A stretch of 64,000 bases of DNA from Streptomyces mexicanus (GTDB lineage: Bacteria > Actinomycetota > Actinomycetes > Streptomycetales > Streptomycetaceae), in assembly GCF_902506575.1 (NCBI RefSeq), contig NZ_LR732544.1, positions 2,824,395 through 2,888,394 of the forward strand, read 5' to 3'. Below are positions 1-64,000 of the stretch, in pieces (within the stretch, counting starts at the first letter, position 1; every line of letters starts with the position of its first letter). A program made the translations under genes and the position numbers. The notes beneath the pieces are model-generated. The model saw only the letters and a program-made list of their open reading frames with translations. It did not search any database and was not told where the DNA came from.

Positions 1-78
1 GCGTAGGGCTGCTCGGCGACGAAGGGCTGCTGGGCCCGCGCGGGCCCAGCAGCCCTTCGTCGCCGAGCAGCCCTACGC
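1..78. repeat. Perfect 78-bp palindrome at the window start (probable fold-back artefact)
   Basis: Positions 1-38 are the exact reverse complement of 41-78, and the central CG is itself palindromic, so the whole stretch is one perfect palindrome. Only the right arm (41 onward) continues the downstream reading frame smoothly; the left arm looks like the same DNA read back on itself. This is typical of a chimeric or fold-back read at a contig end rather than a biological hairpin. Treat bases 1-40 as untrustworthy. Confidence 0.85.
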
Positions 79-496
79 GGCCCCGCAGCCCTACGCCGCC
101 CAGCCGACCTTCGCCGCCCCGCAGCCCTACACGGCGGAGCAGCCCTTCGCGCCCGAGCAGCCCTTCGCGGCGGAGCAGGCCGCCCGCCCGCAGGCGCCCC
201 CGGACGCCGGCGGCTGGCCGATCCCCTCGCCGCCACCGGTCGGCGAGGCGCCCCCGTCGGCGTACGACCCGCTGCGGGACACCGGGCCCTCCGTCCCGCG
301 GTACGCCGCCGCGGACCCGTACGGCCACGGCGGACGTGATGTGCACGACATCGGTGAGACGAACCGCCCCTCGGGCGCGTACCACCCGAACGACACGTAC
401 ACGAGCGGTCCCGCCACGGAAACACTCCCCGGCACGCCCTTCGGCGCGCCGGGTTCGGGCGAACCCTGGAACACGCCGTCCGGAGGCCACAGGTGA
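41..496 (+). CDS. C-terminal fragment of a protein with a Pro/Gln/Tyr/Ala-rich disordered tail
   Basis: The 5' end is missing. The open frame runs to a TGA at 494-496 and reads as a low-complexity tail with repeats of the form EQPYAAPQPY, EQPFAPEQPFAAEQ, then a less repetitive stretch ending in TPSGGHR. No fold or motif is visible, so the function cannot be read from this piece. The stop overlaps the GTG of the next gene (GTGA at 493-496), so the two are probably translationally coupled and work together. The downstream gene is a NuoF-like flavin/iron-sulfur protein, which suggests that this could be a membrane redox partner, but that is inference only. Similar PY/PQ-rich tails are common on Streptomyces membrane proteins. 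Confidence 0.6.
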   Translation, partial: RAQQPFVAEQPYAAPQPYAAQPTFAAPQPYTAEQPFAPEQPFAAEQAARPQAPPDAGGWPIPSPPPVGEAPPSAYDPLRDTGPSVPRYAAADPYGHGGRDVHDIGETNRPSGAYHPNDTYTSGPATETLPGTPFGAPGSGEPWNTPSGGHR

Positions 497-2106
497 ACGA
501 GGCCCTGCCCGACGTCCCGGAAGTCCGCGTGGTCGGGCTCCCCCAGCTCACGTCGGGCTTCGACCTTGTCGAGCGACTCGATCTGTCCATGCACCTGAAG
601 GTGCACGGGCCGCTGGAGCCGCTGGGCGGGGAACAGCTCGCGCAGCTCGCCGAGGCCGTCAACCTCCGGGGCCGCGGCGGCGCGGGCTTCCCCTTCCACA
701 AAAAGCTGCGGTCGGTCGCCGAGTCGGCGATCCGCCGCGGGGTGCGGCCGGTGGTGGTCGTCAACGGAAGCGAGGACGAGCCGGCCTGCCGCAAGGACAC
801 GGTGCTGATCAACCGCGCCCCGCATCTCATCCTGGACGGCGCCCTGCTGTGCGCCGAGGCCCTGGGTGCCCGCACCCTCGTGGTCGGCGTCACCCGGGCC
901 TCCACGCAGCGCTCCATGGAGGACGCGCTCGCCGAACGCGGCCTGAGCAACGGGCGCCGCTCGGCGATCCGCGCGCGCGTGCAGCGCAATCCGGTGCGCA
1001 TGGTCACGGGCGCGGCGGCCTCGCTGATCCGGTCCATCGACGGCGGTCCGGCCATCCCGCCGGGCCGCAAGACCAGCGCCTCGCAGAGCGGCGTGGGCGG
1101 TGCGCCCACGCTGCTGTCGAACGCCGAGACGTTCGCCCAGCTGGCGATCGCCGCCCGGATCGGCCCGGAGCGCTACGGCCACACCGGCCTGTACGACGAG
1201 CCGGGCACCGTCATGCTGACGCTGTCCGGCGCGGTGGCCCGCCCGATGGTGATCGAGGTCCCCACGGGTGTGCCGCTGCGCTACGTGCTCCAGCTGGCGG
1301 GCGCCCCGCCGGTGCCGCAGGGCGTGCTGACCGGCGGCTACCACGGCAAGTGGATCGACGCGGCGACGGTGAACGAGGCGATCGTCTCGCGCAACTCCCT
1401 GGACGCGGTGGGCGGTTCGCTGGGCGCCGGGGCGATCCTGCCGATCGGTCAGGACACCTGCCCGCTGGGCGAGTCGCTGCGGGTGGCGCAGTGGCTGGCC
1501 GAGGAGAGCGCCGGCCAGTGCGGCCCCTGCTACCTGGGCCTGCCGGCCGCCGCGCGCGGCATGGAGGACATCCTTAACGGCGGCGGCCCGGCCGCCCTGG
1601 AGGCGCTGAAGCAGGTCGCGAGGAACGTCAAGCGGCGTGGGGCGTGTTCGCATCCGGACGGCTCGGCGATGTTCCTGGAGTCGACGGTCAGGGCGTTCAC
1701 CGACGACCTCGCCGCGCACGTCCTCGGCGACGGCTGCGGACGGCCCGTGCAGGGTCTGCTGCCGCTGTTCGAGGGGGGCCGGGCGCCGACGGGCGTCCCG
1801 GGCGGCGGAGCGGCCGAGGAGACCGGCCCGAGCCGGCAGAGGATCCACGTCGACTGGACGCTGTGCCGCGGCCACGGCCTGTGCGCGGACATCCTGCCGG
1901 AGGTCTTCCAACTGGGCGCGGACGGCTTCCCGACGGTGGCGCAGGCGCCGGTGCCCCGGTACGCCGAGGCGAAGGCCCTGCGGGCGGTGCGCCGTTGCCC
2001 GGCGCTGGCGCTGCGCGTCGAGGAGGACACGCGTGCGGAGTCGTCCGCGCGCGGCAACCTGCCGGTGCTGTCGCAGGGACGGGGGCGACGGGCGCTGGGC
2101 CGCTGA
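493..2106 (+). CDS. NuoF-like NADH/FMN-binding protein fused to a C-terminal single-cluster ferredoxin
   Basis: A 537-residue soluble protein. Residues 60-67 (GRGGAGFP) and the NGSEDEPACRKDT stretch around residue 95 match the FMN/NADH-binding loops of the 51-kDa complex I subunit family. An SLBB-like segment follows (about 245-290), then the iron-sulfur region ESAGQCGPC (337-346) with a later Cys385. In NuoF the first ligand is Cys (SCGxCxPC); here it is Ala340, so one ligand of the usual [4Fe-4S] cluster is missing. The last ~85 residues form a ferredoxin with C458-x2-H461-x2-C464 and C502-P, the three-Cys plus His pattern of some actinobacterial ferredoxins. It is not part of a nuo operon; the preceding gene overlaps it. 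It is likely an electron-transfer module passing electrons from NAD(P)H to an unknown partner. Confidence 0.85.
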   Translation: MNEALPDVPEVRVVGLPQLTSGFDLVERLDLSMHLKVHGPLEPLGGEQLAQLAEAVNLRGRGGAGFPFHKKLRSVAESAIRRGVRPVVVVNGSEDEPACRKDTVLINRAPHLILDGALLCAEALGARTLVVGVTRASTQRSMEDALAERGLSNGRRSAIRARVQRNPVRMVTGAAASLIRSIDGGPAIPPGRKTSASQSGVGGAPTLLSNAETFAQLAIAARIGPERYGHTGLYDEPGTVMLTLSGAVARPMVIEVPTGVPLRYVLQLAGAPPVPQGVLTGGYHGKWIDAATVNEAIVSRNSLDAVGGSLGAGAILPIGQDTCPLGESLRVAQWLAEESAGQCGPCYLGLPAAARGMEDILNGGGPAALEALKQVARNVKRRGACSHPDGSAMFLESTVRAFTDDLAAHVLGDGCGRPVQGLLPLFEGGRAPTGVPGGGAAEETGPSRQRIHVDWTLCRGHGLCADILPEVFQLGADGFPTVAQAPVPRYAEAKALRAVRRCPALALRVEEDTRAESSARGNLPVLSQGRGRRALGR

Positions 2107-2126
2107 TGTGAAGGGGTCGGATCCGA

Positions 2127-2200
2127 GGTTCCCGGGTTCCCGGGTTCCCGGGTTCCCGGGTGCCTCGGGTCCCCGGGTGCCTCGGGTCCTCGGGTTCACC
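2127..2200. repeat. Tandem GGTTCCCG-type repeat
   Basis: Four exact copies of the 8-mer GGTTCCCG (2127-2158) are followed by degenerate copies (GGTGCCTC, GGGTCCCC, GGGTGCCTC, GGGTCCTC) up to about 2200. The repeat lies just after the NuoF-like gene and before the tRNA-Ala terminator hairpin. It is non-coding and is probably a slippage-prone tract. Confidence 0.8.
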
Positions 2201-2253
2201 GTTCCCGGTGCCCGGGTCCGACCCCACCGCACCGATGTGACGCGCGCAATACG

Positions 2254-2292
2254 TCGAGGGCGGGCCATCCTTTTCGGATGACCCGCCCTCGA
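2254..2292 (-). terminator. Hairpin downstream of tRNA-Ala (also facing the NuoF-like gene)
   Basis: Arms 2254-2270 and 2276-2292 pair over 17 bases with one mismatch around a TTTTC loop. It lies immediately 3' of the minus-strand tRNA-Ala and about 150 bases after the plus-strand NuoF-like gene, so it could terminate both. There is no long U tract, as is usual in Streptomyces. Confidence 0.7.
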
Positions 2293-2298
2293 CTGCTG

Positions 2299-2371
2299 TG
2301 GAGCTAAGGAGAATTGAACTCCTGACCTCCTGCATGCCATGCAGGCGCTCTACCAACTGAGCTATAGCCCC
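2299..2371 (-). tRNA. tRNA-Ala (anticodon GGC)
   Basis: Read on the minus strand, the 73-nt gene begins GGGGCTATAGCTCAGTTGGT and ends TTAGCTCC plus discriminator A. The acceptor stem is GGGGCTA/TAGCTCC with one G-U pair. The anticodon loop ATGGCAT sits between CCTGC and GCAGG, giving GGC. The T arm AGGAGTTCAATTCTCCT is canonical. The 3' CCA is not fully encoded. It is identical over 73/73 bases to the copy at 3157-3229. Confidence 0.97.
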
Positions 2372-2497
2372 TTGCTCGGTGCGCCGCCCGGTTTCCCTCT
2401 CGGTTCCCCCGGCGACGACGTAAACATTACAGGTCCCGGGCTGCAGCGCCAAATCCGTTCTCCGAGCGCCCCGCTCGGGTGGCATACGCCCGATTCG

Positions 2498-2731
2498 TCA
2501 CGCCGTGACGAAGGAGTAGAACCGCTTGAGCGTGCAGTGTTCCTCCAGGAGCCGGCCGTAGATCGGCTCGCCCTCCAGCTCGCGGTACGTCTCGATCGGG
2601 TCGCCTTTTATGATCAGCGCCCGCGCGCACTCCTCGCACCAGTACTGGTAGTCGGGGTTGATCGGCTCCATGTCACGGACGATCGGCGTACCGCTGCCGC
2701 ACCAGTCGCACTTTCGCCTGTGGGCACCCAT
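2498..2731 (-). CDS. Small Cys-rich (putative zinc-binding) protein
   Basis: A 77-residue protein starting MGAHRRKCDWCGSGTP with a C-x2-C pair (CDWC) and a second pair CEEC about 24 residues later, a typical four-Cys zinc-binding layout. The remainder (GDPIETYRELEGEPIYGRLLEEHC) looks like a folded, charged helix. No signal peptide or membrane segment is seen. It lies between the two tRNA-Ala genes and is followed at 3-4 bases' distance by the stop of another tiny zinc-ribbon gene on the same strand, so the two form a mini-operon. The coding periodicity and Cys spacing argue that it is real. The function is unknown to me. Confidence 0.75.
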   Translation of the reverse strand: MGAHRRKCDWCGSGTPIVRDMEPINPDYQYWCEECARALIIKGDPIETYRELEGEPIYGRLLEEHCTLKRFYSFVTA

Positions 2732-2734
2732 CGA

Positions 2735-2908
2735 TCAGCTCCAGCTGTGGCCGCAGGCCGTGCACACGTACGAGATCCCTCCGTTGTCGCCGAGGACTTG
2801 AGCCACGTGCAGGGAGCCGCAGGAGGGGCAGACGAGACGAGTGGCCGTGTTCCGTATCAACGCCGCATCGAGGAGGTCGCCGACCTCCCCGTGGATGCTG
2901 GCAGGCAT
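2735..2908 (-). CDS. 57-residue zinc-ribbon protein
   Basis: A short minus-strand gene starting with the ATG at 2906-2908, preceded by GGAGGGAG at good spacing, and ending in TGA just before the 77-residue gene. The product reads MPASIHGEVGDLLDAAL..., then CPSCGSLH, and later CTACGHSW at the C-terminus. Two CxxC knuckles about 22 residues apart are a classic zinc ribbon. No enzyme domain is present. It is the upstream partner of the other Cys-rich gene between the duplicate tRNAs; role unknown, possibly nucleic-acid or protein binding by analogy with other zinc ribbons. Confidence 0.7.
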   Translation of the reverse strand: MPASIHGEVGDLLDAALIRNTATRLVCPSCGSLHVAQVLGDNGGISYVCTACGHSWS

Positions 2909-3119
2909 CGCTACTCCCTCCCGTCGGGCCGCGTCCCCTTCCGGCCGTTTGATTCTGCCACGGCCGGACCGATACGGTCAGCGACGCCTCGGTACCAGTC
3001 CGGCCACGACGGCCGCCGCGGCCGCCGGCCACCGCACGCACCCGCACCCTGCCCGCGCCAGCGCCGAGAGCGCCTTCCCCGAGGTATACGCCCCACGGAC
3101 GCCTGCCGCTCAAGCGACG

Positions 3120-3150
3120 AAAAATCCCGCCCCCCTGAGGGGACGGGATT
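3120..3150 (-). terminator. Intrinsic terminator of the second tRNA-Ala
   Basis: On the minus strand AATCCCG pairs with CGGGATT, and an inner CCCC/GGGG extends the stem around a short loop. It is followed by a run of T residues (3120-3124 read as A on plus). It sits 7 bases from the tRNA 3' end, a good Rho-independent terminator. Confidence 0.8.
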
Positions 3151-3156
3151 CATCCG

Positions 3157-3229
3157 TGGAGCTAAGGAGAATTGAACTCCTGACCTCCTGCATGCCATGC
3201 AGGCGCTCTACCAACTGAGCTATAGCCCC
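3157..3229 (-). tRNA. tRNA-Ala (anticodon GGC), second identical copy
   Basis: Identical in all 73 positions to the copy at 2299-2371, with the same GGC anticodon, acceptor stem and T arm. The flanks are different on both sides apart from four bases, so the duplicated unit is essentially the tRNA itself. It has its own terminator. Confidence 0.97.
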
Positions 3230-3372
3230 TTGCGTCACGCGGCGGGCCGCGTGTCTTGTTTCGCCCCGCTCGGCGGGGCGAACAAGAAGAACTTTAGCCT
3301 GCGACCTGCCAGAAAGTGAAATCCGGGTCCGGCGCGGTGCCGCACGGCCGCCGCACGCGGCCCCGGACGGCC

Positions 3373-4050
3373 TCAGTCGTCGTCGCCGAGGACCGGCTCC
3401 GGCAGCGTGCCGGCGTTGTGCTCCAGCAGGCGCCAGCCCCGGCTGCCCTCGCCGAGGACGGACCAGCAGCAGTTGGAGAGGCCGCCCAGGCTCTCCCAGT
3501 GTCGGGCCTCCAGACCGAGGAGGCGGCCGATGGTGGTGCGGATGGTGCCGCCGTGGCTGACGACCACCAGCGTGCCGTCCTCGGGCAGCTTCTCCACGTG
3601 CCGCAGCACCACCGGGGCGGCGCGGTCGGCCACCTCGGTCTCCAGTTCGCCGCCGCCGCGGCGCACCGGCTCGCCGCGCTTCCACGCGGCGTACTCCTCG
3701 CCGTACCGGGCGATGATCTCCTCGTGCGTCAGGCCCTGCCAGACGCCCGCGTAGGTCTCGCGCAGGCCCTCGTCCAGGGTGACGTCGAGACCGGTCAGGG
3801 TCGCCAGCTCGGCGGCCGTGCGCGCGGCCCGCCGCAGGTCGGAGGAGACGATCGCGTCGGGCCCGAGGGAGGCCAGCAGCCGGGCCGCGCGGCGGGCCTG
3901 ACCGATGCCGGTGTCGGTGAGTTCGACGTCCGTGGACCCCTGGAAGCGCCGCTCGACGTTCCAGGAGGTCTGGCCGTGCCGCCACAGGATGATGCGGCGA
4001 CCCCGGCCCGGCGTGCGGGCCGCCCCCTCAGCGGCGCCGCTCACCGCCAC
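3373..4050 (-). CDS. Histidine phosphatase superfamily (phosphoglycerate-mutase-like) protein
   Basis: A 225-residue protein with the phosphohistidine motif LWRHGQTSWN near residue 22 and the second catalytic His in VVSHGGTIRT near residue 165, plus the conserved Arg of SSDLRRAARTA and the Glu of GLRETYAGVW. These are the core residues of the branch with phosphatase rather than mutase activity in most actinobacterial members. The GTG start at 4048-4050 overlaps the 3' end of rsfS by 10 bases, so it is translated in one unit with rsfS. The substrate is not predictable from sequence. The C-terminal tail is acidic (LGDDD). Confidence 0.9.
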   Translation of the reverse strand: MAVSGAAEGAARTPGRGRRIILWRHGQTSWNVERRFQGSTDVELTDTGIGQARRAARLLASLGPDAIVSSDLRRAARTAAELATLTGLDVTLDEGLRETYAGVWQGLTHEEIIARYGEEYAAWKRGEPVRRGGGELETEVADRAAPVVLRHVEKLPEDGTLVVVSHGGTIRTTIGRLLGLEARHWESLGGLSNCCWSVLGEGSRGWRLLEHNAGTLPEPVLGDDD

Positions 4051-4487
4051 TCACCACCCGGCTGGGCCGGCTCCTCGGCGGCCTGCAGCCTGGCGTGCTC
4101 CTCGGCCTTGCCTCGGGTGGCCCGGGCGTCGGCGGGCAGCTCGATCTCGGGGCAGTCCTTCCACAGCCGCTCCAGGGCGTAGAAGACGCGCTCCTCGCTG
4201 TGCTGGACGTGCACGACGATGTCGACGTAGTCGAGCAGGACCCAGCGGGCCTCGCGGTCGCCCTCGCGGCGCACCGGCTTGGCACCGAGTTCCTTCAGCA
4301 GTCGCTCCTCGATCTCGTCGACGATCGACTTGACCTGGCGGTCGTTGGGTGCGGACGCCAGGAGGAAGGCGTCCGTGATCGACAGCACGTCGCTGACGTC
4401 ATAGGCGATGACGTCGTGGGCGAGCTTGTCGGCTGCCGCCTGGGCGGCGGTGTTGATGAGCTCCAGAGAGCGGTCGGTCGCGGTCAC
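4041..4487 (-). CDS. rsfS: Ribosome silencing factor RsfS (Iojap family)
   Basis: A 148-residue protein with the Iojap-family core: DRSLELINTAAQAA, the D-V-S-D-V-L-S-I-T-D-A-F-L-L-A-S strand, NDRQVKSIVDEIEE, and RWVLLDYVDIVVHVQHSEER. The family binds ribosomal protein uL14 and blocks joining of the subunits during starvation. The C-terminal ~30 residues are a charged Streptomyces-type extension. It overlaps the downstream histidine phosphatase gene and lies with the LCP protein and nadD on the same strand. The nadD-LCP-rsfS-phosphatase order is a conserved actinobacterial neighbourhood as I remember it. Confidence 0.95.
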   Translation of the reverse strand: MTATDRSLELINTAAQAAADKLAHDVIAYDVSDVLSITDAFLLASAPNDRQVKSIVDEIEERLLKELGAKPVRREGDREARWVLLDYVDIVVHVQHSEERVFYALERLWKDCPEIELPADARATRGKAEEHARLQAAEEPAQPGGEWR

Positions 4488-4564
4488 TACAGGGCTTTCC
4501 GTCGGCGGTCACTTGCCCTCCAGGGTCTCACGGACCGCCGACAGCACCCCACGTCATTACCGGA

Positions 4565-6418
4565 TCACCCGCCTGACGAGGGCTTGTAGTCCCGGCCGAG
4601 GACGACCGAGACGTCCGCGCCGGAGGTGACCGTGCCCTTCGTCACGGAGCCGTCGGGCAGGCCCAGGGTCTTGGCGACCTCGGTGGCGTTCTCCTTGTCG
4701 GCGGCGTCCGCGTAGATCACCTGGGACGTGGAGCGGGCGGTGGAGGCGGTGCCGCCCTCCAGGAAGGTGAAGCCGCCGTTGAGGAGGACGACACGGGCCT
4801 TGTCGGTGGCGTCCTTGGTGCCGGAGGCGTTCTGCACCGACACCCGCACGGCCGCTCCCTGGTCGGGGCTCTTCGCCGCGCCGCCCAGGATGTCCTTGAC
4901 CACGCTCGCGCTGGTCTGCGCGCTGAGTGTGCCGTCGGGCTGCACGGGCAGCAGCGCCGTCCTGTAGTCGCCGCCCTTGGCGAGGTCGGCGAGCTTGGCC
5001 AGGAAGGTGCCCAGGTCCTTGTCGGTGAGGGAGGGGTCGAGGATCTGCGCCAGCGTCTGCACGGTGACGGTGGCGGACTGCGGGTCGGAGGACAGCTTGC
5101 GCAGCACGCCCTGCATCACCTGCCCGAACCGCTCCAGCTGGGCGTTGTCGGACTCCCCCGAGGCCCGGTAGGTGGCGTAGGCGACCGCCATCTTGCCGCT
5201 CAGGCTCTGGTCCGCGCCCTTGTGGACGAGGGGCGAGGCGCCCTTCTTCTTGGTGTCCGGGTCGGGGACGTCGGCATTGGTGTCGACGTCGATGCCGCCG
5301 ACCAGGTCGACCAGGTTCTGCAGGTAGGGGGTGTCCAGGCGCCAGGTGCCCTGGATACTGGTGCCCAGGACGGTGTCGAGCTGGTCGCGCGTGCCGGAGG
5401 AGCCGTCGTCCTGGACGGACTTGGCCAGGGTGGTCGTGGTGCCGTCGTCGCCGGTCAGCGCCAGGGAGTTGGGCAGCAGCACGGTGGTGCCCTGCTTGGT
5501 GGTGGTGTTGTCCACCAGCAGTGCCGTGGACGTGCCGCCCTTGGCGGTGTCGTGCAGATGGACGACGATCACGTCGCGTTTCTGGGCGCCGGCGGCGGTG
5601 GCGGCGCCCTGCTCGGTGCCGGACGACGACAGCCCGGGCAGCTTCCCGGCGTACCAGAGCCAGCCGACGCCGCCGAGCGCGACCAGGGCCAGCACGACGA
5701 CCAGGGCGATGAGGCGGCTGCGGGCGCGGCGCCGGGCCTCCTCGCGGCGCTCGGTGCGGTTCTCGGTGAACTTCAGCCAGTCGATGACGTCCTCGGAGTC
5801 GTCGTCCGGCTCCTCCACGAAGGCGAACTGCTCGGTGTGGTACTCCGGCTGCCGCGCGCCCTCGTCGGGCTCCTCGGGCTGCCGGCGCTCCTGGAGCGGC
5901 GCGTGCCCGTCCTGGGGGCCGGCCTGCTGCGGGATGTACGCGGTCTGCTCGGCGACGCGGGGCTGCTGCCCGCTGGTCGCGGCCTGCCCGTAGGGGTCGT
6001 AGGGGGTGTAGGGGTCGTAGGCGGTCCCGGTCTCCGGGGCGGTCCCGGGGGCCGGTGCCGCGGTCCCGTAGGGGTCGTAGGCGCCGGGGCCGCCGCCCGG
6101 GGAGCCGGGAGGCGCGTAGAAGCCCTGCGCGTCGTGCGAGCCGGGCGCGTCGTGCGCGTCGTGGGTCCCGTAGGGCGGGTAGGGCTCGTACGGCTGCTGC
6201 GGGTGCTGCGGTCCGGTGGTGGTGTACGGGTCGTAGCCGTAGCCCTGTCCGGCCGGTGCGGCCGGTCCGGTCTGCGGGTCCTGGTGGCCGTAGGCGTCGT
6301 ACGTCTGCTGCGGGGTCTGCTGGACGGGGACCTGGCGGTACACCGGGCGGCCGTAGTCGTCGTAGCCGACCAGCTCGTAGCCCTCGCTCCCGTACCCAGC
6401 GTCGTATCGGTCGTTCAC
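4565..6418 (-). CDS. LytR-CpsA-Psr (LCP) family membrane protein, divergent catalytic region
   Basis: A 617-residue protein in three parts: a long cytoplasmic Pro/Gly/Tyr-rich region (1 to ~210), one transmembrane helix (about 236-258, LIALVVVLALVALGG), and an extracellular part with an LCP-like domain (about 283-440) and a LytR_C domain (about 525-612, VRVSVQNASG...LLNGGFTF). LCP enzymes attach teichoic acids or similar polymers to peptidoglycan. By eye the usual PRD-type motif is replaced by LLPNSLAL, while a later R...N-x-QLERFGQVMQ segment resembles the second conserved block. It may therefore have unusual chemistry. By position it would correspond to S. coelicolor SCO2578, which I recall as PdtA, involved in sporulation. 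The next gene upstream is nadD. Confidence 0.82.
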   Translation of the reverse strand: MNDRYDAGYGSEGYELVGYDDYGRPVYRQVPVQQTPQQTYDAYGHQDPQTGPAAPAGQGYGYDPYTTTGPQHPQQPYEPYPPYGTHDAHDAPGSHDAQGFYAPPGSPGGGPGAYDPYGTAAPAPGTAPETGTAYDPYTPYDPYGQAATSGQQPRVAEQTAYIPQQAGPQDGHAPLQERRQPEEPDEGARQPEYHTEQFAFVEEPDDDSEDVIDWLKFTENRTERREEARRRARSRLIALVVVLALVALGGVGWLWYAGKLPGLSSSGTEQGAATAAGAQKRDVIVVHLHDTAKGGTSTALLVDNTTTKQGTTVLLPNSLALTGDDGTTTTLAKSVQDDGSSGTRDQLDTVLGTSIQGTWRLDTPYLQNLVDLVGGIDVDTNADVPDPDTKKKGASPLVHKGADQSLSGKMAVAYATYRASGESDNAQLERFGQVMQGVLRKLSSDPQSATVTVQTLAQILDPSLTDKDLGTFLAKLADLAKGGDYRTALLPVQPDGTLSAQTSASVVKDILGGAAKSPDQGAAVRVSVQNASGTKDATDKARVVLLNGGFTFLEGGTASTARSTSQVIYADAADKENATEVAKTLGLPDGSVTKGTVTSGADVSVVLGRDYKPSSGG

Positions 6419-6433
6419 CGGTGCCCCTCTCGG

Positions 6434-7108
6434 CTACTCGCCGCGGTACAGCTCGCGCTTGTCGATGTAGCGCACGACTCCGTCGGGCACCAGATACCAG
6501 ATGGGGTCCCCCTTGGCGACGCGCGCACGGCAGTCCGTGGAGGAGATGGCGAGCGCGGGGACCTCGACCAGCGAGACGCCGCCCTCGGGCAGTCCGGGGT
6601 CGTTGAGGTTGTGGCCGGGCCGGGTGACGCCGATGAAGTGGGCGAGGGAGAACAGCTCCTCCGAGTCGCGCCAGGTCAGGATCTGGGCGAGCGCGTCGGC
6701 GCCGGTGATGAAGAACAGGTCGGTGTCGGGGTTGAGGGAGCGCAGGTCGCGCAGGGTGTCCACGGTGTACGTGGGGCCGCCGCGGTCGATGTCGATGCGG
6801 CTGACGGAGAACTGCGGGTTCTCGGCGGTGGCGATGACCGTCATCAGATAGCGGTCCTCGGCCGGGGAGACACGGCGGTGGCTCTTCTGCCAGGGCTGGC
6901 CGGGGGGGACGAACACCACCTCGTCCAGGGGGAACTGGGCGGCGACCTCGCTGGCCGCCACGAGGTGCCCGTGGTGGATCGGGTCGAACGTTCCGCCCAT
7001 GACGCCCAGGCGGCGCTTGCCCGTCGACACCGGGCCGCTGCCCGGTCCGTGCTCGGGGTGCTTCACCGTGTCACTCGCCGGACCGGTAGGCATGTCCTGC
7101 TCTCCCAT
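6434..7108 (-). CDS. nadD: Nicotinate-nucleotide adenylyltransferase
   Basis: A 224-residue protein with the nucleotidylyltransferase signature [20 protein letters not shown] and the C-terminal [10 protein letters not shown] motif (the ISST/R motif of NadD). It joins nicotinate mononucleotide to ATP-derived AMP, the penultimate step of NAD synthesis in the cytoplasm. The first ~33 residues before [10 protein letters not shown] are not part of the fold. An internal start (MPTGPASD, residue 6) is possible, so the exact N-terminus is uncertain. The stop lies 16 bases before the LCP start. Its usual partners in Streptomyces, the LCP gene and rsfS, follow on the same strand. Confidence 0.95.
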
Positions 7109-7208
7109 GCGTGCAGACCCTACCGGCCCGGCCCGAGCACCCCGGCGGCGAGATGGCCGGGGACGGCGCGCGGGGCCCGGGACAGGCCCCGGAGCGGGCC
7201 GAGGCGGG

Positions 7209-7364
7209 TCAGCGGTCGCGGTTGAAGCGGGTGGTGATCCACAGCAGGAGCAGCAGGACGACGAGCGCGGCGCCGCCCGTCACGGCCGGGTTGAGACTCT
7301 CGTGGTGGCCGCCCTCGGCCTCGGCGAGGTTGACCAACTGGGCAGCGGTGCTGGGGAAGCTCAT
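7209..7364 (-). CDS. 51-residue single-pass membrane protein
   Basis: Read from the ATG at 7362-7364 ([18 protein letters not shown]...), this has a Glu/His-rich N-terminal segment and one strong hydrophobic helix ([16 protein letters not shown]), ending in RFNRDR, an inside-positive charge cluster. A longer reading from 7412 adds 16 residues without a convincing ribosome site, so I prefer the shorter one. The next minus-strand gene upstream encodes a similar His-rich tiny membrane protein (7551-7715). Both look like members of a Streptomyces family of small membrane proteins without known function. Confidence 0.65.
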
Positions 7365-7550
7365 CTTCGGCAGACCTATCCGGGTGTGGGCGGGATAAAG
7401 ACGTCGGCTCATCGTAAGCGCCCGCCCTCACGCGCCTCACGCCGACTCCACCGTTGCGGGCCCCACGCGCCCGGCCCGACCTGCGCGGTCGGATGTGCGG
7501 GACGACCGCGCCCGCGGGGCCGGGGACGTCTCGGGAACCTTCCGGCGGGC

Positions 7551-7715
7551 TCAGTCGTCGTTCCGCTTGTAGCCGCGCAACAGCAGCCAGCCGGTCAGCA
7601 CGCAGCCCAGGATCATCACGACCAGGACGACCCGGAGGAGGTCACCCGATCCCTGGTGCTGGGTCGCGGCACCGGCGGCCTCGGTGAGCCGGGCGACTGC
7701 GGGATGGTGCTCCAT
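7551..7715 (-). CDS. 54-residue single-pass membrane protein
   Basis: The ATG at 7713-7715 is preceded by AAGGAG eight bases upstream, which decides this start over an earlier in-frame ATG at 7748. The product begins MEHHPAVARLTEAAGAA, has one hydrophobic helix (LLRVVLVVMILGCVLTGWLLL) and ends in RGYKRNDD. The plan (His/Glu-rich head, a single helix, a short basic tail) matches the 51-residue neighbour, so the pair may be ancient duplicates. It is transcribed divergently from the M48 peptidase gene, with about 100 bases between the starts that must hold both promoters. Confidence 0.7.
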   Translation of the reverse strand: MEHHPAVARLTEAAGAATQHQGSGDLLRVVLVVMILGCVLTGWLLLRGYKRNDD

Positions 7716-7818
7716 GGCATGGTCTCCTTCGCTGTACTGCCCGTCCACGGTAACGCCGCCTAGGCTGGCTCCTGCTTCGGGGGCACATGGGGCACCACAG
7801 ACATCATGGGGGAATCAC

Positions 7819-8967
7819 ATGTCCGACGACGGCCACGAGCACAACGGGCACCGGCAGGTGCCGAGCAGGCGGCGCTCGCGCTTCCCGGGGATCTCCTCGC
7901 GGGCGTACGAGCACCCGGCCGACCGGTCCGCCCTGGTCGCCCTGCGCCGGCTCAGCGGCTTCGACACGGTCTTCAAGGCCCTCAGCGGTCTGCTGCCCGA
8001 GCGCAGCCTGCGGCTGCTGTTCCTGTCCGACTCCGTGCGCGTCTCCGACCAGCAGTTCGCCCACCTGAACGACATGCTGCGGGACGCCTGCTACATCCTG
8101 GACCTGGAGAAGGTCCCGCCGATGTACGTCAACCAGGACCCGCAGCCCAACGCGATGTGCATCGGCCTGGACGAGCCGATCATCGTGGTCACCACGGGCC
8201 TGGTCGAGCTGCTCGACGAGGAGGAGATGCGGGCGGTCGTCGGCCACGAGGTCGGGCACGCCCTGTCCGGCCACTCGGTGTACCGCACGATCCTGCTGTT
8301 CCTGACCAGCCTGGCCGTCCGGGTGGCCTGGATCCCGCTGGGCAACATCGCGATCATGGCGATCGTCACGGCGCTGCGCGAGTGGTTCCGCAAGTCGGAG
8401 CTGTCGGCCGACCGGGCGGGGCTGCTGGTCGGGCAGGACGTGCAGGCCTCCCTGCGGGGCCTGATGAAGCTGGCCGGCGGCCACCATCTGCACGAGATGA
8501 ACGTCGACGCGTTCCTGAAGCAGGCCGAGGAGTACGAGGAGGCCGGTGACCTGCGCGACTCCGTGCTGAAGATCCTCAACGTGCTGCCGCGCACCCACCC
8601 CTTCGCCACCGTGCGGGCGGCGGAGCTGAAGAAGTGGGCCGCCTCCCGCGACTACCAGCGGATCGTGGACGGCCACTACCCGCGGCGCAGCGAGGACAAG
8701 GACGCCTCGGTCGGCGACTCCTTCCGGGATTCGGCGGCGCACTACGCCAACCACGTGAAAAGCTCCAAGGACCCGCTGATGAAGCTGGTCAGCGACCTGG
8801 CGGGCGGGGCGGGCGACCTCGGCGAGCGGGTCCGGCGCGGTTTCGGCGGCTTCACGGGCACGGGGTCCGCGAAGAACGGCGCGAAGGACGGCCCGAAGGA
8901 CGGCCCGGCGGACGAATCGCCCTCGGACGAGCCGCGCTCGGACGGCTCGCAGTCGGCCGGGGACTGA
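7819..8967 (+). CDS. M48 family membrane zinc metalloprotease
   Basis: A 382-residue protein from the ATG at 7819, which is preceded by GGGGGA. The zinc motif HEVGH is at residues 143-147 and the third ligand is Glu194 in KSELSADRAG, the M48 (Ste24/HtpX-like) arrangement. A hydrophobic stretch (about 155-185) follows the HExxH. In the HtpX/Ste24 family such proteases work at the membrane in quality control. The C-terminus (about 345-382) is disordered, with repeats of KDGP and SDEP. The next gene is convergent and starts 49 bases beyond the stop. Confidence 0.9.
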   Translation: MSDDGHEHNGHRQVPSRRRSRFPGISSRAYEHPADRSALVALRRLSGFDTVFKALSGLLPERSLRLLFLSDSVRVSDQQFAHLNDMLRDACYILDLEKVPPMYVNQDPQPNAMCIGLDEPIIVVTTGLVELLDEEEMRAVVGHEVGHALSGHSVYRTILLFLTSLAVRVAWIPLGNIAIMAIVTALREWFRKSELSADRAGLLVGQDVQASLRGLMKLAGGHHLHEMNVDAFLKQAEEYEEAGDLRDSVLKILNVLPRTHPFATVRAAELKKWAASRDYQRIVDGHYPRRSEDKDASVGDSFRDSAAHYANHVKSSKDPLMKLVSDLAGGAGDLGERVRRGFGGFTGTGSAKNGAKDGPKDGPADESPSDEPRSDGSQSAGD

Positions 8968-9015
8968 GGAGGAAGACCGGTCGGCGCGTGCGTCGTGGGC
9001 CGGACGGTGGCGGGC

Positions 9016-10086
9016 TCACACCTGGGGCTGCGCCGCCGGGGAGAGGGTGCCGCACAGGGGCGTGGCGCCGCCCTGGGCGTAGGGGTTCGTGGCGGCCGGG
9101 CCGCCACCCTTGGCGGTCTGTCCGGCCAGGACCGGGTCGAAGTGGGCCGTGGCGTCCTCCGCGCAGGACAGCGGGCCGGCCTGGACGGTGGAGGCCACGA
9201 GCTGGACCTGGTGCCGGCGCAGGTCGTCGCGGTCGAAGCGGAATCGCAGCTCCCGCCGGACGGTGAACAGCGAGGCCGGCGCGTGGGCGGCGGACCCGGC
9301 CTGCCTGAGGGCATAGACGAAGGTGACGTCCGCGGAGACCTCCAGGGCCGCGGCGTCGTCCTCGCGCACCTGCAGGGCGCCCTGTGCGCGAACCTGCGGG
9401 TCGGCCAGCCGGGCGCGGTCGGGGGCGAAGTGGACGAGCCAGCCGGTGAGCGCGTGCCGGCCGTCGGCGGCCGGATGCCCGGCGCTCTGGTCGAACTGCT
9501 GCAGCTGGTCCGTGTCGAGCAGGGAGCGCACGCCGTCGTACCGGCCCGCGATGAGCACCGCCGGGTCGAGGGAGGAGGCGACGAGGTACTCCCTGGCGTA
9601 GCTCAGGGCGGCGACGACCTGGCTGTCGGAGAAGTACGCGCCGGCCCGGTGGGTGGGCAGCGCGATGCCCTCGGCTCCGGCGAGGTACCGCTTGGCCGGG
9701 CTGTGCGCGTACAACTGCGCGGGGTCGGCGGCGCCGGGCACCTTGCCCTGCGGGGCGAGCGGGATGACGGTCGTCGTGAGCGGGGCGGCGGGCCGCTGGG
9801 CCTGCGGGGCGCGGTACGGGCTGCGTACGCCCAGGTAGACCGCGGTGACGAAGGCGAGGGCGATCAGCAGGAAGAGGACGAGGGCCTGGCGGGGCAGCCC
9901 GCGGCGCAGGGCGGGGCGGCGGCGCACCGCGGGGGTGTGGTCGGTCATCCGCTCCCGCGCGGAGTACTCCTGAAGGCGGGCAGCACGCACGAACGACTCG
10001 TCGAACACGACGGATCGGTATTCGTCCTCCGCGCCTGACGGGGTGCCCTCGGGAGTCCCTTCAGGCGGCTCTCCGGGCCCGCCCAT
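9016..10086 (-). CDS. Single-pass membrane protein with SVVFDESFVRAA motif
   Basis: About 356 residues if started at the ATG at 10084-10086 (MGGPGEPPEG). The frame is open further upstream to 10203, but that part looks non-coding. A short cytoplasmic region holds the motif YRSVVFDESFVRAARLQEY; a transmembrane helix (ALVLFLLIALAFVTAVYLGV) follows, then a ~250-residue outside domain rich in Arg/Asp/Ala with two Cys near the end (SCAED and PLCGT) that could form a disulfide. The same VVFDExFVRAA motif occurs in the next gene upstream. By position these would match S. coelicolor SCO2583 and SCO2584; I recall SCO2584 being reported as an Mre-complex partner, which I cannot verify here. Confidence 0.7.
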   Translation of the reverse strand: MGGPGEPPEGTPEGTPSGAEDEYRSVVFDESFVRAARLQEYSARERMTDHTPAVRRRPALRRGLPRQALVLFLLIALAFVTAVYLGVRSPYRAPQAQRPAAPLTTTVIPLAPQGKVPGAADPAQLYAHSPAKRYLAGAEGIALPTHRAGAYFSDSQVVAALSYAREYLVASSLDPAVLIAGRYDGVRSLLDTDQLQQFDQSAGHPAADGRHALTGWLVHFAPDRARLADPQVRAQGALQVREDDAAALEVSADVTFVYALRQAGSAAHAPASLFTVRRELRFRFDRDDLRRHQVQLVASTVQAGPLSCAEDATAHFDPVLAGQTAKGGGPAATNPYAQGGATPLCGTLSPAAQPQV

Positions 10087-10228
10087 ATATTCAGGGTAGG
10101 TCTCCGCAAGCGCTGGTAAACGCACAGGTGCGCGACAAGTACGCACAGCGTTCCACCGGGCCTCGGGCTCCCGGCCTGCGTCCGGGGTGCGCCGGGGCTG
10201 CACGCGCAGGGGCGCGAGGCGCTTGGGC

Positions 10229-10804
10229 TCAGGGCGTGCGCGGGACCGCCGAGACGAGCGGCGGCGAGGAGTCGGCCGACGCGGAGGGCGCGGCGCTGCC
10301 CTGCCCCAGGCCGGTGGAGGCGGGCGGCGGAGCCTGGTCCCGGCTGCCGGAGGACCCGCTGCCCCGGTAGACCGCCGCGAAGGCCAGGGCGACCATGCCG
10401 ATGCCCATCACGAGGGCGAGCACCCAGGCGACCGGGCGGTGCCAGCGCACCTGTCTGCCGAAGGGGCCGATGCCGCCGGAGCGGCCGTCCAGGAAGTCGG
10501 GGTCGTCCAGGTCGTCGAGGTCGCCGTCGTGGCCGAAGCCCGGCCGGTCGGGGCCGTAGCCGTCCTCGTAGCGCTCGCCTCGCGCGTGGGCGCGGCGGCG
10601 GGCCTCGGCCTCGGAGGCCTCGGCTCTGGCCTGGGCGGCGGCCAGGAGGCGTTCCACGGCGCTCGGCTCGTGGATCACGGCCGCCCGTACGAATGCCTCG
10701 TCGAAGACCACGGAGGCGAACTCTTCGTCCGACACCCCGCGGTCGTGGTCGTCGTCGGGCTCCCAGCCGTCAGGGAACGGCGTGCCCCCCACGTCCTCCG
10801 GCAC
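10229..10804 (-). CDS. Single-pass membrane protein with ASVVFDEAFVRAA motif
   Basis: About 191 residues from a GTG at 10802-10804 (VPEDVGGTPFPDG); the frame can also start at a TTG at 10831. An acidic N-terminal part carries ASVVFDEAFVRAA, then a charged helix (VERLLAAAQARAEASEAEARRRA) that may be a coiled coil, an Asp/Gly-rich linker, a transmembrane helix (VAWVLALVMGIGMVALAFAAVY), and a short Ser/Pro/Ala-rich outside tail. The motif shared with its neighbour (9016-10086) implies a common cytoplasmic binding partner. Not recognised as an enzyme. Confidence 0.7.
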   Translation of the reverse strand: MPEDVGGTPFPDGWEPDDDHDRGVSDEEFASVVFDEAFVRAAVIHEPSAVERLLAAAQARAEASEAEARRRAHARGERYEDGYGPDRPGFGHDGDLDDLDDPDFLDGRSGGIGPFGRQVRWHRPVAWVLALVMGIGMVALAFAAVYRGSGSSGSRDQAPPPASTGLGQGSAAPSASADSSPPLVSAVPRTP

Positions 10805-10915
10805 GCCTCCAGAGTAGACCTGGGGGGTCAATTTGGGCAGACGGTATGGAAATTCATCCGCCAGGTGAGACGCCGGTGCGCCGGGCGTGCGGCCGGCGCC
10901 GCGGCGGGCTCGCCG

Positions 10916-12202
10916 TCAGCGCCGGATGTGGCCGTCGCCGGTGACGATGTACTTCGTGCTGGTCAGCTCCGGCAGGCCCATCGGGCCACGGGCGTGCAGC
11001 TTCTGCGTGGAGATGCCGATCTCCGCGCCGAAGCCGAACTGGCCGCCGTCGGTGAAGCGGGTGGAGGCGTTCACGGCGACGGTGGTGGAGTCCACCAGTC
11101 GGGTGAAACGGCGGGCGGCCTGCTGCGAGGAGGTGACGATCGCCTCGGTGTGCCCGGAGGACCACAGCCGGATGTGGGCGACGGCCTTGTCCAGCGAGTC
11201 CACGACGGCGGCGGCGATGTCGTAGGACAGGTACTCGGTGTCCCAGTCGTCGGGGGTGGCCTCCACGACCGTGGCCCGGGAGTCCTTCGCGTAGGCCATC
11301 ACCCGTTCGTCGGCGTGCACGGTGACCCCGGCGTCGGCGAGCGCGTCCAGGGCGCGCGGCAGGAAGTCGGCGGCGATGTCCTGGTGGACCAGGAGGGTCT
11401 CGGCGGCGTTGCAGACGCTGGGGCGCTGCGCCTTGGAGTTGATCAGGATGTCGACGGCCATGTCGAGGTCGGCGTGCGCGTCGACGTAGACGTGGCAGTT
11501 GCCGGTGCCGGTCTCGATCACGGGCACGGTGGACTCGTTGACGACGGTCCGGATCAGCGAGGCGCCGCCGCGCGGGATGAGCACGTCGACCAGGCCGCGG
11601 GCGCGCATCAGCTCGTGCACGCTCTCACGGCTCTCGCCGGGCACCAGTTGCACCGCGTCGGCGGGCAGCCCGGCCCCGCCGACCGCGTCGCGGATCACCC
11701 GGACCAGGGCGGTGTTCGACTCGTAGGCGGAGGCGGAGCCGCGCAGCAGCACCGCGTTGCCGGACTTCAGGCACAGGGCGGCGGCGTCCACGGTGACGTT
11801 GGGCCGGGCCTCGTAGATGATGCCGACCACGCCGAGCGGGACGCGGACCTGGCGCAGGTCCAGGCCGTTGGGCAGGGTGGAGCCGCGGACCACCTCGCCG
11901 ACCGGGTCGGGCAGCGCGACCACGTGGCGCACGTCGGCGGCGATGGCACGCACCCGCTCCGGGGTGAGGGTGAGCCGGTCGACGATGGCATCGCTGGTGC
12001 CGGCCGCGCGGGCCTTGGCGACGTCCTTGGCGTTGGCCTCGACGATCTCGCCGGTACGGACCTCCAGGGCGTCCGCGATGGCGAGCAGCGCGTCGTCCTT
12101 CTCCGCGCGCGGCAGCGGCGCGAGGTCGGCGGCAGCGGCCTTGGCCCGGTAGGCGGCCTGGGCGACCGGGGACATCGAGTCGTACGGCGAGAGCGTGGTC
12201 AT
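10916..12202 (-). CDS. proA: Gamma-glutamyl phosphate reductase
   Basis: A 428-residue protein from the ATG at 12200-12202 ([21 protein letters not shown]). It has the ProA signature around the catalytic cysteine, [15 protein letters not shown], and conserved NAD(P)-site segments ([28 protein letters not shown]). It reduces gamma-glutamyl phosphate to glutamate semialdehyde in proline synthesis. The open frame continues far upstream to 12574, but that part has no ProA similarity and includes a tandem repeat. No good ribosome site is visible before the ATG, so the message may be leaderless or the start could be slightly different. proB lies about 1.2 kb upstream, with one unknown gene between. 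Confidence 0.95.
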
Positions 12203-12678
12203 GGGGGAAGCGTAGTGCGCTGCGCGGGCGTCTTCAGCGGGTGTTCCACAGCGCGAGACACCACGAGGCGGGTCAAAACACCCCGGGCCGCGGCGGGACC
12301 CGCCGCGGGCCGGTGCGGCGGTGAGGCAGGCGGGCGCGACCGGGGCCGGGCATCCGTGCCCGGGCGCGCGCAGGCCGCATCGCCGACCCGGACACCACCG
12401 GCCGCATGCGCCGGCCCGGACACCACAGGCCGCATGCGCCGGTCCGGACACCACGAGCGGCATGGGCCGACCCGTACGGCCGTGAGCCGCGTGCGCCGAC
12501 CCGTACGGCCGTGAGCCGCGCAGCCGCGCCCGGACCACGGGCCCCCGTCGCCGCCCCGAACGCCCTCCAGCCACGCCCCGGCCCCCTCCGCCACGGCCTG
12601 CGGCCGACGTGCGGACGGCCGGCCCCGGTCAGCAAGCCGGCACCGGTCAGCGGACCCCGGTTGGAAGGCAGACCCCGA
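12203..12678. other. Non-coding gap between proA and the next gene, mostly degenerate repeats
   Basis: A 476-base stretch with no convincing gene. The open frames here are only shadows. It contains the 28-bp degenerate tandem repeat listed separately, plus a Pro/Arg-coded looking GC-rich tail. The region just above 12202 should hold the proA promoter. Confidence 0.6.
12363..12520. repeat. Degenerate 28-bp tandem repeat
   Basis: At least four consecutive units of 28-29 bases (12391-12418, 12419-12446, 12447-12474, 12475-12503), with partial units on both sides, share the pattern GACACCAC..GCCGCATGCGCCGACCCG, later drifting to TACGGCCGTGAGCCGCG. The units are directly adjacent with no unique spacers, so it is a minisatellite, not a CRISPR. 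It lies upstream of proA. Confidence 0.8.
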
Positions 12679-13212
12679 TCAGAAGGGATGGACCCCGACC
12701 GGTGTGGCGGGCGGCGGGCCGCAGCCCTCGGCGAGCCGCTGGGGGGAGGGGTCGCGGGCGACGACCTCCCGGCCGGCGATCTCCCCGGGCGGCAGCTGGG
12801 CGCCGCGCCGGGGCTCGCCCCACAGGCGCAGCGCGACGGCGGCCGCGTCGTGCAGGTCGCGGGCCTCCTCCCAGTAGCGGATCTCCGCGTGGTCGTCGGC
12901 GTAGCGGCTGGTCAGCAGGAAGGGGTGGTCGTGGGCGAGCTGTTCCAGGCCGCGCCGTACCTCCTCCAGCGGGGTGCGGGTGCCGCAGACCCGCAGGGTG
13001 ATGTGCCACAGCCGGGGCAGCTCGGCGCGGGTCTCCGGCGCGTCGGACGCCTCGGGCGCCTCGCTGGTCCCCCGCGCCCCTTCGGCCGCGTGTTCCCTGG
13101 CGTAGCGCTCCCCGGCGGCCACGCTGGTCAGGGCGCGCTCCTCGCCGGCCGCACGGGACGCGGACCCGCCGGTACCACCGCGGGACGCCGCCCCCGGGCG
13201 TACTCGTCTCAC
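12679..13212 (-). CDS. Conserved hypothetical protein (177 residues)
   Basis: The GTG start at 13210-13212 has AAGGAGG seven bases upstream. The N-terminal ~65 residues are disordered (Gly/Ala/Glu-rich). The folded part (about 66-150) begins LPRLWHITLRVCGTRTPLEEVRRGLEQLAHDHPFLLTSRYADDHAEIRYWEEARDLHDAA..., a pattern of alternating strand and helix like a small ferredoxin-fold domain. There is no signal peptide. It lies between proA and proB, on the same strand, and would correspond to S. coelicolor SCO2586 by position. I do not recognise a function. Confidence 0.75.
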   Translation of the reverse strand: MRRVRPGAASRGGTGGSASRAAGEERALTSVAAGERYAREHAAEGARGTSEAPEASDAPETRAELPRLWHITLRVCGTRTPLEEVRRGLEQLAHDHPFLLTSRYADDHAEIRYWEEARDLHDAAAVALRLWGEPRRGAQLPPGEIAGREVVARDPSPQRLAEGCGPPPATPVGVHPF

Positions 13213-13374
13213 GACGGCCTCCTTCTCCCAGTGCGTGACCCGGCGCGGCGCGCACCGGGTGCTCGTGCGGACTGTGTCCCTGGGACAAAGTGCAGCAGGC
13301 CGCGCGGCTCCGTGGGGCGGTTTTGCGGAACGTCCCCCACCTTCAGGCGCCGGGCCGCGGGACGTTTCGACCCA

Positions 13375-14550
13375 TTACGGCTCCAGAAGCACCAGGTCGT
13401 CCCTGTGTACGACCTCGCGTTCGTACGCCGGTCCCAGTTCGCGGGCCAGTTCCCGGGTGGAGCGGCCGATCAGCCGGGGGATCTCCGTGGCGTCGAAGTT
13501 GACGAGTCCGCGGGCCACCGCGCGGCCCGACCCGTCGCGCAGCTCGACCGGGTCGCCGGCGGTGAAGGCGCCCTCGACGGCGGCGATGCCCGCCGGGAGC
13601 AGCGACTTGCGGCGCTCGACGACCGCGCGGACCGCCCCGTCGTCGAGAGTGAGCGAGCCCTGCGGGGTGGAGGCGTGCTGCAGCCACAGCAGCCGGTCGG
13701 CGGAGCGCTTGCCGGTGGGGTGGAAGTAGGTGCCGGTGTCCTTGCCCGCGAGGGCGTCGGCGGCGTGGACCGCGCTGGTGAGCACCACGGGGATGCCGGC
13801 GGCGGCCGCGATCCGGGCGGCCTCGACCTTGGTGACCATGCCGCCGGTGCCCACACCGGCCTTGCCCGCGCTGCCGATCTCGACGCCCTCCAGGTCGGCC
13901 GGTGAGCGCACGTCGGTTATCCGGGAGGTGCCGGGCTTGCTGGGGTCGCCGTCGTAGACGCCGTCGACGTCGGACAGCAGCACCAGCAGGTCGGCGTGGA
14001 CGAGGTGGGCGACGAGCGCGGCGAGGCGGTCGTTGTCGCCGAAGCGGATCTCGTCGGTGGCGACGGTGTCGTTCTCGTTGACGACCGGCAGGGCGCCCAT
14101 CGCCAGGAGCTTGTCCAGGGTGCGCGAGGCGTTGCGGTGGTGGGCGCGGCGGCTGGTGTCCTCGCCGGTCAGCAGGATCTGGCCGACGCGGATGCCGTAG
14201 CGGGCGAAGGAGGCGGTGTAGCGGGCCACGAGCAGGCCCTGGCCGACGCTGGCGGCGGCCTGCTGGCGGGCCAGGTCCCGCGGGCGGCGGCGCAGGCCCA
14301 GCGGGGCGAGCCCGGCGGCGATGGCGCCGGAGGAGACCAGCACGATCTCCCGCTCCCCCTTGCTGCGGCTCTTGGCGAGGACGTCGACGAGGGCGTCCAC
14401 GCGGTCGGCGTCCAGGCCGCCGGCCGCGGTGGTCAGGGACGAGGAGCCCACTTTGACGACGATCCTGCGGGCCTCGCGCACGGCCTGCCTTGCCCCTGCC
14501 ACCTTGCCGCCCGTCTCCTCACGCCGCTGCTGCTGCACACCCGTGTCCAC
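13375..14550 (-). CDS. proB: Glutamate 5-kinase
   Basis: A 391-residue reading with the amino-acid kinase core (RRIVVKVGSSSL, VLVSSGAIAAG, NENDTV, GTGGMVTKVEAA) and a C-terminal PUA domain (about 300-385, ending YEREVVHRDDLVLLE). It phosphorylates glutamate, the first step of proline synthesis, feeding ProA. Two GTG starts are possible: at 14550 (MDTGVQQQ) and at 14505 (VAGARQAVREARR), the latter giving a more usual N-terminus. The nearest neighbour, obg in typical Streptomyces layouts, is displaced here by the 15-35 kb accessory stretch. Confidence 0.95.
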   Translation of the reverse strand: MDTGVQQQRREETGGKVAGARQAVREARRIVVKVGSSSLTTAAGGLDADRVDALVDVLAKSRSKGEREIVLVSSGAIAAGLAPLGLRRRPRDLARQQAAASVGQGLLVARYTASFARYGIRVGQILLTGEDTSRRAHHRNASRTLDKLLAMGALPVVNENDTVATDEIRFGDNDRLAALVAHLVHADLLVLLSDVDGVYDGDPSKPGTSRITDVRSPADLEGVEIGSAGKAGVGTGGMVTKVEAARIAAAAGIPVVLTSAVHAADALAGKDTGTYFHPTGKRSADRLLWLQHASTPQGSLTLDDGAVRAVVERRKSLLPAGIAAVEGAFTAGDPVELRDGSGRAVARGLVNFDATEIPRLIGRSTRELARELGPAYEREVVHRDDLVLLEP

Positions 14551-14765
14551 GTGCCGAATCTACGCGAAGCGGGTCGGTGACCGCGCGGGAGTTCCAGTAC
14601 GCGGACCGGGACGGAGCGGCGCCCGGCGCCGGTCGGGCCGTGGATCCGGTACGGCGGCGCGGGGCCGGAGCCTGGGGCCCGGCCACCGCCCGGAGGCCCG
14701 GACGCCCGGAGGCGGCGCACACCCGGATCACGGGCGTGCGCCGCCTCGTCGTGCGGTGCGGCCCG

Positions 14766-15158
14766 CTATGCGAGGACCGGCCACAGGTAGATCATCGCGA
14801 TGATGCAGCCGGTGGCCGAGAACGTCACCCAGTACAGGCTCACCGTGTTGAACGGGACCTTCTCCCAGGGCTTCTGCCGCTGCTCGACGATGTCGGCCAT
14901 CACCCGTTTGCGCACCGGCACCAGCATGATGACGAACATGAGCAGGACGCAGCTGTACAAGTACAGCGTGTGGGGCAGGGAGTAGCCCCTCAGCACGGCC
15001 GTGGGCACGAGGAAGACCAGGCCGACGAACGGCGCGACCGAGACGCGTAGTTTCGCCCCGGGGGTCGGCATGCACCAGCGCATCGCCACCAGGTGGACGA
15101 GGGTGACGACGGCGGCGACGAGGACCCAGCCTGCTGTGGTGACATGGTCGCTCACCAT
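14766..15158 (-). CDS. Small four-helix membrane protein overlapping the ALF-repeat gene
   Basis: A 130-residue protein with four hydrophobic helices: WVLVAAVVTLVHLVAMRW, VAPFVGLVFLVPTAVLRG, TLYLYSCVLLMFVIMLVPV and TVSLYWVTFSATGCIIAMIYLW. A short positively charged loop (RKRVMADIVEQRQK) lies in the middle. Its ATG (15156-15158) overlaps the TGA of the upstream giant ALF-repeat gene (stop at 15152-15154), so the two are translationally coupled. Such coupling suggests a functional partner: an immunity protein, an export helper or a membrane anchor for the secreted protein. No family name is recognised. Confidence 0.7.
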   Translation of the reverse strand: MVSDHVTTAGWVLVAAVVTLVHLVAMRWCMPTPGAKLRVSVAPFVGLVFLVPTAVLRGYSLPHTLYLYSCVLLMFVIMLVPVRKRVMADIVEQRQKPWEKVPFNTVSLYWVTFSATGCIIAMIYLWPVLA

Positions 15159-18100
15159 GGCGTCAGATCATGCCAGGTGTCGCTGATGGCATCACCCACG
15201 GCCTTGCCGCCGGCAACGATGGCGCCGGTGGCCGGCGACAGGGCCGCCGTACCGACGCGCTGGATCTGGGCGCCGACGGACAGGGCGCCGTGTTCGAGCG
15301 GTCCGAGGGCATCGCCGATCACCCCGCCGAACTTGCCCCACGGAAGGCCGGTGGTGAAGACACCGACAGCCACACCGAACGCCGAGGTCAGGCAGTCCGA
15401 GGAGAACGGCCCCTCGGCGAACCCGTAGATGACCGTGCTGGCCACACCGGTGATCAGGGACACCCCACCGAAGAACCCGTACAGGGCCTCACCGGCCGGC
15501 GGCGGGACCAGCAGCGAGAGAGCTGCGGCGTAGCCGGTGTAAGTGGAGATGGTGCCGAGTGTGTCGGCGGCACCCTTCCAGTCATCGGCCGTACCGCCCA
15601 GGAACTTGTACGGTTCCTTCGCCCCGTCGTTGTCGGAGTTGTCCGCCGGGTCGACGCCGTTCTGCTTGGCCTTCGCGGCCGCTTCCGCGGCCGCCTTGGC
15701 CGCCGCGATCTGCTCCTGCCTACGTTTGGTGGCGAGGATCTGCCTCGCCTCGGACGCGGCCTTCGCCGCCGCGGTGGCGTCCTTGCCGGCCTGGAGTGCG
15801 GAGGCGGCGGCCGCGTTGGCGGAAGCCTGGGCGTTGTTGGCGGAGATGGTCGCCGCGGCCGCGGCGGCGGTCGCCTGGTTGGCCGAGTAGTTGGCACGCC
15901 GCGAGGCGCTCCGGGCGGCCAGCGCCGCGCTTTTCGCCTTGTCGGCGGATGCCTGGGCCTCGGCCGCGGACTTCTCCGCGGCGTCCGCGTGGGCCTCCGC
16001 CTGCTGCTTGTACGTCTGCGCTTTGGCGGCGGATTCCGTTGCGGCGGTGGCCCACTTCTGCGCCTCGTCCGACGCCTTGCGCGCCTCCGCCGCGACCTTC
16101 TGGGCGTAGGCAGCGTTCGTCGTCGCGTCCTGCGCCAGCTTCGCGGCGTGCGCGAGCATGGCCTGCATGGCCGCGATGTGGGACGCGGAGTCCGCGTCGA
16201 GTTGCAGCGTCCGCGGATAGACGGTGGTGACGAAGTTGCGGCGCATCCAGCTCGGGCCCTCGAGCGCCACGGTCGCCATCATCTTGGTGTACGGGCCCGC
16301 GGAGTCGACGGCCGAGAAGACGGCCACGTTGTCGTCCTCGGCCTGCGCTGGCGCGTACTTGACGGTGAAGAACTCGTGCACCGCCTTCGCCGAGCCGTCA
16401 TTGAGCGCATCGTTCGCCGCCTGTCTGACCGCCTTGCCGGGATTGCCCGCCAGGATCCTGAAGATCGCCGCGGTCTGGTCCTCCCTGGCCGCGTCGATCG
16501 CACCGGTGGTGAGGAAGGCAGCGGGCGCGGCGTCGTCCGCGGACTCCAGGGCCGCCTGTGCCGCGGCCGCCACATCGGGTGTGGAGACCGTGCTGAGGAA
16601 CAGGACGGTCTCGCGGTCGTCCTGCTTCTGCGCGATAACCCGGTCAGTGTCGATCCAGGTCAGGATGGCCTCGTCACCGGCGGCGAGCGCGAATGCCGCG
16701 GCCTCGCGGGTCCAGGTGCCGTGCGACGACAACAGGGCGAGGCATGCCTTGCGGCCGTGGTCCACGGCGCTCGGGTGGTCGCCGTCCTTGAACGCCTTCT
16801 CGGCCGCCGCGATCAGGTCCAGCGTGGCCGAGTCCGTGGCCTGCTGCTGGGTCAGCTGGTTGCGGGCCGCCTCAGTGTCCTGCCTCTCCAGCTCGGCGAG
16901 CGCGGCGGCGTCGGCCTTGCCCTGCTCGGTGTACTCGTCGAGCCTGGCCTGCTCCGCGTCGCGGGCCTTCTGCTCCACCTCCTGCGCGTCCAGGACGGCC
17001 TTGACCGCGGCATCGGCCGCCGCTTGGGCGTCGTTGGTGTACGCGGTGGACTTGTTGGCGAAGTCCAGGGCCTGGCCCGCGTACTTGACCGCCTCGTCGG
17101 CCGCGGCAGCCGCCTTCTCCGCATGGTCGGCCGCGGAGTTGGCCGCGTCGCGGGCGGCTGCGGCCGCGGTCGCCGCGGTGTCGGCCAGGGACTGTGCGGA
17201 GGAGGCGGCCCTGGTGGCGCGTGCGGCCTGGGCGTCGGCCTCGGCGGCGGCGGCGCGGGCTGCGGCGGCCTCGGAGGTGGCGGCGCCGGCCGCGGAGGCG
17301 GCGGTGGCCGCGGCGTTCGCGGCGGCGGCCGAGTCGCGGGCGGCGGCAGCGGCCGAGTTGCCCGCCGCGACCGACTGGGCGGAGGCGATCTTGGCGGCGT
17401 CGGCGGCCTTGGCGGCGGTACGCGCCCTGGCCGCGGCGGTGCGGGCGGCGATCGCAGCGTCCTTGGCGGCCGCCGTCTTGGACGCGTCCTTGGAGGCGGC
17501 CATGGCCGCCTGGTAGGCGGCGGAGGCGGCGTGCGCGGCCGTGGCGGCGGCGGACGTCGCCGCGTGCGCGGCCCAGGCGGCCTTGCGGGCGGCGGTCTGG
17601 GCGGCGTAGGAGGCGGAGATGGCGATGGACGCGGCGTTGGCCGCACCCTTGGCGGCGCTCGCGGCCTTGCGGGCGGCGGCGGCGGACTTGGCGACGTCCT
17701 CCTTGGCGGCCTGCGCCTCGTCGGCGGCCTCCAGCGCAGCCTTCTTGGCCTCGGCGGCGGCGGTCTTCGCCTTGTCGGACTCCTCCTTCGCCTTCTCCGT
17801 CGACAACTGGGCTCGCTTGGACTGCCGTTCCGTGACGGCGACGAGCTGCTCGATGGAGGCGGCCTCGTCGTCCCGGGCACGGGCGATGTTCTGCCCGATC
17901 TCCAGGAACCAGCGGATGGCGTCGGGGCCGCCGTCGTCCAGGGCGCGCTGTGCGTACGTACTGAGCTCGGGCCCGGCACCGTTGAGGATCTTGAAGACCT
18001 CGGCGGTCTCGTCCTCCAGACGCGCGGAGAACTGGGTGTCGGTGATGAACTTCAGCAGCGCGTCGCCGGAACCGTCGTCAAGGGCGGCCTGCGCGGCGGA

Positions 18101-18580
18101 CTGCACGCTCCTGCCGCCCACCGACTGCAGCGTGAGGGCGAGGACGCGCATGTCCTCGGCCTGCGCCGTCTTGTACCCGCCGGCGAGGAAGGCCGAGATC
18201 TCCGCGTCCCCCGCCTCCAGGACGCGGGAGATCTCGGCGATCGTGCCCTTGCCGGCCAGGGAGAGCGCCTTGAAGACGGCGGCGCGGTTGTCCTCGGCGA
18301 TGGCGGCCGGCAGTGCCGTGGTGAGGAACGCCTCGACGTCCGCGTCGGTGCCGACGAGCGCGGCGGCCGCAGCGGCCTTGGTCGCCTTGCCACCACCCTG
18401 CCAGGCGGCGACGGCCTTGGCCCGCGGCGTGTCGGGAAGCGAGGGGATGGTGGGGGTGTCGCCGGTGCCGGTCGTGGCGGCGAAGGCCTGGGACGTCCTG
18501 CTCAGTGGCAGTGCCGTGGCTGCCGCGGTGGCGGCTGCCACGGTGATAAGGCGCCGTCTGCTCCAGAAAGTTGTCTGCAT
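15152..18580 (-). CDS. Tat-type secreted Ala-rich ALF-repeat protein, copy 1
   Basis: A 1142-residue protein. The N-terminus MQTTFWSRRRLITVAAATAAATALPL is a twin-arginine-like signal with a long hydrophobic core. Then come ALF-type repeats of ~40 residues (about 50-245; motifs such as AALDDGSGDALLKFI and AQRALDDGGPDAIRWFL), a very long Ala-rich coiled coil (about 250-560), a second ALF block (about 640-810), another coiled-coil stretch (about 830-985), and a C-terminal hydrophobic domain (about 1010-1142) containing SLLVPPPAGEALYGFF. Paralogue of 23460-26906. ALF repeats are known from actinobacterial secreted proteins and polymorphic toxins, but no toxin domain is recognised here. It is followed without a gap by a small membrane-protein gene. 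The function is unknown. Confidence 0.8.
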   Translation of the reverse strand: MQTTFWSRRRLITVAAATAAATALPLSRTSQAFAATTGTGDTPTIPSLPDTPRAKAVAAWQGGGKATKAAAAAALVGTDADVEAFLTTALPAAIAEDNRAAVFKALSLAGKGTIAEISRVLEAGDAEISAFLAGGYKTAQAEDMRVLALTLQSVGGRSVQSAAQAALDDGSGDALLKFITDTQFSARLEDETAEVFKILNGAGPELSTYAQRALDDGGPDAIRWFLEIGQNIARARDDEAASIEQLVAVTERQSKRAQLSTEKAKEESDKAKTAAAEAKKAALEAADEAQAAKEDVAKSAAAARKAASAAKGAANAASIAISASYAAQTAARKAAWAAHAATSAAATAAHAASAAYQAAMAASKDASKTAAAKDAAIAARTAAARARTAAKAADAAKIASAQSVAAGNSAAAAARDSAAAANAAATAASAAGAATSEAAAARAAAAEADAQAARATRAASSAQSLADTAATAAAAARDAANSAADHAEKAAAAADEAVKYAGQALDFANKSTAYTNDAQAAADAAVKAVLDAQEVEQKARDAEQARLDEYTEQGKADAAALAELERQDTEAARNQLTQQQATDSATLDLIAAAEKAFKDGDHPSAVDHGRKACLALLSSHGTWTREAAAFALAAGDEAILTWIDTDRVIAQKQDDRETVLFLSTVSTPDVAAAAQAALESADDAAPAAFLTTGAIDAAREDQTAAIFRILAGNPGKAVRQAANDALNDGSAKAVHEFFTVKYAPAQAEDDNVAVFSAVDSAGPYTKMMATVALEGPSWMRRNFVTTVYPRTLQLDADSASHIAAMQAMLAHAAKLAQDATTNAAYAQKVAAEARKASDEAQKWATAATESAAKAQTYKQQAEAHADAAEKSAAEAQASADKAKSAALAARSASRRANYSANQATAAAAAATISANNAQASANAAAASALQAGKDATAAAKAASEARQILATKRRQEQIAAAKAAAEAAAKAKQNGVDPADNSDNDGAKEPYKFLGGTADDWKGAADTLGTISTYTGYAAALSLLVPPPAGEALYGFFGGVSLITGVASTVIYGFAEGPFSSDCLTSAFGVAVGVFTTGLPWGKFGGVIGDALGPLEHGALSVGAQIQRVGTAALSPATGAIVAGGKAVGDAISDTWHDLTPW

Positions 18581-19347
18581 GTGTATGTCGTCCTCGAGGT
18601 GCTGACTGACAGAGCGGAGTGGCCGGTGGCACGCGACACCGGCGGGCGCGCTTGTGGTGGGAGCCGGTGGAGCTTGAGGCGGCGGGCGCTCTGAGCGCCT
18701 GGCGCGGCGGCCATCGGCTGCGATGACCGTGCTGCGTGCGTGCGGGCCGCCCCGTTTCGGCGCACGGTCACAATTCCCCCGTCACCTCTGTTGCGTGCCA
18801 ATCGAAAAGGGATCCTCACACACTTTTTCGGTGCACGTAAAGGAGGGCTGCAAAACCACGGGCGACCCTCCCCGCCTGACACAGTCATCCACAAAAGGGA
18901 GAGAAATCAACGAATTTTTTACTCATCCTTGACGGTCCTTCGACAATTCGGCCGTCGCGGCGAAACCGGCGCAGTCGAGGGCGAACTGCCTTCATCTTTG
19001 GCCAAGTTGGCCATCGACGAAAACCTTCACATATGTGGCGACGATCTGTCAGTCATGTGATGTACGCCACCCTGCACTCGCGCCAAGTAGGTGTTTTGCC
19101 ACCCTTCGCCCTGTGGACATGGATCAAGAATTCCAGCTTGGATGAACGAAGCTGCGGGCGAGTTTCGCACTTGCGATGCGGAGAGTCCTCTCACACCGAT
19201 GGCTCATTTCGGGGGGCGGTTCCATGGCCATGCACATTTCTGAGTGTGCTCATTTCGCGCCGGCTTCTGCCGACCCGGCCCGTCGCAGCCGACGCTCGCA
19301 ACCGTACGCGCTCTGACGTACCACCAGCATCGACCCCAAGGACTTCA
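18581..19347. promoter_or_regulatory. 767-bp divergent intergenic region, unusually AT-rich for this genome
   Basis: This lies between the leftward ALF-repeat gene and the rightward small secreted protein. The centre (about 18770-18960) contains A/T runs such as CACTTTTTCGG, CAAAAGGG and GAATTTTTTACTC, clearly richer in AT than the flanking genes. It must hold promoters for both transcription units. I see no tRNA, no open frame with convincing codon use and no clear operator. The compositional change may mark foreign DNA. Confidence 0.55.
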
Positions 19348-19890
19348 ATGAAGGCGCGTGGCGCAATCGTGGCAAGGCCGAGAAACAAGAGATTCGTCGG
19401 CACCGTGCTGGCCGCAGCAGTGGCCGGCGCCCTGACCTGGCTCGCCGTCCCGGCCGGCTCCTCCGGCGCCCAGAGCGCCGACAACCGGGCGACGGCACCC
19501 GTCGCGGGCGAGGCTCCCGGCTACGCCGTGGAGGACTTCAACTACCCGCAGGCCGACAAGATCCTCGCGGAGAAGAACATCGTCCTCAAGCGCGGCGACG
19601 GCCACATCACCCTCGCCGACTGCGTCAGCGGCACCGGACAGCTCGAGGTCTGGGCCCGCAGCAAGGACAAGATCTGCTTCCAGGTCACCGGCAACTCCGG
19701 CTGGCTGACCCTGGAGATCCCCTCCGTCTACGGCATCAAGGGCAACGACTACGCCACCCAGGTGGACATGACCACCGGCACCGAGGAAAAGTCCTTCGAC
19801 ATCGACAAGAACACCTGGACCGCGGTCGGCGAGAGCGCCGACGAACAGGGCCGCGAATTCATGCTCGTGGAAATCCGAACCACCAAGTAG
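19348..19890 (+). CDS. Small secreted protein of the duplicated module, copy 1
   Basis: 180 residues from the ATG at 19348, preceded by AAGGA. An earlier in-frame ATG at 19033 gives only shadow-like sequence. It has a basic start (RPRNKRFVGT), a hydrophobic signal core (LAAAVAGALTWLAVPAGSS) and a mature domain of ~130 residues rich in strands. Cys pairs at CVSG and ICFQ could form a disulfide. The mature part is essentially identical to the product of 27137-27679 (see repeat entry). The next gene, 91 bases downstream, encodes a trypsin-fold FG-GAP protein, as in the other half of the island. I recall similar proteins in many Streptomyces genomes, without a known function. Confidence 0.75.
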   Translation: MKARGAIVARPRNKRFVGTVLAAAVAGALTWLAVPAGSSGAQSADNRATAPVAGEAPGYAVEDFNYPQADKILAEKNIVLKRGDGHITLADCVSGTGQLEVWARSKDKICFQVTGNSGWLTLEIPSVYGIKGNDYATQVDMTTGTEEKSFDIDKNTWTAVGESADEQGREFMLVEIRTTK

Positions 19891-19896
19891 CCCTGG
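19485..19896 (+). repeat. 412-bp near-identical direct repeat, copy 1
   Basis: This segment covers the mature part of the small secreted protein plus the first 6 bases after the stop, and matches 27274-27685 with three substitutions visible by eye (all silent), in the same orientation 7.8 kb apart. Outside it the two loci diverge quickly, which points to recent duplication or gene conversion. Confidence 0.85.
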
Positions 19897-19981
19897 TGCG
19901 ATTGCGCGTCTCTTGGGTGGATCCACTCCGAGAGTCACTTCATGCCACGCACCGGATACGCCTTCCTGGAAAGAGCCACAC

Positions 19982-21847
19982 ATGTCTCACAGACGCTTTT
20001 CCATGTCAAGGGCATGGGCAGTCGGCGTCGCAGCCGCAATCGCGGCACCGGCCCTGCTCACCGCCGCGCCGGCCGACGCAGTGGTGGGCGCGGAAGTCAC
20101 TGACAACGCCTACGCCTTCACCGCTCGCATCGACATCGGCGACGGCGAGCGCGCCTGCTCCGGCGCCCTGGTCGACCCTTCATGGGTCGTCACCGCGGGA
20201 TCGTGCTTCGTGGACGACCCGGCCTCAGGTGCCGTCCCCGCCGCCGGCAAACCCGCCAAGACCGCCAAGGTGATCGTCGGCCGCCCCGATCTGACCACCA
20301 CGGCCGGCATGGCGACCGAGATCACCGAGCTCGTCCCCTACCCAGGGCGCGACCTGGTCATGGGGCGCCTGGCACAGCCAGCCACAGGGATCACCCCGGT
20401 CGCGCTCTCCACCACCCCGCCGATCGCGGGGGAGACCCTCGAAGCCGTGGGATTCGGCCGCACCAGGACCGAGTGGTCGCCGCTCAGGCAGCACACCGGG
20501 GCCTTCACCACCGACACCGTGGAGGACACCGGCCTGTCCCTCACGGGGCAGAACGGCGACGCCATCTGCCCTGGTGACGCCGGCGGCCCCTTGGTGCGCG
20601 AGAAGAACGGAACGATCGAACTCGTCGCCGTCCACAGCCGCTCCTGGCAGGGAGGCTGCTGGGGCGTGGACGCCGACGAAACGCGCACCGGAGCGGTCGA
20701 CACCCGCGTGGACGATCTGAACGCGTGGATCCAGCAGGTCCGCGGTCTGCCCCAGCAGGCGCAGGTGACCGCAGGCGACTTTAACGGTGACGGCAAGGCC
20801 GACGTCGCGGCGCTGTACGACGACGGGAAGGACGCCGCAGGCCGCGGTCTGGTCAGTCTGTGGGTGTTCGACAGCGACGGCACGGCGCTGCGTGCGCCGC
20901 GCGTGACGTGGAACAGCGACACCAGCTGGACCTGGAGCAACACCAAGCTCACGTCGGGCGACTACAACGGAGACGGGAAGGCCGACGTCGGCGTTCTCTA
21001 CAACTACGGACAGAACGCCGACGGCGTCAACCGGACCAAGCTGTGGATCTTCACCAGCACCGGGGACGGTTTTCGGGCACCGACGATCCTGTGGGACAGC
21101 GGCAGCACGAGCTGGAACTGGAATTCCAGCAAGCTCACCTCGGGCGACTACAACGGTGACGGCAAGGCCGACATCGGCGTTCTCTACAACTACGGGCGTA
21201 CCGCCGACGGCCGCAACCACACCGGCCTGTGGGTGTTCACCAGCGTCGGCAACGGCTTCCAGGCACCGGCCAAGGTCTGGGACAGCGGCACCGGCAGCTG
21301 GAACTGGAACGCCAGCAAACTGACGTCGGGCGACTTCAACGGCGACGGCAGGACGGACGTCGCCGTGCTGTACGACTACGGACAGGCCGCCGACGGCCGC
21401 AACCAGACCGGTCTGTGGTTCGTCGGCGGTGCCGACGGCCTCGGTTCCCCGAAGAAGGTCTGGACGAGCGACACCAGTTGGAACTGGAATTCCAGCAAGC
21501 TCACCTCGGGCGACTACGACGGTGACGGCAAGGCCGACATCGGCGTTCTGTACAACTACGGTCAGGACAGCGAGGGCCGCAACCACACCGGTCTGTGGAC
21601 CATGGCGGGCACCGACACCGGCGTCGCGCCGGCGAAGAAGGTCTGGGACAGCACCACGAGCTGGAACTGGAACGCCAGCCAGCCCGTGTCCGGTGATTTC
21701 AACGGTGACGGCAAGAGCGACCTCGCCGTCTTCTACGACTACGGACACAGCGCCGACGGCCGTACCCGTCACGGCCTGTGGAACTTCACCAGCACCGGTG
21801 ACGGCATGACCGGCCCGCACCTCGACTGGGACAGCGCCCTGCGGTGA
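19982..21847 (+). CDS. Secreted trypsin-fold pseudoprotease with six FG-GAP/VCBS-type repeats
   Basis: A 621-residue protein from the ATG at 19982 (MSHRRFSMSR..., preceded by GGAAAGAG). It has a signal peptide ending near APADA and an S1-type domain (about 36-235) with the Cys pair of CSGALVDPSWVVTAGSC. The catalytic His is Ser74 (TAGSC instead of TAAHC), and the nucleophile Ser is Ala200 (CPGDAGGP instead of CxGDSGGP). It should therefore be catalytically dead. The second half is six repeats with calcium-type loops such as DYNGDGKADVGVLYNYG, each followed by an aromatic W-N-W-N segment, likely a beta-propeller. The small secreted protein gene precedes it; galE is convergent downstream. Likely a surface or matrix binding protein. 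Confidence 0.85.
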   Translation: MSHRRFSMSRAWAVGVAAAIAAPALLTAAPADAVVGAEVTDNAYAFTARIDIGDGERACSGALVDPSWVVTAGSCFVDDPASGAVPAAGKPAKTAKVIVGRPDLTTTAGMATEITELVPYPGRDLVMGRLAQPATGITPVALSTTPPIAGETLEAVGFGRTRTEWSPLRQHTGAFTTDTVEDTGLSLTGQNGDAICPGDAGGPLVREKNGTIELVAVHSRSWQGGCWGVDADETRTGAVDTRVDDLNAWIQQVRGLPQQAQVTAGDFNGDGKADVAALYDDGKDAAGRGLVSLWVFDSDGTALRAPRVTWNSDTSWTWSNTKLTSGDYNGDGKADVGVLYNYGQNADGVNRTKLWIFTSTGDGFRAPTILWDSGSTSWNWNSSKLTSGDYNGDGKADIGVLYNYGRTADGRNHTGLWVFTSVGNGFQAPAKVWDSGTGSWNWNASKLTSGDFNGDGRTDVAVLYDYGQAADGRNQTGLWFVGGADGLGSPKKVWTSDTSWNWNSSKLTSGDYDGDGKADIGVLYNYGQDSEGRNHTGLWTMAGTDTGVAPAKKVWDSTTSWNWNASQPVSGDFNGDGKSDLAVFYDYGHSADGRTRHGLWNFTSTGDGMTGPHLDWDSALR

Positions 21848-22080
21848 CGAGTGGCCCGAACGTCTCTGTCTGACCTCTCCCCCTGTCCGCTCCTCCGTAC
21901 GGCGCGGGCAGGGGTCGCCGTCCGGCCGGTACAGGTGGGCCGCCCGGCGGCAGCGGGCCGCGGCCGCCGGACCATGGTCCTCCTGCCGCGGCGCGCTCAG
22001 CGGTACCGCGGTCCGACACCGATCGCCCCCGGCTCAGCCGTGCCGGGGGCACCGGCCCGGCCGGAGCGACAAGACGCGGC

Positions 22081-23052
22081 TCAGCCGTGCCGGTGGCGCC
22101 ACCCCAGCCAGGCCGACTCGATCATGTCGTCCAGGTCGTGGCGGGCGCTCCAGCCCAGTTCCGCGTGGATGCGGTCGGCGGAGGCGACGACCCGGGCGGG
22201 GTCGCCGGGGCGGCGTGCGGTGACTTCGGGGGCGAGGTCTTCGCGGCCGGTCACCTTGAGGATGCGGTCGACCATCTGTCGTACGGAGCTTCCCTCGCCC
22301 CGGCCGATGTTGAGGGTCAGGGACGTGCCCGCGGGGGCCTCGGCCAGGCGCCGCGCCGCCGCGAGGTGGGCGGAGGCGATGTCCGCGACGTGGATGTAGT
22401 CGCGCACGCAGGTGCCGTCCGGTGTGGCGTAGTCGTCGCCGAAGATGCGCGGCGCCTCGCCGGCCTCCAGCCGCTCGAACACCATGGGGATGAGGTTGAA
22501 AGCCCCCGAGTCGGACAGTTCCGGCGTGGCGGCCCCGGCGACGTTGAAGTAGCGCAGGGCGGCGGCCTTCAGGCCGTGGGCGCGCGCCGCGGCGGCGATC
22601 AACCACTCGCCGACCAGCTTGGTCTCGCCGTAGGGGCTCATGGGCACGCAGGGGGTGTCCTCGGTGACGAGGTCCACGTCGGGCATGCCGTAGACGGCCG
22701 CGGAGGAGGAGAAGACGAGCCGGTCGACGCCGACGGCGGTCATGGCCTCGAGGAGGGTCTGCAGGCCGGTGACGTTCTCCCGGTAGTAGTACAGGGGGCG
22801 TTCGACCGACTCCCCCACCTGCTTCTTGGCCGCGATGTGCACCACACCGGCGATGTCGTGGTCACGGAAGGTGCGCTCGAGCAGCTCCTGGTCCAGCACG
22901 CTGCCCACGACCAGCGGCACGTCGGCGGGCACGCGGTCGGCCGCACCGGTGGACAGGTCGTCGTAGACGACCACGTGTTCGCCGCCCTCGGTCATGGCGC
23001 GCACCACATGGGCGCCGATGTACCCGGCTCCACCCGTGACCAACCAGTTCAT
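22081..23052 (-). CDS. galE: UDP-glucose 4-epimerase-like SDR enzyme
   Basis: 323 residues from the ATG at 23050-23052, preceded by GGAGGAGG. The NAD-binding motif TGGAGYIGAHV is at residues 6-15, and the catalytic pair Y-x3-K (SPYGETKLV) lies near residue 145, with SSSAAVYG before it. Residues LRYFNVAGA and GTCVRDYIHVADIA are typical GalE blocks. It would interconvert UDP-glucose and UDP-galactose (or the N-acetyl forms) for wall or extracellular polymers. It is alone on the minus strand between the two halves of the accessory island. Substrate range cannot be settled from sequence. By position it could be the S. coelicolor SCO2588-like gene. Confidence 0.88.
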   Translation of the reverse strand: MNWLVTGGAGYIGAHVVRAMTEGGEHVVVYDDLSTGAADRVPADVPLVVGSVLDQELLERTFRDHDIAGVVHIAAKKQVGESVERPLYYYRENVTGLQTLLEAMTAVGVDRLVFSSSAAVYGMPDVDLVTEDTPCVPMSPYGETKLVGEWLIAAAARAHGLKAAALRYFNVAGAATPELSDSGAFNLIPMVFERLEAGEAPRIFGDDYATPDGTCVRDYIHVADIASAHLAAARRLAEAPAGTSLTLNIGRGEGSSVRQMVDRILKVTGREDLAPEVTARRPGDPARVVASADRIHAELGWSARHDLDDMIESAWLGWRHRHG

Positions 23053-23459
23053 CGTTGTGCCTCCTCCGTCCGTACAGCTGGGACCACCTTCGCCCATGAC
23101 CTGCACGAAATCGAATCCGGCAGATCAGGGCATCTCGGGTGATTCCGGCGATGACGAAGTCGAGCGCGGCGACCGGGCCGCCCGACGCCGGAGGGGGAGC
23201 GGAGCGTCTGTGTTCGTGACGTGATCACATCATCGAAACACGCACACGCCCCGTCCGCAACCGATCCCACCCGGAGTATCCAGGCGAATACGGCCATACG
23301 ACCGGTGTGGGTTTTCTCATGTGCCTCGCGTGCTCCTGACGGGTGGTCACTTGTGGCGCGTCGCACATAGGTTCACCCCTCGGGCTCACGACACGCCCGG
23401 CAGTTCCGTCGGCGGACACCACGCGCCGACGCCGGACACACAACGAGGGGGGACATTCC
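23053..23459. promoter_or_regulatory. 407-bp divergent region between galE and the second ALF-repeat gene
   Basis: It must hold promoters for both directions. A small palindrome GTGATCAC lies at 23221-23228, preceded by GTGAC. There is an AT-richer patch around 23220-23300. Just before the rightward gene sits a strong purine ribosome site (GAGGGGGGA, about 23445-23453). No other gene is seen. Confidence 0.5.
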
Positions 23460-26400
23460 TTGGACACCACCTACTGGAGCAGACGCCGCGTCCTCACCGC
23501 CATCGGGGCGGCCACCGCGGCGACCGCGATCCCGCTCGCGGCACCCTCCCGGGCACTGGCCGCCACCACGTCCACGACCGGAGCGGATCTGCCGAGGCTC
23601 CCGGAACTTCCCGACACCGCCCGGGCCCGGGCGGTCACCGCGTGGAAGATCGGCGGGCGCACGGTCAAGAACGTGGCCGCCCAGGCGCTCACCGGCACCG
23701 GCGCCGATGTCGACGGCTTCCTGTCGCAGGGGCTGGCGCAGGCCACCGCCGAGGACAACCGCCTCGCCCTCCTCAAGGCCCTGCCCGCCAGCGGCAAGGG
23801 CACGGCCCGTGACGCCTCCGCCGCGCTCGACGGCGGTGACGACGCCATCGCCGCCTTCCTGGCCGGCGGATACAAGACCGCCGAACTGGAGGATCTCCGC
23901 GTCACCACCCTGTCCATCATGAACGCCGGTGGTACGGCGATCCGGCGGGAGGCGCAGAAAGCCCTCACCGACGGCACCAGCGACGCCCTGTCGCTGTTCC
24001 TGCTGGACACCCAGATCACCGCCCGCCAGGAGGACGAGCGGGCCGAGGTGTTCCGTATCCTCTCCACCGCCTCTCCGGAGGTGCAGAAGTACGCCGAGCG
24101 CGCCCTGGACGACGGCTCCCCGTCGGCGATCAACTGGTTCCTGACCACCGGCCAGTACATCGCGCGGGCCCGGGACCAGGAGAGCGCCACCATCGATCAG
24201 CTGGTGGCGATCGTGGAACGCGAGGGCAAGCGCGCCCAGCTCACCTCCGACCGCGCCGTCGCCGCCTCGGACAAGGCGCAGCAAGCCGCCGAGAAGGCGA
24301 AGGAGGCTGCCGAGAAGGCCGCCGCCGAGGCCGACGCGGCCCGCGAGGACGTCGCCAAGTCCGGTGCCGCCGCCCGCAAGGCGGCCTCCGCGGCCCAGGG
24401 CGCCGCCTCCGCCGCCCGCACCGCCGTCCAGGCCTCCTCCGCCGCGCACAACGCCGCCCGCCGCGCGGCGCTGTCCGCCACCGCCGCCGCCCGGGCCGCG
24501 GCGCCCGCCGGCCGAGCCGCGTCCGCGGCCTACTCGGCGGCCATCGCGGCGGCCCACGCCGCCTCCAAGGCCAGCGCCGCCCGGGCCGCGGCACAGGGCG
24601 CCCGCAACGCCGCCGCCAAGGCCCGCACCGCGGCGGCCGCCGCCGACGCGGCCGCGACCGCCTCCAGTCAGGCGGCGGCAGCCGGGTCCGCCGCGGCCGG
24701 GGCGGCGCGCAACGCGGCCTCCGCGGCCAACTCCGCCGCAGTTGCCGCGCAGGCAGCCGGTGCCGCCCAGTCGGAGGCGGCCGCCGCCAAGGCCGCCGCC
24801 GCGGAGGCGGACGCCCAGGCGGCCCGGGCCACCAGGGCCGCGAACACCGCCCAGTCCCTGGCCAACACCGCGGCGCAGGCGGCACGCACCGCCCGTGACG
24901 CGGCCAACTCCGCCGCCACCCACGCCGACAACGCGGCGAAGGCGGCCGACGAGGCCGCCGACGCGGCCGGGCAGGCCGCCGACTACGCCACCAAGGCCAC
25001 GGCGTGGGCCGCCGAGTCGGTGAAGGCCGCCGAAGCAGCGGTGAAGGCGGTCCAGGACGCCCAGGACGTGGAGCAGGCGGCGCGCGACTCCGAGGCCGAG
25101 AAACTGGCGGAGGAGACCGAGCAGTCGCTCGCCGAGGCCCGGGAGCTGGCGCAGGCGGAGGCCGAGGACCGGGAGGCGGCCCGTAACGCCGCCACCCAGG
25201 CGGACGCCCTGGACGCCGCGACCAAGGACCTGATCGCCAAGGCCGAGTCCGCCTACTCCTCCGGCGACACGGCCCAGGCCGTCGCTCTGGGCCGCCGGGC
25301 GGCGATGAACCTGATCTCCACGACGATCGGCACCTGGAGCCGGAGCGCCGCCGAGTACGCCCTGGCCGGAGCCGACGAGGACGTGCTGGCCTGGGTCTCC
25401 ACCGACCGCCGGATCGCGCAGACCCAGGACGACCGCGAGACGGTCCTCGCCCTGGCGAAGGTCTCCACCGAAGCCGTGGCCAACGCCGCTCAGACGGCGC
25501 TGTCGGCCGAGGACTCCAAGGCCGTGGGCGACTTCCTGACCACCGGGATCCTGGAAGCCGCCGCGGCGGACAACCGGATCGCCATCCTGCGCATCCTCGC
25601 CGACAACCCCGGCAACGCCGTCAAGGCGGCGGCGCAGGCCGCCCTGGACGACGGCTCGGCCAAGGCCCTGCACGACTTCTTCCTGGGCTACGCCGACAAG
25701 GTCGTCGAGGACGACCAGGTCGCCGTCCTCTCCATCCTCGACACCGCCGGCCCGTACACCAAGGCGGCCGCCCAGGTCGCGCTGGAGGGCCCGTCGTGGA
25801 TGCGGCGTGACTTCGTCACCACCGTGCACCACCGCACCGCGCAGCTCGACTCCGACTGGAGTGCCCACGTCGCCGCCGTCCGGGCCTCCATCGCCCACGC
25901 GGCGAAGATCGCCCAGGAGGCGCAGAAGGACGCCTACGAAGCGTCCAAAGCCGCGGCCGATGCCCGCAAGGCGGCCGACGAGGCGGCACAGTGGGCGACC
26001 AAGGCGCAGGCCTCCGCCGACAAGGCCGCCGACTACGCCCAGCAGGCCGACGCGAACGCGGACGCCGCCGAACGCTCCGCACAGGACGCGCAGGCCTCGG
26101 CGGACAAGGCGAAGGCCGCGGCCGCCTCCGCGCGCAGCGCCGCACGGCGGGCGAACTACTCCGCCAACCAGGCCGTGGCCTCCGCCGCTGCCGCCGTGCA
26201 GTCCGCCAACCAGGCCCAGGCGTCGGCCAACGCCGCACGCCAGTCCGCCTACGAGGCCGGAAAGGACGCGGCGGCCGCCGCACAGGCCGCCTCCGAGGCC
26301 CGCACGATCGCCGCCCAGAAGCGTCAGCAGGAACTGGCTGCCGCCGCGCAGGCGGCGGCGCAGGCGGCGAAGCAGAACCAGCAGAACGGCGTCGACCCTG

Positions 26401-26906
26401 CCGACACCAGCGACAACGACAAGGTCGACAACCCCGAGGGCTGGGGCAGCAAGGACGACTGGCGCAACGTCGCGCAGGCCCTCAACGCGATCAGCGCCGT
26501 CTCCGGGACCGTCGCCGCGTTCAGCCTGCTCATTCCCCCGCCCGCCGGGGAGGCCATCGCGGGTGTGGCGGGCACCATCTCCTGGGTCACGGGCATCGGT
26601 TCGGCCGTCATCACGGGCTTCACCGACGGATGGACCTCCGACGCGTTCTTCGGTTCCGTCGCCGGTCTGGCGGTCGGCGCGCTCACCGGAGGCTTCACGC
26701 TGGGCAAGATCAAGGTGCCCGGCCTGTCCCATGTGATCGAGTGGGGCGCCGAAGGCCTGAAGAGCGGCACGGTGCTCGCCACCCGGGTCGGACACGAACT
26801 GGTCGGTCCCGCGGTCGGTTTCGCAACCACGTCGTGGAACAAGGTCGGCGATGTGGCCTCCGACATCGGGGGGGCCATCTCCGACGGATGGAACTCCATC
26901 TTCTAG
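23460..26906 (+). CDS. Tat-type secreted Ala-rich ALF-repeat protein, copy 2
   Basis: 1148 residues from the TTG at 23460, with GAGGGGGGA six bases upstream. The longer ATG reading from 23343 has no partner in the paralogue. The N-terminus (L)DTTYWSRRRVLTAIGAATAATAIPL aligns with copy 1. The architecture is the same: two ALF-repeat blocks (about 45-240 and 640-815) separated and followed by Ala-rich coiled coils, then a hydrophobic C-terminal domain with SLLIPPPAGEAIAGVAG. ALF stretches include AERALDDGSPSAINWFL and AQAALDDGSAKALHDFF. Ala makes up over a third of the coil. Unlike copy 1, it is not followed by a small membrane protein but by a small secreted protein and a pseudoprotease on the same strand. 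Function unknown. Confidence 0.8.
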   Translation: MDTTYWSRRRVLTAIGAATAATAIPLAAPSRALAATTSTTGADLPRLPELPDTARARAVTAWKIGGRTVKNVAAQALTGTGADVDGFLSQGLAQATAEDNRLALLKALPASGKGTARDASAALDGGDDAIAAFLAGGYKTAELEDLRVTTLSIMNAGGTAIRREAQKALTDGTSDALSLFLLDTQITARQEDERAEVFRILSTASPEVQKYAERALDDGSPSAINWFLTTGQYIARARDQESATIDQLVAIVEREGKRAQLTSDRAVAASDKAQQAAEKAKEAAEKAAAEADAAREDVAKSGAAARKAASAAQGAASAARTAVQASSAAHNAARRAALSATAAARAAAPAGRAASAAYSAAIAAAHAASKASAARAAAQGARNAAAKARTAAAAADAAATASSQAAAAGSAAAGAARNAASAANSAAVAAQAAGAAQSEAAAAKAAAAEADAQAARATRAANTAQSLANTAAQAARTARDAANSAATHADNAAKAADEAADAAGQAADYATKATAWAAESVKAAEAAVKAVQDAQDVEQAARDSEAEKLAEETEQSLAEARELAQAEAEDREAARNAATQADALDAATKDLIAKAESAYSSGDTAQAVALGRRAAMNLISTTIGTWSRSAAEYALAGADEDVLAWVSTDRRIAQTQDDRETVLALAKVSTEAVANAAQTALSAEDSKAVGDFLTTGILEAAAADNRIAILRILADNPGNAVKAAAQAALDDGSAKALHDFFLGYADKVVEDDQVAVLSILDTAGPYTKAAAQVALEGPSWMRRDFVTTVHHRTAQLDSDWSAHVAAVRASIAHAAKIAQEAQKDAYEASKAAADARKAADEAAQWATKAQASADKAADYAQQADANADAAERSAQDAQASADKAKAAAASARSAARRANYSANQAVASAAAAVQSANQAQASANAARQSAYEAGKDAAAAAQAASEARTIAAQKRQQELAAAAQAAAQAAKQNQQNGVDPADTSDNDKVDNPEGWGSKDDWRNVAQALNAISAVSGTVAAFSLLIPPPAGEAIAGVAGTISWVTGIGSAVITGFTDGWTSDAFFGSVAGLAVGALTGGFTLGKIKVPGLSHVIEWGAEGLKSGTVLATRVGHELVGPAVGFATTSWNKVGDVASDIGGAISDGWNSIF

Positions 26907-26922
26907 ACGCATGCGGACCGGG

Positions 26923-26955
26923 CCGGAACCTCACCGCACGGCAGTGGGGTTCCGG
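26923..26955 (+). terminator. Hairpin after the second ALF-repeat gene
   Basis: Arms 26923-26934 (CCGGAACCTCAC) and 26944-26955 (GTGGGGTTCCGG) pair over 12 bases with one G-T, around a 9-base loop. It lies 17 bases after the stop. There is no U tract. It is plausibly the end of that transcript, which would separate it from the downstream secreted protein. Confidence 0.6.
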
Positions 26956-27136
26956 CTTCGGCAAGCATCACGGGCGCGGGCGCGGTCCTGTCGCCCGGTG
27001 GCGCAGGTCGTGCCGTACGGCCGCGCCGTACCCGTCGCCCCGTTGTCCGCCCGGCGCCACGCTGTCCGCCCGGCGGCGAACAGCCCCGTTCCGGGCGTAC
27101 TCCCCTATTTCACCGTAACCGACTCATAGGACATCC

Positions 27137-27679
27137 ATGACATCGCTCAGCGCTCTCTCGGCCATGCCGAAGCGCAAAAGAATCGTCGGCACGCTGCTGG
27201 CCGCGGCCACGGCCGGCGCCCTGACCTGGCTCGCCGTCCCGGCCGGCTCCTCCCCCGCCCCGACCACCGACAGCCGGGCGACGGCACCCGTCGCGGGCGA
27301 GGCTCCCGGCTACGCCGTAGAGGACTTCAACTACCCGCAGGCCGACAAGATCCTCGCGGAGAAGAACATCGTCCTCAAGCGCGGCGACGGCCACATCACC
27401 CTCGCCGACTGCGTCAGCGGCACCGGACAGCTCGAGGTCTGGGCCCGCAGCAAGGACAAGATCTGCTTCCAGGTCACCGGCAACTCCGGCTGGCTCACCC
27501 TGGAGATCCCCTCCGTCTACGGCATCAAGGGCAACGACTACGCCACCCAGGTCGACATGACCACCGGCACCGAGGAAAAGTCCTTCGACATCGACAAGAA
27601 CACCTGGACCGCGGTCGGCGAGAGCGCCGACGAACAGGGCCGCGAATTCATGCTCGTGGAAATCCGAACCACCAAGTAG
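27137..27679 (+). CDS. Small secreted protein of the duplicated module, copy 2
   Basis: 180 residues from the ATG at 27137, preceded by AGGA. Its signal region (PKRKRIVGTLLAAATAGALTWLAV) is similar to but not the same as copy 1; from RATAPVAGEAPGYAVEDFNY onward the two proteins are identical to the end (EIRTTK). Cys at ADCVSG and KICFQ are conserved in both. It lies after the second ALF-repeat gene and 84 bases before the second pseudoprotease. Keeping an identical mature domain while the signal and neighbours diverge suggests that the mature sequence is under selection or was converted recently. Function unknown. Confidence 0.75.
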   Translation: MTSLSALSAMPKRKRIVGTLLAAATAGALTWLAVPAGSSPAPTTDSRATAPVAGEAPGYAVEDFNYPQADKILAEKNIVLKRGDGHITLADCVSGTGQLEVWARSKDKICFQVTGNSGWLTLEIPSVYGIKGNDYATQVDMTTGTEEKSFDIDKNTWTAVGESADEQGREFMLVEIRTTK

Positions 27680-27685
27680 CCCTGG
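27274..27685 (+). repeat. 412-bp near-identical direct repeat, copy 2
   Basis: Partner of 19485-19896: same length, same strand, three silent differences seen by eye. It could support recombination that would delete or duplicate galE and the second ALF-repeat gene between the two copies. Confidence 0.85.
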
Positions 27686-27762
27686 GCGCACGCCCCGTCG
27701 GCTTGTCCCACGCTGCCCGAGGCCGCTCGGCCCGGCAGACCTCGAGTCCAAGGAATCAGATC

Positions 27763-29967
27763 ATGCGACACACGAGACATCTGCGTCTCGCCGCGCTCAC
27801 AGCCGCCCTGGTCGTCGGCCCGGTGGCGCTCTGCGCCTCGCCCGCGTCCGCGGTGACCGGCACGCCGGTCACCGACAACTCCTTCAGCTACACCGCGCAG
27901 GTCATCGTCGGCGATCACGACCGCGGCTGCTCCGGCGTGCTGGTCGCCCCCGAGTGGCTGCTGACCGCGGCGAGCTGCTTCGCCGACGACCCGGCGACGA
28001 GCCTGTCGGTGCCCGCGGGCAAGCCCGCCAAGCACACCACCGCCACCATCGGCCGCTCCGACCTGAGCGGCTCCGACGGAGCGGTGCGCGACGTGGTCCA
28101 GCTCGTGCCCCGCACCGACCGCGACGTCGTCCTGGCCCGCCTCGACCGCCCGGTCACCAACGTGGCCCCCGTCGCACTGGCCACCAGCGCGCCGGCCGCC
28201 GGCGAGGAGCTGAAGTTCGCCGGGTACGGGCGCAACAAGACCGAGTGGGCGCCGCTGAAGCTGCACACCGGCGCGCTGACCGTGGACGCCGCCGGCGCCA
28301 CCACGGCCGACGTCACCGGCAAGGACGGCGCGGCCGCCTGCATGGGCGACACCGGCGGCCCGGTGGTCCGTACGGTCAACGGCACCGCGCAGCTGGTGGC
28401 GCTCACCAGTCGTTCGTACCAGGGCGGCTGCTTCGGCATCGACGCCGCGGAGAGCCGCACGGGTGGCGTCGCCGCCCGTGTCGACGACCTGAGCTCCTGG
28501 GTGAAGTCCACCGTCGGCGCCCTGCCCGTCACCGACTTCAACTGCGACGGCGTCGAGGACGTCGCCATCTCCGACCCGAAGGCGGCCGTCGGCGGCGACG
28601 ACGGAGCCGGTGTCGTCCGGATCGTGTACGGCGGCGGAAAGGGCACCGCCGAGATCAACCAGGACCTCGACTGGGTGCCGGGCGGCGCGGAGGCCGGCGA
28701 CTGGTTCGGTGAGGCCACGGACACCGTCGACTACAACCAGGACGGCTGCACCGACCTGGTCGTCGGCACGCCCTCCGAGGACCTGGGCACCGCGACCGAC
28801 GCCGGCATGGTCGACATCCTCTACGGTGCGCCGGGCGGCATCGGCACCGGGACGCTCAAGGACACCCACTTCGAGCAGGGCTACGGCAACGGCGCCCTCA
28901 AGGGGTCCGCCCCCGAGTCCGGCGACCGCACCGGTGCGGCCGTGGCCGCGGGCACCACCGCCGACGGCGAGCCGTTCGTGGTGATCGGTATGCCGGGCGA
29001 GTCCATCGGTTCGGTCGCCAAGGCGGGCATGGCCGTCTACGTGCACGGCGACACCAACATCGGCATCAGCCAGGACAGCACGAACGTGCCGGGCGCGGTG
29101 GAGGCCAACGACGGTTTCGGTGCCGTCGTCGCGGCCGACGCCAACCACATCGCGATCGGCGCTCCGGACGAGACCATCGGCACCGACGCGGGCGCCGGCA
29201 ACCTGGCGGTCTTCAGCCACAAGCTCAACTCCGAGGGCCGGCCGACCCCGCTGTTCGGTCTCGACCAGGACCTGGACACCGTCTCCGGGGGCGCCGAGGC
29301 GGGCGACCAGTTCGGCAAGTCCCTGGCCCTGGTCCCCTACCGCCCGTCCGGAGCGACGGCCGCGACCGACTCCATCCTCGCGGTGGGCTCTCCCGGTGAG
29401 GACCTGGACATCGACGGTGTGAGCAAGGCCGACGCCGGTGAGGTCATCACGTTCGACGTCACCGCCGCGGGCTCGTACAAGGAGATGTACGTCTACCACT
29501 CCGGCACCGCCGACGACGCCGTCCCGGGAACCGCGGAGGCCGGCGACCGCTTCGGCCAGTCCGTGGCCGCGGTGAACACCGCGCCGCGCGAGGTGAGCAC
29601 CACGGCGACGATGAAGCTGGCCGTCGGCCTGACGGACGAAGCGATCGGCACCACGGCGAAGGCCGGCGCGATCACCACGTTCTCGCTCCTCAGCTCCCGT
29701 GACACGAACAACCGCTGGATCGAGGCCGGCACCTCCGGTATCCCGGGCCCCGCGGGTGCCAACCAGCACCTCGGCCAGAGCATCCACTACACCGGCACCA
29801 AGCTGTACCTGGGCATGCCGTACGGGCCGGGCAGCTACGGCACGGTGTACGCCCTGCCGATGTCGAACGTGACCGCGGGCGGTTCCAACGCCGCGATCAC
29901 CACGTACACGCCGGGCCAGGGCGGTCTGCCGGCCGCCGGTGGCCGCTTCGGTTACGTGGTCCGCTAG
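27763..29967 (+). CDS. Secreted trypsin-fold pseudoprotease with integrin-like FG-GAP repeats
   Basis: 734 residues from the ATG at 27763 (MRHTRHLRL..., preceded by AAGGAA). A signal peptide ends near ASPASA. The S1-type domain (about 30-240) lacks the catalytic His (Ser71 in LTAASC) and the nucleophile Ser (Thr197 in CMGDTGGP); the Asp region (RTDRDVVLARL) is present. The C-terminal ~490 residues hold FG-GAP repeats of the integrin alpha type: D-x-N-x-D-G Ca loops (TDFNCDGVEDVAI, VDYNQDGCTDLVVG) followed by blocks such as GGAEAGDWFG and GGAEAGDQFG, forming a predicted beta-propeller. It is related to 19982-21847 in the first domain but has a different repeat family. Last gene of the island, with a strong terminator after it. 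Confidence 0.85.
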   Translation: MRHTRHLRLAALTAALVVGPVALCASPASAVTGTPVTDNSFSYTAQVIVGDHDRGCSGVLVAPEWLLTAASCFADDPATSLSVPAGKPAKHTTATIGRSDLSGSDGAVRDVVQLVPRTDRDVVLARLDRPVTNVAPVALATSAPAAGEELKFAGYGRNKTEWAPLKLHTGALTVDAAGATTADVTGKDGAAACMGDTGGPVVRTVNGTAQLVALTSRSYQGGCFGIDAAESRTGGVAARVDDLSSWVKSTVGALPVTDFNCDGVEDVAISDPKAAVGGDDGAGVVRIVYGGGKGTAEINQDLDWVPGGAEAGDWFGEATDTVDYNQDGCTDLVVGTPSEDLGTATDAGMVDILYGAPGGIGTGTLKDTHFEQGYGNGALKGSAPESGDRTGAAVAAGTTADGEPFVVIGMPGESIGSVAKAGMAVYVHGDTNIGISQDSTNVPGAVEANDGFGAVVAADANHIAIGAPDETIGTDAGAGNLAVFSHKLNSEGRPTPLFGLDQDLDTVSGGAEAGDQFGKSLALVPYRPSGATAATDSILAVGSPGEDLDIDGVSKADAGEVITFDVTAAGSYKEMYVYHSGTADDAVPGTAEAGDRFGQSVAAVNTAPREVSTTATMKLAVGLTDEAIGTTAKAGAITTFSLLSSRDTNNRWIEAGTSGIPGPAGANQHLGQSIHYTGTKLYLGMPYGPGSYGTVYALPMSNVTAGGSNAAITTYTPGQGGLPAAGGRFGYVVR

Positions 29968-29981
29968 TTCGGACCGGAACC

Positions 29982-30029
29982 AAGAAGGGGGGCTTCCCCG
30001 GCTCTCGGGCCGGGGAAGCCCCCCTTCTT
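29982..30029. terminator. Strong bidirectional hairpin terminator
   Basis: Arms 29982-30002 and 30009-30029 pair perfectly over 21 bases, around a 6-base loop. The outer AAGAAG/CTTCTT gives a short U-rich end in both directions. It separates the convergent pseudoprotease and glycosyltransferase/Stealth genes. Confidence 0.9.
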
Positions 30030-30060
30030 CGCGTCGCGCTCGGTGCCGCGCGCTCCCGCG

Positions 30061-32898
30061 TCAGAGCTCGTACGGGCTCTTGACCGGGAAGTAGGCGCGC
30101 AGGAAGGAGCCGATGATGCGGGCCTGTTCCTCGGCGGGGACCTCAGCGTCCGGGGACTCGGCGAGACAGAACACGTCGTGTCCGCGGGCCGTCAGCAGAC
30201 GCGTCAGCTCGGGGTGCCGGGCGTAGGTGCCGACGTCGATGTAAGCGCACCGGATACTGCCGGGCACGGACGCACCCGTCAGGTAGCCGTAGTGGTGGTG
30301 CAGCGACGAGACCATGGAGACGTCGCGCCAACCGCGCATGGGGTTGGCCGCCGTGCGGGCCACGCTGTCGGGGAACTCCGCCTCGATCTGCTCGAGCACA
30401 CTCTTGCGCAGGGCGTACGGGGCGTGCGCGAAGCCGTTAGTCACCGTCACCCCGAAGCGGTCCTCCAGCAGGCGGCGGTTGTTCTTCGCCGCGGCGAAGT
30501 AACCCTCGTCCTCCTCGGTCGCCTCGCCTATCGGCACGGTCGTCGGAGTCCAGAAGAAGCGGCTCATGCCGTTGCCGAGGAAGAACTTCTGGGGGTTGAG
30601 CGGCCGGCCGATGAAGAAGTCGTCGTTGAAGTACAGGAACTGCTCGGACAGGCCGTCGATGTGGTGCAACTGGCTTTCGATGGCGTGCGAGTTGAACGAC
30701 GGCAGGCAGCTGGGGTCGGTGAAGATGTCGCGGTGCGAGACGACCTCCACGCCCGGGTGGGACGTGTTCAGCCACGCGGGCTGCTGGTCGTCGGTGACGA
30801 GGTAGACCTTGCGCACCCAGGGCGCGAACATCGCGATCGACCGCAACGAGTAGCGCAGTTCGTCCCGGTTGCGGAAGCGCGCCGCCTCGTCCCCGGACGC
30901 CTGAGCGGGCAGGCCGAGGTCGGCGCGGCGCCGAGCGCGCCGCTCCTGCCACCGGGGATCGGTGTCGTCGACCCAGGTGTAGACGACGTCGATGGGGAAG
31001 GTGATGTCGTTCACCAGCTTCTTGGTGAACGGCTCCAGCGTGGGGTACTCACGGTCCCGGACGCGCAGCGTGGCGTCGGCGGTCAGCGAGGGCAGCCTGG
31101 ATCCGGCCGCACTGGAGCGCAACGGCGCGGCGAACTGCCCGTCGCCGCCGTCCTCCTCCGGCACCCGGCGCCAGAACTCCACGTCGCACCCGTAGGCGGG
31201 GCCGAAGCGCAGCGTCCGGCTGGAGGTGACGACGGGACGGAACACCCGCAGTCCGCCTACCTCTCCTACCGGCTCCAGGCGTTCGGCCAGCAGCACGCCC
31301 GGGGCGTGCGTGCGGGGCTTGAGCAGCTCGGCGTAGACCGCCTTGCCCTCGTACTCGGCGGCGAGCGCCTTGCGGGTCCGCGTCTGGTGCTCGGCGTCCA
31401 CGGCCACGCGGTACCGCTGGGTGTCGTCACTGCCGCGCAGCAGCACGTAGGGGATTTCATGGTGTTCCAGCGCGGCGACGACCGTCTCGAAGTTCCGCTG
31501 GAGGATGTCCACGGCCTGCAGGTCGTCACGGACCTCGGCCAGTCGGCCGGCCGCCCGGACGAGGGAGCGGTTGGCCGCGCCGATCACGAGTTCCCGGGCT
31601 CGCTGGTCACCGGAGGACGGCGCCGTCCGGTCCGCGGCGACCGCGGGATGGAAGCGGCCCGCGCCGCCGTTCGCCACACGGTGAGCCATGCGGTCCGCCC
31701 GCTCGGCCATCCGCTCGGGGGCGTCGCGCCGGTAGACGAGTTCGGTGAAGAGTGCTTCCCACTGCTTGACGACCACGTCGGCGGCGAAGCGCGCCGAGCC
31801 TTCGTAGGCGTTCTGCCCGTAGGAGCGCAGCAGCTCCTCGTCCCCCATGAGCTTGGCCATCGCCTCGGCGAGACTGTCCACGTCGCCGGGCGGGACGAGC
31901 AGACCGTCCACGCCGTGCCGGATGATCTCCGCCGGGCCGGTGACGACGTCGTACGCCACCGCCGGGACGCCCGCGGCGAACGCCTCCAGCAGCACCAGCG
32001 GGAACGCCTCGCCCTTCGACGACAGCACGGCCAGGCTCGCCTTGGCCCACTCCTCCGTCATGTGCTGGGTGGAGCCGAGGATCTCGACGGAGTCGTGCAG
32101 GCCGAGTCCTTGGACCAGGTTGCGCAGCCGGGACAGCTGCGGGCCGTCCCCGAAGATGCGCAGGCGCCACCCGGGGAACTCCGGCAGAACCTTGGCGAAC
32201 GCGTGGATGGCGTGGTCGACCTGCTTCTCCGGGACGAGCCGGCTGGGCATCACGATGCTCTTGCCGGTCAGGCTGGAACGGGGCCGGAACCCCTCGGGTA
32301 TGGCGTTCGGAATGGCCTCCAGGCGGGGGGCGGCCTTGCCGAGCGACTCCTCCAGCCACTGCTGGGTGCGTTCCGTCAGCACCACCATCGCGTCGATCTC
32401 GGGAGCCCGGTGCAGCAGGGGCTCACCGGTGCTGCCGCGCAGCTGCGACGAACGGTGCTCCTGGTGGATGGTGATCACCCGGGAGGGCGCCAGATCCGCG
32501 ATGGCGGACATCAGGGCGGGCGTGGTGCTGATGAGGACGTCGGTGTCGATGGTGCGCAGGGCGCGTTTCATCTCGACGTCGGAGAGGGCGTCGAACGTCG
32601 CCTCCCACGACGGGTTGATCAGCTCGCTGGGCAGCCCGGCGAGCCGACGGCACTCCTCGGCACCGAGGCCGCTGTCCCGCACCGGCCGCTGCGTCTTGCC
32701 GGTGCGGTCCACCAGGTACCGCACGGAGACCCGCTCGTCCACGGAGAAGAAGGGACGCTCACGCGTCTTGAAGACGCTCAGCACCTCGACGGTGTGCCGG
32801 GGCGCCAGGTGCGTCGCCTGGGTGTAGACGGCCTGCTCCGTGCCGCCCATCTCGTCGCCCCAGGTGAGGAGAAACGTGATCTTCATTGGTGTCAACAT
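30061..32898 (-). CDS. GT4-type glycosyltransferase fused to a Stealth phosphotransferase domain
   Basis: About 945 residues from the ATG at 32896-32898 (MLTPMKITFLLTWGDEMGG; MKIT four codons on is also possible). The frame is open to 33501, but the extra part is out-of-frame shadow of the next gene. Residues ~5-400 form a GT-B glycosyltransferase: GGTEQAV near the start, PSRLVPEKQVDHAI and GEAFPLVLLEAFAAGVPAVAYD further on. The last ~310 residues are a Stealth domain: CR1 IDVVYTWVDDTDP (about 634), CR2 RDELRYSLRS, and CR3/CR4 SLHHHYGYLTG and CAYIDVGTY. Stealth proteins transfer sugar-1-phosphate to make phosphodiester-linked polymers. The start overlaps the upstream gene. Together with 33878-35650 it probably builds a wall or capsule polymer. 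Confidence 0.88.
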   Translation of the reverse strand: MLTPMKITFLLTWGDEMGGTEQAVYTQATHLAPRHTVEVLSVFKTRERPFFSVDERVSVRYLVDRTGKTQRPVRDSGLGAEECRRLAGLPSELINPSWEATFDALSDVEMKRALRTIDTDVLISTTPALMSAIADLAPSRVITIHQEHRSSQLRGSTGEPLLHRAPEIDAMVVLTERTQQWLEESLGKAAPRLEAIPNAIPEGFRPRSSLTGKSIVMPSRLVPEKQVDHAIHAFAKVLPEFPGWRLRIFGDGPQLSRLRNLVQGLGLHDSVEILGSTQHMTEEWAKASLAVLSSKGEAFPLVLLEAFAAGVPAVAYDVVTGPAEIIRHGVDGLLVPPGDVDSLAEAMAKLMGDEELLRSYGQNAYEGSARFAADVVVKQWEALFTELVYRRDAPERMAERADRMAHRVANGGAGRFHPAVAADRTAPSSGDQRARELVIGAANRSLVRAAGRLAEVRDDLQAVDILQRNFETVVAALEHHEIPYVLLRGSDDTQRYRVAVDAEHQTRTRKALAAEYEGKAVYAELLKPRTHAPGVLLAERLEPVGEVGGLRVFRPVVTSSRTLRFGPAYGCDVEFWRRVPEEDGGDGQFAAPLRSSAAGSRLPSLTADATLRVRDREYPTLEPFTKKLVNDITFPIDVVYTWVDDTDPRWQERRARRRADLGLPAQASGDEAARFRNRDELRYSLRSIAMFAPWVRKVYLVTDDQQPAWLNTSHPGVEVVSHRDIFTDPSCLPSFNSHAIESQLHHIDGLSEQFLYFNDDFFIGRPLNPQKFFLGNGMSRFFWTPTTVPIGEATEEDEGYFAAAKNNRRLLEDRFGVTVTNGFAHAPYALRKSVLEQIEAEFPDSVARTAANPMRGWRDVSMVSSLHHHYGYLTGASVPGSIRCAYIDVGTYARHPELTRLLTARGHDVFCLAESPDAEVPAEEQARIIGSFLRAYFPVKSPYEL

Positions 32899-33881
32899 CC
32901 AGAGGGGAGGTGGGCCGCACGGAAGGCGAGGCTGCCGATGGGCGTGTAATACGGGTTGATTCTGAGGACGGCGCTGTCGTCCTCCGTGCTCAGCAGGCGG
33001 TACGGCATCCGGAAGACGTCTCCGGGGGTGCGTACGTCGGTGCGCCGACGGGAGATCTTCAGCGACCGGCGGTGCGGACGCTGCAGACGCACGTCGAAGA
33101 TCTGCTCCTTGGCCCCGAGGTCGCCGAAGTCGGCGGGCTTGAGCGAGCAGACGAAGGTGTCGCCGTGCCAGGTCGCCGGGACGACGCGGGTGGCCTTGCC
33201 GTTGCGGCGGACCAGTTCGACGTCCCCGCAGCAGTCTTCGGCGGGCGCGTTGACGAGCCGGCCCTCCAGCGTCACCTCGGACCAGCCGATCCGCAGCGAG
33301 ACGATCTCCGCCTGCGCCTCGTCCCTGCCCAGGGACACATACGCGCGTCCGGTACCGGAGGCGATGAGCCGGCAGTACGTCCCGTCCTCGCGCACCGGCT
33401 CGGGAACCGTGGGCCCGTCGGGCATCAGCCGGGGCGCCTTGGCCACCGCGTACCGGTGCTCCGTACCGGAGGCGTCGGTGAAGACGACGGACAGCCGCCA
33501 CTGTCCCGCCGCCAGCAGGAACCTGCGCACCCCCGCCGGCATCGGGTGCTGCCGGCCGGCGTCCGCCTCCAGCAGGTCGAGGACGGCGGTGCCCTGCGCC
33601 TCGACGTATCCGTCGCTGCGCTGGACCAGCGTGAGCGGAATGACGACCGGGGACGATCCGCCCAGCAGCAGGGAGGCCGACGCGGCGGTCAGCTCCTCCG
33701 GCACGCGGACGCAGAAGTTCAAGGTCCTGCCGTCCAGGAGGGACAGATGCTCCGCGGTGACGCGCGGCCAGTCATCGGTGCTCGGCGGAACCAGGACCAG
33801 GCTGTCCAGGCGCGACCGCGCCGAGCGCACCACTGCGTACCCCTTGCGCATCACCTTGTGCGGGGTGGGGAGTTGTCTCAT
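32892..33881 (-). CDS. Unknown protein between two Stealth genes
   Basis: 329 residues from the ATG at 33879-33881 (MRQLPTPHKVMRKGY), overlapping the upstream Stealth stop by ATGA (33878-33881). Its own TGA lies within the first codons of the downstream gene. The body is mixed strand-rich sequence with many short hydrophobic strands (TLNFCVRVPEELTAASASLLLGG, WRLSVVFTDASG, SLRIGWSEVTLEGRLV), which looks like two or three small beta-sandwich domains. No signal peptide or membrane helix is evident. Double coupling means it is made in step with the two phosphotransferases and is likely an assembly or substrate-binding partner. No family recognised. Confidence 0.75.
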   Translation of the reverse strand: MRQLPTPHKVMRKGYAVVRSARSRLDSLVLVPPSTDDWPRVTAEHLSLLDGRTLNFCVRVPEELTAASASLLLGGSSPVVIPLTLVQRSDGYVEAQGTAVLDLLEADAGRQHPMPAGVRRFLLAAGQWRLSVVFTDASGTEHRYAVAKAPRLMPDGPTVPEPVREDGTYCRLIASGTGRAYVSLGRDEAQAEIVSLRIGWSEVTLEGRLVNAPAEDCCGDVELVRRNGKATRVVPATWHGDTFVCSLKPADFGDLGAKEQIFDVRLQRPHRRSLKISRRRTDVRTPGDVFRMPYRLLSTEDDSAVLRINPYYTPIGSLAFRAAHLPSGC

Positions 33882-35650
33882 CGGTTGTCTGCACCACGCT
33901 CGTAGGGGCTCGGGAACGGGAAGTACTCGTCCAGGAAGCGGCTCATCAGGTTCTGCTGGCGGCTCATGTCCGCTTCCGTGGAAGTCGTGTCGTTGAGGCA
34001 GAAGACGTGCGCGTCGCGGTGGGCCAGCAACCGGCCCAGCACCCGCTCGACGTTCGGCTTGCCGACGTCGCAATAGCGGTACACCAGCCCCTCGCCGGGG
34101 AACGAACGCTGCGTGTGGAAGGCGTAGTAGTGGTGCAGGGAAGAGGTCACCGACACGTCGGTGACGCTGCGGAACCTGCTCGCCGCCGTGCGCCGGTGCT
34201 CCTCGGGGAACTCCGCCTCGATCTCGTCCAGCACGCTGCGGTGCAGCGCGTGCGGCACGTGCTTCATCTTGCGGAAGATGGTGTCGCCGAAGCGCTCGGC
34301 GATGAGCCTGCGGTTGTTCTTTCCGGCGGCCGCCACGGGCGGATCCTCCGGGGAGGGTTCACCGAAGGGAACCAGGGCAGACGACAGGTAGAACTTCCCG
34401 AGACCGTTGGGCAGGAAGAAGTGCTGCGGAAGGATCTCCTGGCCGAGCATCACGTCGTCGTTGAAGTACAGGAAGTGCTCGGACAGGCCGTCGATGTGGT
34501 GCAGCTGGCTCTCGATGGCGTGCGAGTTGAACGTGGGCAGAGCCGCCGGATCCTTGAATATCTCCTTGTGACTGACCACCTTGATCTGCGGATGGTCCGT
34601 GTTCAGCCACTCGGGTGTCTGCTCGGCGGTCACCAGGTAGATGGTGCGCACCCACGGCGCGTACAGGTGCAGCGAGCGCAGCGAATAGCGGAGTTCGTCC
34701 CGGCTGAGGTAGCGCGCGGCGTTGGCCGCTTCTTCGTGGTACGGCCGGTCGGAGAAGCTCGCCCGCTGCCGCAGCCAGTGCGGATCCGAGCCGTCCACCC
34801 AGGTGTACACGACGTCGATGGGGAAGGTCCTGCGTCCGACGGCTCCCGCGGCGAAGGCCGGCCGTGTCGGCACGCGCACGGGTATGTGCTCCTCCGGCAG
34901 CGGCTGTTCCCCGGGCAGCGGCGCGAAGTCGGTGAACAGGGTTTCGTCGGCTTCGACGACCGGCTCGTCCAGCGGCACCTCCTCGGCTATCCCGTTGCGC
35001 CGAGGGGAGAGGAGCCGGCCGTCCTCCTGCCGCCAGAACTCGATGTCGCAGCCGTAGCGCAGGCCCAGGACGAGACGGCCGGTCTGGTCGGTGAGGTACC
35101 AGGTGCACCGCAGGACGTCCGAACGGGCCACCCGTTTCCACGGACCCGGTCCGTAGCCGGGCAGGGCGGAGCCCTCTTCCGGTTCGCTCTTGCGTACCGG
35201 GACCACGTACCCCGGTCTCGCCCGGCATGCCTGGCGCAGCGCGGTCAGCACACGCTCGCGGTCCTCGGCCCGAACCGCGACCGCGGCTGCCGTGTCGGAG
35301 GCGGAGCGCACGCAGAAGAACGGCACGCCCGCGCCGCGCAGCGCGGCGATCACCTCGTCCAGGTTCGCCCGGCGCGCCTGCAGCGGGGTGATGTCGGGTA
35401 CGACGTGCGCGATGCGCGGCGTACCCGCCACGCTGACGACTCGCCGGTCGTACCGGGCGAGCAGGGCCTTGTGCCGGTGCGTCACCCGGACCCGCTTCAC
35501 CTGGTCCCGCACCTCGGCCGCGGCGGCGATCCGGGACTTCACCTGCTCCCTCAGATCCGTGCCCACATGCTGCGCGATCATCCGTCGCGCGCCGACCGGC
35601 ACCGCGCGACGATAGACGCCGACCAACCGGGACGCTTCAGGGTTTCGCAC
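33878..35650 (-). CDS. Stealth-family phosphotransferase
   Basis: 590 residues from the GTG at 35648-35650, preceded by AGGAG. A basic N-terminal region (about 1-80) is followed by a less conserved region (80-265) and the Stealth core: CR1 FPIDVVYTWVDGSDPHW (about 273), CR2 LSRDELRYSLRSLHLYAPW, CR3 FNSHAIESQLHHIDGLSEHFLYFNDD, and CR4 near the end (RYCDVGKPN). The family includes capsule hexose-1-phosphate transferases. It is the first gene of a three-gene operon (this, 32892-33881, 30061-32898), all overlapping. By position it may match genes near S. coelicolor SCO2590-2592. In a mycelial, unencapsulated genus a teichoic-acid-like polymer is the more likely product. Confidence 0.88.
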   Translation of the reverse strand: MRNPEASRLVGVYRRAVPVGARRMIAQHVGTDLREQVKSRIAAAAEVRDQVKRVRVTHRHKALLARYDRRVVSVAGTPRIAHVVPDITPLQARRANLDEVIAALRGAGVPFFCVRSASDTAAAVAVRAEDRERVLTALRQACRARPGYVVPVRKSEPEEGSALPGYGPGPWKRVARSDVLRCTWYLTDQTGRLVLGLRYGCDIEFWRQEDGRLLSPRRNGIAEEVPLDEPVVEADETLFTDFAPLPGEQPLPEEHIPVRVPTRPAFAAGAVGRRTFPIDVVYTWVDGSDPHWLRQRASFSDRPYHEEAANAARYLSRDELRYSLRSLHLYAPWVRTIYLVTAEQTPEWLNTDHPQIKVVSHKEIFKDPAALPTFNSHAIESQLHHIDGLSEHFLYFNDDVMLGQEILPQHFFLPNGLGKFYLSSALVPFGEPSPEDPPVAAAGKNNRRLIAERFGDTIFRKMKHVPHALHRSVLDEIEAEFPEEHRRTAASRFRSVTDVSVTSSLHHYYAFHTQRSFPGEGLVYRYCDVGKPNVERVLGRLLAHRDAHVFCLNDTTSTEADMSRQQNLMSRFLDEYFPFPSPYERGADNR

Positions 35651-35966
35651 TGTGGGAACTCCTCCGATGGGCGGCCGATCGGTGAACGTCGCACGCCGAC
35701 AACCGCCGATAAAAGCTAAGGCAATACCAAGTATGCAGTGTGTTTACCTCACACCTGCAGGGTGCTGCCACGCCATCAATCGGCTTTAAAACCAGGCATA
35801 TCGGAACATTCGGGCAGGCGCGTCGGCATTGTCACAGTGCGCCGCCCGTCCACGGGCCGGGTCGGGGCCCCGGCGGTGCGCCCGCCGCGACGTGGCACCC
35901 CTGGCCGCCGCCCCGTGGGGACCTGCCCCACGGCTGCGGCTCGGGACGGCACGGGAGCCGGTCCGC
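35651..35966 (-). promoter_or_regulatory. 316-bp region with an AT-rich promoter-like patch before the Stealth operon
   Basis: This separates obg (end at 35967) from the operon start. The part just before the Stealth GTG contains an AT-rich patch (about 35710-35815: AAAAGCTAAGGCAATACC, ACATCGGC-like breaks, GGCTTTAAAACCAGG) that is unusual for the local GC level. It probably holds the operon promoter. I cannot assign -10/-35 elements with confidence. Confidence 0.5.
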
Positions 35967-37412
35967 TCAGAACGGCTCGAAGTCGTCGAACTCCCGCTGC
36001 GCCTCGTCGCGTTCGGCCTGGCGGTCCCGGCGGCGCTGGGCCGCGGGCCGCGGCGCCTCGAAGCGGTGGTCCTCGCCACGCCGGCCGAGCATCTCCGCGC
36101 CCGCCGTCAGCGACGGCTCCCAGTCGAAGACGACCGCGTTGTCCTCCGGGCCGATGGCGACGCCGTCGCCGGACCGGGCGCCCGCCTTCACCAGCTCCTC
36201 CTCCACGCCGAGGCGGTTGAGCCGGTCGGCCAGGTAGCCCACGGCCTCGTCGTTGTTGAAGTCGGTCTGGCGCACCCAGCGCTCGGGCTTCTCGCCGCGC
36301 ACCCGGAACAGCGGCTCGCCGCCGACCTCCTCGCGGGTGACGGTGAAGCCGGCGTCGTCCACGGCCTGCGGCCGGATGACGATCCGGGTCGCCTCCTCCT
36401 TCGGCTTGGCGGCACGCGCCGCGGCGACCAGCTCACCCAGCGCGAACGACAGCTCGCGCAGGCCGATGTGCGCCACGGCCGACACTTCGAAGACGCGGTA
36501 GCCGCGCTGCTCCAGGTCGGGCCGGACCATCTCGGCGAGGTCCTTGCCGTCGGGCACGTCCACCTTGTTCAGCACGACGATCCGCGGGCGGTCGTCCAGG
36601 CCGCCGTACTCGCGCAGCTCGGCCTCGATGACGTCGAGGTCGGAGACCGGATCGCGGTCGGACTCCAGGGTCGCGGTGTCCAGCACGTGCACCAGCACGC
36701 TGCACCGCTCCACGTGCCGCAGGAACTCCAGGCCCAGGCCCTTGCCCTGGCTGGCGCCGGGGATCAGGCCCGGCACGTCGGCGATGGTGTACACGGTCGA
36801 ACCGGCGGTCACCACGCCCAGGTTCGGCACGAGGGTCGTGAACGGGTAGTCGGCGATCTTCGGCTTGGCCGCGCTGAGCACGGAGATCAGCGAGGACTTG
36901 CCGGCGCTCGGGTAGCCCACCAGCGCCACGTCGGCGACGGTCTTCAGCTCCAGGACGATGTCCTGCACGTCGCCGGGCTCGCCCAGCAGCGCGAAGCCGG
37001 GCGCCTTGCGCCGGGCGGAGGCCAGCGCGGCGTTGCCGAGGCCGCCCCGGCCGCCCTGCGCGGCGATGTACGAGGTGCCGTGGCCGACCAGGTCGGCGAG
37101 CACGTTGCCCGCCTTGTCCAGGACGACCGTGCCGTCCGGCACCGGCAGGACCAGGTCCTGGCCGTCCTTGCCGGAACGGTTGCCGCCCTCGCCGGGCTTG
37201 CCGTTGGTGGCCTTGCGGTGCGGGGAGTGGTGGTAGTCGAGCAGTGTCGTCACCGACTGGTCGACGGTCAGGATGACGTCGCCGCCCCGGCCGCCGTTGC
37301 CGCCGTCCGGGCCGCCGAGCGGCTTGAACTTCTCCCGGTGCACGGAGGCACAGCCGTGGCCCCCGTTACCCGCGGCGACATGCAGCTCGACGCGGTCCAC
37401 GAAGGTGGTCAT
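35967..37412 (-). CDS. obg: GTPase Obg
   Basis: 481 residues. N-terminal Obg fold with Gly-rich [26 protein letters not shown]; GTPase motifs GYPSAGKSS (G1), YPFTTL (G2), DVPGLI (G3), NKVD (G4); and a C-terminal Streptomyces-type extension with an OCT-like domain (about 370-450). Obg binds the 50S subunit and is linked to ribosome maturation and, in Streptomyces, to the onset of aerial growth. It lies directly downstream of rpmA and rplU on the same strand, the classic arrangement, separated by a structured region with a nested hairpin. The last ~30 residues are charged, with R/E repeats. The start ATG at 37410-37412 gives the canonical [12 protein letters not shown]. Confidence 0.97.
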
Positions 37413-37454
37413 TGCAGTGCCTCCAGAAAGTGCTGGTATGTCTCTACGTCAACA

Positions 37455-37519
37455 CGCGAAAGGCGGACCCGCCTTCCCGGCCGGGAGGTCCCGGCCAAAG
37501 AAGTGAGGTCCGCCTCGCG
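37455..37519 (-). promoter_or_regulatory. Nested hairpins between rpmA and obg
   Basis: The outer arms CGCGAAAGGCGGACC (37455-37469) and GGTCCGCCTCGCG (37507-37519) pair over 13 bases with a 2-base bulge. Inside it, GGCCGGGA (37479-37486) pairs with TCCCGGCC (37489-37496). It could be a terminator, attenuator or processing site that tunes obg relative to rpmA and rplU. Confidence 0.65.
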
Positions 37520-37562
37520 AAAGCGTACGGTGCTGAATCAGCCGATCGGACGATCAGGTGGT

Positions 37563-37817
37563 TCAGGCGACCGGAACGATGTTCACGACCTTGCGGCCAC
37601 GGTGGGTACCGAACTCCACCGCACCGGCCTGCAGCGCGAACAGCGTGTCGTCGCCGCCGCGGCCGACGCCCGCACCCGGGTGGAAGTGGGTGCCGCGCTG
37701 GCGGACCAGGATCTCACCGGCGTTCACGACCTGACCGCCGAAGCGCTTCACGCCGAGCCGCTGGGCGTTGGAGTCGCGACCGTTCCGGGTGGACGATGCG
37801 CCCTTCTTGTGTGCCAT
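37563..37817 (-). CDS. rpmA: 50S ribosomal protein bL27
   Basis: 84 residues, starting [48 protein letters not shown]. The N-terminal MAHKKGASS tail and GGQVV...RQRGT are diagnostic. Length and sequence fit the actinobacterial family. It lies 14 bases from the stop of rplU on the same strand and is followed by the structured region before obg. Confidence 0.98.
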
Positions 37818-37831
37818 CTCTCTTCAGTCCC

Positions 37832-38152
37832 TTACTTCGCAGCCGTGGGGATCGACGTGACCTTGATCGCCGTGTACTGCTGGCGGTGGCCCTGCCGACG
37901 GCGGTAGCCGGTCTTGTTCTTGTAGCGCAGAATGTCGATCTTCTGGCCCTTGTGGTGGTCCACGACCTCGGCCTGAACCTTGATACCGGCCAGCACCCAC
38001 GGGTCGCTGGTCACGGAGTCGCCGTCGACAACGAGCAGGGTCGAGAGCTCGACCGTGTCGCCAACCTTGGCAGTGGAAATCTTGTCAACCTCGACGATGT
38101 CGCCCACAGCAACCTTGTGCTGGCGACCGCCGCTGCGCACGATGGCGTACAC
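37832..38152 (-). CDS. rplU: 50S ribosomal protein bL21
   Basis: 106 residues from the GTG at 38150-38152 ([25 protein letters not shown]), which is the canonical start; the frame is open to 38209 but the extra 19 residues are not L21. The C-terminus [20 protein letters not shown] is the L21 signature. It is the first gene of the rplU-rpmA(-obg) unit. The ~300 bases upstream, before the RNase E/G stop, are where the promoter and any leader regulation would be. Confidence 0.97.
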
Positions 38153-38412
38153 GCGGATCTCACTCTCTTCGCTCGGGAACGGCACCCCCGCAGGCCAGCC
38201 GCCCGGCACGGCGGGCGACCTCTCCCGGCCAACCCTGTGCCCGGGAGGAAGAGGTTTACGGGGATGTGGCGTGCTCAGTGGACACGCCGACGGTCAAGGT
38301 TACGGGGCTCGCCCGCCGAGGGTCAAACCGGGCTGCCCGGACGGTGTGGCCCTGCCCGTGAGGGGACAGGACCGCACCGGGTCCGCACCGCGCCGGTGGA
38401 CCGGCCGGACGG

Positions 38413-38442
38413 GCCGAGCCGGGCCCCAGGGCCCGGCTCGGC
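38413..38442 (-). terminator. Hairpin after the RNase E/G gene
   Basis: Arms GCCGAGCCGGGC (38413-38424) and GCCCGGCTCGGC (38431-38442) are a perfect 12-base pair with a 6-base loop, 20 bases after the stop of the RNase E/G gene. No U tract. A plausible transcript end that separates it from rplU. Confidence 0.65.
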
Positions 38443-38461
38443 GCTCGTCGGACGACCCGGC

Positions 38462-41400
38462 TCAGCCCTCGTCGGAGGAGCCGGAGGAGGCCGGGGCGGA
38501 CGCCGACTGCTGGGCCGCCGCGGTCTTCTTCGACGCCGACTTCTTCGCGGCCGTGGCCGTCTTGGCGGTCTTCGCCGCCTTCTTGGCCGTGGTCTTCTTC
38601 GCCGCCGTCTTCTTGGCGGCGGTCTTCTTGGCCGCCGTCTTCTTCGTGGCGGCCTTCTTCGCCGTGGCCTTCTTGGCGGTCTTGCGCGCCGTCTTCTTGG
38701 CCGCGGCCGCCTCCTCGGCGCCCTCGGCACCCTCGGCGGGCCGTTCCGCGGGCTCGGCGGCCTCGGGCGCCTCCGCCTGCGCCGCGGCCGGCTCAGCGGC
38801 CTCAGCGGCCTCGGCGGCCTCCGGTCGGGCCGTCGCCGACGGGACGACCACGACGGCCGCCTCCTCCGGTGCGGTCGGCGCGGTGGGCTTGCGCACGGCG
38901 CGCCGACGCGGACGGGCCGGGGCGGCGGGCTCCGCGGGCGCCTCGGCCACAGCCGGCTGCTCGGCCTGCGCGGCCGGTTCGGCCACCGGGGCCTCGACCT
39001 GCTCGGCCTGTGCCGGAGCCGTCTTCGGCGCGGCCTCCGGCACCGTCACCACGGCCGCCTCGGCCCCCGCCGGGGAACCGGCCGGCGCGGTCGCCTTGCG
39101 GGTGGCGCGGCGGCGCGTACGACCCTTGGGGGCGGCCTCCTCGGCGGGCGCCTCGGCGCTCTCCCGCGCCTTCCGGGCGGCGACGACCGGGTCCTCGACG
39201 GCCTCGGGCTCGGCCTGCGCCCGGGCGGCCGGCTCCGGGCGCACCGGGCGCTCGGCCTCCTCGGCGGCGGTGACGTCCTGGGCCGTGGGGGCCTGGACCG
39301 CGGGAGCCTCGGCGGCCGGGGCGGCGGCCTCGGTCTGCGCCTTCGGCGCGCCCGCCGGAGCGGACGCCTTCCGGCTCGCCCGGCGCCGGCCACGGCCCCG
39401 CGCGGCCGCGGCCTCCGCCTCGGCGACGCTGCTGTACAGCTCCTCGTCCGGGGCCATGCCGTCCGTCAGCGGCTGCGGCGCGGGCACCGCGACCGGCTCG
39501 GCGGTCTCGGCGACGGCCTCCGCCTCGCTCTCCGCCTCCTCCTCGGCGGTCTGCGCCACGGCCTCGGCGGCCACCGCCTCCTGCGGCTGCTCGGCACCGG
39601 CACGGGCGCGCTTGCGCCGCTTGCCGCCGCCGGCGGCGGTGGCGTGGTCCAGGTGGACGATGACACCGCGGCCGTTGCAGTGGACGCAGGTCTCGGAGAA
39701 GGACTCCAGCAAGCCCTGGCCGACCCGCTTGCGGGTCATCTGCACCAGGCCCAGCGAGGTCACCTCGGCCACCTGGTGCTTGGTGCGGTCGCGGCCCAGG
39801 CACTCCAGCAGGCGGCGCAGCACCAGGTCGCGGTTGGACTCCAGGACCATGTCGATGAAGTCGATCACGATGATGCCGCCGAGGTCGCGCAGCCTCAGCT
39901 GGCGCACGATCTCCTCGGCCGCCTCCAGGTTGTTCCTGGTGACCGTCTCCTCCAGGTTGCCGCCCTGGCCGGTGAACTTGCCGGTGTTGACGTCGATGAC
40001 GACCATCGCCTCGGTCCGGTCGATGACCAGCGAACCGCCGCTGGGCAGCCAGACCTTGCGGTCCAGCGCCTTGGCGAGCTGCTCGTCGATCCGGTACGTG
40101 GCGAAGACGTCCACCTCGCTGGTCCAGCGCTGCAGGCGCGGCGCGAGGTCCGGGGCGACGTGCGAGACGTAGCCGTGGATGGTCTCCCACGCCTCGTCAC
40201 CGCTGACGATGACCTTGGAGAAGTCCTCGTTGAAGATGTCGCGCACGACCCGGACGGTCATGTCCGGCTCGCCGTACAGCAGCGTCGGGGCGTTGGAGCC
40301 GTTCTTGGCCTTCTTTTGGATGTCCTCCCACTGCGCCTGCAGCCGCTCGACGTCCCGGCGCAGCTCCTCCTCGCTGGCGCCCTCCGCGGCGGTGCGCACG
40401 ATGACGCCCGCGTCCTCGGGGACGATCTTCTTGAGGATGGTCTTCAGCCGGGCCCGCTCGGTGTCGGGCAGCTTGCGGCTGATGCCGGTCATGGAGCCCT
40501 CGGGGACGTACACGAGGTAGCGACCGGGGAGCGAGACCTGGCTGGTCAGGCGTGCGCCCTTGTGGCCGATCGGATCCTTCGTCACCTGGACGAGGACCGA
40601 CTGGCCGGACTTCAGGGCGGACTCGATGCGGCGCGGGCCGTTGGCCATGCCGAGGGCCTCGAAGTTGACCTCGCCCGCGTACAGCACGGCGTTGCGGCCC
40701 TTGCCGATGTCGATGAAGGCGGCCTCCATCGACGGCAGGACGTTCTGCACCTTGCCGAGGTAGACGTTCCCGACGTACGAGACCGCCTGCTCCTTGTTGA
40801 CGTAGTGCTCGACGAGCACGCCGTCCTCCAGGACGCCGATCTGCGTACGGTCGCCGTGCTGGCGGACGACCATCACGCGCTCGACGGCCTCGCGCCGGGC
40901 CAGGAACTCGGCCTCGGTGATGATCGGCACCCGGCGGCGGCCCTGCTCGCGGCCCTCGCGGCGGCGCTGCTTCTTGGCCTCCAGACGTGTGGAGCCCTTG
41001 ATGGACTGCACCTCGTCGGTGACGTCACCGGAGCGCTCGTCCTTCTTGCGCGGCTCGCGGACCTTGACGACGGTGCGCTCGGGGTCGTCGGCGGACGGCT
41101 CGGTGTCCACGGCGCTGTCCCCGGCCCGGCGCCGGCGCCGGCGGCGCCGGCGGCTGCTGCTGGAGCCGGCGCCCGCGCCGGCCGCCTGCTCCTCGCCCTC
41201 GCCGCCCTGCGCGGTGTGCTCCTCGGCCGCCTCGTCCTCGACGTCCTCCTCGAGCTGCTCGGCGGTGTCCTCGGCGTCCTGCGCGGCCTGGGCGGCGGCG
41301 AGCTGCACGCTCTCCTCCGCCTCGTCCTCGCCACCGCCCTCGGCGGCCTCGCCACGGCGACGGCGGCGGCCTCCGCGACGGCGGCGGCGCCGGCCGCCGG

Positions 41401-42316
41401 ACTCCTCGCCCTCGTCGCCTTCCTCGAACTCCTCGGCCTCGGCCTCGGTCTCGTCCTCGACGGCCCGCTCCTCGGGCTCCTCGCCGTAGCCGGCGCCCCG
41501 GCGACGGCGGCGGCGCCGCGTGCCGGCCTGCTCCTCGCGCTCCTGCAGCGGGGTTCCCTCCGCCTCGGCGGTCTCCTCGACCTCGGCGGCTTCGGCGGCC
41601 TCGGCGGCGGCCCGCTGCGGGGTCTGGAACTTCGGCTCGGTGAAGACCGGCGGCTGGAACACGGCGACGGCCGGGCGCGCCGGGCGGCGCGCGCCCTCGG
41701 CCTCCTCGGCCGGGGTCTGCGGCGCGGCGGGCTCGGCGGCCGGGGCGGCGAACCCGGTCGCGGCGCGCCGGACGACGCGGCGCCGGCCACGGCGCGGCGC
41801 GGCCTCCTCGACGGGTGCTTCGGCGGCGGGTGCGTCCTTCGCCGGTGCTTCCTTCACGGGTGCCGGCTCGGCGGCGGGGGTCTGCGGGGTCTCGGCAGGG
41901 GTCTGCGCGGCGGTCTCCTCGGCGGCGGGCGCGGCCACGGCGCGCGTGGCACGCCGACGCGTGCGGCGCGGCGCGGACTCCTCGACCACGGCGGCCTGCT
42001 CGGCCGACACGGCGGGCTCGGCCTTTTCGGCCCGCCGCGCCCGCCCCGGCCCCGGGGCGGGACCGGCGGGGCCGGGGGCGCGGGCGCGCGGGGGGCGCGG
42101 GGGGGGGGCCCCCGCCCGCGGGCGCGCCGCGCGGCGGCCGGCGGAACTGAACACCCCCAGCGACACCCTGCCGCCGCGTCGTCGGCGCCGTGCCGCGTCC
42201 CGCCCGGCGGGCGGGCCCGCCGGGCGGGACGCGGCACGGCGCCGACGACGCGGCGGCAGGGTGTCGCTGGGGGTGTTCAGTTCTTCGGAACCCGTGGGTT
42301 CGTTCGGTCCGAGCAT
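38462..42316 (-). CDS. rne: Ribonuclease E/G (N-terminal part corrupted by a fold-back)
   Basis: 1284 residues as read. The core (about 475-905) is clear: S1-like start (YVGNVYLGKVQNVLPSMEAAFIDIG), catalytic VVIDVNTGKFTG, FIDMV near the metal site, and the zinc-link CVHCNGRG. The long flanks are Ala/Glu/Arg-rich and disordered, and the C-terminal ~60 residues are KTAKKATAKK-type Lys/Ala repeats. It is the RNA-decay and maturation endonuclease of the degradosome; by position it matches S. coelicolor SCO2599 (RNase ES). The first 34 residues (MLGPNEPTGSEELNTPSDTLPPRRRRRAASRPAG) look real; residues ~35-95 come from an inverted copy of the same DNA plus a G-rich stretch and are probably wrong. 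The true gene length is therefore unknown. Confidence 0.9.
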   Translation of the reverse strand: MLGPNEPTGSEELNTPSDTLPPRRRRRAASRPAGPPAGRDAARRRRRGGRVSLGVFSSAGRRAARPRAGAPPPRPPRARAPGPAGPAPGPGRARRAEKAEPAVSAEQAAVVEESAPRRTRRRATRAVAAPAAEETAAQTPAETPQTPAAEPAPVKEAPAKDAPAAEAPVEEAAPRRGRRRVVRRAATGFAAPAAEPAAPQTPAEEAEGARRPARPAVAVFQPPVFTEPKFQTPQRAAAEAAEAAEVEETAEAEGTPLQEREEQAGTRRRRRRRGAGYGEEPEERAVEDETEAEAEEFEEGDEGEESGGRRRRRRGGRRRRRGEAAEGGGEDEAEESVQLAAAQAAQDAEDTAEQLEEDVEDEAAEEHTAQGGEGEEQAAGAGAGSSSSRRRRRRRRRAGDSAVDTEPSADDPERTVVKVREPRKKDERSGDVTDEVQSIKGSTRLEAKKQRRREGREQGRRRVPIITEAEFLARREAVERVMVVRQHGDRTQIGVLEDGVLVEHYVNKEQAVSYVGNVYLGKVQNVLPSMEAAFIDIGKGRNAVLYAGEVNFEALGMANGPRRIESALKSGQSVLVQVTKDPIGHKGARLTSQVSLPGRYLVYVPEGSMTGISRKLPDTERARLKTILKKIVPEDAGVIVRTAAEGASEEELRRDVERLQAQWEDIQKKAKNGSNAPTLLYGEPDMTVRVVRDIFNEDFSKVIVSGDEAWETIHGYVSHVAPDLAPRLQRWTSEVDVFATYRIDEQLAKALDRKVWLPSGGSLVIDRTEAMVVIDVNTGKFTGQGGNLEETVTRNNLEAAEEIVRQLRLRDLGGIIVIDFIDMVLESNRDLVLRRLLECLGRDRTKHQVAEVTSLGLVQMTRKRVGQGLLESFSETCVHCNGRGVIVHLDHATAAGGGKRRKRARAGAEQPQEAVAAEAVAQTAEEEAESEAEAVAETAEPVAVPAPQPLTDGMAPDEELYSSVAEAEAAAARGRGRRRASRKASAPAGAPKAQTEAAAPAAEAPAVQAPTAQDVTAAEEAERPVRPEPAARAQAEPEAVEDPVVAARKARESAEAPAEEAAPKGRTRRRATRKATAPAGSPAGAEAAVVTVPEAAPKTAPAQAEQVEAPVAEPAAQAEQPAVAEAPAEPAAPARPRRRAVRKPTAPTAPEEAAVVVVPSATARPEAAEAAEAAEPAAAQAEAPEAAEPAERPAEGAEGAEEAAAAKKTARKTAKKATAKKAATKKTAAKKTAAKKTAAKKTTAKKAAKTAKTATAAKKSASKKTAAAQQSASAPASSGSSDEG
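42144..42283. repeat. Inverted repeat with perfect 68-bp arms and a 4-bp spacer (probable misassembly)
   Basis: Positions 42144-42211 are the exact reverse complement of 42216-42283, separated by CGGG. This is inside the RNase E/G coding region near its start: the right arm encodes the genuine N-terminal LNTPSDTLPPRRRRR, and the left arm is the same DNA inverted. The left side is then flanked by a G-rich segment with a 10-G run (42099-42108). It closely resembles the fold-back at position 1. Confidence 0.9.
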
Positions 42317-42593
42317 GCGGGCGTATCTCCCGTCAGGCTCCCGGGCGCCGCGCCTGGTCCGGCGCCGATCGCATCGATCGGCCGCCGTTGACGTCCGCGG
42401 CCGCGCAGTTGCGCGTTGACCGCCGTCCGGGGCGCGGGCGCCGCACGGGAGCTCTCTGTGTCCTGTCTCGCCGGTTCCGTACGCCTTGTCGCATACGGCC
42501 TGGCGAAAGTCTTCTGGTCGGTGCGCTGCCCGACCCAGGTGGCTCCCGAGTACGAGGGCGGCGCTTTCGGCGTCCGTCCCTGCGGGACCTTCC

Positions 42594-43421
42594 CTAAGCA
42601 GGTGCCTTCGCGGTGGCAGCGTCGGCGGCCCCTGTGGAAGCGGCCGGGGCGGCCGGGTCTGCCTCGCGGTCGGGCGCGAGCGGGTCGGTCACCGCGCCGG
42701 TCTCGTCATCGAGCAGCCCCTGCGCCAGCCTGGTCACCGCTGCGGGGACCGGCGGCGCCAGGTCGGCCACGGCGCTGAGACCGGACAGGACGTCGTCGGG
42801 TCGTACGGCAGGCGTCACGTGCCGAACAACCAGCCGCAGTATCGCACAGGGCTGGTCGATCGGCCCATCAGCTGCCGATTCGTGCGGTGTCACGCTCTGC
42901 AGACTCACGACCGCGGGGCGGGCGTCGAAGGTGCGCATGCCGTTCTTGGTCAGGCGCTGGACCTCGACGGTCTCGGCCGCGTTGAAGGCCGCCACGGCCC
43001 GCTCGGCCTCGGCCGGGTCCACTCCGTCCAGCCGCAGCTCCCACACGGAGGCGGTCAGCCGGTCGGCGAGCCCCGGGGTGCGGGCCTCGACCGCGTCGAT
43101 CACGTCGAGCCCGGCGGGCAGCGACGCGTCGAGCAGGCTGCGCAGCCGCTCCGGGTCGCGGGGTGCGGTGAGCGCGATCTCGAGGTACTCCGCCTCACTG
43201 CCCGTGCCGGTGGGTGCGGCATTGGCGTAGGAGACCTTCGGGTGCGGCGTGAACCCCGCCGAGTACGCCATCGGCACCTCGGCTCGGCGCAGCGCGCGCT
43301 CGAAGGCGCGCTGGAAGTCACGGTGGCTGGTGAACCGGAGGCGGCCGCGCTTGGTGTAGCGCAGTCGGATGCGCTGCACCGCGGGTGCGGGCGGCGGGCC
43401 TTCGGGCTGTCGCTTGCCCAG
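42594..43421 (-). CDS. TIGR03936-family protein (radical SAM-linked)
   Basis: About 275 residues if started at the CTG at 43419-43421 (GKRQPEGPPPAPAVQRIRLRYTKRG), which has GAGGAGAAG six bases upstream; the frame also continues to a GTG at 43463 without a ribosome site. The block RLRFTSHRDFQRAFERALRRAEVPMAYSAGFTPHPKVSYANA is the hallmark of the TIGR03936 (DUF2344) family, which pairs with TIGR03960 radical SAM proteins; that gene is the next one upstream here. It is likely tied to RNA modification or RNase E/G function, as these genes are linked in many Actinobacteria, but the reaction is unknown to me. The C-terminal ~40 residues are Ala/Asp-rich. Confidence 0.85.
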   Translation of the reverse strand: MGKRQPEGPPPAPAVQRIRLRYTKRGRLRFTSHRDFQRAFERALRRAEVPMAYSAGFTPHPKVSYANAAPTGTGSEAEYLEIALTAPRDPERLRSLLDASLPAGLDVIDAVEARTPGLADRLTASVWELRLDGVDPAEAERAVAAFNAAETVEVQRLTKNGMRTFDARPAVVSLQSVTPHESAADGPIDQPCAILRLVVRHVTPAVRPDDVLSGLSAVADLAPPVPAAVTRLAQGLLDDETGAVTDPLAPDREADPAAPAASTGAADAATAKAPA

Positions 43422-43609
43422 TGGAACTTCTCCTCGTGTACGGCGGACGGTCCGGGGCGGCACCCGCGTCGGCGGGAGGTCGCGCCCGGTCCTCTTGTCT
43501 AGGGTACGTGTTCCCCGTTCCGGGAGTTCCCGGCCGGGTCACCCGAGGGCCACCCGCCGGTCACCACACCGTGGCGGCGGTCACCTTCTCACCGGTGACG
43601 CGGCGCCGG

Positions 43610-45550
<1,941 letters not shown>

Positions 45551-45686
45551 CAGCTGACAGGGGTGACCATCAAGCCTAACCCGGACGGAGGGCAGGCCGC
45601 GCCGCCGCCTCGGCGGCCCGCCGCTTCCCCCGTATGGGGTGCCGTACGGGAACGTGCTCGCCCCCGGCGGGGGCCGCCGGGGGCGG

Positions 45687-46886
45687 CTACGCCGACATCG
45701 GCCGCTGCACTCTGATCGACTGCAGCAGGCCCACCGCCACCCAGGCCGCGAACATCGACGAGCCGCCGTAGGAGACGAACGGCAGGGGCAGGCCGGTGAC
45801 CGGCATGATGCCCAGGGTCATGCCGATGTTCTCGAAGGACTGGAAGGCGAACCAGGCGACGATCCCGGCGGCGACGATGGTGCCGTACAGCTCGGTGGTC
45901 TCGCGGGCGATGCGGCAGGCCCGCCACAGGACGATGCCGAGCAGCACGATGATCAGGCCCGCGCCGACGAAGCCCAGCTCCTCGCCCGCGACCGTGAAGA
46001 CGAAGTCGGTCTGCTGCTCGGGCACGAACTGGCCGGTGGTCTGGGAGCCGTGGAACAGGCCCGCGCCGGTCAGGCCGCCGGAGCCGATGGCGATGCGGGC
46101 CTGGTTGGTGTTGTAGCCGACGCCGGCCGGGTCGAGGCTGGGGTTGGCGAAGGCCGCGAACCGGTTGATCTGGTACTCGTCCAGGATGTGCAGCTGCCAG
46201 ATGGCCACGCAGCCGATGGCGCCCGCCGCGAGCAGGCCGAAGATCCAGCGGTTGGAGGCACCGGAGGCGAGCAGCACGCCGAGGATGATGGCGACCAGGA
46301 CCAGGACCGTGCCGAGGTCGGGCATGAGCAGCACGATCAGGATGGGCACGGCGGCCAGGCCCAGGGACTGCAGGACCGTGCGGTGGTCGGGGTACTCCTT
46401 GTCACCGGCGTCCACCCGGGCGGCGAGCATCATCGCCATGCCCAGGATGATCGTGACCTTCACGAACTCCGAGGGCTGGATGGAGAACCCGCCGCCCAGC
46501 ACGATCCAGTTGCGGCTGCCGTTGATGGTGGCGCCGAGCGGGGTGAGCACCAGCAGGATGCCCAGCAGCGAGGCGCCGTAGAGGATCGGCACGGCGTTGC
46601 GCAGGGCGCGGTGGCCGAGCCAGAGGGTGCCGATCATCAGGGCGAGCCCGATGCCGGTGTTCACCAGGTGCCGGATGAGGAAGTAGTACGGGTCGCCCTG
46701 GTTGATCTCGGTGCGGTTGCGGGTCGCGGAGAAGACCAGGGCGGTGCCGATCACGGACAGGGCGAGCGCGGACAGCAGCATCGGCCAGTCGAGGCGGCGG
46801 GCGACGGAGTCGCGGGCGAAGACCCGCGTCCAGCGGGCCCGCTCGGGTCCGTACCCGGAGACGGAGAAGCTGTTCGCGCCGGTCAT
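45687..46886 (-). CDS. rodA: RodA/FtsW/SpoVE-family SEDS glycosyltransferase
   Basis: 399 residues, ten or so transmembrane helices. SEDS markers: QPSEFVKV (about 137), PDLGT (about 183), PEQQTDFVFTVAGEE (about 293), and LPFVSYGGSSM near the end. These polymerise lipid II with a partner PBP in lateral or spore wall growth. The start overlaps the end of the PBP gene by ATGA (46883-46886), an expected coupling. In S. coelicolor this position corresponds to sfr, involved in sporulation. The conserved Asp and Glu of the periplasmic loops appear intact. Confidence 0.95.
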   Translation of the reverse strand: MTGANSFSVSGYGPERARWTRVFARDSVARRLDWPMLLSALALSVIGTALVFSATRNRTEINQGDPYYFLIRHLVNTGIGLALMIGTLWLGHRALRNAVPILYGASLLGILLVLTPLGATINGSRNWIVLGGGFSIQPSEFVKVTIILGMAMMLAARVDAGDKEYPDHRTVLQSLGLAAVPILIVLLMPDLGTVLVLVAIILGVLLASGASNRWIFGLLAAGAIGCVAIWQLHILDEYQINRFAAFANPSLDPAGVGYNTNQARIAIGSGGLTGAGLFHGSQTTGQFVPEQQTDFVFTVAGEELGFVGAGLIIVLLGIVLWRACRIARETTELYGTIVAAGIVAWFAFQSFENIGMTLGIMPVTGLPLPFVSYGGSSMFAAWVAVGLLQSIRVQRPMSA

Positions 46887-49150
46887 GCGGTCGTCCTCCG
46901 GCTTCCCCTGCGGCGTGCCCGCCTGCGGGTGTCACGGTTGCCTGTCGGCGGCGAGGTGGTGGTGGCCGGTGTCTGGTCACCGTTGGGCGTGGTGTCGCCC
47001 TGCTGGGTGGCCTGCTGCTGGGCGACCTTCTCCTGGTCCTTGGCCGGGTCGCCGGGGATCTTCGCAGCGGCGATGGTGCCGTCGGTCTGGATCTTGGGCA
47101 GGCCCTTCTGCGGGGAGGGCAGCAGCGCCTTGTTGTGGTCGATGGAGCCGTCGGCCTGGACGCCGTACAGGGCGCTGTAGATGTTGCGCACGGCCTCACC
47201 GGAGGCGCCCGAGCCGGTACCGGCCTGGGAGATGGTCATGATGACCGAGTAGTCCTTGCTGTACGTGGCGAGCCAGGACGTGGTCTGCTTGCCGTAGACC
47301 TCGGCGGTACCGGTCTTGGCATGCAGCGGGATCTTGTCCTGCGGCCAGCCGGCGAACTTCCAGGCGGCGGTACCGCGGGTGGCCACGCCCGCCAGGGCCT
47401 GGTCCATCATGTCGCGGGTGGCCTTGCTGATCGGCAGCTTGCCGCGGGGCTGGGGCTTGATCTCGGTGACGTGCTTGCCGTCGGCGCTGATGACGGCCTT
47501 GCCGATGGTCGGGGTGTACATGGTGCCGCCGTTGGAGATGGCGCCGTAGATGACGGCCTCCTGGATCGGGGTGAGCAGCGTGTCGCCCTGCCCGATCGAG
47601 TAGTTGATCTCGTCGCCCTCGCGCATCTTGTTGCCTTCGAGGCAGTTCTCGTACGCGATCTTCTCGACGTAGCTGCCGTCCTTCTTGCCGCTCTTGCACC
47701 AGGCGTCCTTGTTGGCCTCCCAGTACCGCTGCTTCCACTGGCGGTCGGGGACGCGGCCGGTGACCTCGTTGGGCAGGTCGATGCCGGTCTTCTTGCCGAG
47801 GCCGAACTGGTGGGCGGTCTTGAAGAACCAGTCCTTGGGCTGGCCCGGCTTGGGGTTGATGCCGCCGTCCTTCTTCCACTCGCTGTCCGCGAGGTAGTAG
47901 AAGACGGTGTCGCAGGAGACCTCCAGTGCCCGGCCGAGGCTGATGTCGCCGAAGTTCTCGCCCTCGAAGTTCTTGAAGACCTGGCCGCCGACCGAGTAGG
48001 AGCTGGTGCAGGGGTAGTTGCCGTTGAAGTCGTAGCCGGCCTGGACGGCGGCGGAGGTGGAGATCACCTTGAACGTCGAGCCCGGCGCGGACTGGCCCTG
48101 GATGGCGCGGTTGAGCAGCGGGTAGTCGGAGTTCTTGCCGGTGAGCGCCTTGTAGTCCTTGGCGGAGATGCCGCCGACCCAGACGTTCGGGTCGTACGTC
48201 GGCGCGGAGGCCATGGCGACGATCCGGCCGGTCTTGGCCTCCATGACGACGACGGCACCGGAGTCCGCCTTGTAGTTCGAGCCGGTGATGTCGTCGTACT
48301 GCTGGCGGGCGGCCTTCATGGCCTTGTCCAGCTCGTACTCCGCGACGCGCTGGACGCGGGCGTCGATGCTGGTGACGAGGTTCGAACCGGGCTGGGCGGC
48401 GTCCGACTTGGCCTTGCCGATGACCCGGCCGAGGTTGTCGACCTCGTAGCGGGTCACGCCGGCCTTGCCGCGCAGCTCCTTGTCGTACTGCCGCTCCAGG
48501 CCGGAGCGGCCGACCATGTCGGAGCGCAGATAGGGCGAGGAGGTGTCCTTGGCCTGCTGGATCTCCTCGTCGGTGACCGGGGAGAGGTAGCCGAGGACCT
48601 GGGCGGTGTTGGACTTGCCCGGGCCGGGGTAGCGGCGCACGGCCTCGGGTTCGGCGGTGATGCCGGGGAAGTCCTCGGCGCGTTCCCGGATCTGCAGCGC
48701 CTGCCGGGGCGTGGCGTCGTCGGTGATGGGGATGGGCTGGTACGGCGAGCCGTTCCAGCAGGGCTGCGGGGTCTTGGCGTCGCACAGCCGGACCTTCTGC
48801 ATGACCTCCTGCGGACTCATGCCGAGGACACCGGCCAGCTTGGTCAGCACCGCCTTGCCGTCGTCCTTCTGCTTGAGCAGGTCGGTGCGGGAGGCGGAGA
48901 CCACCAGGCGGGTCTCGTTGTCGGCGAGCGGCACGCCGCGCGCGTCCAGGATCGAGCCGCGCGTGGCGGGCTGCACGACCTGCTGGACGTGGTTGCCGGA
49001 CGCCTCCTTCTGGTAGTAGGCGCCCTCGCGGATCTGCAGGTACCACAGCCGGCCGCCGAGGGTGCCGAGCAGGGAGAGGACGAGGATCTGGATCACGACG
49101 AGACGGGTGCGGACCCGTGGGGTCCGGCCGGTCTCGGGGATGTTGGTCAC
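46883..49150 (-). CDS. mrdA: Penicillin-binding protein 2 (class B transpeptidase)
   Basis: 755 residues. N-terminal transmembrane helix (VVIQILVLSLLGTLGGRLWYLQI), PBP dimerisation domain (about 50-270), transpeptidase domain with SAPGSTFKV (Ser-x2-Lys near residue 355), YSIGQGD (SxN-like region) and the HAKTGTAEV box. The class B PBP partner of the next-gene RodA. The C-terminal ~70 residues are disordered and end in an Arg-rich stretch. It lies in the mre cluster with mreB, mreC and mreD on the same strand; a 158-base gap with alternating purine-pyrimidine sequence separates it from mreD. The GTG/ATG start at 49148-49150 gives TNIPETGRTPRVR as expected. Confidence 0.95.
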   Translation of the reverse strand: MTNIPETGRTPRVRTRLVVIQILVLSLLGTLGGRLWYLQIREGAYYQKEASGNHVQQVVQPATRGSILDARGVPLADNETRLVVSASRTDLLKQKDDGKAVLTKLAGVLGMSPQEVMQKVRLCDAKTPQPCWNGSPYQPIPITDDATPRQALQIRERAEDFPGITAEPEAVRRYPGPGKSNTAQVLGYLSPVTDEEIQQAKDTSSPYLRSDMVGRSGLERQYDKELRGKAGVTRYEVDNLGRVIGKAKSDAAQPGSNLVTSIDARVQRVAEYELDKAMKAARQQYDDITGSNYKADSGAVVVMEAKTGRIVAMASAPTYDPNVWVGGISAKDYKALTGKNSDYPLLNRAIQGQSAPGSTFKVISTSAAVQAGYDFNGNYPCTSSYSVGGQVFKNFEGENFGDISLGRALEVSCDTVFYYLADSEWKKDGGINPKPGQPKDWFFKTAHQFGLGKKTGIDLPNEVTGRVPDRQWKQRYWEANKDAWCKSGKKDGSYVEKIAYENCLEGNKMREGDEINYSIGQGDTLLTPIQEAVIYGAISNGGTMYTPTIGKAVISADGKHVTEIKPQPRGKLPISKATRDMMDQALAGVATRGTAAWKFAGWPQDKIPLHAKTGTAEVYGKQTTSWLATYSKDYSVIMTISQAGTGSGASGEAVRNIYSALYGVQADGSIDHNKALLPSPQKGLPKIQTDGTIAAAKIPGDPAKDQEKVAQQQATQQGDTTPNGDQTPATTTSPPTGNRDTRRRARRRGSRRTTA

Positions 49151-49180
49151 TGGTGCTGCCTCCCCCTCTCAGCGTGCCGA

Positions 49181-49242
49181 CGTGTGTGCGCGTGCGGACG
49201 TGTGTGCGTGGACGCGTACAGGCGTTTGCGTGCGTACGCATG
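49181..49242. repeat. Alternating purine-pyrimidine (GTGCGT-type) tract
   Basis: Three runs of strictly alternating bases (49181-49196, 49198-49210, 49228-49242) contain an imperfect direct repeat of ACGTGTGTGCG. It fills part of the gap between mrdA and mreD. Such tracts can adopt left-handed DNA; no gene is seen. Confidence 0.6.
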
Positions 49243-49308
49243 ATGAACGACGGACCTGTGAGCCCTCGTTCCGCCGGACCGTCCCCGTTCGGGTGAACTC
49301 TGCGGGGC

Positions 49309-49986
49309 TCACAGCCGCTTGACCCCCTTGATGCGGCCCACCCGGACGGAGCGGGTGCGGGCCTTGGTCTTCAGGCCGCCCAGCGCCCCGCGCTGGCCGC
49401 CGATGCGCAGCCCGGTGCCGGAGGACAGCCAGCCGGAGGACAGGTCGGTGCCCTGGCCGGCGCCGCCGGCCTCGGCGAGCGGGTCGTGGTCGGTGCGCCG
49501 GGCCAGCGCCATGATGCCGGGCACGACGAAGGGGGCGAGCAGCAGGTCGTACACCGCGGCCGTGAACAGCAGGCCGGGCAGGCCGACATGGCGGGCGGCG
49601 GTGTCGCCGACGAGGGCGCCGACACCGGCGTACAGCAGCGTGGAGCCGAGCGCGGCGCCGACCACCACCGCCATGGGGCCGGTGGCCGACTTCACCTGGC
49701 CGGTCTCCGGCTTGATGAGTCCGGCGAAGTAGCCGATGACGCACAGCACGAGCGCGTAGCGCCCGGCGGCGTGGTCGGCGGGCGGGGCGAGGTCGGCGAG
49801 CAGTCCGGCGCCGAAGCCGATGAGGGCACCGCCGACGTGGCCGTAGACCATGGCCAGGCCGAGGACGGTGAGCAGCAGCAGGTCGGGCACGGCGCCCGGC
49901 AGGTGCAGCCGGGACAGGACGCTGACCTGGATCACCAGGGCGACGACGACCAGCGCGGTGGAGAGCAGGATCCGGTTCAGGCGCAT
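49309..49986 (-). CDS. mreD: Rod-shape-determining membrane protein MreD
   Basis: 225 residues beginning MRLNRILLSTALVVVALVIQVSVLSRLHLPGAVPDLLLLTVLGLAMVYG. Five to six hydrophobic helices with the usual MreD loops (PDLLLL, DLAPPADHAAGRYALVLCVIGYF). It scaffolds the MreBCD complex. Immediately downstream of mreC (15 bases). The ~60-residue cytoplasmic tail (from DPLAEAGG...) is an actinobacterial extension, ending in the basic SVRVGRIKGVKRL. The neighbours make the assignment firm. Confidence 0.93.
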   Translation of the reverse strand: MRLNRILLSTALVVVALVIQVSVLSRLHLPGAVPDLLLLTVLGLAMVYGHVGGALIGFGAGLLADLAPPADHAAGRYALVLCVIGYFAGLIKPETGQVKSATGPMAVVVGAALGSTLLYAGVGALVGDTAARHVGLPGLLFTAAVYDLLLAPFVVPGIMALARRTDHDPLAEAGGAGQGTDLSSGWLSSGTGLRIGGQRGALGGLKTKARTRSVRVGRIKGVKRL

Positions 49987-50001
49987 GGGACTTCGAAGCT
50001 C

Positions 50002-51054
50002 CTACTGCTGCTGGCTGTCGGTGGACTGCGCGTCGGGCCGCCCGCTGCTGGTCGCGTTCGGGCTGCCGCCGCCGTTCGCGTTCGTGCCGTCGTTCGCGTT
50101 CCCGCTGTCGTTCGCGTTCCCGTCGTTCGCGTTCCCGTCCGCGCCGGCGGACGGGGTGACCGTCACGGTCACCGTCGGCGTCGGGGTCGGCTTGGGCTTG
50201 GGCGGCAGGACCGCGTCCCGCGGGTCCTTCTTCGGGGCCTGGACGACGACGCCGACGACGTCGAGCTTGGTGAAGCCGACGTACGGCGTCACGTACACCG
50301 TGCGGGTCAGATCGCCGCCGGAGGGGTCCACGCGGGAGACGACACCCACCGGCACGCCCGGCACGAACGGCTTGTCGCCCTGCGAGCCGAAGGTGACCAG
50401 CCGGTCGCCCTTCTTCACCTCGGCCTTGCCGTTGAGGAGCTGCACCCGCATCGGGCGGTCGCCCTGGCCGGAGGCGAAACCGAGTTCGTCGGTGCCCTCC
50501 ATCCGGGTGCCGACGGTGAAGTCCGGGTCGTTGGCGAGCAGCACGGTGGCGGAGTCGGGGCCGACGGTGGTGACCCGGCCGACCAGCCCGTCGGCGTTGA
50601 GGACGGTCATGTCGCGCTGGATGCCGTCGTGGGAGCCCACGTCGATGGTGATGGTCCAGGAGAAGCCCTGCGCGGCTCCTATGGCGATGACCTGGGCGCC
50701 CTTGATGCCGTACTGCCCCTGGCCGGCCAGCTTCAGCATCCGGTCGAGCTGGGACAGGCGGCTGCGGTTGCGGGCGTCGCTGCCCAGCTTGGCCTTCAGC
50801 GCGGCGTTCTCCTTCTCCAGCGCGGTCAGCCGGTCGTGGCGTTCACCGGAGTCACGGACGGCGGAGACCGCGTTGCCGACCGGGTTCACCACGGACGACA
50901 GGCCGTTCTCCACGGGGCCGAACACGGTGGCGGCGGCCCGTCTGGCGCCCTGCACGGGGGAGTTCTCCCCGCCACGGATGTCCACCGTGATCAGCGCGAA
51001 CGCGATCGCGATCAGCAGCACCAGGAGCAGCCGGCTCTCTTTCGTGTCCCTCAC
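50002..51054 (-). CDS. mreC: Rod-shape-determining protein MreC
   Basis: 350 residues: a short inside part, a transmembrane helix (LLLVLLIAIAFALITVDI), a coiled coil (about 55-110, ERHDRLTALEKENAALKAKLGSDARNRSR), and the MreC beta-barrel domain (about 115-280). The tail from ~285 is disordered with tandem Asn/Asp/Gly repeats (NANDGNANDSGNANDGTNANGGG). In the cell it links MreB to the wall enzymes outside. Start ATG at 51052-51054 (MRDTKESRLLLVLL), following mreB after a gap with a hairpin. By position it matches S. coelicolor SCO2610. Confidence 0.95.
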   Translation of the reverse strand: MRDTKESRLLLVLLIAIAFALITVDIRGGENSPVQGARRAAATVFGPVENGLSSVVNPVGNAVSAVRDSGERHDRLTALEKENAALKAKLGSDARNRSRLSQLDRMLKLAGQGQYGIKGAQVIAIGAAQGFSWTITIDVGSHDGIQRDMTVLNADGLVGRVTTVGPDSATVLLANDPDFTVGTRMEGTDELGFASGQGDRPMRVQLLNGKAEVKKGDRLVTFGSQGDKPFVPGVPVGVVSRVDPSGGDLTRTVYVTPYVGFTKLDVVGVVVQAPKKDPRDAVLPPKPKPTPTPTVTVTVTPSAGADGNANDGNANDSGNANDGTNANGGGSPNATSSGRPDAQSTDSQQQ

Positions 51055-51168
51055 GTGCGGCGGCCGTGCCCTTCCTCATAGGAACCGGGTGGCCCCCGAG
51101 AAAACGCTCGGACGTGAGCGCAATTCCAAGGGGCCTGTTTGCGGGAGCTTATGCCTCTATATCAACGA

Positions 51169-51204
51169 TCCGCCGTACGAGAGGAGATCATCTCGTACGG
51201 CGGA
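51169..51204 (-). promoter_or_regulatory. 14-bp stem hairpin between mreB and mreC
   Basis: TCCGCCGTACGAGA (51169-51182) pairs perfectly with TCTCGTACGGCGGA (51191-51204) around an 8-base loop, just after the mreB stop. It is a strong partial terminator or attenuator, which would let mreB be made in excess over mreC. No U tract. Confidence 0.7.
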
Positions 51205-51218
51205 CCCGAAATTTTCTG

Positions 51219-52250
51219 TCACCTGCGCGGCTGGGCGTCCAGGACCTGCTGCAGTGCCTCGAACTCCTCGACGCATTTGCCGGAGCCGAGCGCCACGCTG
51301 TCCAGCGGATCCTCGGCGATGTGGATCGGCATACCGGTCTCCCGGCGCAGCCGCTCGTCCAGGCCGCGCAGCAGGGCGCCGCCGCCGGTCAGGACGATGC
51401 CCCGGTCCATGATGTCGCCGGACAGCTCCGGCGGGCACTTGTCCAGGGTGGTCTTGACCGCGTCGACGATCGCGTTGACCGGTTCCTCGATCGCCTTGCG
51501 GACCTCGGCGGCGGAGATGACGACGGTCTTCGGCAGCCCGGAGACCAGGTCACGGCCGCGGATCTCGGTGTGTTCGTCGGTGTCCAGGTCGTACGCCGAA
51601 CCGATCGTGATCTTGATCTGTTCGGCCGTCCGCTCACCCAGCAGAAGGCTGTACTCCTTCTTGACGTGCTGGATGATGGCGTTGTCCAGCTCGTCGCCGG
51701 CCACCCGGATGGACTGGGCGGTGACGATGCCGCCGAGGGAGATGACCGCGACCTCCGTGGTGCCGCCGCCGATGTCCACCACCATGTTGCCCGTGGCCTC
51801 GTGGACCGGCAGGCCCGAGCCGATGGCCGCGGCCATGGGCTCCTCGATGATGTGCACCTGGCGGGCACCGGCCTGCGAGGACGCCTCGATGACGGCGCGC
51901 CGCTCGACTCCGGTGATACCGGAGGGCACGCAGACCACGACCCGCGGCCGCGCGAGATAGCGCCGCTTGTGGATCTTCAGGATGAAGTAGCGGAGCATCC
52001 GCTCGGTGATCTCGAAGTCCGCGATGACGCCGTCCTTCAGCGGACGCACGGCAACGATGTTGCCGGGCGTGCGCCCGATCATCTTCTTCGCCTCGGCGCC
52101 GACCGCGAGGATGCCACCGGTGTTCGTGTTGATCGCGACGACGGACGGCTCGTTGAGTACGATCCCGCGACCCCTGACGTACACCAGCGTGTTGGCGGTC
52201 CCGAGGTCGACAGCCATGTCACGGCCGATGAACGACATAGAGTTCCCCAT
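51219..52250 (-). CDS. mreB: Rod-shape-determining actin homologue MreB
   Basis: 343 residues from the ATG at 52248-52250 ([29 protein letters not shown]), the length known for the Streptomyces protein; the open frame to 52331 adds a non-conserved stretch. The actin-fold phosphate loop [10 protein letters not shown], the second loop [15 protein letters not shown] and the third [15 protein letters not shown] are all present. MreB polymerises below the membrane and, in Streptomyces, guides spore wall thickening rather than vegetative growth. It is the first gene of the mre cluster, with the promoter in the 309-base region upstream. Confidence 0.97.
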
Positions 52251-52559
52251 CAGGATTCGTCTGGCCCACCCGAAAAGCCGTGAGGGCATTTCAGGTCGGC
52301 GAGGTGGGTGCTGTGACGTGAAGGCTTCCATCGTAGACGCGCCTGCACGAACACTGCGCGAGGGTCTTCGCCATTGTCAGCAGATGGCGTACCGCCTCGC
52401 TTGTGGAGACGTCCCATCGGGGGCACGCGTTCCCCCGATCGGCACCGCGTATGCCGGTGGCGGCCGGAAACGACACGGCCGCCCAGGTCAGACAGCCCGA
52501 TGAGCTGACGATACGTCAGAAAAACGTCGTTCCCGCGCGCGACCGGTGCCGTCCGCGGG
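52251..52559. promoter_or_regulatory. 309-bp upstream region of mreB
   Basis: This is the region between the mreB start and the ndk stop. It should hold the mreB promoter. A short palindrome CTGACGATACGTCAG lies at 52505-52519. No further gene is visible. Confidence 0.5.
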
Positions 52560-52973
52560 TCAGGCCAGGCCGGGGAAGAAGATCTTCACCTCGCGCTCGG
52601 CGGACTCCTCGGAGTCGGAGGCGTGGATCAGGTTCTCCCGGACGATCACGCCGTAGTCCCCGCGGATCGAGCCCGGCGCGGCGGCGATCGGGTCGGTCGG
52701 ACCGGCCAGCGCCCGCATCCCCTCGATGACCCGCTCACCCTCGACGATCATGGCCACGACCGGGCCGGAGGACATGAACTCCACCAGCGGCTCGTAGAAC
52801 GGCTTGCCCTTGTGCTCGCCGTAGTGCTGCTCCAGCGTGTCGGTGTCCAGCGTGCGCAGCTCCAGCGCGGTGATCCGCCAGCCGGCCTTGCGCTCGATAC
52901 GGCTGATGATCTCGCCGGTCAGGCCACGACGGACGGCGTCGGGCTTGAGGAGGACGAGGGTGCGCTGGGTCAC
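52560..52973 (-). CDS. ndk: Nucleoside diphosphate kinase
   Basis: 137 residues from the GTG at 52971-52973 (VTQRTLVLLKPDAVRRGL), preceded by AGGAG. The catalytic His is in NLIHASDSEESAEREV, the family signature. It equalises NTP and dNTP pools. The open frame upstream to 53033 is not part of it. It lies beyond mreB on the same strand, and is followed upstream by the small DUF4233 membrane protein and folC. Length and motif fit. Confidence 0.97.
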   Translation of the reverse strand: MTQRTLVLLKPDAVRRGLTGEIISRIERKAGWRITALELRTLDTDTLEQHYGEHKGKPFYEPLVEFMSSGPVVAMIVEGERVIEGMRALAGPTDPIAAAPGSIRGDYGVIVRENLIHASDSEESAEREVKIFFPGLA

Positions 52974-53029
52974 GGGAGGACTCCTTCTCCTGCTTGAGAT
53001 GCGGTGGGACGAAGGGTACAGGGCCTTCG

Positions 53030-53395
53030 TCACACAGCGTCAGCCGAGGCGGAGCCGCCCTCGGCGGCCTGCGCCGCGAACCGCGCCTTGGCCGCGTCGA
53101 CCTTCCGCCCGAAGTGCACCGACGCCCACCACAGCCCTGCGAACACCGCGCCCAGGAAGTACATCGTGGGCACCACGACCCCGGAGGCGATCAGCGCGAT
53201 CTGCAGCGCCCAGCCCAGCACCACACCGGAGCGGCGGGGCACCCTCCCGCACAGCAGCACGCACAGCACCATCGCGATGCCGCTGACCGTCCACACCGTC
53301 CCCATGGACAGGTCCGGGTCCTTCATCGCGACCAGCGCGGCGAACCCGATGACGAAGAACTCGCCGATCAGCGTCGAGGAACACAGCGTACGCAC
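53030..53395 (-). CDS. DUF4233-family membrane protein
   Basis: 121 residues starting with a GTG at 53393-53395 (MRTLCSSTLIGEFFVIGFAALVAM), with four hydrophobic helices and a soluble C-terminal helix (RKVDAAKARFAAQAAEGG). It is located between ndk and folC on the same strand; the gap to folC is only six bases, so it is probably in the folC transcript. DUF4233 proteins accompany folC in many Actinobacteria, but the function is unknown. Confidence 0.85.
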   Translation of the reverse strand: MRTLCSSTLIGEFFVIGFAALVAMKDPDLSMGTVWTVSGIAMVLCVLLCGRVPRRSGVVLGWALQIALIASGVVVPTMYFLGAVFAGLWWASVHFGRKVDAAKARFAAQAAEGGSASADAV

Positions 53396-53401
53396 GGGAT
53401 G

Positions 53402-54922
53402 TCAGCCCCTTCCCAGGAGCAGTCGGGCCTCACCGACGGTGATGACGGAACCGGTGACCAGCACTCCCCCGCCGGCGAACTCGCCCTCCTCCTCGGCGAG
53501 CGTGATCGCGGCCTCCAGCGCGTCCGGCAGCCGCGGCTCCACCTGGACCCGCTCCTCACCGAACACCTCCACGGCGATCGCCGCCAGCTCGTCGGCGTCC
53601 ATCGCGCGGTGGCTGGAGTTCTGCGTGACCACGACCTCCGCGAACACCGGCTCGAACGCCTCCAGCAGCCCGCGCACGTTCTTGTCCGCGCTGGCCCCGA
53701 CCACGCCGATGAGCCGGCTGAAGTCGAACGCCTCGTGCACGGCCTCGGCGGTGACCTGCGCGCCCGCCGGATTGTGCGCGGCGTCCAGCACCACGGTCGG
53801 CGAGCGCCGCACCACCTCCAGGCGGCCCGGCGAGGTCACCGACGCGAACGCCCGGCGGACGGTCTCGACGTCCAGCGGCTCGGCCCGCTGCGCCCCCACC
53901 CCGAAGAACGCCTCCACCGCGGCCAGCGCCACCGCCGCGTTGTGCGCCTGGTGCGCGCCGTGCAGCGGCAGGTACACCTCCGTGTACTCGCCGCCCAGCC
54001 CGCGCAGCGTCAGCAGCTGCCCGCCCACGGCCACCTGCCGCGCCACGACCCCGAACTCCAGGCCCTCGCGGGCCACGGTCGCGTCGACCTCCACGGCCTT
54101 CTTCAGCAGCACCTGCGCGGCGTCCACCGGCTGCTGCGCCATGATCACCGTGGCGCCCTGCTTGATGATGCCGGACTTCTCCCCGGCGATCTCCCCGGTG
54201 GTCGAGCCGAGCCGGTCGGTGTGGTCCAGGCCGATGGGGGTGATCACGGCGACGTCCCCGTCGATGACGTTGGTGGCGTCCCAGCTGCCGCCCATGCCGA
54301 CCTCGACCACGGCCACGTCGACCGGCGCGTCCGCGAAGGCCGCGTACGCCATGCCGGTCAGCACCTCGAAGAAGGACAGCCGGTACTCCTGCGCGGAGTC
54401 GACCATCTCGATGTACGGCTTGATGTCCTGGTACGTCTCGACGAACCGCTCCGCGGAGATCGGCGCGCCGTCCAGGCTGATCCGCTCGGTGATCGACTGC
54501 ACGTGCGGCGAGGTGTACCGGCCGGTGCGCAGCTCGAACGCGCCGAGCAGCGCCTCGATCATGCGGGCGGTGGAGGTCTTGCCGTTGGTGCCGGTGATGT
54601 GGATGGAGGGATAGGCGCGCTGCGGCTCGCCGAGGACGTCCATCAGCGCGGCGATCCTGCTGACCGAGGGCTCCAGCTTGGTCTCGCCCCAGCGGGTCGC
54701 CAGCTCCGCCTCGACCTCCCGCAGTGCCTTGTCCACCTCGGGGTCGGCCGGCCGCGCCGGCACCTCTGCCTGGGGCGGGCCCCCCTGGGTGCGCAGGGTG
54801 CGGCTGCCTGCCTCGATCACCGCGAGATCGGGGTCGCGGTCGGTCTCGGCCGCGATGATCTCGTCGAAGGAGTCGAGGGGGTCGGGCTGGTCGTCGTTGC
54901 CGTTCGGGGGCTGCTCGCTCAC
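53402..54922 (-). CDS. folC: Bifunctional folylpolyglutamate synthase / dihydrofolate synthase
   Basis: 506 residues from the GTG at 54920-54922 (VSEQPPNGNDDQPD); the first ~75 residues are a charged extension and the frame beyond is not part of it. The P-loop is ITGTNGKTSTARM (about 130), with GRYTSPHVQSITERI and VVEVGMGGSWDATNV, the classic Mur-ligase-like FolC blocks. VLDAAHNPAGAQ lies in the second half. It adds glutamate to folates. valS lies 75 bases upstream on the same strand, and the DUF4233 gene directly downstream. Confidence 0.95.
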   Translation of the reverse strand: MSEQPPNGNDDQPDPLDSFDEIIAAETDRDPDLAVIEAGSRTLRTQGGPPQAEVPARPADPEVDKALREVEAELATRWGETKLEPSVSRIAALMDVLGEPQRAYPSIHITGTNGKTSTARMIEALLGAFELRTGRYTSPHVQSITERISLDGAPISAERFVETYQDIKPYIEMVDSAQEYRLSFFEVLTGMAYAAFADAPVDVAVVEVGMGGSWDATNVIDGDVAVITPIGLDHTDRLGSTTGEIAGEKSGIIKQGATVIMAQQPVDAAQVLLKKAVEVDATVAREGLEFGVVARQVAVGGQLLTLRGLGGEYTEVYLPLHGAHQAHNAAVALAAVEAFFGVGAQRAEPLDVETVRRAFASVTSPGRLEVVRRSPTVVLDAAHNPAGAQVTAEAVHEAFDFSRLIGVVGASADKNVRGLLEAFEPVFAEVVVTQNSSHRAMDADELAAIAVEVFGEERVQVEPRLPDALEAAITLAEEEGEFAGGGVLVTGSVITVGEARLLLGRG

Positions 54923-54997
54923 GAGGCAAGTGTACGTAGGTGGCCGAAGGCCCCCGGAACCCGACGGCTCCGGGGGCCTCACGGCACGTACGCCCGG

Positions 54998-57628
54998 CTA
55001 CGCCTGCGGCAGGCGCTCCAGCTGGGCCTGGATGCGGGCGATGTCCTCCTCGGCCTTCGCCAGCCGCGTGCGGATCTTGTCCACCACGTGGTCGGGCGCC
55101 TTGGACAGGAACGCCTCGTTGCCGAGCTTGGCGGTCGTCTGGGCCTTCTCCTTCTCCGCGGCGGCCAGGTCCTTCGCCAGGCGCTTGCGCTCCGCGGCGA
55201 CGTCGATCGCGCCGGACAGGTCGAGGGCCACCTCGACGCCGGCGACCGGCAGGGTCGCCGTGGCCGTGAAGGACTCGCCCTCCGGCTGCAGGCGCAGCAG
55301 CTGCCGGATGGCGGCCTCGTGCGGGGCGAGGGCCGTGCCGTCCAGGGTGAGCCGGGCCGGGACCCGCTGGCCGGGCTGGAGGCCCTGGTCGGCGCGGAAG
55401 CGGCGGACCTCGGTGATGACCTGCTGGAGGGTCGCGATCTCCCGCTCGGCCTCGGCGTCGCGGAAGCCCGAGTCCTTGGGCCACTCGGCGATGACGACGG
55501 ACTCGCCGCCGGTCAGCGTGGTCCACAGGGTCTCCGTGACGAACGGGACCACCGGGTGCAGCAGCTTCAGGGTGACGTCGAGGACCTCGCCGAGGACGCG
55601 CTTGCTGACCTCGGCCGGCTCGCCGCCCGCCTGGAACGTCGTCTTGGACAGCTCGACGTACCAGTCGAAGACCTCGTCCCAGGCGAAGTGGAACAGGGCG
55701 TCGGAGAGCTTCGCGAACTGGTAGTCGTCGTAGTAGGCGTCCACCTCGGCGACGACCGAGTTCAGGCGGGAGAGGATCCAGCGGTCCGTCGGGGACATCT
55801 TCGAGACGTCCGGCAGCGGGCCGTCCACCGTGGCGCCGTTCATCAGCGCGAAGCGGGTCGCGTTCCAGATCTTGTTGGCGAAGTTGCGCGAGCCCTGGAC
55901 CCAGTCCTCGCCGATGGGCACGTCCACGCCCGGGTTGGCGCCGCGCGCGAGCGTGAAGCGCAGGGCGTCGGAGCCGTACTTGTCCATCCAGTCCAGCGGG
56001 TTGACCGCGTTGCCGAAGGACTTCGACATCTTCTTGCCGAACTGGTCGCGGACCATGCCGTGCAGGGCGATGGTGTGGAACGGCGGGGTGCCGTCCATCG
56101 CGTACAGGCCGAACATCATCATCCGGGCGACCCAGAAGAAGAGGATGTCGTAGCCGGTGACCAGGACGGAGTTCGGGTAGAACTTCGCGAGCGACTCGGT
56201 CTGCTCGGGCCAGCCGAGGGTGGAGAACGGCCACAGGCCGGAGGAGAACCAGGTGTCGAGGACGTCGGTGTCCTGGTGCCAGCCCTCGCCGGTGGGCGGT
56301 TCCTCGTCGGGGCCGACGCAGACGACCTCGCCGTTCGGGCCGTACCAGACCGGGATGCGGTGGCCCCACCACAGCTGGCGCGAGATGCACCAGTCGTGGA
56401 GGTTGTCGACCCAGTCGAAGTACCGCTTCTCCATCTCCTGCGGGTGGATCGTGACCTTGCCCTCGCGGACCGCGTCGCCGGCGGCCTTGGCGAGCGGGCC
56501 GACCTTGACCCACCACTGCATGGACAGGCGCGGCTCGATAGTGGTCTTGCAGCGCGAGCAGTGGCCGACGGAGTGGACGTAGGGCCGCTTCTCGGCGACG
56601 ATCCGGCCCTCGGCGCGCAGCGCGGCGACGATGGCGGAGCGGGCCTCCAGGCGGTCCAGGCCCTGGAAGGGGCCGTGGGCGGTGATCACGGCGTGCTCGT
56701 CCATGACCGCGAGGGCGGGCAGGTCGTGGCGCTGGCCGATCTCGAAGTCGTTCGGGTCGTGCGCCGGGGTGACCTTGACGGCGCCGGTGCCGAACTCGGG
56801 GTCGACGTGCTCGTCGGCGACGATCGGGATGCGGCGGCCGGTCAGCGGCAGCTCGATCTCGGTGCCGACCAGGTGCCGGTAGCGCTCGTCGTCCGGGTGG
56901 ACGGCGACGGCGGTGTCGCCGAGCATCGTCTCGGCGCGGGTCGTGGCGACGACGATGGACGCGTCGCCCTCGCCGTAGCGGATGGAGACCAGCTCGCCGT
57001 CGTCGTCCTGGTACTCGACCTCGATGTCGGAGATGGCCGTCAGGCAGCGCGGGCACCAGTTGATGATGCGCTCGGCGCGGTAGATCAGCTCGTCGTCGTA
57101 GAGCTTCTTGAAGATGGTCTGGACGGCCTGGGAGAGGCCCTCGTCCATGGTGAAGCGCTCACGGGACCAGGCGACGCCGTCGCCGAGGCGGCGCATCTGG
57201 CCGGAGATCTGGCCGCCGGACTCGCTCTTCCACTGCCACACGCGCTCGACGAACGCCTCGCGGCCCAGGTCGTGGCGGGACTTGCCCTCCTTGGCCAGCT
57301 CGCGCTCGACGACGTTCTGGGTGGCGATGCCGGCGTGGTCCATGCCGGGCTGCCACAGCGTCTCGTAGCCCTGCATCCGCTTGCGGCGGGTGAGGGCGTC
57401 GATGAGCGTGTGCTCGAAGGCGTGGCCCAGGTGCAGGCTGCCGGTGACGTTCGGCGGCGGGATGACGATGGTGTACGGCGGCTTGTCGCTCTTGGCGTCC
57501 GCCTCGAAGTAGCCCCGCTCTACCCAGCGCTCGTACAGCGGCCCCTCTACGTCGGCCGGCGCGTACTGGGTCGGCAGTTCGGTGGCGGGCGCTGGTGGCT
57601 GCTGCTGAGCGTTCTCGGTCACGGGCAC
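54998..57628 (-). CDS. valS: Valyl-tRNA synthetase
   Basis: 876 residues. The class I HIGH-like motif is [17 protein letters not shown] (about 55-71), KMSKS is in [10 protein letters not shown] (about 525), and an editing domain (about 200-380) and a C-terminal coiled coil (about 815-876) are present. It charges tRNA-Val and edits Thr. Start GTG at 57626-57628 ([10 protein letters not shown]), or the second in-frame GTG two codons on. It is divergent from the Pro/Gly-rich membrane-protein gene at 57759, with ~130 bases between that must hold both promoters. Confidence 0.97.
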
Positions 57629-57758
57629 AGTTTAGAGGTGTCACGGCACCGTCCCGAAACGCGTTTGTTCTGTAACGGTGCGCCCCTCGATGCCGTGCGC
57701 GGACCGCCGCTGGGCCAGGATGTCAGGAACGCGTAAGCATCTGGAGGGGAACCCAGTA

Positions 57759-58784
57759 ATGAGTCACAACCAGCCGGGCCCGTACGGCGGGCAGCCACAG
57801 CAGCCCGGACCGTACGGCCAGCCGGGCCCCTACGGCCAGCAGCCGCCGCAGGCACCGCCCGCCCAGCCCGGCTATGGCTACGGCTACCCCCAGCAGGCTC
57901 CGCCGACGGCCCCGCCGCAGCCCGGGTACGGCTACCCCCAGCAGCCCCCGCAGGCCCCGCAGGGCGTGCCGCCGCAGCCGAACCCCTACGGGCAGCAGCA
58001 GGCGCCGTACGGCCAGCCGCAGCAGCCCTACGGCCAGACTCCCTACGGCCAGGCCCCCTACGGCCAGCAGCCGCCCTACGGCACCGTGCCGCAGCCTCCG
58101 GCGCCGGGCGGCGGCAAGAAGAAGACGGCCCTGATCATCGGCGCGGTGGCGGTCGTGGCGGCGGTCGCGGTCGCCGCGTACTTCGTGCTCGGCGGAGGCG
58201 GTGGCGGGGGCGGCTCGGTGGCCGACGACGGCCCGCACAAGCTGGTGCTGCCCGCGACGGTCGCCGACTACAAGAAGGGCCAGACCGGCTCCGGCGGCAC
58301 GGCCGGCGACACCAGCGCGGACAAGCTGGAAAAGCTCGGCGTCAAGAACGGCCAGGTCGTCAGGGGCGGCTACTCCCCCACCGACACCTCGAAGCTGGGC
58401 AGGACCCTGGCGGTCAACGGCGCCTACGGCACGATCGACGACCCGGCGGCCGCGATCGACAACGGCTTCGCCGCGAACCACGAGAACGCCAAGCACACCG
58501 GCGACACCATGGGCGGCAAGGAGACCGTCACCTGGGAGGGCAGCCCGCAGAGCGTCTCGCCGGACGGGCTCGACGGCGCCCTCATGAAGTGCCAGATCGC
58601 CAAGATCGAGGAGGACGGCGACACCTACACGGTGCCCACCTGCATCTGGGCCGACCACAGCACGTACGGCGTCGTCAACGGGATCGACCTGACCGCCGGG
58701 AAGACCGGGGGCATCGGCTTCTCGCAGGACGAGGTCGCCGGCTTCGCCGCCAAGCTGCGCGCCGCGGCCCGCGTCAAGGCCTGA
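57759..58784 (+). CDS. Pro/Gly/Tyr/Gln-rich membrane protein
   Basis: 341 residues from the ATG at 57759, which has GGAGGGGA nine bases upstream. The first ~120 residues are repeats of PYGQQ/PYGQ. A transmembrane helix ([25 protein letters not shown]) near residue 130 is followed by a Gly-rich linker and an extracellular domain of ~180 residues ([14 protein letters not shown]...), with Cys at MKCQI and TCIWAD which could pair. Similar single-pass proteins with PY-rich cytoplasmic tails are common in Streptomyces; no function is known to me. Divergent from valS; a strong bidirectional terminator follows. Confidence 0.8.
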
Positions 58785-58790
58785 TCGACC

Positions 58791-58834
58791 ACGCGGAAAG
58801 GGGCCCCGGTGTCCACCGGGGCCCCTTTCCGCGT
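58791..58834. terminator. Strong bidirectional hairpin between the PY-rich gene and clpX
   Basis: Arms 58791-58811 and 58814-58834 pair perfectly over 21 bases. The core is AAAGGGGCCCCGG with a tight loop, and the stem ends with CCTTTCCGC. It separates the convergent membrane-protein and clpX genes. Confidence 0.9.
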
Positions 58835-58853
58835 GCGGGGTGCGCGCGGTCGG

Positions 58854-60140
58854 TCAGGCCGACTTCTGCTCGCCCGTGCCCCGGCCGCGGGCGTCGCGCG
58901 GGATCAGGGTCGGGTTGACGTTGGAGTGGACGACGTCGGCGGTGATGACGACACGGGCCACGTCCTTGCGGGAGGGCACCTCGTACATCACCGACATCAA
59001 GACCTCCTCCATGATGGCGCGCAGACCGCGCGCGCCGGTCTGGCGGAGGATGGCCTGGTCGGCGATGGCCTCCAGCGCCTCGCGCTCGAAGTCCAGCTCC
59101 ACCCCGTCGAGTTCGAACAACCGTTGGTACTGCTTCACCAGCGCGTTGCGCGGCTCGATCAGGATCTTCAGCAGGGCCTCGCGGTCGAGGTTGTGCACGC
59201 TGGTGATCACCGGCAGACGGCCGATGAACTCGGGGATCATGCCGAACTTGACCAGGTCCTCCGGCATGACGTCCTCGAAGAGGTCCTTGGACTCCCGCTC
59301 GCGCTTGGAGCGGATCGTCGCGCCGAAGCCGATGCCCTTGGCGCCGGCCCGCCCCTCGATGATCTTCTCCAGGCCCGCGAAGGCGCCGCCCACGATGAAC
59401 AGGACGTTCGTCGTGTCGATCTGGATGAACTCCTGGTGCGGGTGCTTGCGGCCGCCCTGCGGCGGCACGGAGGCCGTGGTGCCCTCCAGGATCTTCAGCA
59501 GGGCCTGCTGGACGCCCTCGCCGGAGACGTCGCGGGTGATCGACGGGTTCTCGCTCTTGCGGGCGACCTTGTCGATCTCGTCGATGTAGATGATCCCGGT
59601 CTCGGCCTTCTTCACGTCGTAGTCGGCCGCCTGGATCAGCTTCAGGAGGATGTTCTCGACGTCCTCGCCGACGTAGCCCGCCTCGGTCAGGGCCGTGGCG
59701 TCGGCGATGGCGAACGGGACGTTGAGCATGCGGGCCAGCGTCTGGGCCAGCAGCGTCTTGCCGGACCCGGTGGGGCCGAGCAGCAGGATGTTGGACTTGG
59801 CCAGCTCGATGGCGTCCTCGCGGCCCTGGCCGCCGCCGTTCTCCCCGGCCTGGACCCGCTTGTAGTGGTTGTACACCGCGACGGACAGGGCCTTCTTCGC
59901 GGCCTCCTGGCCGACGACGTACCCGTCCAGGAACTCGTAGATCTCGCGGGGCTTGGGCAGCTCCTCCCAGCGCACCTCGCTGGTCTCCGCGAGTTCCTCC
60001 TCGATGATCTCGTTGCAGAGATCGATGCACTCGTCGCAGATGTACACACCGGGCCCTGCGATGAGCTTCTTGACCTGCTTCTGGCTCTTGCCGCAGAACG
60101 AGCACTTGAGCAGATCGCCGCCGTCACCGATGCGTGCCAC
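58854..60140 (-). CDS. clpX: ClpX, ATPase of the Clp protease
   Basis: 428 residues from the GTG at 60138-60140 ([20 protein letters not shown]), which is the correct start by length; the frame to 60281 is extra. The zinc motif C-x2-C...CDEC is at the N-terminus, Walker A is GPTGSGKT (about 125), the ClpP-binding IGF loop is [11 protein letters not shown] (about 265), and the AAA+ sensor regions are intact. It unfolds substrates for ClpP. It lies on the same strand as clpP2 and clpP1 but with its own 169-base gap, so it may be separately expressed. Confidence 0.97.
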
Positions 60141-60309
60141 GGTGTGCTTCCCCTTCGCCTGGGAGACGCCTGGACACCTGTGGTCCAGCGGCTCCTGGTG
60201 CTGCCTTATGTCGACGGTACCTTGCCGGGCCCCCCGTTCGGGCCCCCCTTGGCACGGTTCACTGGGACGTGACCGTGCCAAGGAGCGACGGGCGGGTGCG
60301 GCGTCCGCG

Positions 60310-60990
60310 TCAGCGGACGGCGGTGTTGTTCATCTTCCGGGTGGAAATGATCTGGTCGATCAGCCCGTAGGACAGCGCCTCCTCGGCCGTGAGGATCTTG
60401 TCGCGCTCGATGTCCTCGCGGATCTTCTCGATCGACTGGTTGGAGTGCTTGGCCAGCATCTCCTCCAGCTGGGAGCGCATCCGCAGGATCTCGTTGGCGG
60501 CGATCTCCAGGTCGGAGACCTGGCCGCGGCCGGTCTCGCTGTAGGGCTGGTGGATCAGCACGCGGGCGTTGGGCAGCGCCATGCGCTTGCCGGGCGTGCC
60601 GGCGGCCAGCAGGACCGCGGCGGCGGAGGCCGCCTGGCCCATGCACACCGTCTGGATGTCCGGCTTGACGTACTGCATGGTGTCGTAGATCGCCGTGAGC
60701 GCCGTGAAGGAGCCGCCGGGGCTGTTGATGTAGACCGAGATGTCCCGGTCGGGGTCCATCGACTCCAGGCACAGCAGCTGCGCCATGACGTCGTTGGCGG
60801 AGGCGTCGTCGATCTGGATGCCGAGGAAGATCACGCGCTCCTCGAAGAGCTTCGCGTACGGGTCGTACTCGCGGATGCCCTGGGAGGTGCGCTCGACGAA
60901 GCGCGGGATGACGTAGCGGGACTCGGCCGCGGGGCCGGTGTACTCGGCGCGCGTACGGTCGTAGAGGCCGCTGCCGGGGAAGTCGTTCAC
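60310..60990 (-). CDS. clpP2: ATP-dependent Clp protease proteolytic subunit, ClpP2
   Basis: 226 residues from the GTG at 60988-60990 ([20 protein letters not shown]). Catalytic Ser is in [10 protein letters not shown] and His in [10 protein letters not shown]; both lie in the usual ClpP framework ([20 protein letters not shown]). The open frame to 62016 is a longer shadow that fuses out-of-frame clpP1. It forms the two-ClpP complex with ClpP1 next to it, 125 bases away. Housekeeping protease of Actinobacteria. An upstream TGGAGACATC gives a ribosome site. Confidence 0.95.
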
Positions 60991-61115
60991 GATGTCTCCA
61001 TGGAAAAGGGCTGGGCGGTCGGCTCGAGGGGCCTGCGGGCTGCGCGGGGTCACCGGCGCTCCGGGACGGTCCGCGCGAGCGGCGCGGGGACGCTGCGGCC
61101 CCCGCGGGGCGCGGT

Positions 61116-61733
61116 TCAGGCCCCGGTGCCGCCGCCGCCCGGCATGCCGGCGGCGTGCGTGATGACGTCGTCGATGAGGCCGTACTCCTTGGCCTCGTGG
61201 GCGTCGAACCAGCGGTCGCGGTCGGAGTCGCGGGTGATCTGCTCGACCGTCTGGCCGGTGTGCAGGGCGGTCAGCTCGGCCATGCGCCGCTTGGTGTGCA
61301 GCAGCCGCTCGGCGTGGATCTTGATGTCGGAGGCCGAGCCCGCCAGGCCGGCGGAGGGCTGGTGGATCAGGATCTCGGCGTTCGGCAGCGCGAAGCGCTT
61401 GCCGGGGGTGCCCGCGCTGAGCAGGAACTGGCCCATGGAGGCCGCGAGGCCCATGGCGATCGTCACCACGTCGTTCTTGATGTACTGCATGGTGTCGTAG
61501 ATCGCCATGCCGGCCGTGATCGAACCGCCGGGGCTGTTGATGTACAGGTAGATGTCCTTGTCCGGGTCGGCGGCAAGGAGCAGCAGCTGTGCGGTGATCT
61601 TGTTCGCGATGTCGTCGTCGACCGGCTGGCCGAGGAAGATGATCCGCTCGTTGAGCAGCCGGTTGTAGACCTGGTCGCCGAGGCCACCACCGATGGAAGG
61701 CTCGCCGGCGGCGGAGGGCATCAGATTCGTCAC
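61116..61733 (-). CDS. clpP1: ATP-dependent Clp protease proteolytic subunit, ClpP1
   Basis: 205 residues from the GTG at 61731-61733 ([17 protein letters not shown]); an ATG four codons in is also possible. Ser in MGLAASMGQ, His in LIHQPSAGL, and Asp in the C-terminal helix all fit. The N-terminal extension before [11 protein letters not shown] is actinobacterial. It is the promoter-proximal gene of clpP1-clpP2. The 327 bases upstream contain a candidate ClgR box. Mutual assembly with ClpP2 is known in the family. Confidence 0.96.
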
Positions 61734-61884
61734 GTATCCACCTGCTCGTCTTACGACGGCGCCGGGCCGTCTCACGTGTTCTGCCGGGGCGTGGGGCCGT
61801 CCGGCGGTTTTCGGGGACTCCCCTGCCCTCGTATTCATGGACCCTAACGCGCGGGTCGCTTCGGGGAATCCCGCTGAGGGGAGT

Positions 61885-61898
61885 GTTCGCCGGGGGCG
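61885..61898 (+). promoter_or_regulatory. Candidate ClgR-binding box upstream of clpP1
   Basis: The sequence GTTCGCCGGGGGCG matches GTTCGC-N5-GCG, which I recall as the reported ClgR motif in Streptomyces. It lies about 150 bases upstream of the clpP1 start, in the right position for an activator. A short match at this GC content could occur by chance. Confidence 0.5.
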
Positions 61899-61934
61899 TA
61901 GCGCGGGGGCCGCCGGGGCCCGCGCCGGGTAGGG

Positions 61935-61971
61935 CGATGGGCCCTGGGGCTGCGTGCCCCAGGGCCCATCG
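61935..61971 (-). terminator. Hairpin terminator after tig
   Basis: CGATGGGCCCTGGGGC (61935-61950) pairs perfectly over 16 bases with GCCCCAGGGCCCATCG (61956-61971) around TGCGT. It lies about 90 bases after the tig stop on the minus strand and would end the tig message before the clpP1 promoter region. Confidence 0.8.
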
Positions 61972-62060
61972 TACGTACGTCCCGGAGGGTCCGCGCGGGT
62001 CGGGCCGCCCTGCCACGGGCGCCGCCTCGCTCCGGCGGATCCGGTCCGCGGGCGGGCGGA

Positions 62061-63464
62061 TCAGGCCTCGGCCTTCTCCTCGCCCTCGCCCTTGTCGGCG
62101 CCCTGGTCCTCGGCGGAGGCCTCGGCGGTCTCGGCCGCCTCCTCGCCCTCCTCCTCGTCCTCCAGGTCGACGATCTCGCCGTTGGTGTCCTTCACGGTCG
62201 CGGCCTCGACCACGACGGCCAGGGCCTTGCCGCGGGCGACCTCGCCGACCAGCAGCGGCACCTGGTTGTTCTGGACGACCGCCTGGGCGAACTGGTCGGG
62301 GGACATGCCGGAGGAGGCCGCACGCCGCATGAGGTGCTCGGTCAGCTCCTCCTGGTTGACGTTGAGCTTCTCCTTGTTGACCAGCTCGTCGAGCACGAAC
62401 TGGGTCTTGATGCCCTTGATCGCCGCTTCGCGGGTCTCGGTGTCGAACTCCTCGGCGGTCTTGCCCTGCAGCTCCAGGTACTTGTCGAGGGTCAGACCCA
62501 TCTGCGCGAGCTGGTGGTGCTCCAGGTTGTGCTTGCGGGTGTTGATCTCGTCCTCGAGCAGCTTCTCGGGGACCGGGACCTCGACCAGCTCCAGCAGCTT
62601 GTCCAGGACGCGCTCCTGGGCCTGGGTGGCCTGGTCGTAGCGCTTCATGTTCTCCAGGCGCTTGCGGCTGTCGGCCTTCAGCTCCTCGAGGGTGTCGAAC
62701 TCGGAGGCGAGCTGCGCGAACTCGTCGTCCAGCTCGGGCAGTTCCCGCTTGGCGACCTGGGTGACCTTGACGGTGACCTCGGCCTCCTTGCCGGCCGCCG
62801 AGCCGCCCTTCAGCTCGGAGGTGAAGGTGGCCTCGCCACCGGCCTCCAGACCCTTCACGGCGTCGTCGATGCCGTCCAGCAGCTCACCGGAGCCGATCGT
62901 GTAGGACACGCCGTTGGCGATGCCGTCCTCCAGGACCTCGCCGTCGACCTTGGCCTGAAGGTCGATGGTGACGACGTCGCCGTCCTCGGCGGCACGCTCG
63001 ACCGGGGTGGTGGAGGCGAAGCGCTCGCGCAGCTGCTCGACCGCCTTCTCCACGTCCTCGTCGGTGACCTCCACGGCGTCGACCTCGACCTCGATGCCGG
63101 AGTAGTCCGGGATCTCGATGGTCGGGCGGACGTCGACCTCGGCGGTGAAGTTCAGCGTCTCGCCGTCCTTCAGCTCGGTGATGTCGACCTCGGGCTGGCC
63201 CAGCGGGTTCAGCTCCGCGTTGTTGACCGCGTCGGTGTAGAACTTGGGAAGCGCGTCGTTGACGGCCTCCTCCAGAACCGCACCGCGGCCGAACCGCTGG
63301 TCGATGACCCGGGCCGGGACCTTGCCCTTGCGGAAGCCCTTCACCGTGACCTGCTGGTTGATCTTCTTGTACGCCGCGTCGAGGCTGTCCTTGAGCTCCT
63401 CGAAGGGCACCTCGACAGTGAGCCGAACCCGAGTCGGGTTCAGGGTCTCCACGGCGCTCTTCAC
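62061..63464 (-). CDS. tig: Trigger factor
   Basis: 467 residues from the GTG at 63462-63464 ([21 protein letters not shown]), preceded by AAGGAG. The ribosome-binding signature is [16 protein letters not shown] (about 42-57), followed by the PPIase domain (about 145-240, [17 protein letters not shown]) and a long helical C-terminal domain. The last ~45 residues are Glu/Ala-rich and disordered, typical of the genus. It binds nascent chains at the exit tunnel and usually neighbours clpP, as here. Upstream 63465-63738 holds its promoter and then tRNA-Pro. Confidence 0.97.
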
Positions 63465-63738
63465 GGTTCGGTCTCCTTGTGGCTGACTTCTCGGGTGTCG
63501 CCGGAGCCGTCAGGGGGTCCGGCGGATTTCGCCGCCCGGAGGAGTTCGTGGCCCAGTAGGCCGGACACACGGGCGCGCAGTTTGCATAGTAACCGCAGCA
63601 GCTCGGCGCCCCAAAAGGCGATCACACCGGCACGCGCGTCACGCGGGGGCCGCCCGGTGCGCGCCGGGACGACACGCGCCGTCACGCAGGTCACGTGCGT
63701 CCCACGAGGTACGCCGGTCCGGTGGCCGGCGGTGGTGG

Positions 63739-63812
63739 TCGGGGTGGCGGGATTTGAACCCACGGCCTTCCGCTCCCAAAGCGGACGCGCTACCAAGCTG
63801 CGCCACACCCCG
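63739..63812 (-). tRNA. tRNA-Pro (anticodon TGG)
   Basis: Minus strand, 74 nt, beginning CGGGGTGTGGCGCAGCTTGG. Acceptor stem CGGGGTG/CACCCCG with discriminator A. The loop TTTGGGA between TCCGC and GCGGA gives anticodon TGG. T arm GTGGGTTCAAATCCCGC. The CCA is not encoded in the genome. It lies upstream of tig on the same strand. Confidence 0.96.
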
Positions 63813-63930
63813 TCTGGTGCGACACGTAGGGTACATGCCCACGGCCCGAGCGACCGCCCGGTTTCGCCCGGGATCCCGGCGCGCCGCCGCGGCCCCGCCC
63901 CGACGAGGAGATGGTAAATCAGGAAGGGAG

Positions 63931-63963
63931 TCGTCGGCGGCGTCGGATGTGGATAAGAGACAG
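63931..63963 (+). other. Illumina Nextera Read 1 adapter remnant (sequencing artefact)
   Basis: The 33 bases match the Nextera transposase adapter (5' TCGTCGGCAGCGTC followed by the 19-base mosaic end ending ATAAGAGACAG) at 30 of 33 positions. All three differences are changes to G. This is not genomic DNA. The sequence after 63963 may therefore not be adjacent to tRNA-Pro in the real chromosome. Confidence 0.92.
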
Positions 63964-64000
63964 GTGTCGGTGGGCGGGGGCGCGGGGGCGTCGCCGAAGG

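What the first reader, a model, noticed from the sequence alone, without database searches (positions are those of the whole stretch)
15152..29967. Two-copy three-gene module: ALF-repeat giant, small secreted protein, pseudoprotease
The island between proB and the Stealth operon has two related sets. Each has a ~1145-residue Tat-type ALF-repeat protein, a 180-residue secreted protein and a trypsin-fold FG-GAP protein. In the left set the ALF gene points outward; in the right set all three are co-directional. The repeated co-occurrence suggests a real secreted system, possibly a surface or extracellular scaffold. I know of no name for it.
Basis: partly seen in the sequence, partly recalled or inferred. 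Interest (0 to 1): 0.85.

Follow-up and report, generated by a model that had tools for sequence, protein, structure and literature searches.

The report
Streptomyces umbrella toxin gene cluster
The island encodes two copies of a known kind of bacterial weapon, the umbrella toxin particle with which soil bacteria stop each other's growth; what looks new is that its adaptor gene stays nearly identical between copies while the genes beside it diverge.

Summary
In detail: two related three-gene sets lie between proB and a Stealth gene. The trio has a name. It is an umbrella (Umb) toxin locus: ALF giant = UmbC, small secreted protein = UmbB adaptor, degenerate trypsin plus FG-GAP protein = UmbA lectin. 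Set A UmbC, set B UmbB and both UmbA proteins match the corresponding chains of the solved Umb1 particle, PDB 8w20. Of 33 Streptomyces loci fetched with the small protein, 33 carry the pseudotrypsin gene and 30 an ALF gene in the flanks. So 'real secreted system' is right and 'scaffold' is wrong.

Three points go beyond what I read. (1) Mature UmbB of both sets, and of a third copy 2.7 Mb away, differs at only 2-5 of 375 bases, while the UmbA genes beside it differ at 27-36% of bases; 6 of 23 other hand-picked genomes show such near-identical UmbB copies. (2) A four-helix membrane protein overlaps the end of umbC-A; its family sits just behind 34 of 77 UmbC genes with the same toxin family, so it is the likely immunity protein. 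(3) Set B lacks this gene; its relative L026 has one.

The parts
14766..15158 (-). Candidate immunity gene UmbD-A: 130 aa, four predicted membrane helices, start overlaps the umbC-A stop by 7 bases
   Evidence: no Pfam or NCBIfam match
15152..18580 (-). UmbC-A: Tat-like signal (SRRRL, by eye), 8 ALF stretches, long Ala-rich coils, hydrophobic C-terminal toxin-position domain (last ~170 aa)
19348..19890 (+). UmbB-A adaptor (longest ORF starts at 19033; start inferred by homology)
   Evidence: identical in its last 134 residues to UmbB-B, which matches PDB 8w20_B
19516..19890 (+). Homogenised mature part of umbB-A: 3 of 375 bases differ from umbB-B
19913..21847 (+). UmbA-A: degenerate trypsin domain plus FG-GAP repeats (likely start near 19982, inferred)
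22081..23106 (-). UDP-glucose 4-epimerase (galE-like) between the sets; link to the toxin not shown
   Evidence: TIGR01179 above cut-off
23460..26906 (+). UmbC-B (longest ORF starts at 23343): Tat-like signal, 8 ALF stretches in two groups of four, coils, hydrophobic C-terminal domain of the same family as UmbC-A
26907..27136 (.). Gap between umbC-B and umbB-B with no membrane-protein ORF; in the relative L026 this gap is 711 bases and holds a UmbD-family gene
27137..27679 (+). UmbB-B adaptor, AVED motif
27305..27679 (+). Homogenised mature part of umbB-B
27703..29967 (+). UmbA-B: degenerate trypsin domain plus a different FG-GAP propeller region (likely start near 27763, inferred)

Best explanation
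The island holds two umbrella-toxin (umb) loci in tandem. UmbC (ALF giant) is exported, its eight ALF repeats forming a ring from which a coiled-coil stalk carries the C-terminal toxin. UmbB is the adaptor: its core binds ALF repeats and its extended N-terminus (AVED) plugs into the dead active-site cleft of the UmbA trypsin fold. UmbA proteins form the spokes; their FG-GAP propellers bind surface glycans of target bacteria. The UmbC C-terminus, a hydrophobic helical domain, most likely damages the target's membrane, as proposed for the published four-helix (4TM) toxins; the small membrane protein UmbD-A most likely protects the producer. Because mature UmbB-A and UmbB-B are identical in sequence, either UmbA can most likely be mounted on either UmbC. 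Shown here: homology of all parts, co-occurrence, loss of catalytic residues, near-identity of UmbB. From the two papers: particle architecture, lectin targeting, lack of protease activity. Inferred: toxin mechanism, immunity role, interchangeability.
For: PDB sequence search: P0001 (UmbC-A) to 8w20_A E=4.1e-84 over residues 47-974; P0004 (UmbB-B) to 8w20_B E=1.6e-18; P0005 (UmbA-A) to 8w20_C 2.7e-79 and 9oee_A 1.9e-96; P0006 (UmbA-B) to 8w20_C 3.4e-66. P0002 and P0003 were not searched there, but are homologous to P0001 and P0004. 8 ALF stretches per UmbC. AVE of the AVED motif invariant in 15 of 15 aligned UmbB. Catalytic His replaced in 36 of 36 UmbA, Ser in 29 of 36. Locus co-occurrence 30 of 33 for UmbC and 33 of 33 for UmbA. 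Published description: PMC11062931 sections 4, 6, 7, 8, 10; PMC13274773 sections 8, 9, 13.
Against: Nothing contradicts the identification. Weak points: the C-terminal domain has no Pfam hit outside ALF and no NCBIfam match, its model is poor (pLDDT 57.8) with no PDB fold match at E<=0.001, and hydropathy shows only 1-3 clear membrane segments, so '4TM' is a resemblance, not a test against the published family. UmbC-B has no neighbouring immunity gene. Expression, secretion and activity in this strain are unknown.
Confidence: 0.94

Rival explanations
1. Extracellular or surface scaffold without toxin function.
For: Giant coiled-coil repeat protein with secreted partners; no enzymatic domain recognised in the C-terminus.
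Against: All three subunit types match the antibacterial Umb1 particle; C-terminal domain is replaced by unrelated ones in 6 of 29 complete UmbC, as expected of polymorphic toxins; a likely immunity gene follows.
Confidence: 0.03
2. The UmbB homogenisation is a neutral by-product: UmbB is simply the best-conserved gene, so it alone keeps enough identity for RecA-mediated gene conversion; no common-adaptor function is selected.
For: Unconverted UmbB pairs are generally more alike than their UmbA trypsin neighbours. UmbB copies diverge in many genomes (49 of 62 pairs lie at 57-90%).
Against: Neighbouring UmbA trypsin parts at 81-87% identity in G264, G038 (one pair), G014 and G201 are not converted; homogenised copies recur in 7 of 24 genomes and in rearranged loci with several UmbA per UmbC. 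None of this measures selection.
Confidence: 0.45
3. The identical UmbB copies are an assembly or polishing artefact.
For: Near-identical 375-base stretches can be merged by assemblers; G000, G014 and G201 are draft assemblies.
Against: Copies in G000 lie on one 7.16-Mb contig and still differ at 2-5 positions and fully in flanks and signal peptides; the same pattern occurs within single large contigs in G038, G264, G268 and G316.
Confidence: 0.05
4. The small membrane protein is not an immunity protein but, for example, an export helper for UmbC.
For: Absent behind 43 of 77 UmbC genes with the same toxin family, including UmbC-B and UmbC-C here. Its divergence tracks the UmbC ring as well as the toxin (Mantel rho 0.38 and 0.37; partial 0.21 and 0.30; n=13).
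Against: 0 of 6 UmbC with other toxins have it (Fisher p=0.020); it follows an RHS-type giant protein with a weak match to the toxin family, without ALF repeats (L136); it occurs with no Umb gene nearby in 6 of 6 regions looked at and in 38 genomes without UmbB.
Confidence: 0.2

Closest known systems
Umbrella toxin particle Umb1-Umb3 of Streptomyces coelicolor (PMC11062931; PDB 8w20, 8w22, 9oee)
   Same: Same three protein families, eight ALF repeats, AVED motif, degenerate trypsin fold, neighbouring genes, Tat-like UmbC signal.
   Different: Two loci in tandem here. Mature UmbB-A and UmbB-B are identical in protein sequence, whereas UmbB1-3 of S. coelicolor average 39% identity (paper). Set A has a membrane-protein gene at the immunity position; the paper reports no immunity candidate for UmbC2, the 4TM toxin.
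Umbrella toxins across Streptomycetaceae (PMC13274773)
   Same: Several UmbA and UmbC per genome: here at least 3 UmbC, 4 UmbB, 3 UmbA.
   Different: The passages I searched do not discuss homogenisation of UmbB.
RHS-type polymorphic toxins
   Same: In one genome (G284, L136) an RHS-repeat protein ends in a domain weakly matching the same toxin family (domain E 1.2e-6) and is followed by two UmbD-family genes.
   Different: No ALF repeats, no UmbA or UmbB in the fetched 12 kb; a different delivery vehicle.

Membership tests
[quoted passage not shown]
   8 stretches in each. By position in the genome scan: 4+4 for UmbC-B, 3+4 found for UmbC-A.
Umbrella toxin locus | UmbC alignable to the solved UmbC1 through ring and stalk | tested here: met
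   P0001 residues 47-974 to 8w20_A, E=4.1e-84; P0002 not searched.
Umbrella toxin locus | UmbC Tat signal | tested here: met
   Twin-arginine motif SRRRL/SRRRV plus hydrophobic stretch, by eye; no signal predictor was available.
Umbrella toxin locus | UmbB adaptor homologous to UmbB1 with AVED motif | tested here: met
   8w20_B E=1.6e-18; AVED in both copies.
Umbrella toxin locus | UmbA trypsin fold without a complete catalytic triad | tested here: met
   8w20_C matches; His and Ser replaced in both.
Umbrella toxin locus | UmbA C-terminal lectin domain | tested here: inconclusive
   FG-GAP repeats found; fold not modelled, sugar binding not testable.
[quoted passage not shown]
   Neighbours in both sets; 30 of 33 related loci.
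Umbrella toxin locus | UmbC C-terminal toxin domain with antibacterial activity | not testable with these tools
   Domain present and replaced by unrelated domains in 6 of 29 complete UmbC; activity needs the bench.
4TM tox family | Four transmembrane helices / match to the published family | tested here: inconclusive
   Helical model of low confidence; 1-3 hydropathic segments; the published family definition is in a supplement I could not read.
Umbrella toxin locus | Immunity gene downstream of umbC | tested here: inconclusive
   A candidate follows umbC-A but not umbC-B; protection not testable.
Umbrella toxin locus | Five-spoked secreted particle | not testable with these tools
   Needs purification and electron microscopy; the ALF residues that decide spoke number were not analysed.

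The most novel reading that the evidence does not exclude
UmbB is under concerted evolution as a common connector: gene conversion keeps one adaptor sequence across scattered umb loci so that every lectin in the cell can be mounted on every toxin. On this reading a strain gains a new spoke or a new toxin by acquiring one locus whose umbB is then overwritten, and whether a genome runs such a common-adaptor or a cognate-adaptor arsenal (as S. coelicolor, UmbB1-3 at 39%) can be read from sequence.
Probability: 0.45. Interest if true: 0.62.

Novelty: new member of a known kind. Interest (0 to 1): 0.42.

Why it matters
The identification turns an unnamed module into a known interbacterial weapon and removes it from the list of mystery systems. 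The side results are testable: homogenised versus diverged UmbB predicts whether lectins are shared between particles, which is the basis of the proposed bet-hedging by lectin and toxin mixing. A membrane-protein family at the immunity position, also present in genomes without UmbB, would say which producers and bystanders resist the commonest toxin class found here.

Tried and rejected
Scaffold reading: rejected once the PDB chains matched. Fold of the toxin domain and of UmbD: modelled, no PDB match at E<=0.001, so no mechanism comes from structure. Specific coevolution of UmbD with the toxin: not shown; correlation with the UmbC ring is as strong. G064 (L134) as a non-umbrella carrier of the toxin: dropped, because its 2060-aa ORF has an UmbC-like coil and a masked stretch. 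G225: only UmbD lies in the fetched stretch, so its 2208-aa ORF was not typed. G159 and G242 rejected as homogenised cases: in G159 the UmbA is also near-identical (99.2%), in G242 UmbB is 95.7% and the contrast is not significant, p=0.24. First paper search with four terms returned unrelated gene-conversion papers; the two-term search 'umbrella toxin' + 'gene conversion' gave 0 papers.

Full report
1. What is there. Two related gene sets lie between proB (13378-14550, -; amino-acid kinase plus PUA) and a Stealth-domain protein (ORF 30061-33501, -). Set A: a 130-aa membrane protein (14766-15158, -), an ALF-repeat giant (15152-18580, -), then on the + strand a small secreted protein (about 19348-19890) and a trypsin/FG-GAP protein (19913-21847). 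A galE-like epimerase follows (22081-23106, -). Set B on the + strand: ALF giant (about 23460-26906), small protein (27137-27679), trypsin/FG-GAP protein (27703-29967). Sources.

2. What it is. All three families match the solved Umb1 umbrella particle of Streptomyces coelicolor by sequence: P0001 to 8w20_A (E 4.1e-84), P0004 to 8w20_B (1.6e-18), P0005 and P0006 to 8w20_C (2.7e-79, 3.4e-66); P0005 also to 9oee_A (1.9e-96). P0002 and P0003 were not searched in the PDB set. The features given in PMC11062931 are present: eight ALF stretches, Tat-like signal, AVED motif in UmbB, UmbA without a complete catalytic triad. In 36 UmbA (34 from the 33 loci, 2 from the window) the catalytic His is replaced in 36 and the Ser in 29; the Asp motif was found in 36. 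Of PMC11062931 I read the outline and abstract, sections 4, 6, 7, 8, 10, 35 and 42, and passages. Of PMC13274773 I read the outline and abstract, sections 8, 9 and 13, and passages. PMC3482391 was seen only in a search listing.

3. One scan of 84,980 species genomes with the small protein gave 33 loci, all in Streptomyces. 33 of 33 carry the trypsin-domain gene and 30 of 33 an ALF gene within flanks of at most 10 kb, shorter at contig ends. The misses are L024 and L038 (full flanks) and L033 (small gene 35 bases from a contig end). A profile of the small protein matched 135 of 392 sampled Streptomyces genomes.

4. UmbB is homogenised. Over the mature part (375 bases to the stop), umbB-A and umbB-B differ at 3 bases, umbB-A and a third copy (L065, an umbB-umbA pair 2.7 Mb away, with no UmbC found in 19 kb) at 2, and umbB-B and the third at 5. 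Outside the gene the similarity collapses. The trypsin parts of the adjacent umbA genes are 64-73% identical and the two umbC genes 70%. At fourfold positions umbB-A and -B agree at 42 of 44, their umbA neighbours at 35 of 68 (p=2e-7). The fourth copy, on contig C144, is not homogenised (82%). Set B's umbA is 91% identical to that of L026 from another species, yet its umbB is 93.5% identical to L026's and 99.2% to umbB-A: copies within the genome are closer than orthologues, the signature of concerted evolution.

5. It recurs. Of 55 genomes with two or more UmbB matches among 392 I examined 24, picked by hand and favouring high-scoring copies, so the fraction is not a frequency. Seven, own included, have a pair at 98% or more: G000, G014, G038, G201, G264, G268, G316. 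G264 differs at 1 of 378 bases with flanks near 50%; G268 and G316 are identical with sharp edges but have no UmbA beside both copies; the contrast with UmbA is weak in G014 (p=0.048) and moderate in G201 (p=0.001). The other seventeen give no such pair: 49 of 62 pairs lie between 57 and 90%; G242 is at 95.7% (p=0.24) and G159 at 97.3% with equally similar UmbA. Homogenised clusters are rearranged: G038 has one UmbC, three UmbB and four UmbA in 19 kb; G264 has two UmbC, one with the four-helix-type toxin domain and one without.

6. Toxin and immunity. A profile seeded with the window's C-terminal domains recognises 23 of 29 UmbC with complete 3' ends (33 collected, 4 truncated ones dropped), and 6 carry other domains. 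Behind 13 of the 23 starts an ORF of about 121-160 aa with 2-4 hydropathic segments, from 18 bases before to 111 bases after the umbC stop; behind 0 of the 6 (Fisher p=0.020). Behind one of those six (L036) is a Barstar-domain gene, as expected at an immunity position. In 392 genomes the UmbD profile matches 82 and the toxin profile 98. I entered 101 of the printed toxin matches (the weak tail was mostly left out; by eye none of the omitted ORFs is 1000-1400 aa). Of 77 with ORFs of 1000-1400 aa, 34 have a UmbD match within 700 bases downstream on the same strand, about 0.001 expected by chance; over all 44 adjacent cases the gap is 18-304 bases. 58 of 102 UmbD matches are not adjacent to such a toxin match; 38 of the 82 UmbD genomes have no UmbB match, and 6 of 6 non-adjacent cases looked at have no Umb gene in 10-12 kb. 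The profiles were built partly from loci that recur in the sample (at least 8 duplicates), so the count is not fully independent.

7. Against my immunity reading. 43 of 77 such UmbC, including UmbC-B and UmbC-C here, lack the gene. UmbD divergence correlates with the ring as well as with the toxin. Five loci (L041, L045, L047, L049 and the own C144 contig) have no UmbD; in L041 the gene behind umbC is a 645-aa secreted protein with an endonuclease domain (PF13930), L047 has a 661-aa relative of it, and in L045 and C144 the start of a similar ORF is seen.

8. How the island arose. The slot is shared: proB lies beside the umb genes in 6 of 33 loci and both proB and Stealth (over 80% identity) in 4 (L024, L025, L026, L029). 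L024 has only umbB-umbA. L025 has UmbD-A, UmbC-A, UmbB, a B-type UmbA and galE. L026 has UmbC-B, UmbD, UmbB and the B-type UmbA. The window reads as an L025-type and an L026-type arrangement joined in tandem; the UmbD gene present in L026 is missing from set B, where similarity stops within about 30 bases of the umbC stop. A second UmbD-family gene lies alone on contig C12 (67% identical).

9. Verdict. The concerted evolution of the adaptor and the membrane-protein family at the immunity position are the parts I did not find described: 'umbrella toxin' with 'gene conversion' gave 0 papers in the open library, and PMC11062931 reports no immunity candidate for UmbC2. Its supplement may hold one.

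Noticed in passing
L041:4113-6047(-), L047:3813-5798(-): A 645-661-aa secreted protein directly behind umbC in these loci; the L041 protein has a DNA/RNA non-specific endonuclease domain (PF13930). Possibly a second effector of the umb locus.
   Followed up: partly
L136:2359-10810(-) (genome G284): RHS-repeat giant with a weak match to the umbrella toxin domain at its C-terminus and two UmbD-family genes behind it: toxin and immunity cassette apparently shared between delivery systems.
   Followed up: partly
G000:C12:15986-16354(+): Second UmbD-family gene in the own genome, 67% identical to the window's, next to a transporter-like 11-helix ORF and with no umb gene in the 10 kb fetched.
   Followed up: partly
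window 22081-23106(-): galE-like epimerase between the two umb sets and a Stealth gene beside them. PMC13274773 describes wall-glycopolymer genes next to umbA in S. griseus; a link between self-glycan and toxin is conceivable, untested.
   Followed up: no
L145:7191-7721(-) and 8299-8829(+) (genome G268): Two identical umbB genes back to back, one beside an umbC-umbD pair, the other beside two umbA genes.
   Followed up: partly
window 2298-2371(-) and 3156-3229(-): Two tRNA-Ala(ggc) genes about 0.8 kb apart.
   Followed up: no
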